Shown here: positions 1 to 64,000 of the stretch, piece after piece
Position numbering within the stretch: the first letter of the stretch is position 1
How the letters are laid out: every line of letters begins with the position of its first letter
Notes under the pieces: model-generated
Told to the model about the DNA's origin: nothing
Database searches by the model: none
The model's input: the letters and a program-made list of their open reading frames with translations, nothing else
Assembly (NCBI GenBank): GCA_019096065.1
Contig: JAGUCH010000006.1
Location: forward strand, 1,942,001 to 2,006,000
DNA from: Paracyclopina nana
Taxonomy: Eukaryota > Arthropoda > Copepoda > Cyclopoida > Cyclopettidae
Direction: 5' to 3'
DNA length: 64,000 nt
Position numbers and translations under genes: made by a program

Positions 1-1024
1 GGTGGCGTACCATATTTGGTGCCAGTGGCTCAGAAGAAAAAACTGTACGACATGAAAGATTTTCCCCGATTGACTAATTTCGGCCAAGATGAAGATTGTT
101 TGATTATTGGAGCTTCAGCGGCTCCGTGGACCTTTCTAAAAAGAAACGCTGAAGTAAGTCTAGATGTTCAATGCATTACTAATGTAATCTGCCTTTATTT
201 GATTTGCTTACATCTGCTCTCATTTCCATAGATGATGCCAAACCTTCATGTGAAAGCAGATGGGAGTGTCATCCAAAAGACGCATATTTCTAGAACCCAT
301 GACGCTGACAAAAGCTACGAGCTGATTCCCTTGCCAGAAGAGGAGACGAAGCTGTCACTCCTGGGAAACTTGTTTCTGAGCAACGGTGAGCAAAATTTTC
401 CAGAAAAAAGAATCAGCCAATTTACCTTTTTTTAAATCATTCTCTCTTTCCAAAAGGGGAGCCTGGACATGTCCTGGAAGTCAAATGCACGAGACGCAAA
501 GGTACCGAGAATTTCGTCTCGTGCATGAAGAAGGCTCTGGCCAATGCATTCAAAACCGAGTCCATTGGCATGGGAGGTGTTTGGGTGATGAACAAAGGTC
601 AGCTGAAGGCTCACGTGATGCCTGAATATGCATCAAAGCCTCTGAATTCAGATGAGGATGTGTCGAATTGGCTACTATTTTACTCGATGGATGCTCCTTT
701 CACTTGCTACAGTGTCTTGGTCTCAAGAGACCCAGTAAGTAGAAATTCCACATTTGTTTTTCTTGAAATTTGAAACGGGTTAATGTATTGTCAAGGGCCT
801 TGATCTGAGGACTGAGCACACGCATGGTTTGAACAAAAAAGATGGCCAAGGTGGACATTATCACCACGATGTCACTCCTGAGGAAGTCCAATATCATGGA
901 TATTTCAACCTTGCAGAATGTAAGGAAATGTGATTTATATTGGATTATCTTGAATTGTTCTCGTTTTTTAGGGTGCTACAGAGTGGATCGACCAAAAGTA
1001 ACACATCTCATAGGGAGAGATTAA
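1..1024 (+). CDS. C11orf54-like (DUF1907) zinc-dependent ester hydrolase, 5' end cut off
   Basis: This is the 3' part of a gene for a homologue of the human C11orf54 (PTD012) protein, a putative zinc-dependent hydrolase. Inferred exons are 1-153, 232-385, 457-734, 796-919 and 972-1024, all with GT-AG borders and matching phases. The opening residues GGVPYLVPVAQKK match the family's conserved N-terminal block. Exon 3 carries IGMGGVWVMNKG and LNSDEDVSNWL. Exon 4 carries the histidine cluster (LRTEHTHG, then GGHYHHDVTPEEV), which corresponds to the family's zinc-binding site, followed by the HGYFNLAE block. The last exon ends in RPKVTHLIGRD, close to the end of the animal proteins. The start codon lies outside the window. 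All conserved blocks are intact, so the gene looks functional. Confidence 0.93.
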
Positions 1025-2077
1025 TTGCTTTCTAATTATTCTTTTATGGTACTTAACAAATATCTGACGTTGCAACAAAATTGCAACAAATTGTAGATCT
1101 ATTGTTGCTCATCAAGCATTAAAACAAATCGACAACTGACAATGTGTATTTGATAGTATTTACCTTTTGACCATAAAAGTACTCTGCGCTAGCAGACTCG
1201 CGAAAATACATTGAGCTAATGTTATTTGAGATTACCAGCTGACTTAAAATCAGAATTGATGCTGGAGCATTTCTCACTATCTGAAAATTCAACAGGAATT
1301 GAGAAATGTGTGATCAGATTGATAAGAAATTCTTCTGGCTCAGCTATTGCAAGAATGTTGCTCGTAAATGAAGAATAATGTCTATGGTATGCTATTAAAA
1401 AGCTTCTAGTTGGATGCATCACTCAACGAATCTTTGTAATTGGGGTCAATATGCCTGATAAAATTCATGCGGAAAACAGCTTTCTGTTAGCATTACACGC
1501 ACTAAACTGCATTCGATCAGGGCAAACAGCACTTTGAAAGGTTGCACATAAAGGATAATCAAAAGGAAAGTAGCCTAATTTCGGAAGATCACCGATATAC
1601 AGTAGAGTAGAAAAATCTCGTTTCCTTCTTGCCTTAAGTTGTCTTGCCGCATATCATTTCATTCAGCCGAAGTCGATGATTTTTCCAATAATCCAGAATG
1701 TCACAAAAAACCTTTCTTGACTTTCTCGTTTATCTGTCATAACTCCTTAGTCAATTTTACTGGATTTAAACATTACGTTTTGCGTAAATTCACTTAGTCA
1801 TGCTTTTGAGTGATCTTCAAATTCAATATGTTTATTTGAGAGGCTCTTCTGCAAGTGTCTCACAAATAGGTTGCGAAATTTTACAATCAATTGTTGCGCT
1901 AAAAGGAAAACCGCATTTTAAAATTGGATGCATCAGAAACGAAAGAAATTCAAGCCCTTCCAAAAAAAATTCTATGCGAGGTCTTCAATTTGGTAGGTCG
2001 ATCTTTGCCAGCATTTAGCGTTATGTCAAAGTCAATAACATTGCCTTCTCAAGGAAAGGAAAGTCAGTAGCAGTAAA
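1025..2077. other. intergenic, no gene seen
   Basis: This AT-rich stretch of about 1 kb separates the hydrolase gene from the channel cluster. Only short open frames without codon or motif support occur. A pyrimidine-rich tract ending in CTTCTCAAG lies just before the first channel ATG and could be a splice or trans-splice acceptor. Confidence 0.5.
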
Positions 2078-3617
2078 ATGTCGATAGGATTCAGGCATTT
2101 GGTAGTTTTGGCTTCGGTTTGTTACATGTTTTTTCATGTTCTCAATGGTATTGAAAAAGTCATGAGAAAAGACATTGGGTGAGCTTACGCCCCACAAAAA
2201 AAAACGAACTAGGAATAATTAACGATATAGCTCTTCGCCAGGATTGTGTTTACTTCCGAGTTAATCAATGACCATGCTGTATACCAACCATCATTTACAC
2301 TTTGTCCCAACTTTGAAAGCGCAAGATTTTCGTACTCCAAATTTTCTGGATGGAGAAATTTGACTGTGGCCAATGCGATGGAAAATGGGCCAGATATTTC
2401 CGATTTCATCAATACGCCGCAGTAAATTTTTAGATTGAAAAAATCGAGATACAGACTACTTGATAATTTTCCAATACAGCCCAGATTTGTGGAGGAAGAT
2501 TTACAAAGTCAGCAAAAACTTGGATCGAGATAATAGAATTCTGTTGACTCCTTGCTACACTTACAATCACACCAAGCCATTCCTTTTGGGGGCCCAAAAA
2601 TCAATTGTACATTTTTTCAGCGAGCTTATATTTTTGACAAAGCTAGTTATGATGATTTGTAGGCTCTGCTTGACGTGAAGATGACTGATGTGAACAGATT
2701 GACCTTATTTGTGCACGAGAATCCTGGTTACGCGTACATGTTCCTTAACTATCATGGATCTGCGTACATTAACATTGGATCGTTGGAAGAGCACACTGAT
2801 CCAGACAGACCAATCCAAACCCAAGAAATCCACTTCTTTCTCACGTAGTTTAATTTCTCCCCCATTTTTCAAGGCTCAGTTTATTTACTATATATTTGTT
2901 ATCTTAAAGGAGTGAGATCTCCCAAAAGCTAGATGAGCAGGAAAATTGCGCTGGCTCCAAATTTGAGCTTGATTTGACTTGTGTTGAAAGATTCATTGAA
3001 AACAAAATTGGATGCAAAATTCCATGGGCTTATCCGGAAACTGGAAACAACCACTGTATCAATTTTTTCTGAGTAGTTTTCTTGCTGAATTAATTATTTT
3101 TCATCGCAGTGGCTCCTTGCTCCTCAGCTCAGGACCTAAGAAACATAATAAATTCGTATCCGGATGAGTCAATCATGTCCCCTACTGACATCAAGATGTT
3201 CATGAAACAAGCAGGCTGCTCTGTAATGTGCAAAAATAAGAGATTCGTTCTAAGGTTTAAAACTAATTAAGACGATTTTTTTTCAAAATATGATGATGAT
3301 ATGTTCATTTTAGCAAGAAGAAGGACGAGATATTCGTGGATAACAGCCGAATTCATCCTCAAGTTCTGATAGCAGTGGAAACGTTGAATCAAGACATTCA
3401 AGTTCAGAAGGAGATATTATTGTTCGATTTTTGGTCACTGTTCAGTAGCATTGGAGGATTTGCTGGGCTATTATTGGGCTACTCGATTCTGTCATTTGTG
3501 GAGATCCTCACGAATCAATTGGACAAAATCATTGAGGCAGTCAATATACGGAGAAAAAAGAAGAAAGCTCGATCCAAGCGAGAAAAAGAGAGATTGAAAA
3601 GATTTGAAAGACAATGA
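2078..3617 (+). CDS. short DEG/ENaC-family sodium channel, paralogue A
   Basis: A predicted 394-residue subunit of the degenerin/epithelial sodium channel family. Inferred exons are 2078-2178, 2242-2421, 2480-2606, 2663-2844, 2910-3055, 3110-3254 and 3314-3617; phases agree at every junction. Exon 1 encodes the first membrane segment (HLVVLASVCYMFFHVL). Exon 3 holds the CYTYN motif typical of the extracellular domain. The last exon holds the second membrane segment and pore, GGFAGLLLGYSILSFVEIL, whose G-Y-S fits the family's G-x-S selectivity filter and which keeps the LSxxE glutamate. A basic tail follows. The protein is much shorter than usual family members (over 500 residues) and lacks the cytosolic N-terminal region with the HG gating motif. 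The start is supported by alignment with paralogues B and C. The stop codon overlaps the start of B. Confidence 0.85.
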
Positions 3618-4935
3618 AGCCGAATGAGCTATTTCGGCATCTCTTCATCATCACTGCAACTTGCTATCTCATTTATTTCGTTCAACGTGGCATCAGTAAA
3701 GTTTTTAGCCAAGATGTGAGGTATGCAAATAAAAAAGGTAGAAAAGCCAAGAGTTGTTAAGCTGTTCTCTAGCGTTGTCGTCAGCTCCGAGCCCATGTCG
3801 AAAAATTACACATTGCCTTATGTGACAATATGTCCAAGATTTCATAACAGTGATCCAGTTGGATTTGGCGATTCAATTATTCGTGGAACAACTTTCAAAA
3901 AGGCCATTAAGAACGGAAAAGGACTACGAGACGTTTCTCTAGTGGTCGAGTAAGAACAACTAATATTATTTTTGAGGCTTTAAAATCCTACGGTTGTTGT
4001 AGGCCTCACCAAATAGCAAAGCAGTATCAGTTCCATCAACTAGGGAGGCTCAGTGAATCTGTCATGTTTGAGCCTTGTTACACTTATTTGCAGAAGTTTG
4101 AAAATGGAAAAGTGAGCTCAATGATTGACACGCCATTATATAGCACCCATTTATCAATTTTTTCCGCAGACTTGGATCGATTTTAGCATGACTGATGTGA
4201 TTGATGTCTACCTGATTTTTCACCGAAGATTAGGAATGGCATACTCGTTTTTCAACATGAACGGCAATGAACGGCCCTATTTTACCGCCAACGAGATGAG
4301 GAATGGCAAATTGCTCTCCAGGTTTGTCGAGCTCGAATTGGAAGTGACAATTAAGCAACGAAGGCATCACATGGATAATTGCGAAGCAGATGAGACCTTA
4401 ATTGATGAAGCTTGCCTTGAACGGTATCTAGAGCATAAACTTCAGTGTAAACTACCGTGGTCAGCTCCTGCGACGGGGAATAATTGTAATCAAAATATTT
4501 TTCAAAGGAATTAACTTCATAGTACTCCCTTCTATTCTTTGCTTAGATTTTGTTTGTAGCACTGAAGATCAATTTCGAGCATTGGCCAGTGAAATGATGA
4601 ACACAACCTCTTTGAATCCTAGTCAAATCAGGGAGTTTTTCACAAAGGTAGGCTGCAAAGTGCCCTGCGATTATGAAGAGTTCAAGCACAGAGTTGTGCT
4701 TGATGACACCAGGATCGAGGACCCGAGTATTTCTACCACTTTTTTGACTGGAAACATGTTCCTCAGAAATGAGGATATCAAGGTGGAAACTGAAGTGATT
4801 ATGTACGATGTCATCACATTGATTGGAGACTTTGGAGGCATGATTGGGCTACTCTTGGGCTATTCGCTGATAACAATATTTGACTTTGGCCTCTATTTGG
4901 AGAAAATCATCAAGCAACAATTAATAAAGCTATAA
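3614..4935 (+). CDS. short DEG/ENaC-family sodium channel, paralogue B
   Basis: A predicted 365-residue DEG/ENaC subunit. Inferred exons are 3614-3720, 3773-3949, 4003-4111, 4170-4485 and 4547-4935. Its first exon is 107 bases long, exactly as in paralogue C. The ATG lies inside the stop of paralogue A (ATGA at 3614-3617). Visible motifs are the first membrane segment (HLFIITATCYLIYFV), LPYVTICPRF, FEPCYTY, the cysteine pair GCKVPC near the second membrane segment, and the pore GGMIGLLLGYSLITIFDFG. The usual LSxxE glutamate is an aspartate here. The intron that splits the last part of A and C is absent, so it was probably lost. As in A and C, the cytosolic N-terminus is nearly absent. Confidence 0.85.
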
Positions 4936-4997
4936 CCACGAAGGGAGCATAATTATTGCAATCGATTGTTTCTTTTTTAAGTCACATTCTTCAAGAC

Positions 4998-6386
4998 ATG
5001 AAAGTCGAGGACATTGTGACCGAATTTTTCGTGGCTTACTCTTCTTGCTACTTGCTTTACTACACAATTGTGAACATTAAACGTATTTTTGACGCTGAAA
5101 TTGGGTAATTATTGAAAAGATGTAGCAAATAGAAATTGTGAAAAATGCTTACCCTTTCATTAGGGTGACGGTCAGTACTGAGCCTATTGATGACAACTTT
5201 ATCCTTCCGTTCGCAACATTATGCCCAAGATTTCATACAAGTGTCCCAGTTGGAGAGGAAGAGACAGTTTTTGACAATGTCACTTTTGCCCAAGCCATGA
5301 GTAACGGATATGAAGACAAATACATCACACCCCTGATCAAGTACAATACCTCCCACTAATTGGAAAATAATATCTTATTACAATTTTTCTGTTAGGAATA
5401 TGGCTGTGGCAAAGTTGTACAGGTTTCACCACGAAGGGGCAAAAATAGGCAATTTGATGTTTGAGCCCTGCTACACCTTTCTGGAAACTGTCGAATTTAA
5501 TACAGTATACTCATAAGCTTTTAAACCCAATTCGATTTTAAACAATCTGCTCCTATAGGCTAAGGTGTACTTTAACATGTCTAGCGTTGTGGACGTGTAC
5601 CTGATATTCCATAGGGATCTGGGACACGCAAGTACACTGCTAAATATAAATGGAGATCAACAGACTTATTTTAGCTCGCAAGCGAGAAAGTCGGGGGATA
5701 TCTCGAAAAAGATCTACTTGGAGGTGGAAGTTATGAAGAAAGTGCGAGAGCCACATAAGCAATACTGTTCTCCAGACATTGAACAATCGCAGAAAAATGA
5801 CAGATGCTACGAAAACCATTTGGCTGATTTGGTTGGGTGCCAACTGCCGTGGTCATCGAATGGCGCAGGTTTCACATTTAATTTGTACGGGCACGGTGAA
5901 AAAAATTCATAACTTACAAGTTATTCACTCAGGCACGGAATGCAAGAGCAGCGATGAGCTCAAGAAACTTGCAAAAGCCATGCTTCAAATTCAATCCATG
6001 ACACCCACAGAGATGCGGAAATATTTGACTGAAATTGGCTGCCAAATCCCATGCAAATACGAGCACTACAACACAAAGTAAGCTATGAATAATAATGCTA
6101 AGCGCACTGAATTTGACTTCGTTGCAGGATTTTCCTTGAGAACACCACAATGGCTAAAAATCCTCTGGCGGATGTCAACCTGTTCATTGACATCATCCTT
6201 AAAAAGGTAGACATTCGAGTAGAAACTGAATTTGTGGTGTACGACACGATTTCGTTTCTGGCTGACATTGGAGGCTTCACTGGGTTCCTTCTAGGCTATT
6301 CAATACTGTCAGTCTACGACTTTCTCCTCGACATTGCCTCCAAATTGGCCGAAGTTCTTAAAATAAAACACTCACTCCGCCCTTAA
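4998..6386 (+). CDS. short DEG/ENaC-family sodium channel, paralogue C
   Basis: A predicted 368-residue DEG/ENaC subunit. Inferred exons are 4998-5104, 5164-5340, 5396-5504, 5559-5868, 5933-6077 and 6128-6386. It starts 62 bases after the stop of paralogue B. A pyrimidine tract ending in TTTTTTAAG lies 17 bases before the ATG and could be a splice or trans-splice acceptor. Motifs are the first membrane segment around YSSCYLLYYTIV, LPFATLCPRF, FEPCYTF, DVYLIFHRDLGHA shared with B, GCQIPC, and the pore GGFTGFLLGYSILSVYDFLL, again with Asp in place of the usual Glu. Intron positions and phases match A and B, so the three arose by tandem duplication of one short ancestor. Confidence 0.85.
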
Positions 6387-8572
6387 TTGATGAATGGGAT
6401 TTTAATCCCGTGTAAACACAATCATTTATTGTGACTAAACTTGTTGATTTTGAGGGCTGAAAAATCATCGTGGTTTTTCTGCGGGTCTCGCCCATAAATT
6501 GTTGGGTGGATTAAGATGACAATTGTGTCCATCATGTGTGTCCTGTTTCATTATTATGGGTAGCAAATGATCAAAATTGCACTTTTTTGCTTTGTACAAA
6601 TAATAATCAACAACCATAAAAAAAACTAACTACTCGATCGTTCCACTACAATACACGATTGCTTTTTTGAGATCAATAAATGAAAAAAGCCACTGAATTA
6701 AAAATGATCCAAATTAGAAAAGTTCGATGTTTCATTTGAAATCGTATCAAAATAGCCCCGTCACGAATAATCTCAATTGGAATTTTCTTGACTTTCAGTT
6801 TCGATGAAAAGGAGGCAAAAGTGATCCCGATTAACTTTCGCCAGAAAATTGTCTAATGAATGGGATCAAAATGATTTTCTCATTCAGGGAAGTCAATCAC
6901 GGATGAAAACGTCCACACCTAAAAGTCAAACATTTCCTTCTCCGCCCCTTGTGCAAAAATTCCATTGATTAACAATGTGAATATTTTCTAATCCACTTAA
7001 CATTTATTCTAAAGATGTGTGGCAGTCCTGATAATACTAAGATTTAAGGGCGCGGCTCACAGCCATCTTCATTGATATCTCAGACCAAGATCAAATGCCA
7101 TAAAGCAATTCCTTATACGAGGTCGTTTCCAATCATCCAACTACGGTAAAATAATTTTTTGCACAACGTGCAGAGGTACTTTTCACGGGAAAAAAGTGGG
7201 CCAATAATTAAAAAGATTCATCCCTGTGTCAAAATGGCTACTTTGAACAAATGGCACCTGTGTATTTTTCTCCAATTTTCAGCTTTTCTCGAATCTATTT
7301 TAGGCCTTTTCTAGCTTCTCAAGTTCTAACGCCCTAAAATTAGGGATGAAATCGATCAATTTGATTTGTTACAGCCCCACGTGTCACGAATTGATAGGAG
7401 TGACCAGCAGCCATTTATTGTAGTTTTTATAAGAGTGACATGAATAGAATTCTGTTGATGTTTGTCACTGTCACTCATTATATTGTTTTGTGCTTGCTAC
7501 ACTGTCATCACAGCACACCCCATACGTCTTGTCCACTGGAGATCCGAAGATAACGCGCAATATGAAGATCAAGAAAATCGTGGCAGGCCAAAAAAACACC
7601 ATCTTTGGTTGGGTAAAGGGAAAAATCAATAACAGAGTGGCTTTGCTTTTCAGCTTCACCACGAAATTCCTATGCATAATAACACTCGCAATGAGCTGTT
7701 TTATTGCAAGATATTATAATTCCTTGCTTTGTTTCTTTTTTGGCCTCCCTTGGTGCGTCAAAAGTCGAAGGGCATAAAAATGTCAAGATTTTGTATTTGA
7801 AGAAGAAACCACAAAATCAACAGGGGGTTTACAAATTCCAGGTCAATTCAAGGGAAATTCCTTGAAGGATTATTTTCTCAAATTTACAGTAGCCAGGGAA
7901 TGTGTTTATTTACATGAAAAATAAGATGTGTCCCAAAAAAGGGTAATCAATCATTAGAAATGGCATTCGTCTTTTTTTGCTTTCCACTTCGGCCGATCAA
8001 TTTGTATATGCAAAATCAAGCCATCATCAGGAATGATTTTGTAATGGGCGCTTAGGGCCAGTTTTTTCCCAGTTTGGTGACGCTTTTATTGCTTGCGATG
8101 AAAATCTCGTTCGGCATGAACGAATTATTTATGTGAGAGCCTTTTGCTTTGCGCGGCAATAATGAAGCATGAGTTGCAATACTTTTCATTCAGTGGAGAT
8201 TTGTTGAAAAGATAACTAACCCACTTGTGTGTGCATTTTCAAAGTTGATGCCAATTTTGCAGCATTCAACTTTCATCTTCGCACGTCTACGCAGTTCACA
8301 AGCAAGCAGGCCTGGTGATTTTAACGCACGGCGCATCGCTCGCACCTGTGGAGCGCAAAGTGCGCGTCGTCAATCCCGCAGAAATTGCCGCAACCGCGAA
8401 TGGCCACGCCAAACACCGTTGCCACCTCAATGTAGCACAGGTGGTGGTTGAATTTCCAAGTTGGATGTGGTCCAGAATTCAGTCGAGAGCGAATCGCCCA
8501 CGCATAAACATTGAACATTTTCTTGAGGCCAATTTTTGAGCAGGCACGCCCTTAATCGTTGCTACTTTGAAG
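6387..8572. other. intergenic, flank of KLF gene 1
   Basis: About 2.2 kb of AT-rich DNA with only short, unsupported open frames. An AATAAA at 6675-6680 could serve the channel cluster but is nearly 300 bases from the last stop. The 8.3-8.5 kb part is richer in G and C and probably contains the promoter or 5' untranslated region of the next gene. Confidence 0.4.
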
Positions 8573-9551
8573 ATGGCTCAGTTACACGAGGTAAGTCAGC
8601 TCTTTTATCGGTAATCATGAGAAGGTGGGCCCTCATGGAGAACCATTTTTGCAGATGTGGTACGACATTGAGACCGTCATCATGGGGAACAACTGTCCAC
8701 CAAGTTGTACACCTCCCAGCTCCATCAAAGATGAGGGATCTTCTTCACCAATTAGTGACTACAAGCAGCACTCCTCCCCGGCTGGATCCACTTCAAGCTC
8801 TCTCAGCCCATCGAGGAACTTTGAAGACAACTACAGCTTCTACTACAACCAACAGCAGCAGCAGCAGCAGCAGCAAAACTATTACTACCAACAGTATCAG
8901 CAGCAGCAGCAGCAGTACCAACAAGATCAGCTCAATTTGAATGTCAACGTGAATGTCAATGTGGTTCCCAATGATCTTCAGCAACAGCACCTGTACTACC
9001 AACAACAACAACAGCAGCAAATGTACTACCACAGCCAGTACACTTCCAACCAGTACAGCCCTCCTCATACTCCGGAAAGCTCAGCCTTTGGATATCCCGC
9101 CACCCAACAGCAGCAGCAGCAGCATTTCTATCAGCACGAGACTCCCCAAAAGGTCCTCACTCCTCCCTCGTCGCCCCAAAATGGCCTGTACATGAGCGCT
9201 CAGCCAGCTACTCCTGTCAGGCTGACAAAGACAGGAAAAATTGCCAAGCCTCGCAAACGCCGAACTTGGTCCAAGAGGAAGACAATTATCCACCATTGTC
9301 CTCAAGAAGGCTGCACCAAAACCTACACCAAATCGAGCCACTTGAAAGCCCACCAAAGGACGCACACGGGAGAGAAACCGTATGTTTGCAGGTGGAAAGG
9401 ATGCGGGTGGAAGTTTGCCCGATCTGACGAACTAACCCGCCATACCCGAAAACACACAGGAGACCGACCTTTCCAATGTCGCATGTGCGAACGAGCCTTT
9501 TCCAGGTCTGACCACTTGTCCCTGCACATGAAGAGGCACATGTCGCTGTGA
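8573..9551 (+). CDS. Krüppel-like factor 1 of 3, poly-glutamine rich
   Basis: A predicted 304-residue nuclear transcription factor. Exon 1 (8573-8590) encodes only MAQLHE and ends at GAG|GTAAGT; exon 2 (8655-9551) begins at GCAG|ATGTGG and encodes [11 protein letters not shown] onward. The C-terminus is three C2H2 zinc fingers typical of KLFs: CPQEGC...HQRTH, CRWKGC with the [12 protein letters not shown] helix, and [22 protein letters not shown] basic stretch ([10 protein letters not shown]) precedes the fingers and is a likely nuclear localisation signal. The middle has runs of glutamine encoded mostly by CAG, a [12 protein letters not shown] block, SPPHTPES and [10 protein letters not shown]. 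These blocks and the unusual TRHTRKH of finger 2 recur in the third KLF of this window, so those two are close paralogues. KLFs bind CACCC/GC boxes. The subfamily cannot be assigned firmly. Confidence 0.92.
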
Positions 9552-9690
9552 AAGCAGTTTGGAATTCCATGAAATTATCATTGGGTTGTGATCTAGTCAG
9601 TCTAATCTCACTTTTTTGTACACATAGTATGCTAGCTATACAACATGCAGCCATTTGTATCTACAAAAGCTTAAAAAAAATGATGACCAC

Positions 9691-9696
9691 AATAAA
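9691..9696 (+). promoter_or_regulatory. polyadenylation signal AATAAA of KLF gene 1
   Basis: A canonical AATAAA about 140 bases after the KLF gene 1 stop codon, on the same strand. Confidence 0.6.
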
Positions 9697-12475
9697 GTTT
9701 ACAGAAGCGAAGCCACAACAAATCCATTCATTCAGGTGCCATAAAAACTGGAATCACTTCATGATCATCCTTTTAGGACTAATTCTAATTGAAGTGAACA
9801 CATTTTTTGTTGGAAAATTTCTTTGTTGTCATTAGTGATTTAATTGCAGCACTTCATTCATTGAAACAAATTGAGTCGACCAATTCACGCTGTTGTGAAT
9901 CCGGAAAGGAATTCGTGCGTGGTTAAATTTAGTTTACATGCTGACCAACAGCAACAACATTCATTCAAATTAGCAGGATTTAAGCTAACCAAATTTTGGG
10001 CTTTAATGACATTGAAAAATTGCAAACGCTTCACGAGAGAGTGATTTTATGGCTGCAAAATCCACGCCCAACTCTAGATTGCCTATTACCAAATCGAGGT
10101 CACCGAAAACACCAAAAGCGTGATTTTTTGGTTCCACTCCTTGTCAATAGGTCGTTGACACGGTTTTCTCATGGATGATATTTTCAAATAGTGTAAGAGG
10201 ATGTAACATCAATGCAGTGTGTTGACTCTCTTCGCAGCAGCTAGCGCAGGGAAAAGCGTCAATTGTTCTATATGCGAGATACCGGATGTTTGTAGTCACA
10301 TCCTGATAATAAGGTGATGCTAGTGGAGAATCTTGCACTCAAATTGATGAAAGCCTCGCGTCGGAAATGGTGCTTGGGAACCTACTGAGACCCTTGTAAT
10401 AAGCTCTGATCAGAAGCTGGAAAAAACTAATGGCACAAATACAAGTCATCCAGGACACTCGACGACAATCCAAATCATGACTATTATTGAACTGATTGGA
10501 ATCGAAAAAGGAAGTTTCTCGCGGCGGCGAGCGACTATACGATGACAATTATAATTATGCCAAATCAAGCCGCCGAGATTGGTGACATGAAAACTTTTAC
10601 AACATGAGAGCCAAAGTCGACATCCGGTCCCATTGAAAATAGTTGATGTAGTAAAAGCCAAGTATGCAGAACAATCTGATGATGATGTACAAACCTAGTT
10701 GCATTTTCGACTAGTGCTGATGATGGAAATTTACGATAACGCTGCTTGAAAAGGCAAGATTTTTCTGCCGAAAAAAATACAGCCCCACTTTGTTAGATCT
10801 GAACCAGATGTGATTTTTTCAGTATTTACACATCTACGTGACTTGCACCTAATAAAAAATAAGCCTTCATTAGGAAAGCACCTGCCATTGCAGGGGGGAC
10901 GATGACTACTGTTGTGTTTTTGTGATTTTTGCGGTTGCTCAGTGAAAGAAGTCAATCGGTGGTAGCTTGCATCCTTCCGGCCCCGAAACTATTCTCTACT
11001 CTTGGCAAAACAAGGGAAATTGCGGGAAAATGAAACAAAACGTGGCGATGACAATAAAGTCTCACTGATTTTTACTTCCGTTGCGCTTGTGCAAAGATAA
11101 CGCGTTAGCAAAGCGCTATGTTTGATTTTCACATGACTGATTTTTCGGATGTTGACCAATATAGGTTCAATAGCACTTATACCAAATTAGCTTGAAGGTC
11201 AATTACTACGGATCGTGAAAGGAAACAAGGTGGCAACAAAAAGTGGAAGTTCAAAAGATCATCACTGAGCTTACTTTTCACACCTGCCGAGCCTCTAAAT
11301 CACTAGGACTTTATTCCCTCCTCAAATCGCGTGGAAATTGCTCCAGCCTATCAAGGGCCAATGTGGAGGAAGTCAACTCTAAGGCTTAATTTGAGGCTGC
11401 TTTGAGGAGGGCTGATCCCGTTTGTCCAATCTTGTCATTATATAAAAAATTCTTCCCCCTTTTTAGAGAAGGCATCAATTAGAACTACTGTGAGCTGGTC
11501 CCCTCTCCTTTTCCGCCACAGGTTGACTGATGAGCTAGCGACAAATTAACCCTACCCCGACTCGTACACCACGAAACGCACTTTCACGAGGAGCTACCAC
11601 GCTGGTCTAATTCAGAATGCTGAGCGAGTTTCTTTGGAAGTGGTAATTATTGCTAATCCACGCGAGCATGTGCCCATACCCACAATTGGCCGGAAGGCTG
11701 CTTTGGCAAACGTCATGATGATGATCATCATTTTGAAAGTCCCCTAAGTCATGATGCTTCTGTCACCTGCAGACAGAAATAGTGCGCTACTACTACCCCT
11801 CAAATTAAAGCTTTGACGTGTAATCACCATTGTTTCATCCACCTACTGAAAAATGATGAAAACTGACACGTGCTGCTACTGGTCGTCACATTTTGCTGCC
11901 TGCTTTTCAATTTAGATTTTACTTTACAATTTAAAGCGCCGAGCTTGAGAAATGTCCAGCTGTGCCAACTTGTGTGGACACCTGTTGCTCGAATTCTTTC
12001 GATTCTTGAGCATCCTAAGTACGTCAATTCTTAATCATCTCGAGCCCTACGGTCAGCGGGGCGCTGGAGCTTTAATATACTTTCGTTGAACTTCTATGTG
12101 TACTTAAGGCAAACATTCTAATGAAAGGTCCTTCGTTATTATTGGGAAAAATAGCTTGCAAGCCAAAGCTAAATAACAGGAAGCAAGTTTACCCAAGGGC
12201 TACAAAGGATATGCACACAATTCGATTGTGACCTTTTTTCAATGCATCATCAGTGGAGTCGATCTTATTCAGCCCCCCAACTTTTTTATGAGGTGCTTAG
12301 TAGCAAGATAAGAATTCATGAGGAGAGAAAAATGTTCTTGTCTAGTAATTAGAACTCTGGAATTTCTCACTTTTCAAACGTACCACCATCTATTGCAAAT
12401 TATGGCCGAAAAAGGGAAATTATTTTTTTTTAAAGCCACAAGGATGAAATCTTGTTACTTGGTAGTGTAAGTACC

Positions 12476-12492
12476 TCGAGGGTGTGTCTCAA
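12476..12492. repeat. 17-base direct repeat, copy 1
   Basis: TCGAGGGTGTGTCTCAA, repeated exactly at 15983-15999 between KLF genes 1 and 2. It contains GGGTGTG, the reverse of a CACACCC box. Confidence 0.5.
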
Positions 12493-15400
12493 CTTTTCAC
12501 AATAACTCTCACCTTTTGCTTTAAACTTGAAGATGTTGCATTCAGTTCTTAGAGAGGAAAACTTTTACTCCACCCAACAGATGAACTAACTGACTGGCAA
12601 TAGTTATAAATGGAAGAACTTCGAATGCTTCTTCCAGTGATGTCAATCAAGACCCTTGAAACCTGCTTGGTTTTACAAAATTCTGCCAGCTTCTAATACC
12701 CTTGAATAATAATTCTCCTTTGGCAAAGATGCCATTTAGACCTTCAATTGCACAGCAGGAAGCTCCTAGTCTTGCAAGACATAAAACGCACCAAAAAAGG
12801 ACTATCTTTCGCCAGAATCTCTAAAACACACAAGCTCTCCCACGCCGCTCAAATTGGCGGAAAACTTTGTTTACAAAATATCAAAAAGCTCAACTTTGTG
12901 GCCCCGTGGTATGGCTGCTGAGCATTATCGGTGAAAAGCGGAACGAATCCAGAATTCGAGCAGCGAGATGATAAACAAACCTTAGTTCCATATTTTATGT
13001 AGCCTCAGACTTTTAAACCCTTTACATGCTCGCGAGCATTATGGACTGTGAGCCATTTTGACCTCGTTTGTCATTTTTCAACTTCAACCAAGGAACACTT
13101 GGAACATTTTTATTCAAGGAAAAATACCTATGATGGCATACGAGGGCATTTAAAACAAAGCTTTGCCTCATGCTGCAACGAGGAGATGTATATCTTCTGC
13201 GTTGCGTTGTGGTAAAAAGGTGGTTTTAATGGCTTCGTTGGGGTCAAGAAAACGAGCATGTGTTATGCAGCAGGTTGGCCATCCATTTTTAAAAAGAGTT
13301 GGTGGGGATTAGTCGTGCTCCGAGAAGCATCTTTCTCATTCTAATTCCTGACAGTGGGCACGAGCTATACACCACGAAATGGCTGTAAAATTCAGCTTGC
13401 ACCCATTTGAATCCCACTCTAGAAAATGGGATTACAGCTTTTGCAAAATGCTATGCATCACATTTCTTGATGCCTAATTAAGGCCGAGTTGTAATCTAAG
13501 GCAAAAAGAGAGAGTGGGCCACATTATTTCAAGCTATATGCCAGCCTATGATTAGCTGACATTTATCTCTATTTATGATAATATCTGGGGAGAAATTCAC
13601 CCCAACGATTGACTGTTTTGTCCAACCAGGGAACAATATGAGTTGATAAGATCAACAAAACAGAAACTGGGCGTTGAAGGCAAACAGTTGTAATTATTGG
13701 ACCAATTGAGGAGTCCAATAGCAGAAACTACCTTAATGTCAACAGCAAGACAAGGACAATAGGGAAACGAAGAAGTCACTGTACAAATTCAAAATTATTA
13801 CATAGCACAAAGAAGGCTTTTTTCTACAAACTCACGTGTGTTTTCAACCACAAGCACAACATCATCAGATCTGTTTTTCGGATTCTGGTGGAATGTGTTA
13901 ATGAAACGAGCCATAATGATAAATGTGATAATTATCATTTGATTGATAAAGGTGTCAAATGCATGGAGATCTTTTGTGGCTTTACATAGCCAGCATATTA
14001 TGAAGCATGCTTCCGATATTTGCCTAACATTCAGCAGCGATCGCAGCCTCGTAATCTACAATCAGCCGATAGTTTGATACAAGTGTGCTTGAGAGCCTCG
14101 TTGAATTGGCTTACAGGGCGTCGACCACTTTTTCGTGGTTCACTTATAGCGAGTCGTGTTGGTTGTCACAAGAGTGGCTTTTAATCCATAATTTTAGCAT
14201 GAATGTAAGGTGCACAAAAAATTAAGACTATTACAATTTGCAGTGGGACATAGCAGGCAGTTTTGAGGCCTGAGCTTCCACGCCACTGATTGGCGAAGAG
14301 CGCGGATCCAAGAGGAGGAACTAGCTACCGTGAACACTTTTTTAGCCGAGGGAATTCCAAAGCTACATTTTAAACTGGCAGACTGTTTGTTAAAAACTGA
14401 AGGTCGCGCAAATTCTAGCTTATCTGCAAGTGCTCTTTGGCGTCTAATTACAAAGGCAAACTAAAAAAAAATGAGCCTCTCACTTAATTTAGCTATCATG
14501 CCATAATTTAGATTTTTAATCTATGTAACTGTAAATTACATAAAAACTGGTCATCTAAAATTCCTTCATATGTAAATCATGGAAAACCTGAAGTTATAGT
14601 ATTCAATTAAAGATATTTTACGTTATTTTAGTAATTTTATGTAAAAAATAATGTAGTTTAGAGGTCCAACGAATTTTAAAAGGCTTTCCTAAATTCATAT
14701 CCTTAGTTCAAAATTGAGTTCGGCTCGTGTAAAAATCCTGGCTCTTGGAACGGGGTTTTGCGCGGCAACGCTCGGTCGCCTGGCATTTTGTTTACGTAAG
14801 TGGCGGCGGGTGCGAGTGAGCACAGCTACTCTGCTGGAAGTGACTCACGCATGCGCCAAATAAAGTTGACATCCTCATGCTTCTTGTACGTGCGTATAAT
14901 ATTCGTCCGGCTGCGGCCCCTCGATATCCGATGAAGCCACCAAAGAGGCCGCCGGAACCGCTACTACCACACCGTAGAAAAATGTCACTTCAGTGCGTGA
15001 AACACGAATTACCATCCTATTTAGCGGACTAGATACAGCACAGCCTTGGTCATGTGAACCTCATGCTAATAATTGGTGAAAACACACAAAGTCCGAGAAA
15101 ACTCAAAAGTAAGTGCCTTTTCTAGTAGCCTTAACATCCAACCACAAAAAGCAAAAAAAAAGAGCAGCAATTCAGGCAAAAAGAATAGCTTATTTGTTTT
15201 GCTCAGTAGTAGCATCAATTCTAGAATGAAATCTATGTGATTGTAGCATATTCTTACCTTGGATGTCAGAACTGAATCAGAAGCATTGTAGGCTATTATC
15301 TTTCTGCCACGCCTGCACTTTTATCTGGGTTTCCAGATAGGTCACCATCTCTGCTGCTGTCCCAAATACTGATCAAGGTGCAATAGTGTTTCTTGTTCTG

Positions 15401-15982
15401 CGATATTGTTTTCACTGCCATGGTCATGGCCAACTAGTTCTAGTTCACGATCATGAAGTCCAAGAAGTTACCACCAACGCCCTTCAAGGCCTCGCCCCAG
15501 ATTCACTTTTTCTGGCCCCACCCGGGTGTGTAGTTTTCAACTCCCTCCCAGATTTTCAGGCCTAAAAGACAACGGTAGAGCACTGCTGCCCAACCAACGC
15601 CTCTCATTCTGGATTTTGGGGGGCATCTTCAACTGAAAAAGGGATTTAATGCGGTAAAGCAGGAAATGATAGGTTAAAACCAGTGAACGCTTGGCTAGGT
15701 CCAGCGTGTCACAAAATGGTGGTACGAGTCAATTTTTTAACATGGAGAGCATTTTTGAGAATCAAGACCAACCCCGCCCTAAAAAGCAAATGATTCGGTT
15801 CACTACCCCCTTTGTTTCAAATTGACAAAAAATGAATGAGATTGGCCATTAGCCAGCAGCATCCCAAAAAAATTGGCTGCGCTGCACATTCGTAATTACG
15901 AGTGATCATGCAAAGGCCCTAAAAAAGAGATATTTACACGATTCAACACGTGGTTATTAAAACCTATATAGCTTGCACTTTT

Positions 15983-15999
15983 TCGAGGGTGTGTCTCAA
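15983..15999. repeat. 17-base direct repeat, copy 2
   Basis: The second exact copy of the sequence at 12476-12492. Confidence 0.5.
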
Positions 16000-18317
16000 T
16001 TGAGGGTATTTTTAGCGCGCTGGAAAATTCATAAATTCCAGCCAGGCTTATAAAGGGTGGGTGGAGAGTTGTTTGCGAATCAAAGCAAAAAACCAAATAA
16101 TACCTCCATTTGCCATTGCTGATGTCTTGATTGTCATTTTCCGTTGATTTGTCGAGAAAATCAGCGAAGCGTATCCCAAGGCACACGTTTCATTGCGGCC
16201 GTTGTTCCTTTCTCCAAGGCGTCTTAATCGAAGGGGATCCCAAAAGGTATCACTTCCTTCTTCACTTCCACCTGTTGCCGCAAGTTTGCTCTACTTGCCT
16301 CTGTTCTTGAAAAAAAGTCAAGGTATTTTTCAGTAACCAGTAAGTCAAAAGAATCCGCTTCAAGCCGCGTGTCTACTGTTTTGTTTACAAACAAATCTCC
16401 TGCGTGAATTTAAAGTAGTCGAGTAGTGAAGTAACGCATATGCTGATGTTACGTGATTTTCTGCCATCGTCAATTTTTAACTGAACGAAATTTTGGGTTA
16501 AAAATTATCCAAGAATGTATTTCTGCTATTTTTAGAAATGACGAGCTTTTGCTTCATGCAATTTGACAAAATGAGTATGTATTGCTGAGTTTTGACTCAG
16601 CATCTGCGCTACTTCCAAAATATGCTCCTTTACGTGGATGCTGTAATTCTTTTCTCCGCGTTCGAGCTGAGATTTAGAGAAGACGGGCGCGAATTTTCAA
16701 AATGATTTATTTAATGAAACAGGGGCAGTGTTTTCATAAGAATGCAACGCACTGATTGTCTCCCCACAATTTTTCCGACAATCCACTTGTAAGTTGTATG
16801 GTAGCAAGTTGCAACTTCCTCGTTCATTTTCTTCACGGTCGCTTGAACCTTAAAAGGATCTTGAAAGAGGGAGAGCAGTGAACGAAATTGGAGTCACTAA
16901 TTTTCGATAGTGCACCTGCAGCACCGAGACTTTTTCGCAGACTGTTCTGCCTTGCAATTTTTCACCATCACCGTACATAAACTTTATGATTAGACTGTCA
17001 AAATTGAGAGAGCTCGTCAGTCACTAAAGTCAAGATAGAGGTCAAAGTTGGCCTCCAATTTTGAACGCGAAGAAAAAAGACACTCACGTGAGGCGGCTGG
17101 AGAGTTTTCTTCAAACTACCGCCATTAATTCCATAATTGGGGAGAATTGTTTATGGCGCTCATGAAAATGATTCACACGATCGTAGATTATTTGAAATCA
17201 ATCGATGCACCCCCAACAGAGGCCAAGAGATCAAAGGAATTTAGGAGAAAACCTTTTGCGGTAGATAAAAGAAGTTCAGCTGCTGCAGTTTGAAATATGG
17301 GATCTCGAGCAGCCATTGAAATGGCTTTGATTTACTTTTGCTCTGCCGCGCGGCAAAGAAAAACCGCGCGATAATGGGCACGTGCTGCTGAATTAATCGG
17401 GGTCCCTTGACCCGAACAAATAGCGCTTTAAACCCATTGTTCTTTCAATAAGGCAGCTACCATCATCATCATAGGAAAAACATGATCAGGAAAAACAACA
17501 AATGATCCCAGCTCGAAAAGCAGTCTGGCTTGCTTAGCATGCACGGGAATAACGGCTTGATTATGGAAGCGATATTCAAATAGGTTGGAGCGAAAAGGCA
17601 GCATCATTTTTCTGGGTCTCTTAACAAGGTTCAGTTTTCACTGAGAGTAGTCGTAGCTTATGAGCAGCAGTCGTAGTATCCGCAGTTTTTTACGATCCTC
17701 ATCTCCATACAATTCCCATATCTCCTGATCAGTTTGGTGCGAGCGGGCTCGTGCTTCAAGCCACGATCATAGAGCTTGCACGGTGAGCCATCTTTCCACC
17801 CAACCAAGCTAGCTTTTCAAAGTGAATTTTAGCCAATTCCACGCGGATGCCGACTGCCCCACTGTGGATTGTTAAAATGGCAAGCCAATCTTGCCTCATA
17901 ATGTAATTCATGCAGAACAGTAATGTTACAGCCGGTGCGGCTCTTTTTTTGCTATTAACGAGCTATAATTGGAGCCATCACTCTCCAAGTTTTCCAACTT
18001 TTTGCCCAACATCATGTCAACAAGTGAATGCTAATTTGATAGCTATTGATACTACGGTAGAGCAAAACTGGTCTCTCCACTGCGGTTTGATTTATGGTCA
18101 TGACACCTCAAGGGGTGTGTGCCACAATCACATATTACTACTCAAGAAGAGATTGAGCTATCGACACAAACATGCAAAAAATAGCAGCAGCTGCTGATTC
18201 GTGATTTACTACTATGCTTCTTAAGCGACCTTTGCATGACTTTTATGAATGGCGCGCGTTACCAGGAAGGTTGAAAATGTCACATTCATAATTAAGCCTG
18301 CTCTTTTTACATTACAG

Positions 18318-19445
18318 ATGTGGCAAGATATTGAAAGCGTGCTCCACCATCCTGCTGCTGTCACAGGTCCAACCAGTGAACTAATTGATAGGGTGAACGG
18401 ATTAGTCGATCACAATCAGCTGGCGGACTTCAGTAGTGACCAGCATCACTACTTCACCAATCATCATCATCACAGCTACGAAGCTCCAAGCAGCCACTCG
18501 TACGAGCTTGACCTCAGCATACACTCGACCACCACAGTGAAATGTGAGCCAGACTCGATTAAGGACTCCAAAAGCCTCATCAGCAACGCTGAGCCACATC
18601 CACCCCGATCTCCATACTTGGACTCGTACAATTTCCCCTACAATGACAACAATAACGATCTCATGCATGCTCATCAGGCTGCCAAAATGGCTTCAGACTA
18701 TTACGCCTCCAACGGCAGCAGTGGGGAAGCAGCAAATAGGGGGCCTCATTACTCCTGTTGGAACCAGTTCAACCATCATCATCACCAACCAGAGTACCAA
18801 TACCGGGCTGGTGGGTATCATGAGCTAGCAAAGCATGCTGGGGAGAAAAGCCAGCATCACCCGCTCAGCTACGCACCTAATGGCAGCTATGGACAGCCTC
18901 AGTACCAGAGTTACCAGGGTGGCTACCCACAGGGCCGGTATCCGCCCCAATATGCCCACCAAACCGTGCCAAGCCACCATGGGTTCACTGCCATGACGGC
19001 CCCTTCAAGTCACAGCCATCTTGTCAATTTATTTGGAGCGAGCTCGAATAGTGGTAGTGCAATAGCGGGAGAAAGCCCTTCAATAGATGGCGCCACCAGC
19101 TCCTCTGCTCCTTCAGCTGCTGCTGCTGCTGTTCCGCTGAAAAAGCGAGGACGTCGGCGTTGGGGCAAGAAAAAAGTGACTATCCACACATGTTCATACG
19201 AAGGGTGCTCCAAGACTTACACCAAATCCAGCCACCTGAAGGCCCACCTGCGAACGCACACGGGTGAAAAGCCGTATGTGTGCTCGTGGAAAGGCTGCGG
19301 GTGGAAGTTTGCTCGCTCCGATGAGCTCACCAGGCATTATCGAAAGCACACAGGAGATCGGCCGTTCCAATGCCGATTGTGCGAAAGAGCTTTTTCCAGG
19401 TCTGATCACCTGGCCCTGCATATGAAAAGACACGTTTCAGGGTGA
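18318..19445 (+). CDS. Krüppel-like factor 2 of 3, histidine/tyrosine rich
   Basis: The main exon of a KLF transcription factor, 375 residues from [11 protein letters not shown]. It starts right after a pyrimidine-rich acceptor (TTTTTACATTACAG|ATGTGG), the position used by the other two KLF genes. A short first exon like their MAQL exons is therefore expected upstream, but I could not identify it. The open frame continues back to an ATG at 18249, but that part looks like intron. Three C-terminal C2H2 fingers follow a basic block ([12 protein letters not shown]): [29 protein letters not shown] and [21 protein letters not shown]. The N-terminal two thirds are rich in His, Tyr, Ser and Gly and lack the NVNV and LTPPSSP blocks of the other two KLFs. 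Finger 2 has the usual TRHYRKH, so this is the more divergent paralogue. Confidence 0.9.
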
Positions 19446-22400
19446 TGATACATATCATGGCATTTCTTCACTCCTTGCTAGATCTAAGTCAACAAACAGT
19501 TTGGTTTTGAAATACACTTCATCCATATATAAAATGATGTATAAGTAATTTTCATGTTCCGCCTCAACGATATCCCTGCGAGGAAATTGGTCCAAAAACA
19601 CATGCGGCATCCAATAATCATCAGTGCCATGACTTGGTTTCCTATTCTGGTGACGTTGCTTTGCTCTTGCAATTAATCTCTGGAAGTTGGTACAGTGCTG
19701 CATTCTAGTTTTCACGTTTGCATGCTCGGCACTGTAGCTGCTGCAGTCAGCTCGAGAGATCGAAATATGGCTGTACTCCACCCTTCCTGATTGTGGAACT
19801 ACTCTCTCTTTTCTACAACCATATGGCTGCCATTCTGGGACATTTTGGCCTCAAAAATGACTCACCTGGGGTCAGTTTACGAATGGGCAGATAAGAGGTC
19901 ATGAAAATGATACGGAAAAAAGCTCGCACATTAAGCAGCAATACGAGTTCTTTTACTTGCAACCGACATTTCACCGCATATAGCACGAGTCACGCGAGAC
20001 CCAATTTTTCAGTAACGATCAACTCGTTTTTGCCGCACTCACTGACTTTTTCACAAGGAGCCTCTTTTTTTGGCTGATACATCTGGTTAGAATGATGTTT
20101 TTGAGCATTGTGCCACTTGACTTGCTAAGATTCACCAAAAGCAATAATTCTGAATTGGGAACCATATGATTTTTTGATGGGGCAATTTACCGGGTCATCC
20201 CAAAACAATTTCAGATTCAAGCCTCAAAGGTGTGTGTCCAATTGAATATTATTACATGCAACTTAGGCAGGAGGCAAGAAAGGCTACAGGTGTTTTTTAC
20301 CTTTGACGTTGCGGAGTCAATTGGTTTGACCTCAAAAAAGTCTGGAAAAATCACGCAAAATCGTTCTCCTCAAGCTCCCCCTCTTTAAACTCTCATTGCC
20401 TTGATGGATAGAAGTGATCATCTCCAAACACGAAGATGCGCACCACCGGGGAGGTCGAACACTTAAGAGAAACATTCAACAGCATGACCTCCAAAAAGGA
20501 TTCCTTAATACAACAACGCACGGAACGAATGAATTTGCGGCTGTGCTGCAGGAAGAAGATGCCATTTTTTCGTTTGGCTGAAAAAAGCACTCTGTTTCCA
20601 GACAAACCTTGATGAATTACTTCGTTTTCTTTTTGAATCGGCTTGTCACTCAATTGCGACATCACTCCGAAAACAGAGAACAAAAGAGGGCGACTTCCGT
20701 TTGAGATCTCGCAAAAAAAAAAAAGAGCTGAATAATGAAATTGTAATGACGGTGCAGAGATTTTCTCAATTCCATAGCTAATAAGGAGGTTAACACTTTT
20801 CAAAACGTTTCCTCTGGCGCATGTTGCTCTGTTATATGCTGGCACAGTAGTATTATACCTTGTGCTAACCCAGCGCAAGAAATTCAAAGGAAGAATGTTG
20901 GTAATGGCATATTTACTCTAATTGACTTTGTGAGAGGTGATAGAACTGCCGACAGATTCGTATCGCATCACCTGTAGAGTTGCTTCTTATTACATATATA
21001 TCCACTAGCCATTCCTCGTAAATACTATTTCAGGTCTAGAAAATAGGCAGATTTCTTTAAAATACACAGTTCAATGTAAGGCCAAACAAGACATTCTGTT
21101 TTGGCAAGGTAAGAGCAGTAGGAGAAAAGCAATCTTTGCTGTTGCAACACGTGGCAGAGGATCTTATCACAAAGAGCGGATCAGCAGAAAATCTCTGAAG
21201 AAATGTTTGATTTCACTGCATTACTATCATCATTACCTATGTAAATGCCACAAGAATGTTTGATCTCTATCTGACGGCCTTCGCAGTCATACAAAATCTG
21301 TCCAAATGTGATGGATCAGCTTTGGCAGGCTCTTCTGGCCATAATACCACTTTATTATGCACAGATTTCAAAAGTCGAGACCCTTATTTGGCGCATTCTC
21401 GTGATATCACGACATCATCACAAGGAGGCTGAAAATTGTAGCGCAGTGCAAAATGCCTCCTCTCCTCAAGCTCATCAAAAGAATCGATCTTGTTAGCCGG
21501 GCAAATTCGATTTCTCCCTTCAAGCTGATTATGAATGAAAAGGTGGCTTTCTGGCTTGTTTGCCGGGTGAATGAGGTTATCCATCATCCTCCGTAAGATA
21601 AGTCTGCAAGTCATCACCTAATCATTGCAAAACATTTCTCCACGCTGCTGTGGTGCTACTTCAGCAACCATGGGAAATGCGCACAAGTAATCGAGAGCAC
21701 TGGAAATCAATGGTCACAATTGTTGATGTTCATAAAGAATTCATGCTGATTAATTGGCTCCACTTGAACCTAGCTGGAACAGTGTTTGCTTTTGTCCCTC
21801 AGACGTGTGAGTTCCTGTTAGCTTGCTACCAATTGAGCAACTCTTGACGGCCCTGCTCAGCTGAAAATGTAAATACGGTAAATGGAAGCATGACGCTAAA
21901 CTACTTACCAAGGACAAGAAGATGTAAATCAGTTCACGGCACAAAACACTGCATTTTAAATTGTAGCACTTTATACGCGCTCCAAAGGGGTCTAAGATTT
22001 ATAGGGTGACAGGTGAACAGGGTCGTGGTAACTGAAAGTTAATGTCATGAATAAGTCATGACAGTTTCGTCGACCATTTTTCGCACGTTCTGTTGACTTA
22101 GCTGTCGGTGGGAAAGTATATTTGTCCACTGCTGTTCTAGATGTCACTCCATGCAGCCTTTGGCTTCCAACTGAATGCTTGTCACTGGCTAAGAAAGGGT
22201 ATTTCCCACTTTTTTATTTACTATAGTATAGTATAAAAGATCACCATTAAAACTAAAGTTCTCACAGGGCATGGGTGACGACAACACGCGCACGATATCC
22301 GTTTCTCTATTTGCAGCCGTATCTCATTACCTAACAATGCAATCGAGGCTGTTGTTAGCTTTCTCTTGTTCGACGATGGCAAAAAAAGAGAGCACACAAT

Positions 22401-25323
22401 AGCACGGTCATACGTACGAATTTTGTGGAGCATAAAAAATTGACGTACGCCAACATAAGTGTGATAGACTCACTAGCACAGTTTGAATACAGCATGCCTT
22501 TTTAGAAACATATGGGCAGCATTATTCAGTGTACGTAGAACTGAATTGGTAGTGGTGAATTATAGTGCATGCAAAGTCAACAAACGCACATGTTGTTCAT
22601 TTTGACAAATTAGGTCGCCTTTCAGAGTACTTAGCTCGGAAAAAGTGGCCAACACGCGACCTCTCATTTTCAATTAGGTAGATGGATCCCAACAACAAGG
22701 ACGACGACAACAGCAACGACGCCAAGAAGAAGAGCAACAACAAAGCACACACACACACGTATTATAATTTAGGTTGTGCATAAATCGACACATGTGTCGA
22801 AACTCAGCATGCCTGGCCCTGTTCTCGAAATTCTTTTGCACTTTCAGGTATTCACATCTTCACAGCAGTGCGCCAAAACTTATCACTCACAATGAATTGA
22901 AAATGCATACAGCTCAGTATTTTTACCAAACGGCTTGTACATGTCATTTCAGCTGAGGATTTGTGCCCACTCGCGCGACGCACATGATTCAAATCACACT
23001 GAACAAGTATGAAATCATATAAGAACTTTGCATGCAAACTCAATGATTCAATCATGCGTTCTCACAAACACCCAACGCCAGATACCCGAAAATTACAGTT
23101 GCCACCGAGCATTTCACACACAATTGAAAAAAGTGACTTTTAGACCCCGCGAGGCTGATAGTTCAGGTAAAACTAGTGCAAAGGTGGGCAAAGATGATAA
23201 TTTTGAGCTAGCTCAGGCTCTCCAGCGGCTTTATGGTCGTGTTTGATTGTTTTTCTGGTCGACCCCCCACCTGAAAATTTTGAGCAACTCACCTCGGAAA
23301 ACATTTATTGTTGGACAGATGGCTTTTCCACCTTTTAAAGCCAAGCTCTCGTCGTCAGCAGCTGGGAAGTCGTATTTTACGGTCAATCAACATTAAGAAA
23401 CCTTTTATGGTGTGAAATGATGAAGAAATTACCCTGAGAAAGGGGAAGCTCTCCAATCAATAACAATTAGACAAAGCCACTCACCCTTGCTGGTTTATTA
23501 TTGGGACTTTTAAGCATTTCCCCCTCATATAGCTGCTTCCGGATAAGGCATGCATGTCGAGAAGCCAACTTCCTTTTGGCACACTTCTCCAAGCTCAACA
23601 AATCTCTGAAATTGGAGAGAGGGGGACGCAAAGTGCCACGCACAAAAAGTGCTATTAAAGGCATTACTCACACCAAGCTGAGAAACTGCATGAAAGTGAT
23701 TCAAATGCTCCGAGGCTCCACGGAGCATTTACGAAAATTGTACCGAAGTCAGTCAATCATCATAGGTTGCCCGAAACTGTAAGATAATCGCTGTTGTGTT
23801 TGCTGCTAGCTTGATGATGATGTGTGGCCCTTACTTAGTTCCAGTTCATTGAGATGATCTTCTTCGCTTCCAGCCATTCCCACGCCATGGGAACTCAAGA
23901 TAAGCATTTCAAAGTGCGATATTGATATCTCCACCGCACCAATGGAATTATTCTGCTGATGTCGCCATGGAAACCTGCTTATCCTAGTGGGTCTCTTGAC
24001 TCCCACGTGATGAGCAACCTGATTAGGCCAAGAAGTGGACCAGCTCTCACGCTCTCTTCCTGCTCCTCACTTTTCCCATTCGCCATGATTTGTGATCTGA
24101 ATGTGAGGAACGACTATTTTTCGCAGGCCACATTGAGGAGGCTAGAACGTACGTCGTTGAGAGGAGACCCATAAGTGTTTTTGCGGTTCTGACACTTAGA
24201 GCTCGTTTTCGGTTTCTTTGGCCCCAAGGCAAGAATCCACTTGTGGTTTTAGTTTCTCGTCGTCGTAGCTGTGTAGGACGAGGGATTGCCAGTGCTTATT
24301 GAAGCATAGATATCTATTTTTTGTAGTCTGACATTTATAATAATGTGTTACCTTACCGGAGGAGTGATGAGCAGAGCTGGATAAATTGAGAGGGGTGTCA
24401 CGTCGCAATGACCACGAAAATTGGACTTTTCCAGCTGCGATTCGCAGGAAGTAATATTGTAGTAGCTGTAGTCAAAGACAATAAGAGAAATTCATGAATG
24501 AAAGATTTCTTGCTCGGCTTGTTATGCAGCAAGCAGCATTGATCCAGCTAAAATCGATGGGACAGGAAAGCATTTTGTAAAATTATCATACTACAGCTAG
24601 GGTGCAATTAGGGTAACATAAACCTCACTCTGCTCATGTCTTGCACGTTACATCTTGTAGCACTGCTATGCAGTGTACTATATTCTGTGATGGTTTTGCG
24701 TTACTCATGCGCCACACCCAATTTTTCCTAAGCTTTCACGAAGTCCATCAGCCTAATTGAATAGAGTGAAACAAAGCCAAACTCGTGCCAATTCCGGGAA
24801 AAAAGACGATATTTTGTAGACTTCGTCAACAAACAACTTCCTTTCAGTGCAATCAGTCAAGCATCAAGGACCAATCAATGAACTGACAAAATGCCATAAA
24901 AAATAAACACCGCTTTGTCTCTGCGGTTGATAAAAAAGAGCAAATTGTCACATTGCATGATGTTAAAAAAAATTACGAATTTTTCAGCAACAGTACCAGA
25001 AAAATGGAGCTGCGAGAGATAAAACTCTCGGTTGTTGCTGCTTTGTCTGGGCACGAAAACCGCTTGCTTGATTGGAGACTTGTCAGAATTTTTCCCCAAT
25101 TTTTGCATCAATTCTTTCCTCGCACTTTTGGCACGCAAGCTCTTATGTCACGATGTGCAAAAAGTAGGCTTTTTCCCAACATTTTTTCTCCGCGGCGAGG
25201 AATTTATGGTTTCTTTGGCTACAATAATTTGCAGATAAAAATCTCGTTACTCCGCCGAAATGCAAAGCCATAATTGAAACTTGCACATCATTTAAATTTC
25301 TAATTTAATTACCGCTTCCACCA
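19446..25323. other. gene-poor interval after KLF gene 2
   Basis: About 5.9 kb without a supportable gene. The longest frame (20393-20887, minus) has no recognisable motif. A low-complexity AAC/GAC-rich patch lies around 22688-22750, followed by a short CA run. Confidence 0.4.
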
Positions 25324-26426
25324 TTAAGTTTGACTTTCTGCATCCACTTTCGCAATTGTAGCTAGCTTATTTAATTGCAGCCTCAAAAGGGTTTCTGTTT
25401 CTTTGGCTCTCCTTAGCTCTTCGGTGTATGACTGAACCTCGTGTTCGAGTTGCATTAGTAAAAGATCTCTGTCTTGATTTTGCTCGTCCTCTTTTTTCAG
25501 TTTCAATGCATCCAATTCCAAAGTTTGCTCGTTGATGCATTTGGATAACCTTTGTATTTCCTCATTGAAAAATTCTTCTTTTCTCACCTAAAAAAAATTA
25601 CAATTACAAATAGACCGCTCCATTAAGTCTTGCTATTACCTGTTGGTTAACTTTGATTTGAAGATCCAGATTCACTTGACGCATTTGATTTGTGGACAGT
25701 TGCAAATCTTTTAACATTTGCGCAAACCTTTGAAGTTCGAGCTCCACCTCAGAAAATGCTTTCTTAGTATTTTCGACCTCTTTTTGAGCAGTTTTCAACG
25801 CCTCATCCTTTGACTCGACCACTTCGTTGAGCTCATCAAGCTTTGACTGCATCCTAAGCAAATCAACAATTTTCGTCCGTGTTTGCTCTTTTGCAATCTC
25901 CGTCTCTGCTTGGTATATTTTACACTGCATCCCCATCTGCTCCATGGTTTTGTAAAGGTTCTTAAATTTTCCTTCATACACGAGCTTGATTTTTAGCTCG
26001 TTTTCTTCATTGGTTCTTTGATTGACGCGAGATTTGTGACCCTCTTCAATCCGTTTGTTCTCGATGGTTTGCAAATCCTCGAGGATTTTTTTGTACTTCT
26101 CCTCAACAAAGGTCATCTTGGAATGCGATGAGCGCTCGTTCTGGGCCAGCGTTGCCATTCTTTCTTGAATTGTTTTCATTTCTTGCTCGAATTCCCTCCT
26201 AATTTCTTCCAAATTTTCGGTTTTGCAATCCATCTGAAGAGAGGAGAAGAATTTCCCTTTAAAAGCTGTTTGCCATATAGTCTGAGAACAAAAGTTTTTT
26301 TGCAAGAATTTTCCACATAAAATGTAACCTGGTTAGATGATGATAGGCCATAAACGCCACGTGCCGCTTTTTCAAGTACTACAGCTAAATTGGGGTCGTT
26401 GTTATCATGCAAAACGGGAAGACATA
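25324..26426 (-). CDS. coiled-coil protein, identity unknown, 5' end not found
   Basis: Three linked minus-strand exons, 26329-26426, 25640-26233 and 25587 down to 25324, join without breaking frame and encode about 317 residues. The first exon encodes ...VLHDNNDPNLAVVLEKAARG. The second and third are almost wholly charged heptad-type sequence (runs such as EEIRREFEQEMKTIQERM and LDELNEVVESKDEAL) that predict a long alpha-helical coiled coil. There is no membrane segment or catalytic motif. The C-terminus is ...KVDAESQT. A further 5' exon is expected because the first exon begins in mid-codon, but none upstream of 26430 was convincing. The protein could be cytoskeletal, centrosomal or a trafficking scaffold; I do not recognise the family. 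Confidence 0.65.
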
Positions 26427-29400
26427 CTAACCCTATAGTTAGCAATTATGCAGCAGGCAGAAACCGGCCTCAACGCGTGTATGGTGGTGTATTGTGCTTG
26501 TTATTGCTATGCTCTGGCCGCTCTTAATCGCAAATTGCAAACCTACTTTTTTCTTCGGGAAACTTATGTATGCCTCGTTAACCACACGCATAGAGCATGA
26601 TTTTTTCCAATTAGCGAGAAAGGAAAAAGCATTTGTCATGAACATAATAGCAAGCTAATGGATGAAGTTTTCGAATAATTATTGCCAAAATAGACGAGCC
26701 TTTACACAATCAATCAAGCCAAATTGTTCATCACCTCGCATTGATGATGCCCTTTTTGCTCAAAAAGTGCTGCCGATGTTATTGACCACCAAAAGGGTTT
26801 TGTTTCGTCGAAGGGTTGTTAAGTTTCCTTGAAAGTGGAAGACAAACGGGCAAAACATTAAGATTAGGCACCACTTGGTCCATTTTTTATGGCAGCCTTT
26901 GAGTACATGTAGCTTGGTACCTTATGGCTCTGTAATGTATGTAAAACCGTAACAGGAGATGCTCAAGAAGTGGGCGAGCTGCTTGGAAAAATCACCAAAT
27001 GCAGCTGACAGGCTCTTAACAAAGATCTGGTGCAATAAGAAGAGTATATACACTGACTGATATAAATAATTGTGAATACGAACAATTAAATAAGGCTCCC
27101 TTTATAAAAATGTGATAGGAAAAAGTGAAATAACTTCAAAAAGCCCCGCCAGCAAGTTTGGACGATAGCAATGAGCTAGCAAGGAAAGAGCCTGTTTGGG
27201 TCGTGTACGTGGCGTATGTAGGCTTTTAAAAAATGGTTAGCAATTAACCTGCGCACGTGTTTCATGTTCCTAAAAACAGTGCATCCATTTTACTGGAGCT
27301 ATCATTAGGCAGGAAAGACGGCTATACTTGAAAATACTTATACGTACATATAGGCATATTATTGAAAAAAACTGTTACGGACCACCAACATTACGAATAT
27401 AGTGATCAACCCATTTATCATCGATTTTCTGAAGACCCTCCCTATCGCAGGATTTTAGCAACCTTTTTACTTTTCACCGCAGCTGTTTTTCAATGACAAA
27501 GTAAACAATAGGGCACAAGACAGCATCACCAAATTATGTATCAAACCGATTGAAGTCTACAAGAAGTTGTAGTAGTTGTAGAGAGAGTGAAACGGACCCA
27601 TTGTATTCGGCAAATCACTTTTAAAGGTGTCCGTGGCCCTGTGGAGTGTGTGAATGAGTCTAGGTAAGATTTCAGGCCAAGATGTGATCTGCGAACAGCA
27701 TCTCTTAAGAACCAAAAAGCACAGCAGGAGGCTCAAAAAAGTTTTCAGAAAACGGCTACCGAGACTGCCTCGTACGTAGTGTATGCAAAATCAAGTGAGC
27801 CAGGAATGCAGTTCCTGGGTGGGTGGCAAGAATATGTGAGGCTGAGTTGTCTTTTTCAAATACTGCAGTCTGACGTCATTCCCGAACAAATGCAAGAATT
27901 CCTGACCACCAGTTGCCCTGGCACATTTTTCGGGGAGTTAATTTTTATCTGAATCGACCTTCCATTCCAAAGTCTGAATGATGATTCAGCTTTAATTGCT
28001 GTATTTTACACTTTAAGGGCCGCGACCAGGGTGAGATAACCTCATTTTTTAGGAGGTCTGCCGTTGCGTTGGCCAGTTTTATAGGATAGGTTCGATGCAA
28101 TTTCTGCTGAAATCAAATGATCTCTCCAGACGGATTGATCAGTATCTGACCCAATAATTCTTTCACGCACCTCGTTTAATTGATCAGGTTTTTTTGCAGC
28201 ATCCTTCATTTGATTGGAATCAAGATTCTTCCTCCCCGAAGCCTTCATTATGTCAAGGTTTAACTGGTCATGTGACCTGGCTGCTCCAAATATAAGAATG
28301 GTGGAAATCAACAACTGTCAACCTTCTACAAATATTTTAGCTGGCGATTAACCATTATTTGCGTCAACCTTTTGACAGCTCGTTAGAGATGGTCACAATT
28401 GAAAGGGAAATCAAAAGTTAATCCTTTGTTTGGGAAAGAAATATTAGGGCCATTTTCGCTCCTCCGTCTGCCAAGATATGAGCAACGAAATAAATAATAA
28501 TAAGTTGCTGCATCATTTTGACCACCCAGAGTCAAATTGAACAGATAAACCCTGTCAAAAAGTAAGAGGATGGAAAACGACAGAGCTCCTGGCTGCTTTG
28601 AGAGCAATCTACAATATGAAAAATACAAGCACATTATTATGGATAGCAAGTAGCCAGAGAAGCGAGGAGACCTTGTTACTCTCAATCTGGCGGCTAAAGA
28701 AGTGTGTCTTCTTTTGGGGTTTGATAAGTCTCGTCCCAATTGCGACGTGGGAGCTCCAATTTACTAGGAGCCTCCAACTGAGTCGGATGATCCAGTATGA
28801 AATAAAAATTGTACATCATGCTGTTCCAAATGCTGACTTCTGGTCAACAGAAAAGTAAGCCTGGCCTAATCCTTTTTTGGACTCGGCCTCAGGGCAAAGA
28901 AATTACTCTGCAAAGTATCATTAGGTTGGAATGCAAGCTGAAAAAAAGCCTGAAATGCTCACTGAGCATCACTTTTCATACCTACTCATCTTGTGCACGC
29001 AGCTTATTATTACGCGATCACAGTGGGGGGATACGAGAAGAAATTGGTCAAAGGGCACCTATTAATTTTGCTCCAAAATGAAGAAAAGGCTTTTTTGCCA
29101 AGGCAACAGTGGGATGAGATGTCTTTTCGACTGAAAATCCACAGTTCATTATGACCAAAGGAATGTAATATTCTCGACTTGTTTGCCCTAGCTAATGTGC
29201 CAAAGCGGTGAATTACACGAATTGGACGCTATAAATCACGAATGGAAACCAAAACTGAAATAACTTCTTTTTTCTGGTTGCTGAACTAAGAAAACAACTC
29301 GGCTCCGGCTTGACAGGCAAGCAAGAGAAATTGCTGTATTTACCTTTCAATGTGAGAAACTCGAAGAAAAGGCTTTAGGCTTTGACAAATTTAATGAGCT

Positions 29401-32400
29401 TCGGTCAATTTGTTAAGGTTCAATAGGTAGCCACGAGGGGCCTGAAATTCCAAAGATTGTAATGGAATTTAGCCGCCATTTTGTATGAAAACAAGCCAGC
29501 AGGCAAGTAACCACGTGCGGAAAATCAGGAGAACAATGGAAGTCGAGTCCAATTAACGGCACAATTTGTTACACTTTGTTGATCTATTTCTCAGATAACT
29601 TTTGTGAAACAATCTGACCATTAATAATTTGGGCTAGAGAGAGTAACAGCAACCGAGTCTTCAGTTGTCTGCGAGGATTTGCTCGAGCTCTCTGTACAAG
29701 ATGTCGTTTGTTGATAGGGCTCGATTTCATGCTGCGAAAACAATTAGAGAAGGCGTTCAGTATATACTCCTATTCTATGATTATTATGCGTGAAATGCTA
29801 CAATATGTGACGAGGCATTCCTAAGTACCACTGTAAAAAGCCATATCAAGATATCTACATCAGGCACGAGCCTTACACAACATGAATGCCCCACCAGACG
29901 CACTCAAACTTTAAGCTATTCCAATAAAATATCATTTGGTTTAAATAAAGTGAATATTCGTACGGTCATATTGGTGGAAACCAGTTTTTCTCGACTGTCC
30001 ACATTTGGAGAGCAGTCTTAAATATTGTTTTATTAGCTGGTTGGCATGGCATTTTCATTTCACTTTACTGCTTTTAAGATGGGGTGCTAAAAAACGCAAG
30101 TAGCAGGCAAAGTTATGTGGAGGAAAAAGGGTGTGTTGTCCATTTAGCGCACTAGGGGGGCTCCCCAACAATCCCCATCACATATAGAAAAAATGCAGTA
30201 ATTGAAATCAGATTTTTTTGCATACCGTTGAAAAACCTCAGGAATTTCCAGAGCAAGACAAATGAATCAATTTTATCGATTTCGATCAAAAGTCAGTCTT
30301 GACCATCATCATTATCATTTGAGGTGAAAAAATCCATTTATCAAGATCAAACCGAGGACGACGACGAAGAGTGGGGAAAAGTTAAGACGGGTAGTAGTTG
30401 AAGTACTACTGCCATGCATATGATTACCAGGTCCAATTTTCATGAACACCTTTTATAGGCAACTGGGGGCGGTAAGTTATGAGTTAGCCGTCATATTTGA
30501 TGACAGAAACGGGATTGATTAGGATCTTCTTCGCCTTTTTCGAGCCAGAAACGGATAACTGCTCTATTTCTTCTACCTTAACAGCCTTCTTAAAAAAAGG
30601 AGCCGCGCGTCGTCAGTCAAACAATCCAAGTGAACAAAGATCAGTTTTTGCTGCTATATGAAGGCTTTACAAAAGCAATGTGGAAACAAATGGGCTCTTA
30701 CTTTTTGCCCCTGATCTTAATCCGCCGCCCCCGCACATAATTTACTAATATCAGCGGGACACCCTGTAATATCCAGAATAAAAAGAGCTAAGGTGAATAG
30801 ATACATTTACTGATAGCAATATTTGAGGCTCACAATGGAGGGCTCTCCTTTTTCTTAAAGAAAACATAAAATGAGCTTTTTTGTCACGACGCTTTTCAAA
30901 GATTGATCTCATAAAATTGATTGTTGTTCTGAGTTTGTCTGTCATCAATTTGGACTTGAAAGAGCTTTTCTAAAAGATGCGACAGAAGATTTCAACGCCT
31001 ATTTTTTGTCAATTTCCCACGTTTATGCCTCATTTACTAGACCATTTGAGGACAAAACATGACCTACAAAAAAAGCTTTGATTTTTTGAATGCAGAAGGC
31101 CAACCTAAGAAATATGTAGAGGCTGGTTGGTGATTTGAGCTGTTGAATTGAAGATAACAGCTGTGAGCTGACTTGATGGCAAATAATATTAATGATGTAG
31201 GCATTAATGGAAAAGTTGGAAGAAGATGCAATGTCATAATTCTCTGGGCACGTGCTGAGCCACATTTTATAATTTTTTTCACTGCCAATTTGTTGCTCTG
31301 CGTGAATTTCGATTTCTGTTTTGTCACCGGCCTCTAGGTGGTCCATCTTACTGCCTAATTTATGACCTTTAACTTGATCATTTGCCATTTCCATATTAGG
31401 GCTTCCTTGGAAGCCATAATTCATTAAAAGAGTAATATTTGCAACAAAAGAAGGTGTGACCATCTGGGCAGCATTTGCATAAGTATCTCACTGACCTGGA
31501 AAATTTTTTGGATCATTTTTCTGCCATTTGTGTGTGTCGGCATTCTTGCCTTTGTCTGTCTTGACAGGTAACGCGTGCCTACCTAGTCACTTTTTCGGTC
31601 TTATTAAAGTTTGCAGGTGGCAAAGGTCCATCACATGCAAAATATGAGCTTACATTCCTCCAAGTCACAATACAACATGGCAATTACCAACATTTCAAAA
31701 GTGCTAAATCCCGGCCAAATATTTGCATTCAAACTGCGAAATAATGAGAAAAGCTAACAGCTAACTCTGGCATCATAACAGCAATGCAAGCAAAAAGTTG
31801 GAAATTACTCGGCCCCTAAAGTGCGCACTTATGTCAAAACCCAGAAAAAGTATGCTTGTGTAGATAAAAAGGAGGCTCAATACGAGCACATATTTAAAAA
31901 ACTTTATTGGCTCGGATGGGTGAAAATCAGATAAGCTACCTTATTTAAAACTCTCATGAAAAAGAGGAGCAGGTCCTTATCATTTGTCATGAGCATTTTG
32001 AAAAGCCATTATAACCGACCCCAAAATTGTAATGATGATGATGACTGCGATGACAGTGGCTCATTCCATTGATGAATGATCCGGGTGTCAAAACGCTCAC
32101 TATGGGGCACATCCACATGGCTTCTCTATGCTGCTGAAACCGTCCCGTAACATGAGATCGTGTGCCAAAGAGTCATAAGTCAAAGACATTATTACCGTAA
32201 GTAGTCAACCAATTTTACCTCCATTTACTATATACAGCCCAAAAGCTACAGATTACTGCTGGTTCTCCTTGCCAGATGCAGATGTTCCAAAAAGATAAAT
32301 CGTTCGGAGACAGACGAGATGCGACTGCCTTCTTTTTAAAGGAAAAAAGGCAAGCCTTTGAAGAAAGAGAAAAAAAGTTGACCAAACATTTATCATGACC

Positions 32401-35400
32401 AGATCATGGCATCATCTATTGTAGGCTTCTGATTAATCAAGAGTTCTTTGAACTTTATTGAACTTTACGCGAGGTGTGAGCTGCGAGTTTGTCCACGGCA
32501 GCAGTAGTGACCAAACTAAAAGCAGTGCAGGGTGGTCATAAAATGTTGTTTTGTCTGCACTTTTGGAGGCTCGTGTCAAAAGTTGACGGATGTGCTATTT
32601 GTCCACACCTGGATGGCGAGTAAACATCGAAATTGACCATTTAAGAAAATTTCAATGTAACTTGTCACGATTGGGATCATCGTTTTTGTTTTTAAAGCCA
32701 TTATCTTGTTCTTGAGTCTGGGTTGATAGAGCTATCAGCAGCTTTCAATACGTATCGAATAGTAATGGCTCAAGTACTCTAGGGAGGTCCACAATCACAT
32801 TAAGATAAGGCAAATTTAAAGCAATGTTTCTACTTTTGCTAGCTTGGGAAGTATTTCATCAAAGAGTCCCCCTTCCTCGTTTGGGAGCTTCAAAATGTGT
32901 GAGAACAAGAATATTCATTGACCATTCTCATAATTTGTAAGTAGGGAGAGGAGAGCTCATAATGGCTAATAACAGGGTAAGCTAAATGTTTTTCACACAC
33001 AGGAAAACTGGAACTAAAGGTGCCTGAAAACTTTTCTCAAACCATGAAATTAACGAATAGCTGCAGCAGTACGATTTCTAGGCTCAAGCGCCACAAAAAG
33101 GTCAAAAGAATTTTGCGGCAGTTTTTTCGTCAGAGCAAACAAGTTTTATCAGTAAAACAATGAAAGTGTGACAAGAGCAATAAAACGAATGGCCGGCCAC
33201 TTTCAGCACAAGAAAAAAGCCGAAGAAAGACAAAAAGTCGTGACTCAAGACACCTGGTGGGTGGTCAAAAATCACACCAAAATGGTTTTGAGCGAAAGAA
33301 AAGCGATGAAAATGACGCCTACCTTGTCATCCGATGTCGAGGAGGTGCACGTCAAATTTCCTACGTCCATTTCGCAGCTTTTCTCCGTTTCGCAACTTTG
33401 AACTTTTAATTTAATTCAGCCAATCACGTGCCACTGTTGCTTGACTTGCTTCTTGAATTTTGTTTACGTTAAAAAACTCGTCAATTGCAAGGGGATTAAA
33501 CAGCGCTGCCAGATCGATCGTTAGCTTTTTTGAAAAAACGCCAAAATTTCCGAGTGCTATTGCTTAATTTGCCAAAATTCTTCTGGATCCATTATTCTGA
33601 CTTCTCAGTTATGTGATTAGTTTTTCAGCTGGCGACGTTAGTAGAAAAATAAGAAAATATGCTTGTCGTCGTTGATTCGGTGAGAAATGAGACTTGCCGG
33701 TAATCCGAAAAAATGAGACTTGATTGTGATTGGTGATTAATGAGCCTCTGTCATGAGACACGGAAAGCCAAAACAAGCAACACAAGGAAATGTGATTAAG
33801 GAGGAAACCCCATTACCAGTTGTAAATATAATGATTTACTTTTGGAATTAATGATCAGTGGGCGGACGTTTTCCCGCCCTTTTTACCTCTTTAAAAGGCA
33901 ACCACTACTACCCCACCGAGGAGGCAGCAAGCGAAGAAAAAACCAAGATTGGACTTGTCTGATCAAGCTCACATTTTCAGTACTCTGATAAATGATAATG
34001 AATGACGCTGGCGCTCTTAATTACTTTCCACATGCCAATCTAGACCTCATTCATTCAATGATGCAATGATGATGATGTCAATAACAACAACTCTTACTCA
34101 GACTGCTGATCTCTGATAATGAGAGTGGAATCAAAACATCTCGACCAAGCTACTCACGAAGAGCTGTAGCAATTATTTCTCTTCAATTAACAGATTTGAT
34201 GGATGTGACAATACAATGGTTGCAATCAGTCTGTTAACCCTTCTATGCTTGAGAACCAGCGTTGGCAGTCCAGCTTTAATTTGAACGCTACTAATTAGCC
34301 CCGCACTCACATCCAGAGTCCGTGTCTGGGGTTTTCAGATTTACTTTGCACCATGAGTGTAGAAGTTAAAACGATGCTGCAAAGGGGCAAAAAATTGGAT
34401 CTTTAAAGCCTCCGAAGGAAAAGATTTGGTCAATGCGGCAAAAAGTGGATCGAGTCTTCTTCAATGACAAATGAATGATATGAGTTGTGAGCGGACTCTA
34501 CAAAAGAGTTCATTGTTGAAGAAAGAGATCAATTCCTTACCAGGAATATGATTGAAGATGTGAGACGTGCCCTGAAAGTTAAACCTTTAATCCCGGTCAT
34601 CAATCACCTTCAAAACCAAGCATTAGTTGGGTTCATCTTTGCTTCTGCCATGGCTTATGAAGCGTCACCTCTTTCCCAATTTGGCTCTTTAACGATGTAG
34701 CTTTGGTAAGTATGTTGTTGTTTGTTTTATGTTGGATTGACAAAAAGCAAGAACTAGTTTTTTCTTCCAGAGGTCCATTTTTGGCACGGAAAATGATGCC
34801 AGTTTTTCCCACGGTGATTTAAATTGATGTCATGCAATGTCTTGATGATAAATTTGTCAGACAAGAACAATCAATCAAAGTAATAATTTCGGGAGAGAAA
34901 GAAAACCTTTTTTAAATTCCTCATTAATACTAGGAAGAAGAATTTGGCTACACCCCCTTGCTCACCAAGCCAACAACAACCAAAATGAGCATGCAGAAAG
35001 AATGTGAAGATGTTCAAACAGGTGTGTAATAATAATTGGACCCTGAAGAAACAAGAAAAAAATTACCAACTCCTCCTCATTGTGTTCATCATGGTGAATA
35101 GTGCTGACAGTTCCGAAATTGGAATGACATTCCAGCGGCGAAAAAACCTAATCTGCATAACTCAAACTTACTACTTCGCATTTGAAGAGCCAAATCCACA
35201 AAACCAAGATGAGGCTTATGATAAAAATCCTCTGCCATTTGTCAGATACCACAGCTTTTAGGTAAGAATGCTCTTGATTTTAGAATGTTATAACGAGGGC
35301 GATTTTAACACCCAATGCATGGCTATGGATTGGTGTTGAGCTGAAAGTAAGCCTAATTGAGGCTCCGCTTCTTCGAGTACTGTGGCCGCTTCAACCGTTC

Positions 35401-36749
35401 GTGATTACTCTTCTAACTCATTCAGAGATTTGAACGCTCGGCTGAGGCGAAAACATTTTATCTTTGGAACATCTTTGGTTGAGATTTTCGCGACTTGGCA
35501 CGTGTAGCAGTTTAATACTCAGTCCACCCTGCAACGCCTAAATCCTATTAAAGTTGGTGGATTTATTTCGACTTTCCTGACCTCAGATTTTCAGCTCGAG
35601 ATCACCACATGACTCAAAGCTTTGAAGTGGTATATAATTGACTTTTTAGTTATGATGCCTGTTGGTCACGGTGCTCGGTTCGAAAGTGTCACGCCAGTAT
35701 TCAAAGAATATGGAATGAATGCATATAAGAAAAAGCTGTGAATTCCGGATGCCGCACGATGTAATTAAAATTTTCATGCTAGACTTTTCTTTTTTCGACT
35801 CTGTTTCGCGTCAAGTTTTTCATTGAGAAGGGGGAACGTTAGCCTACTTGTGGACAGTGAATTGCACCGCATGATGATTTTGCTATCCATTTGACATGCA
35901 AATCCGTAATTGTCCCATAAAACTTTAAAAAATGAATGAATTCATGAATTTTCGTAGCAAATCACGCATTAATTTTAACCGAGCCGTGACAAACAAAAAC
36001 TGGCCGAGTAAACTTTTTTGTGTATGACCAATTAGTAATAAAATAGCTCGGTGTGACAACGACGTTAGATATAAAAAAGTCGTTTCAATTAGAAGTCAAT
36101 CAATGTTTTTTACCTTGACTTCTTAAAAGCTGGAATATTTAAAAGAATGTCAAGGCCACAAACTTGCCAATCACTATTGCAATCCGACCAAAAATTAACC
36201 TCGAGTCATCGAGTCCGGCAATTGCTTTAGCCCGTTGGTATGCCTGTAGACAACTCTGATCGTGTATTCCATGCCAGAAGCCATTTTCTGTCTTGTTTAC
36301 TTGCAAGCATTGCTACTGCAATTTGAGAATGATGCTGCATTTCCCTGCTCACAGAGATGACTCCAGGATCACGTGCGCTAGAAAATCAATTAACCGAAAA
36401 CTCTTACGCAGCGTGATGAGTTAAGTAACCACTGTATTGTGATTGAACAAAATAGTTATAGTGCTTTACCTTTAAATACATTTAAGTTATCCAATTGAAA
36501 AAAATTATACTTTGTTTATGTTTAAGTGGATTTTCATCTTGTTACGTGTTAAAAAGACAGTTATGACCGTGTCCTCAGATTAAAGGGCTATAAGGTCAGT
36601 TTCAGTGTCAGCAGTATGAAAGTTCAGGCGATGAACTATCAAGAAATTGCCTTTAAAATAAATGGAATCATGTCAAAGGTCAGTCAGTTGTAAAACATTC
36701 CTCATTCAGTGAACATCACTAAAGCATCACTAACTTACTTTTTTCCAAC
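26427..36749. other. gene-poor interval, 10 kb
   Basis: This is the longest interval with no confident gene. Short frames at 28042-28314 (minus), 31023-31463 (minus) and 35004-35261 (plus) were considered and not accepted. The 5' exon of the coiled-coil gene probably lies near its start. Nothing else was recognised. Confidence 0.4.
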
Positions 36750-37293
36750 ATGAAGTCCTGGTTGCCAATTTTGTCCGTCCTTATCGTCTTCTTGGCCCTG
36801 CATATCAAAACATCTGACGCTGATGGATATGGGCATAGCCATGGTCACAGTGCCAAAGGAACTGCCTGCATTGTCAAAGGATCCTACTGTAATTGCCACT
36901 ACTGCAAATGTGAAAAAGGCCACGTGCATTGCGGGGGATACGGAAAAGGAGGATATGGTAAGTAGAAAGTGCGAGGCTTGAATTAGCTCTTGCAGCTAAG
37001 GAACAGTTTTCATGGTACCTCCCACTATTAAAAACTCATTGACCCCTTGAGCCAATCTGCCGTTATCTGTTTGAACTTTTTTTTTGCAACGCATGCTTTT
37101 TCGCAATTTCTTTTCATTTGTCTTTGGTAACTCGAGTTGACATTGATCATGACTTGGCAGTCTCCTTGACATTGATGATGATATTGCAGGCAAAAAGTAC
37201 TGTTATGGCAGCACCCAGGGCGAATACTGCCACTGTGATTATTGCAAGTGCAAACATGGCTATGGATCCACCGGCTATGGGCATTGTCACTGA
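36750..37293 (+). CDS. small secreted Cys/His/Gly-rich peptide
   Basis: A predicted 103-residue secreted peptide from two exons, 36750-36957 and 37190-37293. The first ends at TATG|GTAAGT and the second starts after ATTGCAG. Residues 1 to about 24 are a signal peptide (MKSWLPILSVLIVFLALHIKTSDA). The mature part contains two similar modules. Exon 1 gives CIVKGSYCNCHYCKCEKGH and exon 2 gives CYGSTQGEYCHCDYCKCKHGYG, sharing a YC-x-C-x-YCKC-[EK] core, joined by glycine-tyrosine-lysine repeats. His-rich ends (GYGHSHGHS and YGHCH) suggest metal binding. The composition resembles glycine-rich antimicrobial or cuticular peptides, but no family can be named. An AATAAA at 37405-37410 fits as its polyadenylation signal. 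Confidence 0.75.
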
Positions 37294-38734
37294 GATGAGG
37301 CCGCAGGACTAAAGCCATCTCGCTGGTCAAGATGGCTTCGGATGCTGAAGAAAATGATGAAATTTAGCTTGTTTGTGCCATTATAGCTGTGCTATATTAA
37401 TCCTAATAAACTCTCACATCGGTCTTCCACCACTGCTTGCAATGGTTCGAGTCACGCACGAAATTTACAAAATAGGCTCTTTTTATGGTCAAATTTGGCC
37501 TAATATTTCTTGGCTTTATGGCTTGGTAGACAGACATTTCCATCTAGGGAAGCATCATCATCACAGTCATTGAAAAGATCAGGCAAAATGATAATGTCAC
37601 ACTGCTACTGGACTGGCTAACACCTCAATTTATTCCAGACTCATGTGAATTCTACCTTCTGCCTCCAAATGGATTGAAATTACCTCACTTCCATTAGGGT
37701 AAAAAATGCTTGATGTCGCGTTGCTAATTAAGAGAGGTAAGCTTATTCCTTCTTTGTTGCTTGCGTGCTTTGACATTCAATGCAGTAGAATTTCAAGTCA
37801 TTTTGAGTGGTAGAGCTTGAAGCAGTTTTTCGGGTGCCCCACACGAAGTCTTGACTTTTTGATGGAGGCTGAACATGGCATCATTGTGAGCTCAGTTAGT
37901 TAGTCTATTACTACTGGTAGCTGCTCTCTAATACCATAATTTTGCAATGTGGCCAGCAATGTAGTGCGGGTCATTAATTGCGCCCACGCATGTCATAATT
38001 CATGGGTCTAAAAACCGAGAACGCCCCAAGAAATGATGATTCATTTTCACTGATCACAAACTTCTTCTCTATTTGAATTGGATCCGCATCATCATCGTGC
38101 TTAAATATGCTTTGCAAATTACTCTCGGTATTTACACAAAAATGGACACACCCTGAGAACAGTTGAGGTTGCTTTCTTTGGACGAAAATATAATGATTGT
38201 TATTGAATTGTGAAAGGTCACGATTCGAGTTTCAACACCTGAAGAATTGAGGGTAATCGAATTGTCACTTTTGGGGCCATAGCAGGTAGACATTGTCAGA
38301 CGCTGCAAAACCACACAGGTGTCATTGTCCAAAGTTTGACAGATTGAAATTGTACGTGAGCAATCTTCCGGCAGGCTGAGAAAGTGAAATTCATATATTA
38401 TCTGCTATCTTTTTTAAAACAAAACTTCAACATTATGGTTAGTAGCATAACATGGCAGTGTGAATAGTGTGTGTGTGTGTGTCAACAAATAACAGGAAAT
38501 GTGACAAAATTCTGCTGCAGCTTCTGGTGGTGACACGTCAAAATGCGGTGTAAGAACAGAGGATCTACGGTATTACACTCACTTTTCCTAGGCAACCTGC
38601 AAGCAGCAGAGGAAACCGTGCTAGTCATAAATTAGCACCTCCATTCATCCTCACACTTCCTTCTTCAGTCCACTGTGAATTTAAAGGGCCCCTTTTTAAT
38701 ATGGCACACAGTAAGTGGTAGCTAGAGTTCAAAG
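37294..38734. other. intergenic, about 1.4 kb
   Basis: No gene was recognised between the secreted peptide gene and the 3' end of the minus-strand KLF. A GT dinucleotide run lies around 38466-38481. Confidence 0.4.
37405..37410 (+). promoter_or_regulatory. polyadenylation signal AATAAA
   Basis: A canonical hexamer 112 bases after the stop of the secreted Cys/His/Gly-rich peptide gene, on the same strand. Confidence 0.55.
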
Positions 38735-40278
38735 TCACATGGTCATGTGCCTCTTCATGTGCAGGGACAAATGGTCAGATCTTGAAAAGGCCCTTTCGCA
38801 CAAGCGGCATTGGAATGGCCGGTCTCCAGTGTGTTTTCTCGTATGGCGGGTTAGTTCGTCTGAGCGAGCAAACTTCCATCCACAGCCTTTCCATGTGCAG
38901 ACATATGGCTTTTCACCCGTATGAGTCCTTTGGTGGGCCTTCAAATGGCTCGACTTGGTGTAGGTTTTTGTGCAGCCATCTTGAGGACAATGATGGATAA
39001 TTTGCTTACGCTTGGACCAAGTTCGGCGTTTTCGCGGCTTGGCAATTTTACCTGTTTTGGTTGTCTTTTGCGTCGCTGTCGTTGATTTGCTCAGACTGGT
39101 TAGGATCGGCGGGCTGGGCATGAGAGCAGCTGCAGCGGATGACATCTGATGATACTGGGGATGAGCATGATGTTGATGATACATTCCAACAAATGGGGAT
39201 GAAGGTGGAGTAAGTACCTTTTGTGGAGATCCTTGGTGAGCCTGGTGGGCTCCTGGATATTGATAGTAGGTTTGGTGGTGGTGGTGCAGCATTTGCTGGC
39301 TCTGATGATGTTGCCTTTGTTGGCTGTAGTATGCGGCTGCAGCAATCGATTCTGGACTATGTGGTGGAGTATAATTGACACCTTGGTGATGATATGGTGC
39401 ATGGCACTGATTCTGATAATGATGCTGGTAGTACTGGTGTCCAGCTGCAGCAGCAGCGACGGCAGCACTTGTTGTCGGAACTGAAGTAATGGACGCGTTC
39501 TGCTGTGTTGGCAGCAAATTCACATTCACGTTGACATTCAAGTTCAATTGGTCACTGGTAGCTGTCCCTGAGTAGCTGTATTGTCCGGATGAGCTATTGT
39601 AGTAACTGCTCGGATATTTGCCACTATTGTAGTAGGAGGGATAATGGTCATAGTTAACTTCATGATTTGATTGTTGCTGCTGATAGCTTTGAGGATCAGC
39701 TTCCACACTTTTGGCTCCGGCCTCCCCCACTGGCTTGTAGTAAGAGTCCAAGTTTTGGAGGCTGTAGTCAGCGGGATTGTTGGAGGAGTAATTTGAGGTC
39801 ACTGCATTGCTGAACTCATCCTTGACACTGGAAGCTGATGATGACAGTTGGTGTTGTTGCATTGTTTCTGCGCTTGATGAGCCAGATACAGTTGATGAGT
39901 TGATCGGATCACTGATGGTGCTTGGGCTTGCCAAAGTGGGTAAATGCCACATCTGAAATGAGGGAATTTTTTTCTCATGCTGATTTGACCCCAAACAGAT
40001 CCTCCTGATCCACTGTGCGAAAATGTGGAGTTTCTCCTAGCGCTAGGTCATGGGACTTGACAAGATCTAAACCAGACAATACTTCACCTAATGGTTGCTC
40101 GCGACCGACCCCAATTTCTAATGACATAAAATGTGACCTCAATCATTGAAAGAATTTTATCATTTTTTTAAGCACTGCATTTGGCATAGAAACTGAATCG
40201 GCTGATTGATTCAGCGCTTATTAATATATGAATCACTCTTACCTTATGCACGCTCGGACTGGTTAACAGTTGTGCCAT
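38735..40278 (-). CDS. Krüppel-like factor 3 of 3
   Basis: A predicted 417-residue KLF on the minus strand. Exon 1 (40243-40278) encodes [12 protein letters not shown] and ends at AAG|GTAAGA; exon 2 (38735-39952) starts at TTTCAG|ATGTGG and continues as [11 protein letters not shown]. This repeats the split of KLF gene 1 (MAQLHE then MWYDIE), which supports both models. Shared blocks with KLF gene 1 are [31 protein letters not shown] and [18 protein letters not shown] before the fingers. The three C2H2 fingers are [29 protein letters not shown] and [21 protein letters not shown]. The middle is rich in Ser, Tyr, His, Gln and Ala. Genes 1 and 3 therefore derive from one duplication, later separated by about 30 kb and inverted relative to each other. 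Confidence 0.92.
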
Positions 40279-42388
40279 AACTACAAAAGTCTCCTTCAAG
40301 GATGGTGTGTGGGCGAAATTTTCCAACTCTCACTCGGATCCGAAACTGAGCACACGCCCTTTGCCGTAGCGAGGCCGAAATTGAACTAAGATGAGGCCAG
40401 ATGTGAGCTGAAAACGTGAAGAACTTTTTCTTGCGTAGAATCTCAAGACATGGCCAGCCAATCGCAGCTTCACTCCAAACGCGCTCCAATCAAGGCGCTA
40501 CCGTCAAATCCGCAGCCCCTACACAACTACCTTTGCACATACGCACGTACACACAAACTTCTAACTTTGCCTAAATGGATTGTTCAATGTACGTAAATTA
40601 ATACTAGAAAAAAGTACTTCAAATTTAATCTTCAAAATCTTTAAATCTTTAATCTTTAAAACCGCACATACCTTCTGTTAGCCATAATATTTTTTGGTGA
40701 ATTTTTGATTGATGTCAACGCCATTTTAATGTTTTTAACAGCATTATGCCAATGTCATGTGATAGTAAGCATTGGTTAAGTTATAAAGAATGATTACTTA
40801 ACATCCTATATAGCATAGTTTATGTAACATGCGCCCTGTCAAGAGAAGCTAAGCACTTACAAGCATGCCACAATGTAATGCTCATAATGGTGCGTTAGAA
40901 AAACTTGAAAGGCTATGCAGCAAATAGGTATTTCATGGCAAAAATGTTATTTTGAAAAAAGCCCAAATTGTTGTTGCAGCCAAGGAATAACAGCAGTTGT
41001 TGTAAACAATCAGATTGAGGTTGAGCTGACAAATGTGTTTTCTTTAGTGGACTCCACCTTGCGAGAAAATCTTCTGCAGAAGCACTTGTAAAAGGAATGC
41101 AATTCAAGTTGAAAATGTAGTAGTACTTGACTCAGTGGCTCAAAGAGCAAATGCCGAACATGTGTAATTATGATCCAGGTGCCAGTCAGGTTCCGATCTT
41201 CACCATTTCCCATCTGGTAGTATTTTTTAAACTAGATAATTGGCAATAAACTACCAACTAGCACACAATTCGAGAATTGGCCAATAACTATCTAGATAAA
41301 TAGATGGTCTTTTTTCATGATGGTAATAACATAAAGCTTCGGTCATGGTGGTGGAAAGGGTGGTGGCATCAACCCTTTTCCAATATTATGTAAAGATCTT
41401 TTCGATTATCACTGCCTGAAATGAAAAAATGGCATCCTTTTGACATAAAACTGGTGTGTTGTACAACATTTTCAAAAAAAGCCCTTTTAAAAGGGGCTTT
41501 AAAAGTTGAGTACTTTGCCGTAAAAAGCTCTTTTTTGAGGATGAGGTGGCAAGATTGGACTGCTGCTGGCTTGGATATTATCAGACTACCACCGATAAAT
41601 GAGGTCGCGTGGCTAAAGGCTCTGATAATAACGAAGCGATGACTGAGTTTCATGTGGTTGTTCTAGATAAAAAAGTTTCCTCTCTGAAGGTAGTTAGTGA
41701 GCTTCACTCAAAAATGCGTTGTAATTGGGGATGCTAATGTGCAGCAGCACAAGTCATCTGTAGGCTTAAAACTTTTTTATACAAGACCCCGGCGTCATTC
41801 CAGGCCAGATTTCATAAATCGTCTGATAAGGCATCTTAATGCTATCTGGTGACATTTTTTTAACACTTTGACAGCAACGACTTCCTGTTAGCTTGAATTA
41901 TTACTCCTGCATCAAAGAGGAAAATGATCATCATCGTGCAAATAAAATACTCTGTTTAATTTAATTGGCTTTGTCCCAAGGCTATAGGGCTACCTGGATG
42001 CGAGCACCGAGCTCAAACTCGCCAAATGTGGTTGCACCAAGGTTGCGAGAGTATTAATGTTGCATTCCGAAAATCTACTTAGCTTTACCAAGCACGTGAA
42101 ATAACAAGGTAAATCAGAGCCTTATTTTTCTCTCGATTTTAGAAAGTAACCTTAGTTGTTTGTCTTTACAGCACTCTAATGTTTGCGCCCTTAATCTGGA
42201 AGACTACTTGCATTCGAGCTGAGGGCAAAAAGATTCAGTTTTGTGTTTTTGATGAGTTTGTTATGCTTATTTCATCTACTGCTCTGCCTTTATGCCCTGC
42301 TTCATTACTGAGCTGAGATCAAACAACAGTTTATTTTTCAATCAAGTGAATTGAGTTGACTAGAATTGACTAGATGTGATCGCAATCA
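40279..42388. other. intergenic between KLF gene 3 and the SR-protein gene
   Basis: About 2.1 kb with no supportable coding exon. It must contain the 5' flank of KLF gene 3 and the 3' end of the SR-rich gene. Confidence 0.4.
42330..42335 (-). promoter_or_regulatory. polyadenylation signal of the SR-rich gene
   Basis: TTTATT on the plus strand reads AATAAA on the minus strand, 54 bases past the stop codon of the SRRM2/Cwc21-like gene. Confidence 0.55.
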
Positions 42389-45300
42389 TCAAGGGGATAG
42401 AGAACGGCTTTGAGATCGTGACCATGGACCACGAGGGTTCCTGTCGTACGAGCTGGATCTGGATCTTGAGCGAGAAGACCTTGAATATGACCGACTGGAT
42501 CGTGAGTACGAGCTATACGAGCTCTCAGAAGAGGCTGGACTATCATAACGGTAAGTCTTCCTCCTGTAGGGTATGGGCCTTTTGCGAGCGCTAATAATCA
42601 AGTGTCGTTAGAAATTTTAAATTATGCTAGCATCATGTTAGAATTACCTCGTGATTCTTCTTTTTTCGAGAAATGATGGCGAACCCCTTCGTCTTGGTAT
42701 ATCCGGAGTGTAGGATCTTTTCCTTGACTTTGACCTTGATCGTGACTTTGACCGTGATTTGGACCTAGACCTTGACCGGCTTGAGCTGCTGCTGTAGGAA
42801 TAGCTTCTGGATCTAGATCGAGACCGAGTTGAGCTCCTGGATCTTGACTTTCGGCTGTGCTCCTCGTTTGCCTCTTCTGTTTCTAACTTGCCTGAGGAGC
42901 CATTCGCATTATTGCCCATTTCTATGTTATTATTTGCCGCAGAAATCATTTCCACGGATGTTATACAATTCGGCTGATTAGGTTCCGCTTCAGCATTGTT
43001 AATGCTGTAAGTAATGACCACTTCGTGGTCAGCCTCATTTTTGTCTTCTTCAGTGGGTAAGAATAATTTTGGAGCTGGTCCGGATTTCTTCCGGATCCCT
43101 TTCAACTTCTCCAGATCGACCTTTGTTTGTTGAGCTGGCTCTTGTTGCTGTGGCAAATTGAGTCCTCCTTTCTTATTCAATTTCCTTTGAATTGCCCTTG
43201 AGGGCCCAATAAATTCGAAGCTAAGAGGTTTCTTGTTTGATTTTATCTTTTGCTGAGGCTCCACTGGAGAGCCCAATGTTGGCAAATCTTCTATTCTTGA
43301 GATGGTGATTTTATTGATGCTGGGGTCTTCTTCAGAAACGAAGGATTCCTCAGTGAGTGGTTGGACCTCTGCAAAGACATTTTTATTCGTGGTGCATCTT
43401 TTGGATTTGAGTTGAATGATGAGTTTGGCAGCCTCCTCCTCCTTTTCCAAAAGAGATGAAGATGATTCCGTGGCTGTTTCAATATCCATGTCATCATTTT
43501 TGATACTGCTGGGAGATTGCTCGTATTTTGGGCTTTGGCTCTTAGACTTGGATTTCCTCTTTCTCTTCTTTTTCCTCTTCTTCTCTGAAGACCTGCAATT
43601 CAGAGCTCAATGTGAGACTTTGCCTAAGGATTTTAAAAGGTTCTTCTACTACCTCTTTTTGCTTGATTCGTGGGATCGAGATCTGGACCTGGTCCGGCTC
43701 CGTTTCTTTGATTTCTTGTTCCGTTTGGAGTGATCCTGACAAAAGAAGGGAGCATGAGACCGATTCAGCCTTGCTAGTGCTTAGCTTAATGTAAGTTCAA
43801 CTTAGTTTAAGACACCACTGGTTGAGAGAAAGAGTCTAGCTCTTATACTTACAAAGCCATGTTGACCTCATCATATCCTTTTGCTATTGTTGATGGCAAA
43901 TTTCAAAACATACAAGATAATTAATTCAATTTTCCGTGACAAGAAATGAGAAGAACACAAAAGTGGAAGCAACGCAACAGCAACAACAACAAATAAGAAG
44001 TCAGGCTACAGAAAGTGCAAAACTGTTGTTGTTCCCTTGTTTGAAAGTGGTTTTGGAAAGTGAAACAGAACCAAAGAGAAAACAGAAGGAAAAAGATAAA
44101 TATGTTGTATCCAGGTTTCGTTAGAAAAAGTGGGAAAAGCAGCAATTTGCTTGGTTCTTGTCAACAAATGAGATATATAATATCGTTGTATTGATTAATC
44201 TGCAATACCTGATCAGGCATTTCATCTCTTCATTGAGTAGGGGTGGAATCAGAGAGGACAAAGAAACTTTAAGTCATATTTAGTGGAATCACCTTTTTAG
44301 TATCTGTTTGTAGTTGGGTTTTTTAAAATGGATCAACTTGAATACTAGTGCTGGTTGATCCATTTTTTCCGGTTCAGAATTTATACTGTATTGAATACGA
44401 GATGAAGTAGCAAAATGGCGGCAACAAGCAATATAGATCGTTTTGCTTTGGATGTAGTATAGTTGCAGAATGTATTTAAGCCTGAATTATTACCTTGGTG
44501 GATCTTGGAGTATTGTAGTGACCATCGTGGTTGTGATGTTGGTGCAAAGGTCCATTTGCGGTTGTTAGCGGAGCCTTTCCATCCACTTCAAGAACTTGTT
44601 CATCTCTCCCATCAACATTTTTGTCACTTGGTTGACTAGACCTAGGAAGCAATTGTTATTTTTTTGCTACTTTCATAATTATTTCATCACCTTTTGTCAA
44701 GTGACCTGGATCTGGATCTCGTTCTTGATTTGCTCCTTGATCGTTTCCTTTTCTTTTTCTTCCTCCTTGAGGTGCTCGCTGACCTCTTTCTGTGGTGTTC
44801 TTTTCGTCGCTTTTTCTTCTTGCGAGAGTGGTTTTCGGAAGGTGATGGCGATCTTCTTAATTGCACCTTGGGATTGGTTGCATACACGTCGTTCTTCAAA
44901 ACACTGTGACTGCAAGAAGAAGATGGCATTATAAGTGAAGAAAGCCTCCTCTTCAAATTCTCTCCCACTTTAGAAAATTACCTGATGCAAATTGCTTTTA
45001 AGGGCAGCTGGTTCAGTGGTAAAAGGTGGTGGGGCTCAATAATAAGGGGCTTGCTATTGGTACAGTTTTGAGAGCTATGGTTTGAAATTCTTTGTACATT
45101 GAAATCTGTTTGGGTGGACTTGTTAGTCCTCCTCTTCAGTATCAGACTACCTACGACGTTGACTAAGAGTGTGTTTAAAATAGATTCATTGTTTGTCTCT
45201 TGAAGAGTGGAAGAGCTCGTATTAGCTTCGGTGGAAGATAAAATTTGGGCTGCAAGAGCTCCATTGCACAATCTTCTTATGATTTCTCGTTGATCCATGG

Positions 45301-46032
45301 AAGATTTGGATTTTATTGGAAGACAAGGATTTTTATGGAAGACCTTGATTTTTTATCACATTATTGAATAGAAAACTGCCTTCTCCCCACTGTTTAACCC
45401 ATTTTGGCTGGTTTCTCACTTCCTACTTTAAAAAGCCTACAACATCAGTTATTGATGTTTCTCGCAACTACAGCTGAAAATGAAGGATGCTTGCTTTCCT
45501 TTCTTTCCCTGTACCATTTTGGTGGGGCACTTTCTCTCTCTACTTCCACCAGCTTTTGTGTCCCGAAGATAGCAGCTCACATATAGCTGCGCTCCAACTC
45601 TTTTATCCATGTACGTACCTTTGCTCAGATCCGTTGTTGTTTTCTTTCAGATTGCTTGATGGATTGTAGGGCTGCCTTAAAAGCAAAGTTCTGAATGCAG
45701 TCACTCTCTCGCTGATTTCCTCTCTTGAATGCCTGAAATGATATTTTGCTGTCACAAAATTGTCGATTTTAGCTTTCTATGACAATCCAAAGGTTTTGGT
45801 TTGCGTGACCATAGTTCAAATGTTGCTGAGTTGTAGTTACAGCTAGTTAGCGACTTACCCTTGAGATTCGAGCATTCCCTCCAACTCCAAGCATTTTATG
45901 GCCACCTTTCGCCTTCTGTCATGCTCAAACTCGGTATTCATTCCCGAACCGACTGTCTACAAAAAAAAAATAATTTACAATTAGCTTAAAGAAACAGATG
46001 GACTCTCACTTCAGTGCGCATACCTTAGCCAT
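42389..46032 (-). CDS. SRRM2/Cwc21-like SR-rich spliceosomal protein
   Basis: A nuclear splicing-associated protein, 605 residues in the simplest model. Exons (minus) are 46024-46032, 45859-45956, 45619-45732, 44691-44909, 44494-44641, 43653-43735, 42648-43592 and 42389-42590; all phases agree. Exons 2-3 encode EHDRRRKVAIKCLELEGML, then ESQGHSREEISERVTAFRTLLL, which match the cwf21 domain that contacts the spliceosome core in SRRM2 and Cwc21. The rest is basic and SR-repeat rich (RSRSKSRTRSRSRS, SRSRSRSKSRSKSRSRSKSR), as in SRRM2. The usual N-terminal block before cwf21 is missing: translation starts at MAK just before TVGSGMN. An extra frame at 44982-45298 (MDQREIIRRLCNGALAAQ...) ends at a good donor but has no acceptor in the right phase unless an alternative donor at 45614 and acceptor at 45344 are used. 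It may be an alternative first or internal exon. Confidence 0.8.
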
Positions 46033-46882
46033 AGTATGGAGATGGACTGTTTTGATCGGAAATCGATGAAGTGCTTCCTATGCTCGGATTGTCTTCAATT
46101 TTTACAACATCATGTTCCGCTCTCTTTTCTGGCTTCCTTGCTGAAAGATCACCAACAGCTCGTAACAGCAGTGCGCATTGAATTAGTACATTATGAAAGC
46201 TACTCAGTTATTTGGAAAATCAATTCCTTAATGGGCTCAACTACAATTTAAACAACTGGTTTTTGCCTGTTTTCGATCCAATTTCAAATTATGAAACGTC
46301 ATCAGCATTCACACAAAATAGTCGTATCATTTCTGAGATGGTTAATGAAGGTACTTGCAAGGCAGCCTTTAAAGTTGAGCTACCTGGATCAAAAGGTTAT
46401 TTTACCTTGCTGAGGCTCAGTGGTTGAATCCAAAAAGCATGAAAATGTGACTGGAAGCACAGCTGAGCACAAACTATGACTGAGGACACGCTACTTCTGC
46501 TGCTGTCGAAAGGGACTTTCTACTCCCATTGGACTGTTCGTTGAGAAAGCTCCCCACTGTGTCCCCTCGATTTCGAGCTCCCTGAAACAGCTTTCTTTTT
46601 CTCAATCTGCTTTATTCGACCATGATTGTGTGTGCATAGCATCGTTACATTTTCGTGTTACAATTGATGCAGGAGAAATTCCATGCTGTAATCCGATTAC
46701 CTCCCTTACGTTCCTATGGAAGGTCACTTGTACAATTTTTCCTTTGCCAAGCTTAATGTGTCATAGGCTGTGGAAGGAGACGGACATAGCTTAACCATGT
46801 ACCTAGCGCTAATTGGATTAATGATGTGGCTCGTTTTCACACAAAAGGTATAGCTGAGATCCCCTTTCATCAGTAAGCTGTT
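46033..46882. other. spacer between WDR27-like and SRRM2-like genes
   Basis: About 850 bases. It probably contains the SRRM2-like 5' untranslated region, with an acceptor-like TTTCAG on the minus strand at about 46150, and the WDR27-like 3' end; a minus-strand AATAAA lies at 46611-46616. No separate gene is supported. Confidence 0.4.
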
Positions 46883-49800
46883 CTATTCAAATTTCAAAAG
46901 CTCTCCATCCAGAGTTGAGGCTACCAAAGTGTTGGATCGTTGTGCATGAAACACTACATCTGTAATCGGAGATCTGTTGTATCCATTAGAGTGATTAGCG
47001 TGGTTTGGAATAGGCTTCGAGCTTCCGCCCATCAATCTGGTAACGTAGCCACTGCAAGGCTTGCGAATATCAAACAAATACACGCTGCCATCATCGGAGC
47101 CTCCAGCAAAATACCTGCAAAATTAATAGCAGCAGAATTATCATGATTACTCGTCTTCCATCTTTGGTATGTGAAACAGCCTTTTGGTGAATAATTCAAT
47201 GAGTTGACTCGTTTTGCATAATTCACATCACTTGAGGGAGGAAGACTCTCTCTTACCGAAAGTTGGGACACACGTCAATTCCCAGTTGAATGCGGCCAAA
47301 ACTTGATCCTGGCCAGCTGAGTTTTTGCACGCATGTTTTAGGAGCCCTTATGTCCCATAATTTTGCACCATCGGCGATGGCTGCGGTGAGGAAAAGGTTA
47401 TGGCTTGCAGAATTCATGGCATTCTCTCCGTTAGTGGATTTCCCCTAGAGGAAGATTCGGAACGTTTTTTAAAGAGTCACGCAACCTTCCACTCGCCGTC
47501 TCTTACTAGAATAATTTTTGAAATGGGCCTTGTGTGCGGTTGACCAATTTGAAGTAGCGTTTGTTGGGAATTCACGTTCAAAATCCGCATTGTCTTGTCC
47601 GAGCAGCCCACCAGAGTTAGATGAGAATAAAACTGCAAATGGTTTTTGCCATGGGAATTGCGAAATAATTTGATGATTTATGATGCGCTACTACCTGATT
47701 TGGTGCGCAAATTGCGCTGATATTTTTGCAATTGTCCATGGTAAAACTGCACGCGTATTTGAACCAAAAGTCTTGGCTGCTGAGGCGTTTTTGAGTGTCA
47801 TTTTTCTGCTGACTTGGCATCCCTATTTGGTGCACAAATAATTGGTTGGAAGATGCCGACAATAAAAACTGGTCCAAGTAGTAAAATTGGCTCCTGTAAT
47901 TAGTAGCAGATAAAAACGAACACTTGAAGAGCAGCACGAGAAATTTTCTCTTCTTTTTTGCGTGCATGACAAAAGCTTTAAAATCGATCTTTAATTGAGC
48001 TTTGAGGCCAAACCACCAAAAGTAATCCCAAAGTGGCTCCTCACAACGCAAAGTTTAACTGCCTTTTTTACGAGCAGTCCTGCTGTAAAATCGCTGCTAC
48101 TTACTGAGTCACTGAATCTGGGAATGGTTTCACCGAGTCGTCAAATTTCTCTGATTTCTTGTGCATTTTTTGCAGCAGCTGGCTACTGTTGCTCTGAGCA
48201 GAAATACCTCCATAGACGCTTCCAAACACCGATCCTTTGCCCAAACCTGTGCGTAGAAATGAAGTATACCAAAATATTTGAATTTCAAGCGTGCTCACAA
48301 AATTGAAACTACTACCTTTGAATTCCTGCATATGGAATCATAAAAAATGCATTCCTTGAATATATTGCTGGTTTATGAGACCCCACGGTCAGTTTATCGT
48401 CAGTTTTAGTATGGAAGCTATTAGTGTATGTTTACCTGTGCCTCTTCCTTGTTTCCTGAGGTCGATGGTCAACTTCACGGTTTTCGACTTCCAGTGCCAG
48501 ATTTTCACTCCTCGGTCTCTGCCCGAGGTAACCAGAAAGTCGCTGTTTCCGCCAGCAAAGTCCACAAAATTGACCGGTGCAATGTGCCCCATCAACCTTG
48601 ACCCCTGACCATGCAATTTTGGTGTGGAAGTAAATAATAATGCTCAATTTACAAACTTCACACAATCTTTGAAAATTACCTTTTCAAGGGTGTCGCATCT
48701 TGTGAAATCATCCTTGTTTTCCAACTTCAGCAAGGTTTGCGAGGAAATAACCTGTAATTTGAGAGATTTGCAAGATTCGCGGCACAACTCTATTTTGCAT
48801 GGCTTAGAACAAGATATTCCGTTCTTTTTATTCCCTACCACCTTTAGTAGTTTGATAAAAATACCAGAAGCGGACTTTTTCTCTCTTTAAGCTTTTGGCA
48901 TTTTTGAGGCAAAAACAGCTTGATATCAATTTGTGCTATACCAATTGCAACTCCCTCTTGCGGTTCAGAACCCCATCATTTTTTATGTGTACTTTTTGGT
49001 AATTTTTTTTAAGCGAACCTGCACTGAATTGTGGGCACCAGAGGCTGCAAGAGCTTGGCCATTGGGCGCGAAAAATAGCCTCGTGTGTACTCCATCAGTT
49101 TGCCATAGTTTGACGCAAGCAGTCATTTTTTGAGGCCCTTCAATCAAGGCAGCGAGGGGCGATTTTTCCGCCTTTTTTGAATCAATTTGCTTCGGACGTT
49201 TCCATTTTGGCCTTGAAGTAGATGAAGTTGGCAGCTCGTTGTTGTCAGACGACGACAAGTCTTCCAAGGAGGAAGAGGGTGATATGAATCCCTCTAAAAA
49301 GAAAACCTATAGCACTTGCTCATATTTCATGAACAATAGGATACCGTCGTTGCTTTCCCAAGCTCGGGACTTGGAGTTCTTGGAGGAATGCCTTCCTGTG
49401 TTTATCCTTGGACGAAACATTTTGAAGGGCTGCTCGTCAGTTTTTCCATATCCTGACGATTTAACTCTTCTGGAAGCTGAAGCCATTTTCATGAGACGTT
49501 TTCCCAGGCTTTGTTTCACCTCAGCGGCTGGCTTCACCCCCGTCATTTCTTCGACATTCTGAATTATTTTTTTTTAATTCAGATTTTCCAACCTTGTTTC
49601 TCCGCATAGCATTTTAAAAAAGCTCCTAAACTTGCCTTAAAATTGTAGGCTCGGTTTATCTCTAACCTTTTTTACTCCAAAAATTGAGGGTTGTGTGTCA
49701 ATTTTTTTTTCTATATGTGGCCGAAATCAATGAATTTCACTCACTCTTTGGATGTGCTTGAGAAATCCTCTGGGAGCTGCTTGAGCCACAATAGCCATAT

Positions 49801-51382
49801 TTTCATCAATAATGGTTTCTTTGGGGGATTGGAATTTCACTTGGAAAAAGGCCGTTTTCTCATCTGTCATGGATTGTGTCACAACATTAATGATGCTTTG
49901 ATTATTATGGCTTTGGCTAAGCAGCACAGTTGACATCATGGCACCCAAGACATTTTCCTCGCTTTTGGAATGCGTCAACAAGTGATCGTACGAAACAGCA
50001 GCCCCGATTTCACGATTTTTCACATTCACCAATAGCACCCCCGTCGTGGTCCCGACGAGGACATAATGGGGATCGAATGGACCTATTTGGGGTATTTAAG
50101 CGGCGTAAGTAGATGGATTATTCCGGTTTTGAGCATTTTGTTGATATCGAAGACAAACCTGTTTCACATCCGAGATCGAGGAAAGTCACAATTTCACAAC
50201 CTTGATAAGTCCTTTCAGACACGATGGCGAGCGTTTCCAGGCTGATGGTTTCAGGAATGCTTGCTCTTGATTTCCGTTTTGGCCTTATCGTCTTAAAGTC
50301 GTCATTAGGCAAGGGCGTTGATTTCTCCTCGTGCTGGCTGATGAGATTTTTCTGGAAATGGCTCGAGGTGATTTTGATCTCGTCCACTTTGGTGGCAAAG
50401 GCTTCGTTGAACCTATGGACGATTTCAAAGAGGAACACTTTCCCGTCGCAATTGCCCATGACGAGAATTTGCGTGGACTTCTGGCCTTTGATGAGCGCGC
50501 TGGCCGTGAGGCTAAATTGGCCCAGAAGCGGAGACTCGTAAAGGCAGCCTGGCTTGGAGATGGCCCAAATGTTGAAGGTGCGATCGTGGCTGATTGTCAC
50601 CAGCCTCGTTTCGAATCCCGTCTCGGTGAAATGCAGGCCCGAAACGGGCTCCTTGTGCCCCTCAAATGTGGCGTGGTGGGTGATTTGGGCAATTTTAAAG
50701 TCTTGACCCCAATCCAAATTTAAGAGCCAAGCTTGCGAATCAACCCCGATGGCAATCCATTTTCCATTTGAGGTGAACTCAAGGCTGAAAAATGAATCGG
50801 AATTGGTGCATGCCCCACCATTTAAAATTTGTTAAGTAGGTCTTACGTGGAAATGTTTTCCAAATCTTCCGCGAGCACTGTTGCTTCTCCCAAATTGCCG
50901 CTCCCGTAGTTGATGGCAGTGACTGTGCATTTCGTCCAAGTGAAGAGAAAATCGCATGTATTTCCATTCTGAAATGCCATTGCAACAGCAGCGGGAGTTG
51001 AGAGTGGTCAGCCGACGTTTACCTGAGCAATGGTCCCTAATTTGGAGCCTTTGACATCATTAAGCTCGATTTTGAGAGGATTTATTGTGGAGGCAACTTT
51101 GCTCGAGCCAGCTGTTGGGATCCGCCAAGTGCCCGAATGCGTAAGAATGTCATTACGAAACAAAGCCAAGGGTTTAAGGGTCCTAAATGAGAGGGTGTCG
51201 TGAGGGGACAAAATGACCGACAATCGCCATTGTGCAGGCGTCAAAAATACAATTTACCCGATTTGACGTCGAGATCTGAGCCACTTGTTGTCGAATTTGG
51301 GCTGTCGCGGGTCCTCCTCGTCCTCGGTTGCGGTTCTTGGGCTGACCAAAAAGGTCGCGGATTTGCCAATCACACTCAGCAT
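46883..51382 (-). CDS. WDR27-like WD40-repeat protein
   Basis: A 14-exon minus-strand gene encoding about 995 residues. Exons are 51258-51382, 51023-51182, 50847-50968, 50159-50784, 49745-50082, 49345-49558, 49019-49293, 48680-48751, 48436-48604, 48105-48246, 47695-47893, 47507-47632, 47257-47444 and 46883-47114. Lengths and phases agree throughout, and an in-frame stop lies five codons before the ATG. WD-type units are visible, for example FEGHKEPVSGLHFTETG...HDRTFNIWA, GSRLMGHIAPVNFVDFAGG...GRDRGVKIWHW and the final ITDVVFHAQRSNTLVASTLDG. The run SQFYYLDQFLLSASSNQLFVH and the last two repeats resemble my recollection of vertebrate WDR27. A basic Ser/Lys-rich insert (about 49345-49558) is probably disordered. 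WD40 propellers act as interaction platforms; the specific function is unknown. Confidence 0.78.
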
Positions 51383-51699
51383 TTTTACTCGCGTTTATTG
51401 ATCCAACAAGAGAAAATGCCGGAAAGTTGTCCAGGCGAACTGTGACTACCTTTCGTCAGGCAGTCGATGCTTTCCATACGTGAATTGTGCGCGACAATCC
51501 ATCATTTTTAATGGAACCAGTTTTTTTCCGACTCTGTCATCTTGAATTTTACAGCTCCGCACTTTTTCAACTCGATCATCAATATTTTATAGGGCATGCT
51601 TGTCGTGGTCCGCCTGCGCCGTCGCGCGCTCTCGCCCGCTAGGATGACGTGGAAGCTGCTGCTGCTACTCAGTGCCGACGCCATTACGTTTTTTCAGTG
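51383..51699. other. shared 5' flank of WDR27-like gene and retroelement
   Basis: About 320 bases separate the WDR27-like ATG (minus) from the presumed LTR start (plus), so the two units are head to head. Most of it is a likely WDR27 promoter, with a G+C-rich patch at 51605-51650. No palindrome of the GCATTGC family is present. Confidence 0.4.
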
Positions 51700-52077
51700 C
51701 TGTAAAAGAATTCCTGAAGAATAGAACTGTTTTTTCATCGTATATCTTTGCCGTTTTGTGTTTATTTCATGTATTTATTGTATGTCTAGATTATAGAGCA
51801 TTGCTCATAGTCTATCAGGAGTTCTACCCCACTGGAAGCAGCACTCTTTGGATTGTATTGTTGTCATTGTCTGGATTGGATGGATTGCACTTTTGGCTAC
51901 ACTTGTCATTGTCATCCTGGATTCCAGTTTGTCATCTTGCATTGCAAGCTCCTCTTTTAGTACCTGAAAGAGAGATTCATTCATCTTGTTTGATAGTTAG
52001 CATTGCTAAGACTCGTTTATTTCGATCTTGTCATTATTACTCGGTCAGGCCTTTATTGAAGGTCACTGGACACGACA
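51700..52077 (+). repeat. candidate 5' LTR
   Basis: The segment begins TGTAAAAG and ends ACACGACA, so it has TG...CA ends. It finishes three bases before the primer-binding site. Length is about 378 bases. The right end is well placed by the primer-binding site; the left end is a guess because no second LTR is in the window. It contains three palindromes, with cores at 51798, 51938 and 52000. Confidence 0.55.
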
Positions 52078-52080
52078 GTT

Positions 52081-52098
52081 TGGCGCCCAACGTGGGGC
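52081..52098 (+). promoter_or_regulatory. tRNA primer-binding site
   Basis: TGGCGCCCAACGTGGGGC follows the LTR end. It starts with TGG, complementary to a tRNA CCA end, as expected for minus-strand DNA priming. The tRNA species was not assigned. Confidence 0.8.
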
Positions 52099-52143
52099 CT
52101 CTTATTCATCCCTGAGCGAACCTAGAATTAACAAGAGTCTCAT

Positions 52144-53982
52144 ATGCCTAAAAAGAGAGGATCCGGAGGAAAGAAACGAGGAAACCCCACCAGGCAAAGC
52201 TTGAGAAATCAAGGCCAAAATCCGTATGGTTACAAGGGTAAAATCAATCTTGAGATTTCTCCTTATCATCAGGCCTTGTTCGATCTCCGTGAGCAACGTA
52301 GCAATAATTCTGGGAATTCTTCTCGGGCTTCTCTGGTGGAGGAGGTACGTGAACAAGTTAGCGATCCGGAGCTAGCTGATCACATTGTGGAACTCATTGA
52401 ATCACCGGATTTGAATCGGTCATCACCCAGAGCTGAGGACCCTCAAGCCACCACAATGCCCGTCCAACACTCTCCCATGAATTATGACCCGAATGCCTCT
52501 ATGCTGCCTCCGACGCCCATGCCACCACCCCATAATCCTCAAGAAGGGCCAAGCAGGCGGTCAGGCAATCAAGCTCTGTCAGGTCCACCGACCACTACTG
52601 CTGCATTGCAGCCTCCCATGCCGCCCTTTCTTTCCAACCCTTCAACGTCTGGAGCTACTGGAAACGCAGGAGAATTTGTCACTCCTACCTCCACGGAGCT
52701 CACACAACAAACCATGATTCCAGCCTCCAATTTGTCTGGAGATACTCCTGGGAAACCAGGCGGCTCAAGAGCCACAGCTGGCATGAGGCCGCCACCATAC
52801 CAACAATCCTCGCAGGATGATGCTTCCTCGCAAGTGTCTTTGCCTAGCCAGGCTGCTGGATCAGGTATTCAGCCCCGGGGAAAAGGAGTGCCAAAAGGAG
52901 GAAAAAAGAAGGCTACGGGTTCTGGTCAAAGAAGCGAAGCAGAGTATGTTCCAAGGGGAACTTCCTCCCGACCGAGAGCAGCGAAGAAGAGTGCCAAACA
53001 ACTTCAGGAGATGAAGAATGCTGAGGTGGAAGCCTTTAATCATACTGAATCATTGCAGGCACTTTTTCAGATGACCAACCCGTTCGTCAGAAGGCAGAGA
53101 GAAGTTTTTCTCAACCAACAACGCCCAGTCAGCAAGGCTGACGCGCAAGAAGTCCTTCAACACCTTCGCTTTTACATCAAAGAATACGAGCGACTTTATG
53201 CAGCTTATGGAGCTGCCACCAACGCTGCTCAGATCGAGCCATCTGTTTCTTTGAAGGAGTCGTATAAGAAGAACTATAACGCCTGTCAAGCATTGCTGCA
53301 GGCTGCTCAGGAGATCATGAGAGCATATGATGATGGAGCTGTGCGCAGAGCCAGTGCCAATTTAGCCAATCAACCTGTTTTAACAGATGATGCTAGGAGT
53401 GGTTCTATGGCGGGGAGCATTGCTCCCAACTCTATGCAGGGCCCCTCAGTGCCTGTCTCCAATCAAGAGATTTCGTCGCATCAGCCAATGGTCAACCGGG
53501 TGGCCAGAACCACTGATGGTTCTCATCATGTGCTTATGGCTGATGGCACGTATCATTTTCTGCCCGCCGCGCAGTCAGCTGTTCAAGGAAATGCAGAGTG
53601 GCTGGCTCAGCAAGAAAGAGTGGCCGTGGAAGTCATCACTGGCGTGGCTGAGGCAACTACAGGCGCTCCGGCGCGCACTCAGGACTCGCAAGTTCCGAAC
53701 CGAGATTTGGCGCTCGGCCAGCCGACAACAAACAACATGGGAGCTCGTCAACAAGGTACGTCAAATATGGCTGAGTTTTCCAGCGCTGCTATTGATTATG
53801 GGGCGCGCGTCTCTGCCTTGAGGGAAGCTCACAGTATCATGCTGCAAGATATAGAAATTGATGCTCCTGCCGATGTTGTGGCCAACTATGAAACTTATTC
53901 CTCCGTGTTGGGCCATGCTCAAGAAGCTCGGCAAAACTTTGAAAGATTAGGTGGGGGATTCTATGTTGTTCGTGGACGCTGA
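52144..53982 (+). CDS. retroelement ORF1, basic proline-rich Gag-like protein
   Basis: An open frame of 612 codons starting 46 bases after the primer-binding site. The N-terminus is strongly basic (MPKKRGSGGKKRGNPTRQ). A long Pro/Gln/Ser/Thr-rich low-complexity region follows, then a second basic patch (GKGVPKGGKKKATGSGQR). A helical, charged region at about residues 280-420 (QLQEMKNAEVEAF, LQHLRFYIKEYERLYAAYG) could be a multimerisation or capsid-like segment. No zinc knuckle is present here; those lie in the downstream frame. The stop overlaps the next open frame by 32 bases in the +1 frame. The product is probably a structural or nucleic-acid-binding protein made from the genomic RNA. Confidence 0.7.
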   Translation: MPKKRGSGGKKRGNPTRQSLRNQGQNPYGYKGKINLEISPYHQALFDLREQRSNNSGNSSRASLVEEVREQVSDPELADHIVELIESPDLNRSSPRAEDPQATTMPVQHSPMNYDPNASMLPPTPMPPPHNPQEGPSRRSGNQALSGPPTTTAALQPPMPPFLSNPSTSGATGNAGEFVTPTSTELTQQTMIPASNLSGDTPGKPGGSRATAGMRPPPYQQSSQDDASSQVSLPSQAAGSGIQPRGKGVPKGGKKKATGSGQRSEAEYVPRGTSSRPRAAKKSAKQLQEMKNAEVEAFNHTESLQALFQMTNPFVRRQREVFLNQQRPVSKADAQEVLQHLRFYIKEYERLYAAYGAATNAAQIEPSVSLKESYKKNYNACQALLQAAQEIMRAYDDGAVRRASANLANQPVLTDDARSGSMAGSIAPNSMQGPSVPVSNQEISSHQPMVNRVARTTDGSHHVLMADGTYHFLPAAQSAVQGNAEWLAQQERVAVEVITGVAEATTGAPARTQDSQVPNRDLALGQPTTNNMGARQQGTSNMAEFSSAAIDYGARVSALREAHSIMLQDIEIDAPADVVANYETYSSVLGHAQEARQNFERLGGGFYVVRGR

Positions 53983-54835
53983 AAAATTGATAACAAGAAT
54001 AAGAAACCTTGCACGCAACCTCCCCAACACTGCCAGGCCTACTAGGCCTCCCAAGGACTTCTTCAATCCTTTTGACTATGGAGAAAATGCTGCGGAAACT
54101 AACAACAGAGGCCAAGTCGTGGGAAATGTCTATGTGCCGCATCGCGGACAAGCTGCTCCTGCTAATGAGGAGATACGACTTCCACCTCTCAACAGACCTC
54201 CACCATCAATACGACCATCGGTGCCTCAACCAAGCATGATCAATTCGGCCCCAACGGAGATTGGGAGGAGTAATGCTCCTAACCTGCCCACAGCCAATAG
54301 GCCCCCTGAAAGCATTGCTTACAGCCATGCAGGAGCCGTCTCGTCTGGATTTTTTGGTGCACATGAAGGACCGCCTCCATTTTTGCATCCTCAACCAGGG
54401 CCTCCTCTTGTTTACAGCAATGCTGGGCAGTATACCCCCTACACCTTGGCCAGTCATGCTCAACCACAGGTGATGCCTGGCATAAGTGTGTCAGCCAGTG
54501 GAACTCGACACCATCTGCCTGTAACAGGATCCTATGTGAGCAATGCTCACCAGCCCTTGAACCCAGGGTTCGTACATCAGGTTGGTCCACCTCAACAGGT
54601 CTTACAGGTCAGTCGACCACCCATTTATCCACCTCCACCAGTTCTGAATCCTCATGGCTACCCCACTGGAGGAGAAAACTTTGGTCAAGCTCAACCAGGT
54701 TTTCAAGCACATCCGTCTTCTTCTGGATATGGAGCTCAGCCTCAGGTAACTACGTGGGGTTCAAGCAGGTTCACCGGACCACATGTGCCGTCCTTTGGAC
54801 AAAACTACGCTGGAGTACAGAATCTGCAGCCTTGA
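53951..54835 (+). CDS. retroelement ORF2, proline-rich frame ended by TGA
   Basis: This frame lies in the +1 register relative to ORF1 and overlaps its end by 32 bases; a TAG lies directly before it. The first ATG is at about 53963. The frame runs about 290 codons of Pro/Gly/His/Gln-rich sequence (PPPSIRPSVPQPS, FLHPQPGPPLVYSNAGQ) without recognisable domains. It ends at a single TGA followed by CAA. Downstream the same frame stays open into the gag-pol frame, so ORF2 and pol are separated only by that one stop. It is probably a linker or N-terminal part of the polyprotein, reached by recoding or broken by mutation; sequence alone does not decide. Confidence 0.6.
   Translation: MGDSMLFVDAEKLITRIRNLARNLPNTARPTRPPKDFFNPFDYGENAAETNNRGQVVGNVYVPHRGQAAPANEEIRLPPLNRPPPSIRPSVPQPSMINSAPTEIGRSNAPNLPTANRPPESIAYSHAGAVSSGFFGAHEGPPPFLHPQPGPPLVYSNAGQYTPYTLASHAQPQVMPGISVSASGTRHHLPVTGSYVSNAHQPLNPGFVHQVGPPQQVLQVSRPPIYPPPPVLNPHGYPTGGENFGQAQPGFQAHPSSSGYGAQPQVTTWGSSRFTGPHVPSFGQNYAGVQNLQP
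54833..54835 (+). other. single in-frame TGA between ORF2 and pol
   Basis: A TGA followed by C is the only stop between ORF2 and the long pol frame in the same register. UGA-C is a leaky stop context in eukaryotes. It could be programmed readthrough or an inactivating mutation. Confidence 0.6.
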
Positions 54836-57800
54836 CAAGACTTTGGGAGTTATCAAGCGCCCCATTTGCAGCCTGCATTGCAGGGCAACTTTCCTGCAAG
54901 ATACAAGGCCAAGCTTCCACCCGTCAGTATGTATAAGTTCACAGGTCACGACGTCTCAGCCTTCTACCCCTTTCGCGATCAGTTTCGGTCTTTCATACAT
55001 GAGGATCCGACCATGCCATGGCCCGAAAAATATTCGAGACTCCTTGAACTTACGCAGGGCGGACCAGCCGGTGACTTTGTGAGTAGGCAGCCTCAGACTG
55101 AACAGGGCTATCTTTATTGTCTTGAGGCGCTGCAAGCTGATTATGGTTGTCCCAAGCTACAAATGGACTGTCTCATTAACAAGCTGATGACTATGGCTCC
55201 TCTTGATCATGAAAATGCTGCTAGTGTCATGACTGCAAAGCTTGCCGTCGGGGACATCTATCGACATGTGACCAATCATTGGGGCTATCCAGGCATCGCG
55301 GCCTCTATGGAACTCCATGACTCGTACATTTTTAGGTCTCTGCCCATGACAATGTCAACTCGAAATGACATTGATCAATTTATCAATGGCCGCAGTGATG
55401 ATTACAACTCTTACTTGAATGGAACGCTGTTTGAAAAGTGGTGTGACAAGAAATTGCACAGGCTGAGATCTCTTGCAGTCAATCCTGGACAGCAAAGTCG
55501 CCAGCCAAAGCCGCTTAGGACTGGCAACGCTGTCAACCACTACGAGGCCTTTCCACTAGATGAAGAATACCTGCCAACTGTGGTCGAAGCTGAATCAGCT
55601 CCCAACGTGAGTTCACTCTTACAATTTAGTTCCAGGAGCAATGCTCAAGCCACCGAGGAACTTATTATTCCGGATGAAAAAGAAGCGCATTTCACAATAC
55701 TCACTGTGACCAAAGGTGATCAGAAGTATTACACAAAGTGTCCAGAATGCAATTCTGCGGAGCATCGCTTCTACAATTGTCCTAGCATTTTGGCATTGCC
55801 ACCGAGAGGTCAAGCTCTCAAATGCTTCAAGTACAAGGCTTGCCTAAAGTGCATGGCAGGTGCACACAATGCGGCGAAGTGCATTCGAGACTGGAAATGT
55901 GAGAAGTGCCAATCAGAAAATCATCACACTCGTCTGCATGGCGCCTGGGACCACAAAACCGATCAAGGTGAGAAGTCAACTACCATGCCCAAGGCTGACC
56001 CGGAGGAAGCAACCCGCAATGCGGTAGGCAATGCGATGGCTCACATCGCTGAAATGCTTCAGAAGATCTCTGTAAGTCCTTCACAACCAGGAGAGGATGG
56101 ACTGGACCCGATCAAGGAAGGTTTACCCAAGGTGAGCAATAATCACTTTACTTCCGTTTCAGCCAGCATTGCTGGTGAGGACTGCTCTTTCTTGAGCTCT
56201 GAAGATGATATTGACGTCTTCGAACAGAGCAAAGTTAGTGATGCTAAAAGTGTTGACGACACGAAAGCTGAAATTGGGCCTATGGCTGGGAGCATTGCTC
56301 CTTCCATTTCTCCTGCCCCATCATTGTCAAAGAAGATCAACTCTGCGCAACGCACTCATAGGGATCTTCTCAGCTTTTGCGTGGTACCAATCATGGTGGC
56401 AAACCCCAAGAATCCAGATCACTACATAAAGGTAAATGCCTTTTTAGACACCGGCGCCCAACTCTCTTTAGTCTCAGAAAACCTCGCCAAGAAGCTTGAA
56501 TTGCAAGGAGTATCTGACGACCAAATTCTAAAAATGATTGCCACCACGGTCACTGTCACTAGCAATGCCGTTTCGCTGAGAATAAAGCCCGTAAAGGGGG
56601 GACAACATCATGATCTGTCATTACACACCATCACGGATTTGCCTTCCTCAGTCTCAGTGCCTCCACTCGAACGTCTGAAGAAAAAGTTTGAATATCTGAA
56701 AGGTCTCGAGCTGCCAACTTACGCCTCCCCACCGCAACCGGATCTTCTCATTGGAATCGACTACTACAATTTGATCATGCCTGAAAACATCATCCATAAA
56801 AAAGAAGGTGAACCATATGTATATGATTGCGCTCTCGGTAGGGTTATCACTTATTATACACCTGAGCAAGTGCGTGGTGCTTCTCAATTCGGTGTTATGT
56901 TGGGTCATGTGGCATTGCCACAAGAGCAACATGAAGCTCTTATGCCCCCCAAGCCACAATGCAATGTATGTGAAGGAAAAGACATTCCACCTCCTGCTGA
57001 ACTGTTGAAAGCCTTGTGGGAATTTGACAATCCACTTGGGCCACCACCTTTAGCAATGCTAAGCGTCAATGACAAACGGGCCTTGGACATTCTGGTGGAC
57101 TCGATCACTCAACTGGATAGCAGGCAGTATCAGATGAGCCCAATGTGGCGTCACGGCGAGCCTTACTTCATCAACAACCGATTGGCAGTCATGAAAGCCA
57201 CTGCTGGAGTGGAAAGAAGACTCAAGCTCTTTGACATGCCAACCTATGAAAAAGCTACTCAAGAACTCAAAGAGTGGCTCGAACTGGGATTTATTCGGGT
57301 TTTAGATCCAGACGTCGATGATTTGAACGATGGATATTACTTGGATTGGCTTCTGGTTGAGCATAAGGACAAGCCAAGCATGCCAGTGCGCGTTGTTTTT
57401 GACGGGTCAAGAAAACACAACGGTAAGAGTTTGAATGATGCTCTTTTGCCCGGCCCCAAACTGCAACGCAATGTGTTTGAGATCTTAATTGGAGCTAGAG
57501 AAAAACCCGTCATAATCGTAACCGACATTTCCAAAATGTTCCTAAGATTCGCGCTTGATCCAGAATCTAGAAAGTTTCATCGATTTGTGTGGCAAGGAGT
57601 TCACTATGAAGCCAATTCAGTTGTTTTCGGCACGGCCAGTGCTCCTTGTATGGCCAATTTTGCGGTCAAACACCACATTTCACAATTTCAAGATTCGCAT
57701 CCATTGGGCTACAAGATTCTGGATAACAGCCTCTATGTTGACGATGTTTTTGCCTCGGTGGAGGACGAAAAAGAAGGAAGAGAGGCTGTCAAACAAATTT

Positions 57801-60682
57801 TGGACCTTGGTGAAAAAGGAAACATGCCCTTTCGCAAATGGGGGAGCAATGCTCTCTCAGTATTGGAAGACATCGATGACGATTTGAAACTTCCAGGGTT
57901 CATGGTCTCCTCTGATTCCACCGAAGTCACAAAAGCTCTTGGAATGTATGTAGATTGCATTGGGGATCAAATTGTGTACAAACCTCCCTCCTATGACGCA
58001 TTGCGTCACGCACCATTAACTTTGCGAATCATGGCACAATTTGTGCCACGTCTTTTTGACCCATTAGGCTTGCTCAATCCATTCGTATTAAGGGGAAAGT
58101 TGCTCATCCAACGGGTCATGGCATTACAAACCGTTTTCAACATTGACTGGGATACGGTGTTTGATATGATTGATTCTGAGGAAGTTGACAAAATCAGCAA
58201 AGAATGGTACCAATATGTTGAGGAGGTGAGTCATGTTGAACTATTCCGTATCCCTCGCGCAATGCGCCACAGACCTGCAAAAAGCATTGCTTTGCACATC
58301 TTCTGCGATTCAAGTGACTACGCTAAGGGTGCCGCCGCTTACATATGTGCAACTTATGAAAATGACACTTATGATTGCACGCTACTCGCTTCACGCATGA
58401 AAATTGCATCCTTGTCAGAAACGCGTTCAATCACGGAAATGGAGCTCGAAAGTTGTGTCATTGGCGCCGAACTCTGCGAAGATGTACTGAGAAGCCTGGA
58501 GCATGTTGACGAAGTACATTTGTGGACAGATTCGCAATGTGCGTTGACATGGATTTCAAAACCCTCATGTAACTGGAGAAAATGGGTGGCTAGAAGAGTC
58601 ACTTTGATAGTGGAGAAGACCATCAACCATTTCTGGCATCACGTTCCAGGTAGGATCAATTCTGCTGATTTAGTCTCTAGGGGCTGCAGCGTTGCTGCAC
58701 TAGCAGACTCTGATTTATGGATTCATGGTCCACCCTTCCTAAGAGGACCCAAAGACAAATACCCTTCTTGGACACCAAAAATCACTGATGACGAAAGAGC
58801 CGCATTGGAAAAGTATGCAAAAGAAGGTCACAACCCAAGAAAAGCTAAGAAAGTCATGAAAAAAGTTGTCATGCTCGGACTATTTGACAGGCTGGGAGGG
58901 TATTATGTCCCTAAACATCTTAGACCCACGGCAGCTGTGCGAGAGCTTTGGGATTATGCCAGGAGCAATGCTTGTCATGTCAAATTGTCCTCGCTAAATA
59001 GCTGGTCGAGAGCTGTGAGGGCTCTCTGTGTGTGTAGTCGATTTTTTCATTTCATCGCTTATGGCCGAGAAGCAATGCTTCAAGGACCATTTACTGAGCA
59101 AGAACTTACTCGTGCAGAGGCTAGCATTGCTACCTGGCTGCAACAGAAGGAGTACAGGAATGAACTAGACTACTTCATGGAAAAGGGTCATTGGCCAAGA
59201 GGAAGCAGATTAGCATTGCTAGATCCAGTCCTCAGTCCCTTAGGCGAGTTGAGAACAAAAGGAAGACTAGACAGCTCACCAGTGCAGTGGATAGGCAGGA
59301 GACAATTGATAGTACCAGGAGAGGGACGAAGACTTGTACTAGAAGATGCACACAAGAAGCTTGGTCATGGTCTAGGACGACTGAGGTACCTAAATGAAGT
59401 ACAGTTGAAGTACAGCGTGCCTGGCGGTAAGAGAATTATGACCGAAATTTTGAATCATTGTGCAATGTGCGCCAGGATCAAGCTGGTCTCCCTCCCACCC
59501 CATATGGGCTTGCTACCGCCACATGCCGTACCTTTGACAGAATTTCTGCCATTTCGTTATACGAGCTTTGACATGTGTGGACCCTTCAGAACCCAATTCA
59601 ATCGATCTGAGTATCTGATGTACGTAGTCGTCTTCATTTGTCTCCACTCGAAAGCGATTCACTGTGAAGAGTTGTATGACATGAGCACTGATTGTCTTAT
59701 GCGTGCGCTGGAAATGTTTGTGTCAAGAAGAGGCTGCCCGCACATGTTGAGAAGTGATAATGGCAGCAACTTTATAGGCTGTAGAGAATCTATCAGGCTC
59801 AATCCTCGCTATGTTGAATTTTTGGACAAATTGCGGGTTGTTGATTGGGAGAAATTGAGACAATTTGGGGGACAAATAGGCATAGTGGAATGGACACTCT
59901 CTCCACCCTACTCTCCTAACTTCAATGGACTCGCTGAAGCAAGCATAGCTATCTTTAAGAAAGCTCTCTATCGACACTTTTCAAGCAGTGTGACCAATAT
60001 TGAGGACTTTCGCTATCTTATCATCAAAGCCGAGGGATTTGCTAATGGACGACCAATTGGCGAGATTGACGGCCACTTTCTTACTCCTAATCATTTTCTG
60101 ACCAGAGGACCTCCTGGAGATGTGGTACCAGTGATCGACCCAGATCAGCTGACCACATTGGAAGCAAGATTCAGACTTATTGAGACTGCATTGCAGTCTT
60201 TGTGGGATTATTGGTCAAAGGAGCTAGTTGAAAGACTTAGAAAAATGCCGATCTGGACGCACCACAGAGATCGCTTAAAAGAAGGAGATGTGGTAGCAGT
60301 CTTAGAGAAACCTCACTTTCATCGAAGATATTGTTGGCCACTCGGCATAATACAGAGAGCATTTCGAGATCAGGATGGCGAATGCAGAAGAGCTGTGGTG
60401 AGAATGATCCCTCCAGGAGAATTTGAGCCTGTCTATTATGAGAAGTCCACGCAGTTCTTGATTCCATTGGAAGTCTTCAAGGACTCTGATGAATTCATCC
60501 TCTATAAAAGACCAGGTGATCAAGGAGAAACTCCTAACTTGGACCATCTTCGCAACGATAAAGACTGGGAAAGCCTTGAAAGGTACGTCAACTTTAGTCA
60601 AAATCGTCCAACTGGAAACGAATCTCATCGAGATTTTCCAATACGCTCCAGTCCCACTGTGACTCTAGGCGATGTTCTTTAA
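54836..60682 (+). CDS. BEL/Pao Gag-Pol polyprotein frame (zinc knuckles, protease, RT, RNase H, integrase)
   Basis: An uninterrupted frame of over 1,900 codons. Positions here count from 54866. Residues 27-200 form a Gag segment (YKFTGHDVSAFYPFRDQF, YGCPKLQMDCLINKL) like DUF1759. Cys/His knuckles lie at about 291-358 (CPECNSAEHRFYNC, CLKCMAGAHNAAKC, CEKCQSENHHTRLH). The aspartic protease motif DTGAQ is at about 528. The RT region has RVVFDGSRKHNG and a YVDD catalytic box at about 957. RNase H has FCDSSDYAKGAAAY at about 1148 and LWTDSQCAL at about 1219. Integrase has an HHCC zinc site (HKKLGH, CAMC; about 1495-1535) and D, D, E residues at about 1568, 1630 and 1690. A DUF5641-like tail (RDRLKEGDVVAVLEKPHFHRRYCWPLG) ends the protein. 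All catalytic signatures are present, suggesting a fairly recent copy. Confidence 0.9.
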   Translation, partial: QDFGSYQAPHLQPALQGNFPARYKAKLPPVSMYKFTGHDVSAFYPFRDQFRSFIHEDPTMPWPEKYSRLLELTQGGPAGDFVSRQPQTEQGYLYCLEALQADYGCPKLQMDCLINKLMTMAPLDHENAASVMTAKLAVGDIYRHVTNHWGYPGIAASMELHDSYIFRSLPMTMSTRNDIDQFINGRSDDYNSYLNGTLFEKWCDKKLHRLRSLAVNPGQQSRQPKPLRTGNAVNHYEAFPLDEEYLPTVVEAESAPNVSSLLQFSSRSNAQATEELIIPDEKEAHFTILTVTKGDQKYYTKCPECNSAEHRFYNCPSILALPPRGQALKCFKYKACLKCMAGAHNAAKCIRDWKCEKCQSENHHTRLHGAWDHKTDQGEKSTTMPKADPEEATRNAVGNAMAHIAEMLQKISVSPSQPGEDGLDPIKEGLPKVSNNHFTSVSASIAGEDCSFLSSEDDIDVFEQSKVSDAKSVDDTKAEIGPMAGSIAPSISPAPSLSKKINSAQRTHRDLLSFCVVPIMVANPKNPDHYIKVNAFLDTGAQLSLVSENLAKKLELQGVSDDQILKMIATTVTVTSNAVSLRIKPVKGGQHHDLSLHTITDLPSSVSVPPLERLKKKFEYLKGLELPTYASPPQPDLLIGIDYYNLIMPENIIHKKEGEPYVYDCALGRVITYYTPEQVRGASQFGVMLGHVALPQEQHEALMPPKPQCNVCEGKDIPPPAELLKALWEFDNPLGPPPLAMLSVNDKRALDILVDSITQLDSRQYQMSPMWRHGEPYFINNRLAVMKATAGVERRLKLFDMPTYEKATQELKEWLELGFIRVLDPDVDDLNDGYYLDWLLVEHKDKPSMPVRVVFDGSRKHNGKSLNDALLPGPKLQRNVFEILIGAREKPVIIVTDISKMFLRFALDPESRKFHRFVWQGVHYEANSVVFGTASAPCMANFAVKHHISQFQDSHPLGYKILDNSLYVDDVFASVEDEKEGREAVKQILDLGEKGNMPFRKWGSNALSVLEDIDDDLKLPGFMVSSDSTEVTKALGMYVDCIGDQIVYKPPSYDALRHAPLTLRIMAQFVPRLFDPLGLLNPFVLRGKLLIQRVMALQTVFNIDWDTVFDMIDSEEVDKISKEWYQYVEEVSHVELFRIPRAMRHRPAKSIALHIFCDSSDYAKGAAAYICATYENDTYDCTLLASRMKIASLSETRSITEMELESCVIGAELCEDVLRSLEHVDEVHLWTDSQCALTWISKPSCNWRKWVARRVTLIVEKTINHFWHHVPGRINSADLVSRGCSVAALADSDLWIHGPPFLRGPKDKYPSWTPKITDDERAALEKYAKEGHNPRKAKKVMKKVVMLGLFDRLGGYYVPKHLRPTAAVRELWDYARSNACHVKLSSLNSWSRAVRALCVCSRFFHFIAYGREAMLQGPFTEQELTRAEASIATWLQQKEYRNELDYFMEKGHWPRGSRLALLDPVLSPLGELRTKGRLDSSPVQWIGRRQLIVPGEGRRLVLEDAHKKLGHGLGRLRYLNEVQLKYSVPGGKRIMTEILNHCAMCARIKLVSLPPHMGLLPPHAVPLTEFLPFRYTSFDMCGPFRTQFNRSEYLMYVVVFICLHSKAIHCEELYDMSTDCLMRALEMFVSRRGCPHMLRSDNGSNFIGCRESIRLNPRYVEFLDKLRVVDWEKLRQFGGQIGIVEWTLSPPYSPNFNGLAEASIAIFKKALYRHFSSSVTNIEDFRYLIIKAEGFANGRPIGEIDGHFLTPNHFLTRGPPGDVVPVIDPDQLTTLEARFRLIETALQSLWDYWSKELVERLRKMPIWTHHRDRLKEGDVVAVLEKPHFHRRYCWPLGIIQRAFRDQDGECRRAVVRMIPPGEFEPVYYEKSTQFLIPLEVFKDSDEFILYKRPGDQGETPNLDHLRNDKDWESLERYVNFSQNRPTGNESHRDFPIRSSPTVTLGDVL
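60183..60199 (+). repeat. 17-base perfect palindrome of the GCATTGC family
   Basis: AGACTGCATTGCAGTCT: five arm pairs, inside the C-terminal part of the pol frame. Confidence 0.9.
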
Positions 60683-60747
60683 CTAATTAAGCATTGCTTC
60701 ACTGCGCATTGCGCCTCCATTCTAGTCATTTATATTTAATTGAAATT

Positions 60748-60753
60748 GGGGGG
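60748..60753 (+). promoter_or_regulatory. G-run, possible polypurine tract
   Basis: A run of six G preceded by GAAATT lies 65 bases after the pol stop, where a plus-strand primer would be expected. What follows does not match the 5' LTR, so the assignment is weak. Confidence 0.25.
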
Positions 60754-60990
60754 ACATTCCGTTCACTCTCCAGTTTTTATTGCTCGCATTGCGCGTAATC
60801 TTGTACCAGTGGTCGCAGCTCGCATTGCGAGAAAGGTTGCGAGAATTTCGGTGCGGAAAATTACCCTTTGTTCCGTTCACGCAACCTAGCCAAGTTATCC
60901 ACGGCTTAGCTGGTTTTTTGTTGTTGTTTTGTCCGCTCAACTTTCCGTTTCCGCCCTCTTTATGGTGTGAGAAAAACAAATTATTCTTCG

Positions 60991-60997
60991 TATAAAA
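60991..60997 (+). promoter_or_regulatory. TATA-box candidate for the last open frame
   Basis: TATAAAA lies 35 bases before the ATG at 61026, after a spacer with four palindromes. It suggests that the downstream frame has its own transcript, or a very short leader. Confidence 0.4.
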
Positions 60998-61025
60998 AGT
61001 GAATAAAAAGTGCACACTCGAAAAA

Positions 61026-64000
61026 ATGTCGACCTCTGAGGTCCCTATGGAGGACTTGCCCGTCCTCCAGCCCAACCCGGCGCCACCTTCAAATGAAGAG
61101 ACGAAGGAGGCCAGCGATGCAATCGGCTTAGCAGTCGAACAACGTGAGGTCATCCAGGAGTTTGACCACCTTGGGGTCTCCACGGGCAGCATTGCTGCCC
61201 AAACACCAGGTAATGACGAGTCTAGCATTGCTACTCTTGGTACCAAGGAGAACATGAACACGGAAGAAATGGAAGTCGATCAAGCCTCTCCACGTTATGC
61301 TCCCTCTGAACTCAGCGATCGAATCGAATCGGGCAGCATCTCCACAAGTATTTTCAATCTCACCGATGGAGAAGAATCCCTGACGATCAACGCCGATCCT
61401 GAAAAGGATATGGATCTTCTTGACGAGGATGAGGAATTGGGTGAGTTGCCAAGCTCCAGAAAGAAGGTCGATGAAGCAGCTGACACAAGAAAAAAGGGCG
61501 AGTCAAGAGGAAGCAAAAGTGCCCCGAGCTCCAGAAGCTCTTCCAGTCGTAGGTCGAGTTCGTCGCGGGAGTCTTCATCTCGGTCCTCATCGTCCCGAAA
61601 TTATCGAAGCTCGTCAGCCTCTGCTTCATCCGGAACATCCCGGGTGAAGATTAAAAGGCCTGATTTCACCCCAGTCACTTTCAAGACACCATTGTCCAGG
61701 GATTCACGTTCAACTCATGAACGACGTGAGCGAGATCGCCGGGGAGTAGAGAAGAAGAAGGATGAGTCTTCCTCAGGCAGGTCCTCAGTCTTTGCCAGGC
61801 TTGGGACCAAGATTGAAGACAAACAATTCGATGACAACGTGTTCGTGTTCAGGGACCTGAGTAGCAATGTGCTACGAGATGAGTTTGGTATCGCAAGACC
61901 TAATAACCTTTCATTGCTGTATTTAGGACCGGATCTTCCTTCTCGATTCGAGGAGCGTCGAGCTATGCTCGCGGATCAGATCCGAATTATTGGCATTGCC
62001 AATCAAGCTCATCGGCTTGTCTTCGAGGATGAGGCCTTATCTTTGCCAGGAGATGTGCTGCTTTGCAGCTATTGCGATCCTGGAGTAAGCTTCCTGGGCC
62101 ACTCCCTTTCTTATGGACAGAGGGACGCTGATGATTCCAGGGAGGAAGCGCATCGCGCAATGGAGCCAGCAGCGGCCGCACGTGCTGACAACACCAGGAT
62201 TGCTGGCCTCTGTGGAGGACGACCTCCGCTCTACGTGATGGGAGTGTGTCACCCGAAGCTCGCAGCTCACTATGACAAGTACGAGCTTGACTGCGTGTTT
62301 GCCAGCCCACCTGTGCATCCTCTTCGGCGCGGGCCCTTGGAGGGAGAAATGCTCCTGCGAGCTGTGAAGATTTGGGATGTACGCAAGGCCTTTGCTTCAG
62401 TGATGGTGAAAGGACTTTTTTGCGAGTCGCCTCCCAATGAGGACGAATGTCTTCGACAGGTGTTGTCGTTGGGCAGCCTCAATCAAGATGCGTCAGTTCC
62501 AGAGTGGCTGTCTCGCTTCTGGCATCACCTTGCACGTGTGCCCGCTTTGGCCTCATTGGCCGACCCCTTCGGCAACCCAGATCTTTGGGCCGCTGCGCTG
62601 AGGACTGCCTCATTTGTGGCACCCGCATTGCGAGCACCACCACCTAACTTGGACTTGTGTGGACAAGAGAGCTCTCCTCTGTGCCCACGTGTGGAAGCAT
62701 TGCTTCAAAACTCCTCCTGCAATGCAGAATGTCCGGCTGACAACTGTGCCTTGCACAAGGTGCCCGAGGGCCCGCATGACGCCCAAGTTCGTGGCGAAAT
62801 GGGTGAGCAATGCTACACCTATTTTTCCCTCAAAGAAGCCATTGAAGCCATCAAGCTTGGAGACGGCCCGTTTGATTGTCGACCTCGGGGAGGTTTTCGC
62901 AATGTTCTAGTTCTTGAGAACGACGAACAATGGCCCGCAATGGAGGAACTTCTAGAGAGCAAGTACGCCTTCTTCAGCAGCATTGCTGCTTGGAGCGTCA
63001 TGACGAGTCAAGTGGTGTCATGGACCATTGGAGCACTGCAGAGGATGAAGATGACGACCACTGGCAAACCTAATGAGGGATGTTTTACCTTGATGGGTGC
63101 TGGCTCCTTCAATGGCACTCTTTTGCTCATCCAGTGCAACTATGGTGGCATCGGCCAGACTTTTGCAGGAGCAAAAGTTCCGCAGAAGATCGTGCAGCTC
63201 CTGGAGTCACAAGAAGTGCGGGTCGTCGGCTTCAACCTGGGAGAAGAAAAGCGCTACTCTGACCTTGGCATTGAGATCAGAGGGAAGTGCGATGCCAACT
63301 TGGTGGCTCTGGCGCTGTTTCCGCAGGCTGGTGAGGCTCCCGCAACCATGAAGAGCAACCTCACTTACGTTGCCACTCGTCTTGGAGCTCTGGCTGTTCC
63401 AATCCTGGTCACGGCCTCAAGAAAAAACAAGCTTCAGTTGCCACCTCCCAGGAAGACTTTTTGTTATGACCGAGACAATGACGATTTCAGTGTCTCCTAC
63501 AAGAAGTGGACCTCGCAAATGCAGATGTACGTGTGGATGCAGCACGCCATCTCCGGAGCCTCCATTCTTGCTCTGGTAGTGAGAGGCCTGCTCAGGCAGG
63601 GGTTTGGCCTCCAAACGGATGTGGTGCGCATTGCGCACATGTATCTGGATAGGATACGCAACAACCGCAGCACGGGCAAATTGGTCAAGACCGACGAGGA
63701 GATGAGGCCCTTTAACAAAGAAGAGCCATTTACCGTGACCTCGCATTGCGAGGATGGCGTGCCCGCTCTCTGGATGTGGCTGTTGAAGGAGCAACAGGCT
63801 TCATGCCTCAACAGTGCCCTGGCCACGCGCACCTTTTTGCGCAAGGGAGCTCGACGCTATGCCTTCGACCTCCATCTTGTTTCAAAGCAGTTGGCCTCGG
63901 ACTTTATGGCCATTGTGAGAAAGCCGCCAGGGAAGCTCACTTGGAGAGACATTATCGACATCGTCTTTTCAAAGGGGCGCATTGCGCCCCACTTTTGCAA
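61026..64000 (+). CDS. SR-rich protein with degenerate exonuclease-like region, cut by window end
   Basis: An open frame of 991 codons with no stop before the window ends. The start (MSTSEVPMEDLPVLQPNPAPP) lies just after a TATA-box candidate. The N-terminal 150 residues are acidic (DPEKDMDLLDEDEELGEL), followed by a Ser/Arg-rich tract (SSRSSSSRRSSSSRESSSRS) and a basic segment. The remaining 700 or so residues are globular in composition. Residues at about 720-780 (VPQKIVQLLESQEVRVVGFN, then LGIEIRGKCDANLVALALF) resemble the middle of DEDD-type 3'-5' exonucleases (MUT-7/WRN-like), but the first acidic motif is not visible, so activity is doubtful. No membrane segment or signal peptide argues against an envelope protein. 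It shares the GCATTGC palindromes with the retroelement upstream and may be part of the same element. Its family is unknown to me. Confidence 0.7.
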   Translation, partial: MSTSEVPMEDLPVLQPNPAPPSNEETKEASDAIGLAVEQREVIQEFDHLGVSTGSIAAQTPGNDESSIATLGTKENMNTEEMEVDQASPRYAPSELSDRIESGSISTSIFNLTDGEESLTINADPEKDMDLLDEDEELGELPSSRKKVDEAADTRKKGESRGSKSAPSSRSSSSRRSSSSRESSSRSSSSRNYRSSSASASSGTSRVKIKRPDFTPVTFKTPLSRDSRSTHERRERDRRGVEKKKDESSSGRSSVFARLGTKIEDKQFDDNVFVFRDLSSNVLRDEFGIARPNNLSLLYLGPDLPSRFEERRAMLADQIRIIGIANQAHRLVFEDEALSLPGDVLLCSYCDPGVSFLGHSLSYGQRDADDSREEAHRAMEPAAAARADNTRIAGLCGGRPPLYVMGVCHPKLAAHYDKYELDCVFASPPVHPLRRGPLEGEMLLRAVKIWDVRKAFASVMVKGLFCESPPNEDECLRQVLSLGSLNQDASVPEWLSRFWHHLARVPALASLADPFGNPDLWAAALRTASFVAPALRAPPPNLDLCGQESSPLCPRVEALLQNSSCNAECPADNCALHKVPEGPHDAQVRGEMGEQCYTYFSLKEAIEAIKLGDGPFDCRPRGGFRNVLVLENDEQWPAMEELLESKYAFFSSIAAWSVMTSQVVSWTIGALQRMKMTTTGKPNEGCFTLMGAGSFNGTLLLIQCNYGGIGQTFAGAKVPQKIVQLLESQEVRVVGFNLGEEKRYSDLGIEIRGKCDANLVALALFPQAGEAPATMKSNLTYVATRLGALAVPILVTASRKNKLQLPPPRKTFCYDRDNDDFSVSYKKWTSQMQMYVWMQHAISGASILALVVRGLLRQGFGLQTDVVRIAHMYLDRIRNNRSTGKLVKTDEEMRPFNKEEPFTVTSHCEDGVPALWMWLLKEQQASCLNSALATRTFLRKGARRYAFDLHLVSKQLASDFMAIVRKPPGKLTWRDIIDIVFSKGRIAPHFC
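61184..61200 (+). repeat. 17-base perfect palindrome of the GCATTGC family
   Basis: GGGCAGCATTGCTGCCC: five arm pairs around the core, inside the SR-rich open frame. Confidence 0.9.
63974..63990 (+). repeat. 17-base perfect palindrome of the GCATTGC family
   Basis: GGGGCGCATTGCGCCCC: five arm pairs, ten bases from the window end, so the family probably continues outside. Confidence 0.9.

What the first reader, a model, noticed from the sequence alone, without database searches (positions are those of the whole stretch)
51796..63990. A dense family of micro-palindromes with a fixed core and covarying arms
Seen directly: 43 exact GCATTGC or GCAATGC cores in about 12.3 kb, where roughly 1.5 are expected. 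In 36 of 43 at least two flanking base pairs are complementary (about 3 expected), and 11 have four or five. The arms differ in sequence (GGGA/TCCC, GTGC/GCAC, TGTG/CACA, ATTG/CAAT, CCTC/GAGG), so the copies are not simple duplicates; pairing itself is conserved. In RNA each would be a small stem with an AUU or AAU triloop. Inference: these are hairpins or dyads under selection or actively produced, for example packaging or replication hairpins, sites for a dimeric DNA-binding protein, or products of hairpin-templated reverse transcription. Short dispersed palindromes are known in other settings (cyanobacterial HIP1, fungal mitochondrial hairpins, Rickettsia palindromic elements), but I know of no such family in an LTR element.
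Basis: seen in the sequence. Interest (0 to 1): 0.93.

Follow-up and report, generated by a model that had tools for sequence, protein, structure and literature searches.

The report
Retrotransposon RNA studded with coded hairpins
A mobile genetic element (a relative of retroviruses) and its cousins in the same animal genome carry dozens of tiny RNA hairpins whose tip sequence is shared within a lineage but differs between lineages, which looks like a molecular label, perhaps one by which each element recognises and packs its own RNA.

Summary
In detail: 43 GCATTGC/GCAATGC cores in 51796-63990 (about 3 expected), 36 with at least two further paired bases. They span a BEL/Pao LTR retrotransposon (51601-64911, beyond the window edge). 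Relatives in the same 92-Mb genome show what they are. The 11 close relatives examined carry the same hairpins at alignable positions, with arms that change in complementary pairs. More distant BEL lineages carry dense hairpins with another loop: CAG/CAT/CAA, CAA plus GAAA, GAAA alone, CAC, GAC/GTC, GCGA/TCGC. Loop type follows the reverse-transcriptase tree. Host DNA (8 of 9 stretches) and three Gypsy-type loci lack this; synonymous-codon shuffling does not produce it. In several lineages loops are almost purely sense-strand (GAAA 37:0, CAG 99:13), pointing to RNA; in the window's own lineage strand bias is moderate. Best explanation: dispersed, lineage-specific recognition hairpins in genomic RNA, most likely packaging/assembly signals read by an element-encoded protein (Gag, or the zinc-knuckle ORF3 protein). 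Eight literature searches listed no such system in an LTR retrotransposon.

The parts
51601..52077 (+). 5' LTR (477 bp, TGTCGTG...CACGACA), 99.4% identical to the 3' LTR at 64435-64911 (beyond the window); holds 3 paired hairpins
52081..52099 (+). primer-binding-site-like stretch after the LTR (TGGCGCCCAACGTGGGGCC; resemblance to a tRNA-Lys primer site is recalled)
   Evidence: read
52144..53982 (+). ORF upstream of pol (gag-like by position; no Pfam match)
53951..54835 (+). second upstream ORF, other frame, ending in TGA 54833-54835 in frame with pol
54836..60682 (+). pol frame: zinc knuckles, aspartic protease, RT, Peptidase_A17, integrase, DUF5641 (BEL/Pao)
60683..61025 (+). non-coding spacer between pol and ORF3; 4 cores, 3 paired (8.7 paired sites per kb)
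61026..64000 (+). ORF3 (continues to 64394, 1122 aa): Ser/Arg-rich N-terminal part, CCHC zinc-knuckle motif near the C-terminus; candidate RNA-binding reader
51796..51806 (+). hairpin, loop ATT, core + 2 pairs
51936..51948 (+). hairpin, loop ATT, core + 3 pairs
51997..52009 (+). hairpin, loop ATT, core + 3 pairs
52600..52612 (+). hairpin, loop ATT, core + 3 pairs
53289..53297 (+). core ATT, 1 flanking pair (weak)
53413..53427 (+). hairpin, loop ATT, core + 4 pairs
54310..54320 (+). hairpin, loop ATT, core + 2 pairs
54415..54425 (+). hairpin, loop AAT, core + 2 pairs
54536..54550 (+). hairpin, loop AAT, core + 4 pairs
54872..54884 (+). hairpin, loop ATT, core + 3 pairs
55636..55646 (+). hairpin, loop AAT, core + 2 pairs
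55791..55801 (+). hairpin, loop ATT, core + 2 pairs
56014..56024 (+). hairpin, loop AAT, core + 2 pairs
56028..56034 (+). core AAT, no flanking pair
56163..56175 (+). hairpin, loop ATT, core + 3 pairs
56289..56301 (+). hairpin, loop ATT, core + 3 pairs
56562..56568 (+). core AAT, no flanking pair
56908..56922 (+). hairpin, loop ATT, core + 4 pairs
57050..57062 (+). hairpin, loop AAT, core + 3 pairs
57844..57854 (+). hairpin, loop AAT, core + 2 pairs
57994..58008 (+). hairpin, loop ATT, core + 4 pairs
58257..58267 (+). hairpin, loop AAT, core + 2 pairs
58281..58293 (+). hairpin, loop ATT, core + 3 pairs
58964..58972 (+). core AAT, 1 flanking pair (weak)
59069..59081 (+). hairpin, loop AAT, core + 3 pairs
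59122..59132 (+). hairpin, loop ATT, core + 2 pairs; site shared in the clade with arms changed in pairs
   Evidence: column 4444
59211..59221 (+). hairpin, loop ATT, core + 2 pairs
60183..60199 (+). hairpin, loop ATT, core + 5 pairs; core present in all 12 aligned clade-A loci, with two or more flanking pairs in 11
   Evidence: column 5511
60689..60699 (+). hairpin, loop ATT, core + 2 pairs
60704..60714 (+). hairpin, loop ATT, core + 2 pairs
60785..60793 (+). core ATT, 1 flanking pair (weak)
60819..60831 (+). hairpin, loop ATT, core + 3 pairs
61184..61200 (+). hairpin, loop ATT, core + 5 pairs
61223..61233 (+). hairpin, loop ATT, core + 2 pairs
61989..62003 (+). hairpin, loop ATT, core + 4 pairs
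62624..62632 (+). core ATT, 1 flanking pair (weak)
62694..62706 (+). hairpin, loop ATT, core + 3 pairs
62717..62727 (+). hairpin, loop AAT, core + 2 pairs
62806..62814 (+). core AAT, 1 flanking pair (weak)
62976..62990 (+). hairpin, loop ATT, core + 4 pairs
63624..63638 (+). hairpin, loop ATT, core + 4 pairs
63739..63753 (+). hairpin, loop ATT, core + 4 pairs
63974..63990 (+). hairpin, loop ATT, core + 5 pairs

Best explanation
The sites are short RNA hairpins (4-bp stem, triloop A-U-U or A-A-U closed by C-G) scattered along the element's sense RNA and kept by selection on the RNA. BEL/Pao lineages in this genome each have their own loop set (AUU/AAU; the same plus CAU/AUG; CAG/CAU/CAA; CAA plus GAAA; GAAA; CAC; GAC/GUC; GCGA/UCGC), while the outer stem may be any sequence as long as it pairs. 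SHOWN: the dispersed families, dependence on pairing, compensatory change, clade-specific loops, sense-strand specificity in several lineages, absence from 8 of 9 host stretches and from the three Gypsy-type loci sampled. INFERRED: that the loop is read by an element-encoded RNA-binding protein (Gag, or the zinc-knuckle ORF3 protein in this clade), that many weak sites act together as dispersed packaging/assembly signals marking the genomic RNA as the element's own, and that the loop co-evolves with its reader so that lineages sharing a germ line stay separate.
For: 34 of 36 BEL loci have a commonest hairpin loop above every one of 60 shuffles; 1 of 9 host stretches does, and 0 of 3 Gypsy-type loci. 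Loop types sit on the RT tree with the fewest possible changes, 10 for 11 labels; shuffled labels need 22.7 on average. L024-L026 carry both CAA (24, reverse complement 1) and GAAA (16:0), next to the GAAA clade L027-L029. Synonymous-codon shuffles: 15 of 16 locus/loop tests reach the observed count in 0 of 300; window pol 16 paired against mean 0.22, maximum 2. Column-positions (three outer arm positions) with two or more different Watson-Crick pairs: clade A 17 in register against 3 and 3 when slid by 1 and 2 (9 loci, 45 shared columns); clade B 14 against 2 and 4 (8 loci, 38 shared columns). Sense loop against reverse complement: CAG 99:13, CAT 40:2, CAA 33:4 (8 B loci), GAAA 37:0 (5 loci), CAC 15:1, window element ATT 36:13. 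Fourth stem pair G-U 33 against A-C 10 in the GAAA, CAA, CAC, C and GCGA sets; outer baseline 53:73; Fisher P 9e-5. Paired sites are denser in the LTR (6.3/kb) and pol-ORF3 spacer (8.7/kb) than in coding DNA (1.1-3.5/kb), on three sites each. Predicted closing-pair probability 0.62 against 0.41 with shuffled flanks and 0.30 in host hairpins (n = 11). ORF3 has a zinc-knuckle motif near its C-terminus.
Against: No binding or function is shown. In the window's own clade loops are only moderately sense-biased (ATT:AAT 100:49 in 5 loci) and in A3, C and L043 nearly symmetric (24:21, 22:12, 9:7), which a protein reading one strand does not need. In clades A and B the third and fourth pairs show no G-U excess (13 against 16 A-C), and in the other sets the third pair shows little (19 against 16). 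The gag-side zinc-knuckle block is 84-86% identical between a CAA and a GAAA locus, close to RT (80-93%), so it is not an obvious reader of the changed loop. L044 and L046 do not pass the loop test, one host stretch does, and a satellite stretch does too, narrowly (L047, GAGC 5 against a shuffle maximum of 4). L041 passes the codon shuffle weakly (5 of 300); the loops tested had been picked from the same loci. Spacing along the element is random, and the 66-nt leader and the 40 nt after ORF3 hold no site. Sense folding is better than antisense in mean in 8 of 8 sets but with P < 0.05 in only 3.
Confidence: 0.55

Rival explanations
1. RNA-RNA kissing network: loops that are reverse complements of each other (AUU with AAU, CAU with AUG, GAC with GUC, GCGA with UCGC, CAG with CUG) pair within or between genomic RNAs and condense or dimerise the genome.
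For: Complementary loop pairs both occur often in clades A, A3 and C and in L043, L042 and L032. Ty1 RNA dimerisation by kissing loops is published (PMC5454406, title and start of abstract in search listings).
Against: Partners are missing or rare in most of B (CAG 99:13, CAT 40:2) and in the CAA (24:1), CAC (15:1) and GAAA (37:0) lineages; three-base kissing contacts are weak (inference).
Confidence: 0.12
2. Host RNA-binding protein sites: the hairpins are docked by host loop-reading proteins for stability, translation, export or localisation.
For: Loops are the conserved part and stems vary, as for host stem-loop readers (recalled: Roquin, Smaug). Sites sit also in LTR and spacer.
Against: At least seven loop types coexist in one genome and follow the element tree; a single host factor would not be expected to need a different loop in each sister clade. 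No loop enrichment in 8 of 9 host stretches or 3 of 3 Gypsy-type loci.
Confidence: 0.15
3. dsDNA dyads: binding sites of a dimeric DNA-binding protein on the integrated or cDNA copy.
For: Near strand symmetry of loops in A3, C and L043; no G-U excess in clades A and B.
Against: Arms are not conserved in sequence but only in pairing; 37:0 and 99:13 strand bias in sister lineages; G-U excess at pair 4 pooled over five sets; GAAA and GCGA are GNRA-type RNA tetraloops (recalled).
Confidence: 0.07
4. Mutational product: hairpin-templated reverse transcription, mobile mini-palindromes or satellite-like spread.
For: Short dispersed palindromes of that sort exist elsewhere (recalled).
Against: In 11 of 13 gap-free columns filled and empty sites align without indel (28 columns displayed); arms differ; loops are lineage-specific; frame 2 is rarely used in coding DNA. 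A real satellite cluster in the same genome looks quite different.
Confidence: 0.03

Closest known systems
Packaging-signal-mediated assembly of RNA viruses (MS2, STNV, parechovirus, enterovirus, HBV pregenome)
   Same: Many dispersed stem-loops with a short shared motif in the loop and variable sequence around it (PMC6281560 and PMC7793301, passages read). The enterovirus paper describes 29 such sites with purine trinucleotide loop motifs.
   Different: Here in LTR retrotransposons; about 40 sites in 13 kb; motif statistically visible from sequence alone; loop identity differs between sister lineages in one genome; no coat-protein affinity shown.
Retroviral/LTR-element packaging and dimerisation signals (psi, Ty1 kissing hairpins)
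   Same: RNA stem-loops that mark genomic RNA for Gag (PMC5086612, passages read; PMC5454406, listing only).
   Different: Those described lie at the 5' end of the RNA; here sites run through LTR, gag-like ORF, pol, spacer and ORF3, and none lies in the 66-nt leader.
Roquin/Smaug-type host stem-loop elements (recalled)
   Same: Short stem, small loop read by a protein, stem sequence largely free.
   Different: Single or few sites per host mRNA; one loop class per reader; not a lineage-specific family inside a mobile element.
Rickettsia palindromic elements, HIP1, fungal mitochondrial hairpins
   Same: Short dispersed palindromes.
   Different: Those are DNA repeats or inserted units; here sites arise by substitution where it can be judged, belong to element lineages and differ by loop.

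Membership tests
BEL/Pao (Belpaoviridae-type) LTR retrotransposon | Pol with RT, Peptidase_A17, integrase | tested here: met
   Pfam hits Peptidase_A17 1.6e-31, RVT_1, DUF1758, DUF1759, DUF5641 above cut-off; rve below its cut-off (30.2 against 32.6 bits)
BEL/Pao (Belpaoviridae-type) LTR retrotransposon | TG...CA LTRs, short target duplication, PBS next to the 5' LTR | tested here: met
   477-bp LTRs 99.4% identical; 4-bp TGCT duplication; PBS-like stretch read (tRNA identity recalled)
Dispersed packaging signals (PS-mediated assembly) | Multiple stem-loops dispersed over the genome with a shared loop motif and variable stems | tested here: met
Dispersed packaging signals (PS-mediated assembly) | Acts in sense RNA | tested here: inconclusive
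   Sense bias strong in B, CAA, GAAA and CAC lineages (99:13, 24:1, 37:0, 15:1); moderate in the window element (36:13); absent or unclear in A3 AAT/ATT, C, L043
Dispersed packaging signals (PS-mediated assembly) | Cognate coat/Gag protein binds the loop | not testable with these tools
   needs binding assays
Dispersed packaging signals (PS-mediated assembly) | Sites promote particle assembly | not testable with these tools
   needs experiment
Operator sites of a dimeric DNA-binding protein | Half-site sequence conserved, strand-symmetric | tested here: not met
   Arms vary but pair; strand bias in sister lineages; near symmetry in A3, C and L043 is the exception
Mobile palindromic elements / inserted mini-hairpins | Presence-absence as insertions with indels | tested here: not met
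   13 of 28 displayed columns are gap-free and 11 of these hold both filled and empty sites; the other 15 have gaps nearby and do not decide
Known Rfam RNA families | Match above gathering score | tested here: not met
   0 matches in 51500-64000

The most novel reading that the evidence does not exclude
A self/non-self packaging code: each BEL/Pao lineage writes its own hairpin loop dozens of times through its genomic RNA, including its genes, and an element-encoded protein reads it, so that many related elements sharing one germ line pack only their own RNA; codes change stepwise through dual-loop intermediates (CAA to CAA+GAAA to GAAA).
Probability: 0.42. Interest if true: 0.93.

Novelty: new variant of a known kind. 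Interest (0 to 1): 0.87.

Why it matters
How LTR retrotransposons pick their own RNA out of a cell full of relatives and host mRNA is poorly understood, and dispersed packaging signals in RNA viruses are hard to establish because they are short and degenerate. It would also show a strong RNA-level constraint laid over retrotransposon coding sequence.

Tried and rejected
dsDNA-dyad reading: at first favoured by near-equal counts of both words in unoriented loci and by palindromic cores in other clades; given up when loci were oriented sense and sister clades proved one-sided. One search aligned loci of mixed orientation and was redone.

L024's TCGGCCGA is a tandem repeat, not a hairpin family. 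A dense GCAWTGC cluster at C1:179-181 kb, sought as a possible non-autonomous copy, is a 20-bp satellite. Viral contigs: no relative. Rfam: nothing. ORF3: none of the 8,000 candidates scored was a homologue (residues 250-991), no Pfam or NCBIfam match, best solved-structure E-value 0.38; its AlphaFold model has mean pLDDT 30 and was not used. Host not identified: best named pol hit 34% (Sycon ciliatum), a host WD40 exon gave only two unnamed hits, no COX1 match in the assembly. Zinc knuckles as the diverged reader: not supported. Even spacing: not found. Literature: eight answered searches listed no report of such a hairpin code in an LTR retrotransposon; only the top rows were listed, only open-licence papers are held, and 'BEL Pao' or 'Bel-Pao' counted 0 in every listed paper.

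Full report
What was checked. The window holds 47 GCATTGC/GCAATGC words, 43 of them in 51796-63990 and 4 in the rest. 36 of 43 have two or more complementary flanking pairs and 11 have four or five. Genome-wide the word occurs once per 5.4 kb, and a paired A-T flank is hardly commoner than an A-A flank (AGCAWTGCT 2,032, AGCAWTGCA 1,870). So the density and the pairing are special to this stretch.

Where it lies. The stretch is a BEL/Pao LTR retrotransposon. LTRs of 477 bp at 51601-52077 and 64435-64911 are 99.4% identical; flanks show a 4-bp TGCT duplication. Pol carries RT, Peptidase_A17 and DUF5641 above Pfam's cut-offs and an integrase match just below its cut-off. A further ORF (61026-64394, 1122 aa) follows pol; it has a Ser/Arg-rich part, its part 62322-63998 is 64-67% identical in three relatives, and it has a CCHC zinc-knuckle motif near the C-terminus. 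The whole element has 48 cores, 41 of them with two or more paired flanks.

What the hairpins look like. Beyond the GC/GC of the core, pair 3 is Watson-Crick in 46 of 48 sites, pair 4 in 41, pair 5 in 26, pair 6 in 21, then 10-16. The unit is therefore a 4-bp stem (sometimes 5 or 6) with a triloop. Sites occur in coding frames 0 and 1 and rarely 2, in LTRs and in the pol-ORF3 spacer; paired-site density is 6.3 per kb in LTRs and 8.7 per kb in the spacer (three sites each) against 1.1-3.5 per kb in coding DNA, and none in the 66-nt leader or the 40 nt after ORF3. Spacing is random (CV 0.91, P 0.38). Shuffling synonymous codons keeps the protein but removes the hairpins: pol 16 paired against mean 0.22, maximum 2 of 300 shuffles; ORF3 (window part) 9 against 0.13; second ORF 3 against 0.13; gag-like ORF 2 against 0.04.

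Relatives. Pol has 37 further matches in the genome, two of them pieces of one place, and there are at least 150 Peptidase_A17 places. I examined 36 BEL loci: the best-matching 30 (the first, L011, is the window element) and six chosen by me; 31 of the 36 RT proteins differ. At least one further clade-A-like place (C1, near 9.80 Mb) was not fetched. All 11 other clade-A loci examined (L012-L021, L039) are rich in the same cores, 11 to 23 per locus. In an alignment of clade A many sites share columns and others are lineage-specific. Of 28 columns that I displayed, 13 have no gap in any of ten rows and 11 of these hold both filled and empty sites. At shared columns the arms change in complementary pairs; one reads gctaGCATTGCtagc, aacaGCATTGCtgt and aataGCATTGCtatt in three loci. 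Counted over the three outer arm positions, column-positions with two or more different Watson-Crick pairs number 17 in clade A (9 loci, 45 shared columns) and 14 in clade B (8 loci, 38 shared columns); sliding one side by 1 or 2 gives 3 and 3, and 2 and 4. In L019-L021 the loop itself has changed at shared sites (AAT or ATT to CAT) while the stem stays.

The loop differs by lineage. Scoring all hairpins with stems of at least 4 bp and loops of 3-6 nt, 34 of 36 BEL loci have a commonest loop above every one of 60 shuffles; the misses are L044 (35 of 60 reach) and L046 (4 of 60). Of 9 host stretches, 1 exceeds its shuffles (TCA, 6 copies with unrelated closing pairs), and so, narrowly, does a satellite stretch (L047: 5 against a maximum of 4). 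Three Gypsy-type loci (3.3 kb each) show none. The loops are: A ATT/AAT; A3 these plus CAT/ATG; B CAG/CAT/CAA; L024-L026 CAA and GAAA; L027-L029 GAAA; L037 CAC; C GAC/GTC; L043 GCGA/TCGC; L042 CAG/CTG; L041 weak AAA. Synonymous-codon shuffles confirm 15 of 16 locus/loop tests at 0 of 300; L041 has 5 of 300. The loops tested there had been picked from the same loci; the maximum statistic does not have that weakness. On the RT tree 11 loop labels need 10 changes, the minimum (shuffled mean 22.7); the CAC/CAA/GAAA clade is nested inside CAG lineages. I set the labels after seeing the loops, and near-identical copies cluster by themselves, so the tree result shows that loops are inherited rather than how often they arose.

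RNA or DNA. Oriented to the coding strand, sense loop against reverse complement is CAG 99:13, CAT 40:2, CAA 33:4 in B (8 loci); CAA 24:1 (3 loci); GAAA 37:0 (5 loci); CAC 15:1 (1 locus); window element ATT:AAT 36:13, P 0.0014; clade A 100:49 (5 loci); A3 24:21 and CAT:ATG 23:11 (3 loci); C 22:12 (3 loci); L043 9:7. At the fourth pair G-U outnumbers A-C 33 to 10 in the GAAA, CAA, CAC, C and GCGA sets taken together, against 53:73 at outer positions (Fisher P 9e-5); at the third pair of the same sets it is 19 to 16, and clades A and B show no excess at pairs 3 and 4 (13:16). Local folding predicts closing-pair probability 0.62 in the window element, 0.41 with flanks shuffled, 0.30 for 11 host hairpins; sense exceeds antisense in mean in 8 of 8 sets, with P below 0.05 in 3. 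I conclude sense RNA hairpins, firmly for B, CAA, GAAA and CAC and by kinship for the window's clade, where direct strand evidence is moderate.

How it most likely works. Many sites, a shared loop, free outer stems, coding regions included, and a loop that differs between closely related elements: this is what dispersed recognition sites for a cognate RNA-binding protein would look like. Dispersed packaging signals of RNA viruses are described in similar terms (PMC6281560 and PMC7793301, passages read). Inference: Gag or the ORF3 zinc-knuckle protein binds the loop, many weak contacts sum to selective packaging or assembly, and loop and reader co-evolve. The gag-side zinc knuckles are 84-86% identical between a CAA and a GAAA locus, close to RT (80-93%), so if they read the loop, few residues suffice; other parts of Gag, or ORF3, remain open. 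Kissing between complementary loops could contribute in clades with both loops but cannot explain clades without the partner.

Novelty. Eight answered searches of open-licence papers listed no such system in an LTR retrotransposon; subscription papers and preprints are not covered. I rate it a new variant of a known kind (dispersed RNA recognition signals) with an unusual lineage-specific code.

Noticed in passing
window 53951-53982 and 54833-54835: In this copy the gag-side frame changes (overlap of two ORFs in different frames) and an in-frame TGA separates the second ORF from pol, while many relatives show one open frame of about 2,900-3,100 aa. Described only.
   Followed up: partly
window 61026-64000 (to 64394): ORF3, a conserved 1122-aa protein after pol with Ser/Arg-rich and zinc-knuckle parts and no homologue in the libraries searched.
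   Followed up: partly
window 9225-9551 and 38735-39061: 86% complementary inverted pair; both lie in ORFs with C2H2 zinc fingers, a third such ORF is at 18249-19445.
   Followed up: no
L043: A distant BEL element with GCGA and TCGC tetraloop hairpins in nearly equal numbers and often longer stems than the triloop lineages.
   Followed up: partly
L047 (C1:179.4-180.6 kb) and C1:2449406-2454618: Two tandem arrays holding the core word by chance of their unit: a 20-bp array and a run with mostly 243-bp spacing (positions listed).
   Followed up: partly
L024:5900-6480: Repeat with the word GTCGGCCGAA, not among the top words of L025 and L026.
   Followed up: no
L044: TCCGGA (10 copies, 0.8 expected) is over-represented although no hairpin loop is; may be another kind of signal or chance.
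   Followed up: no
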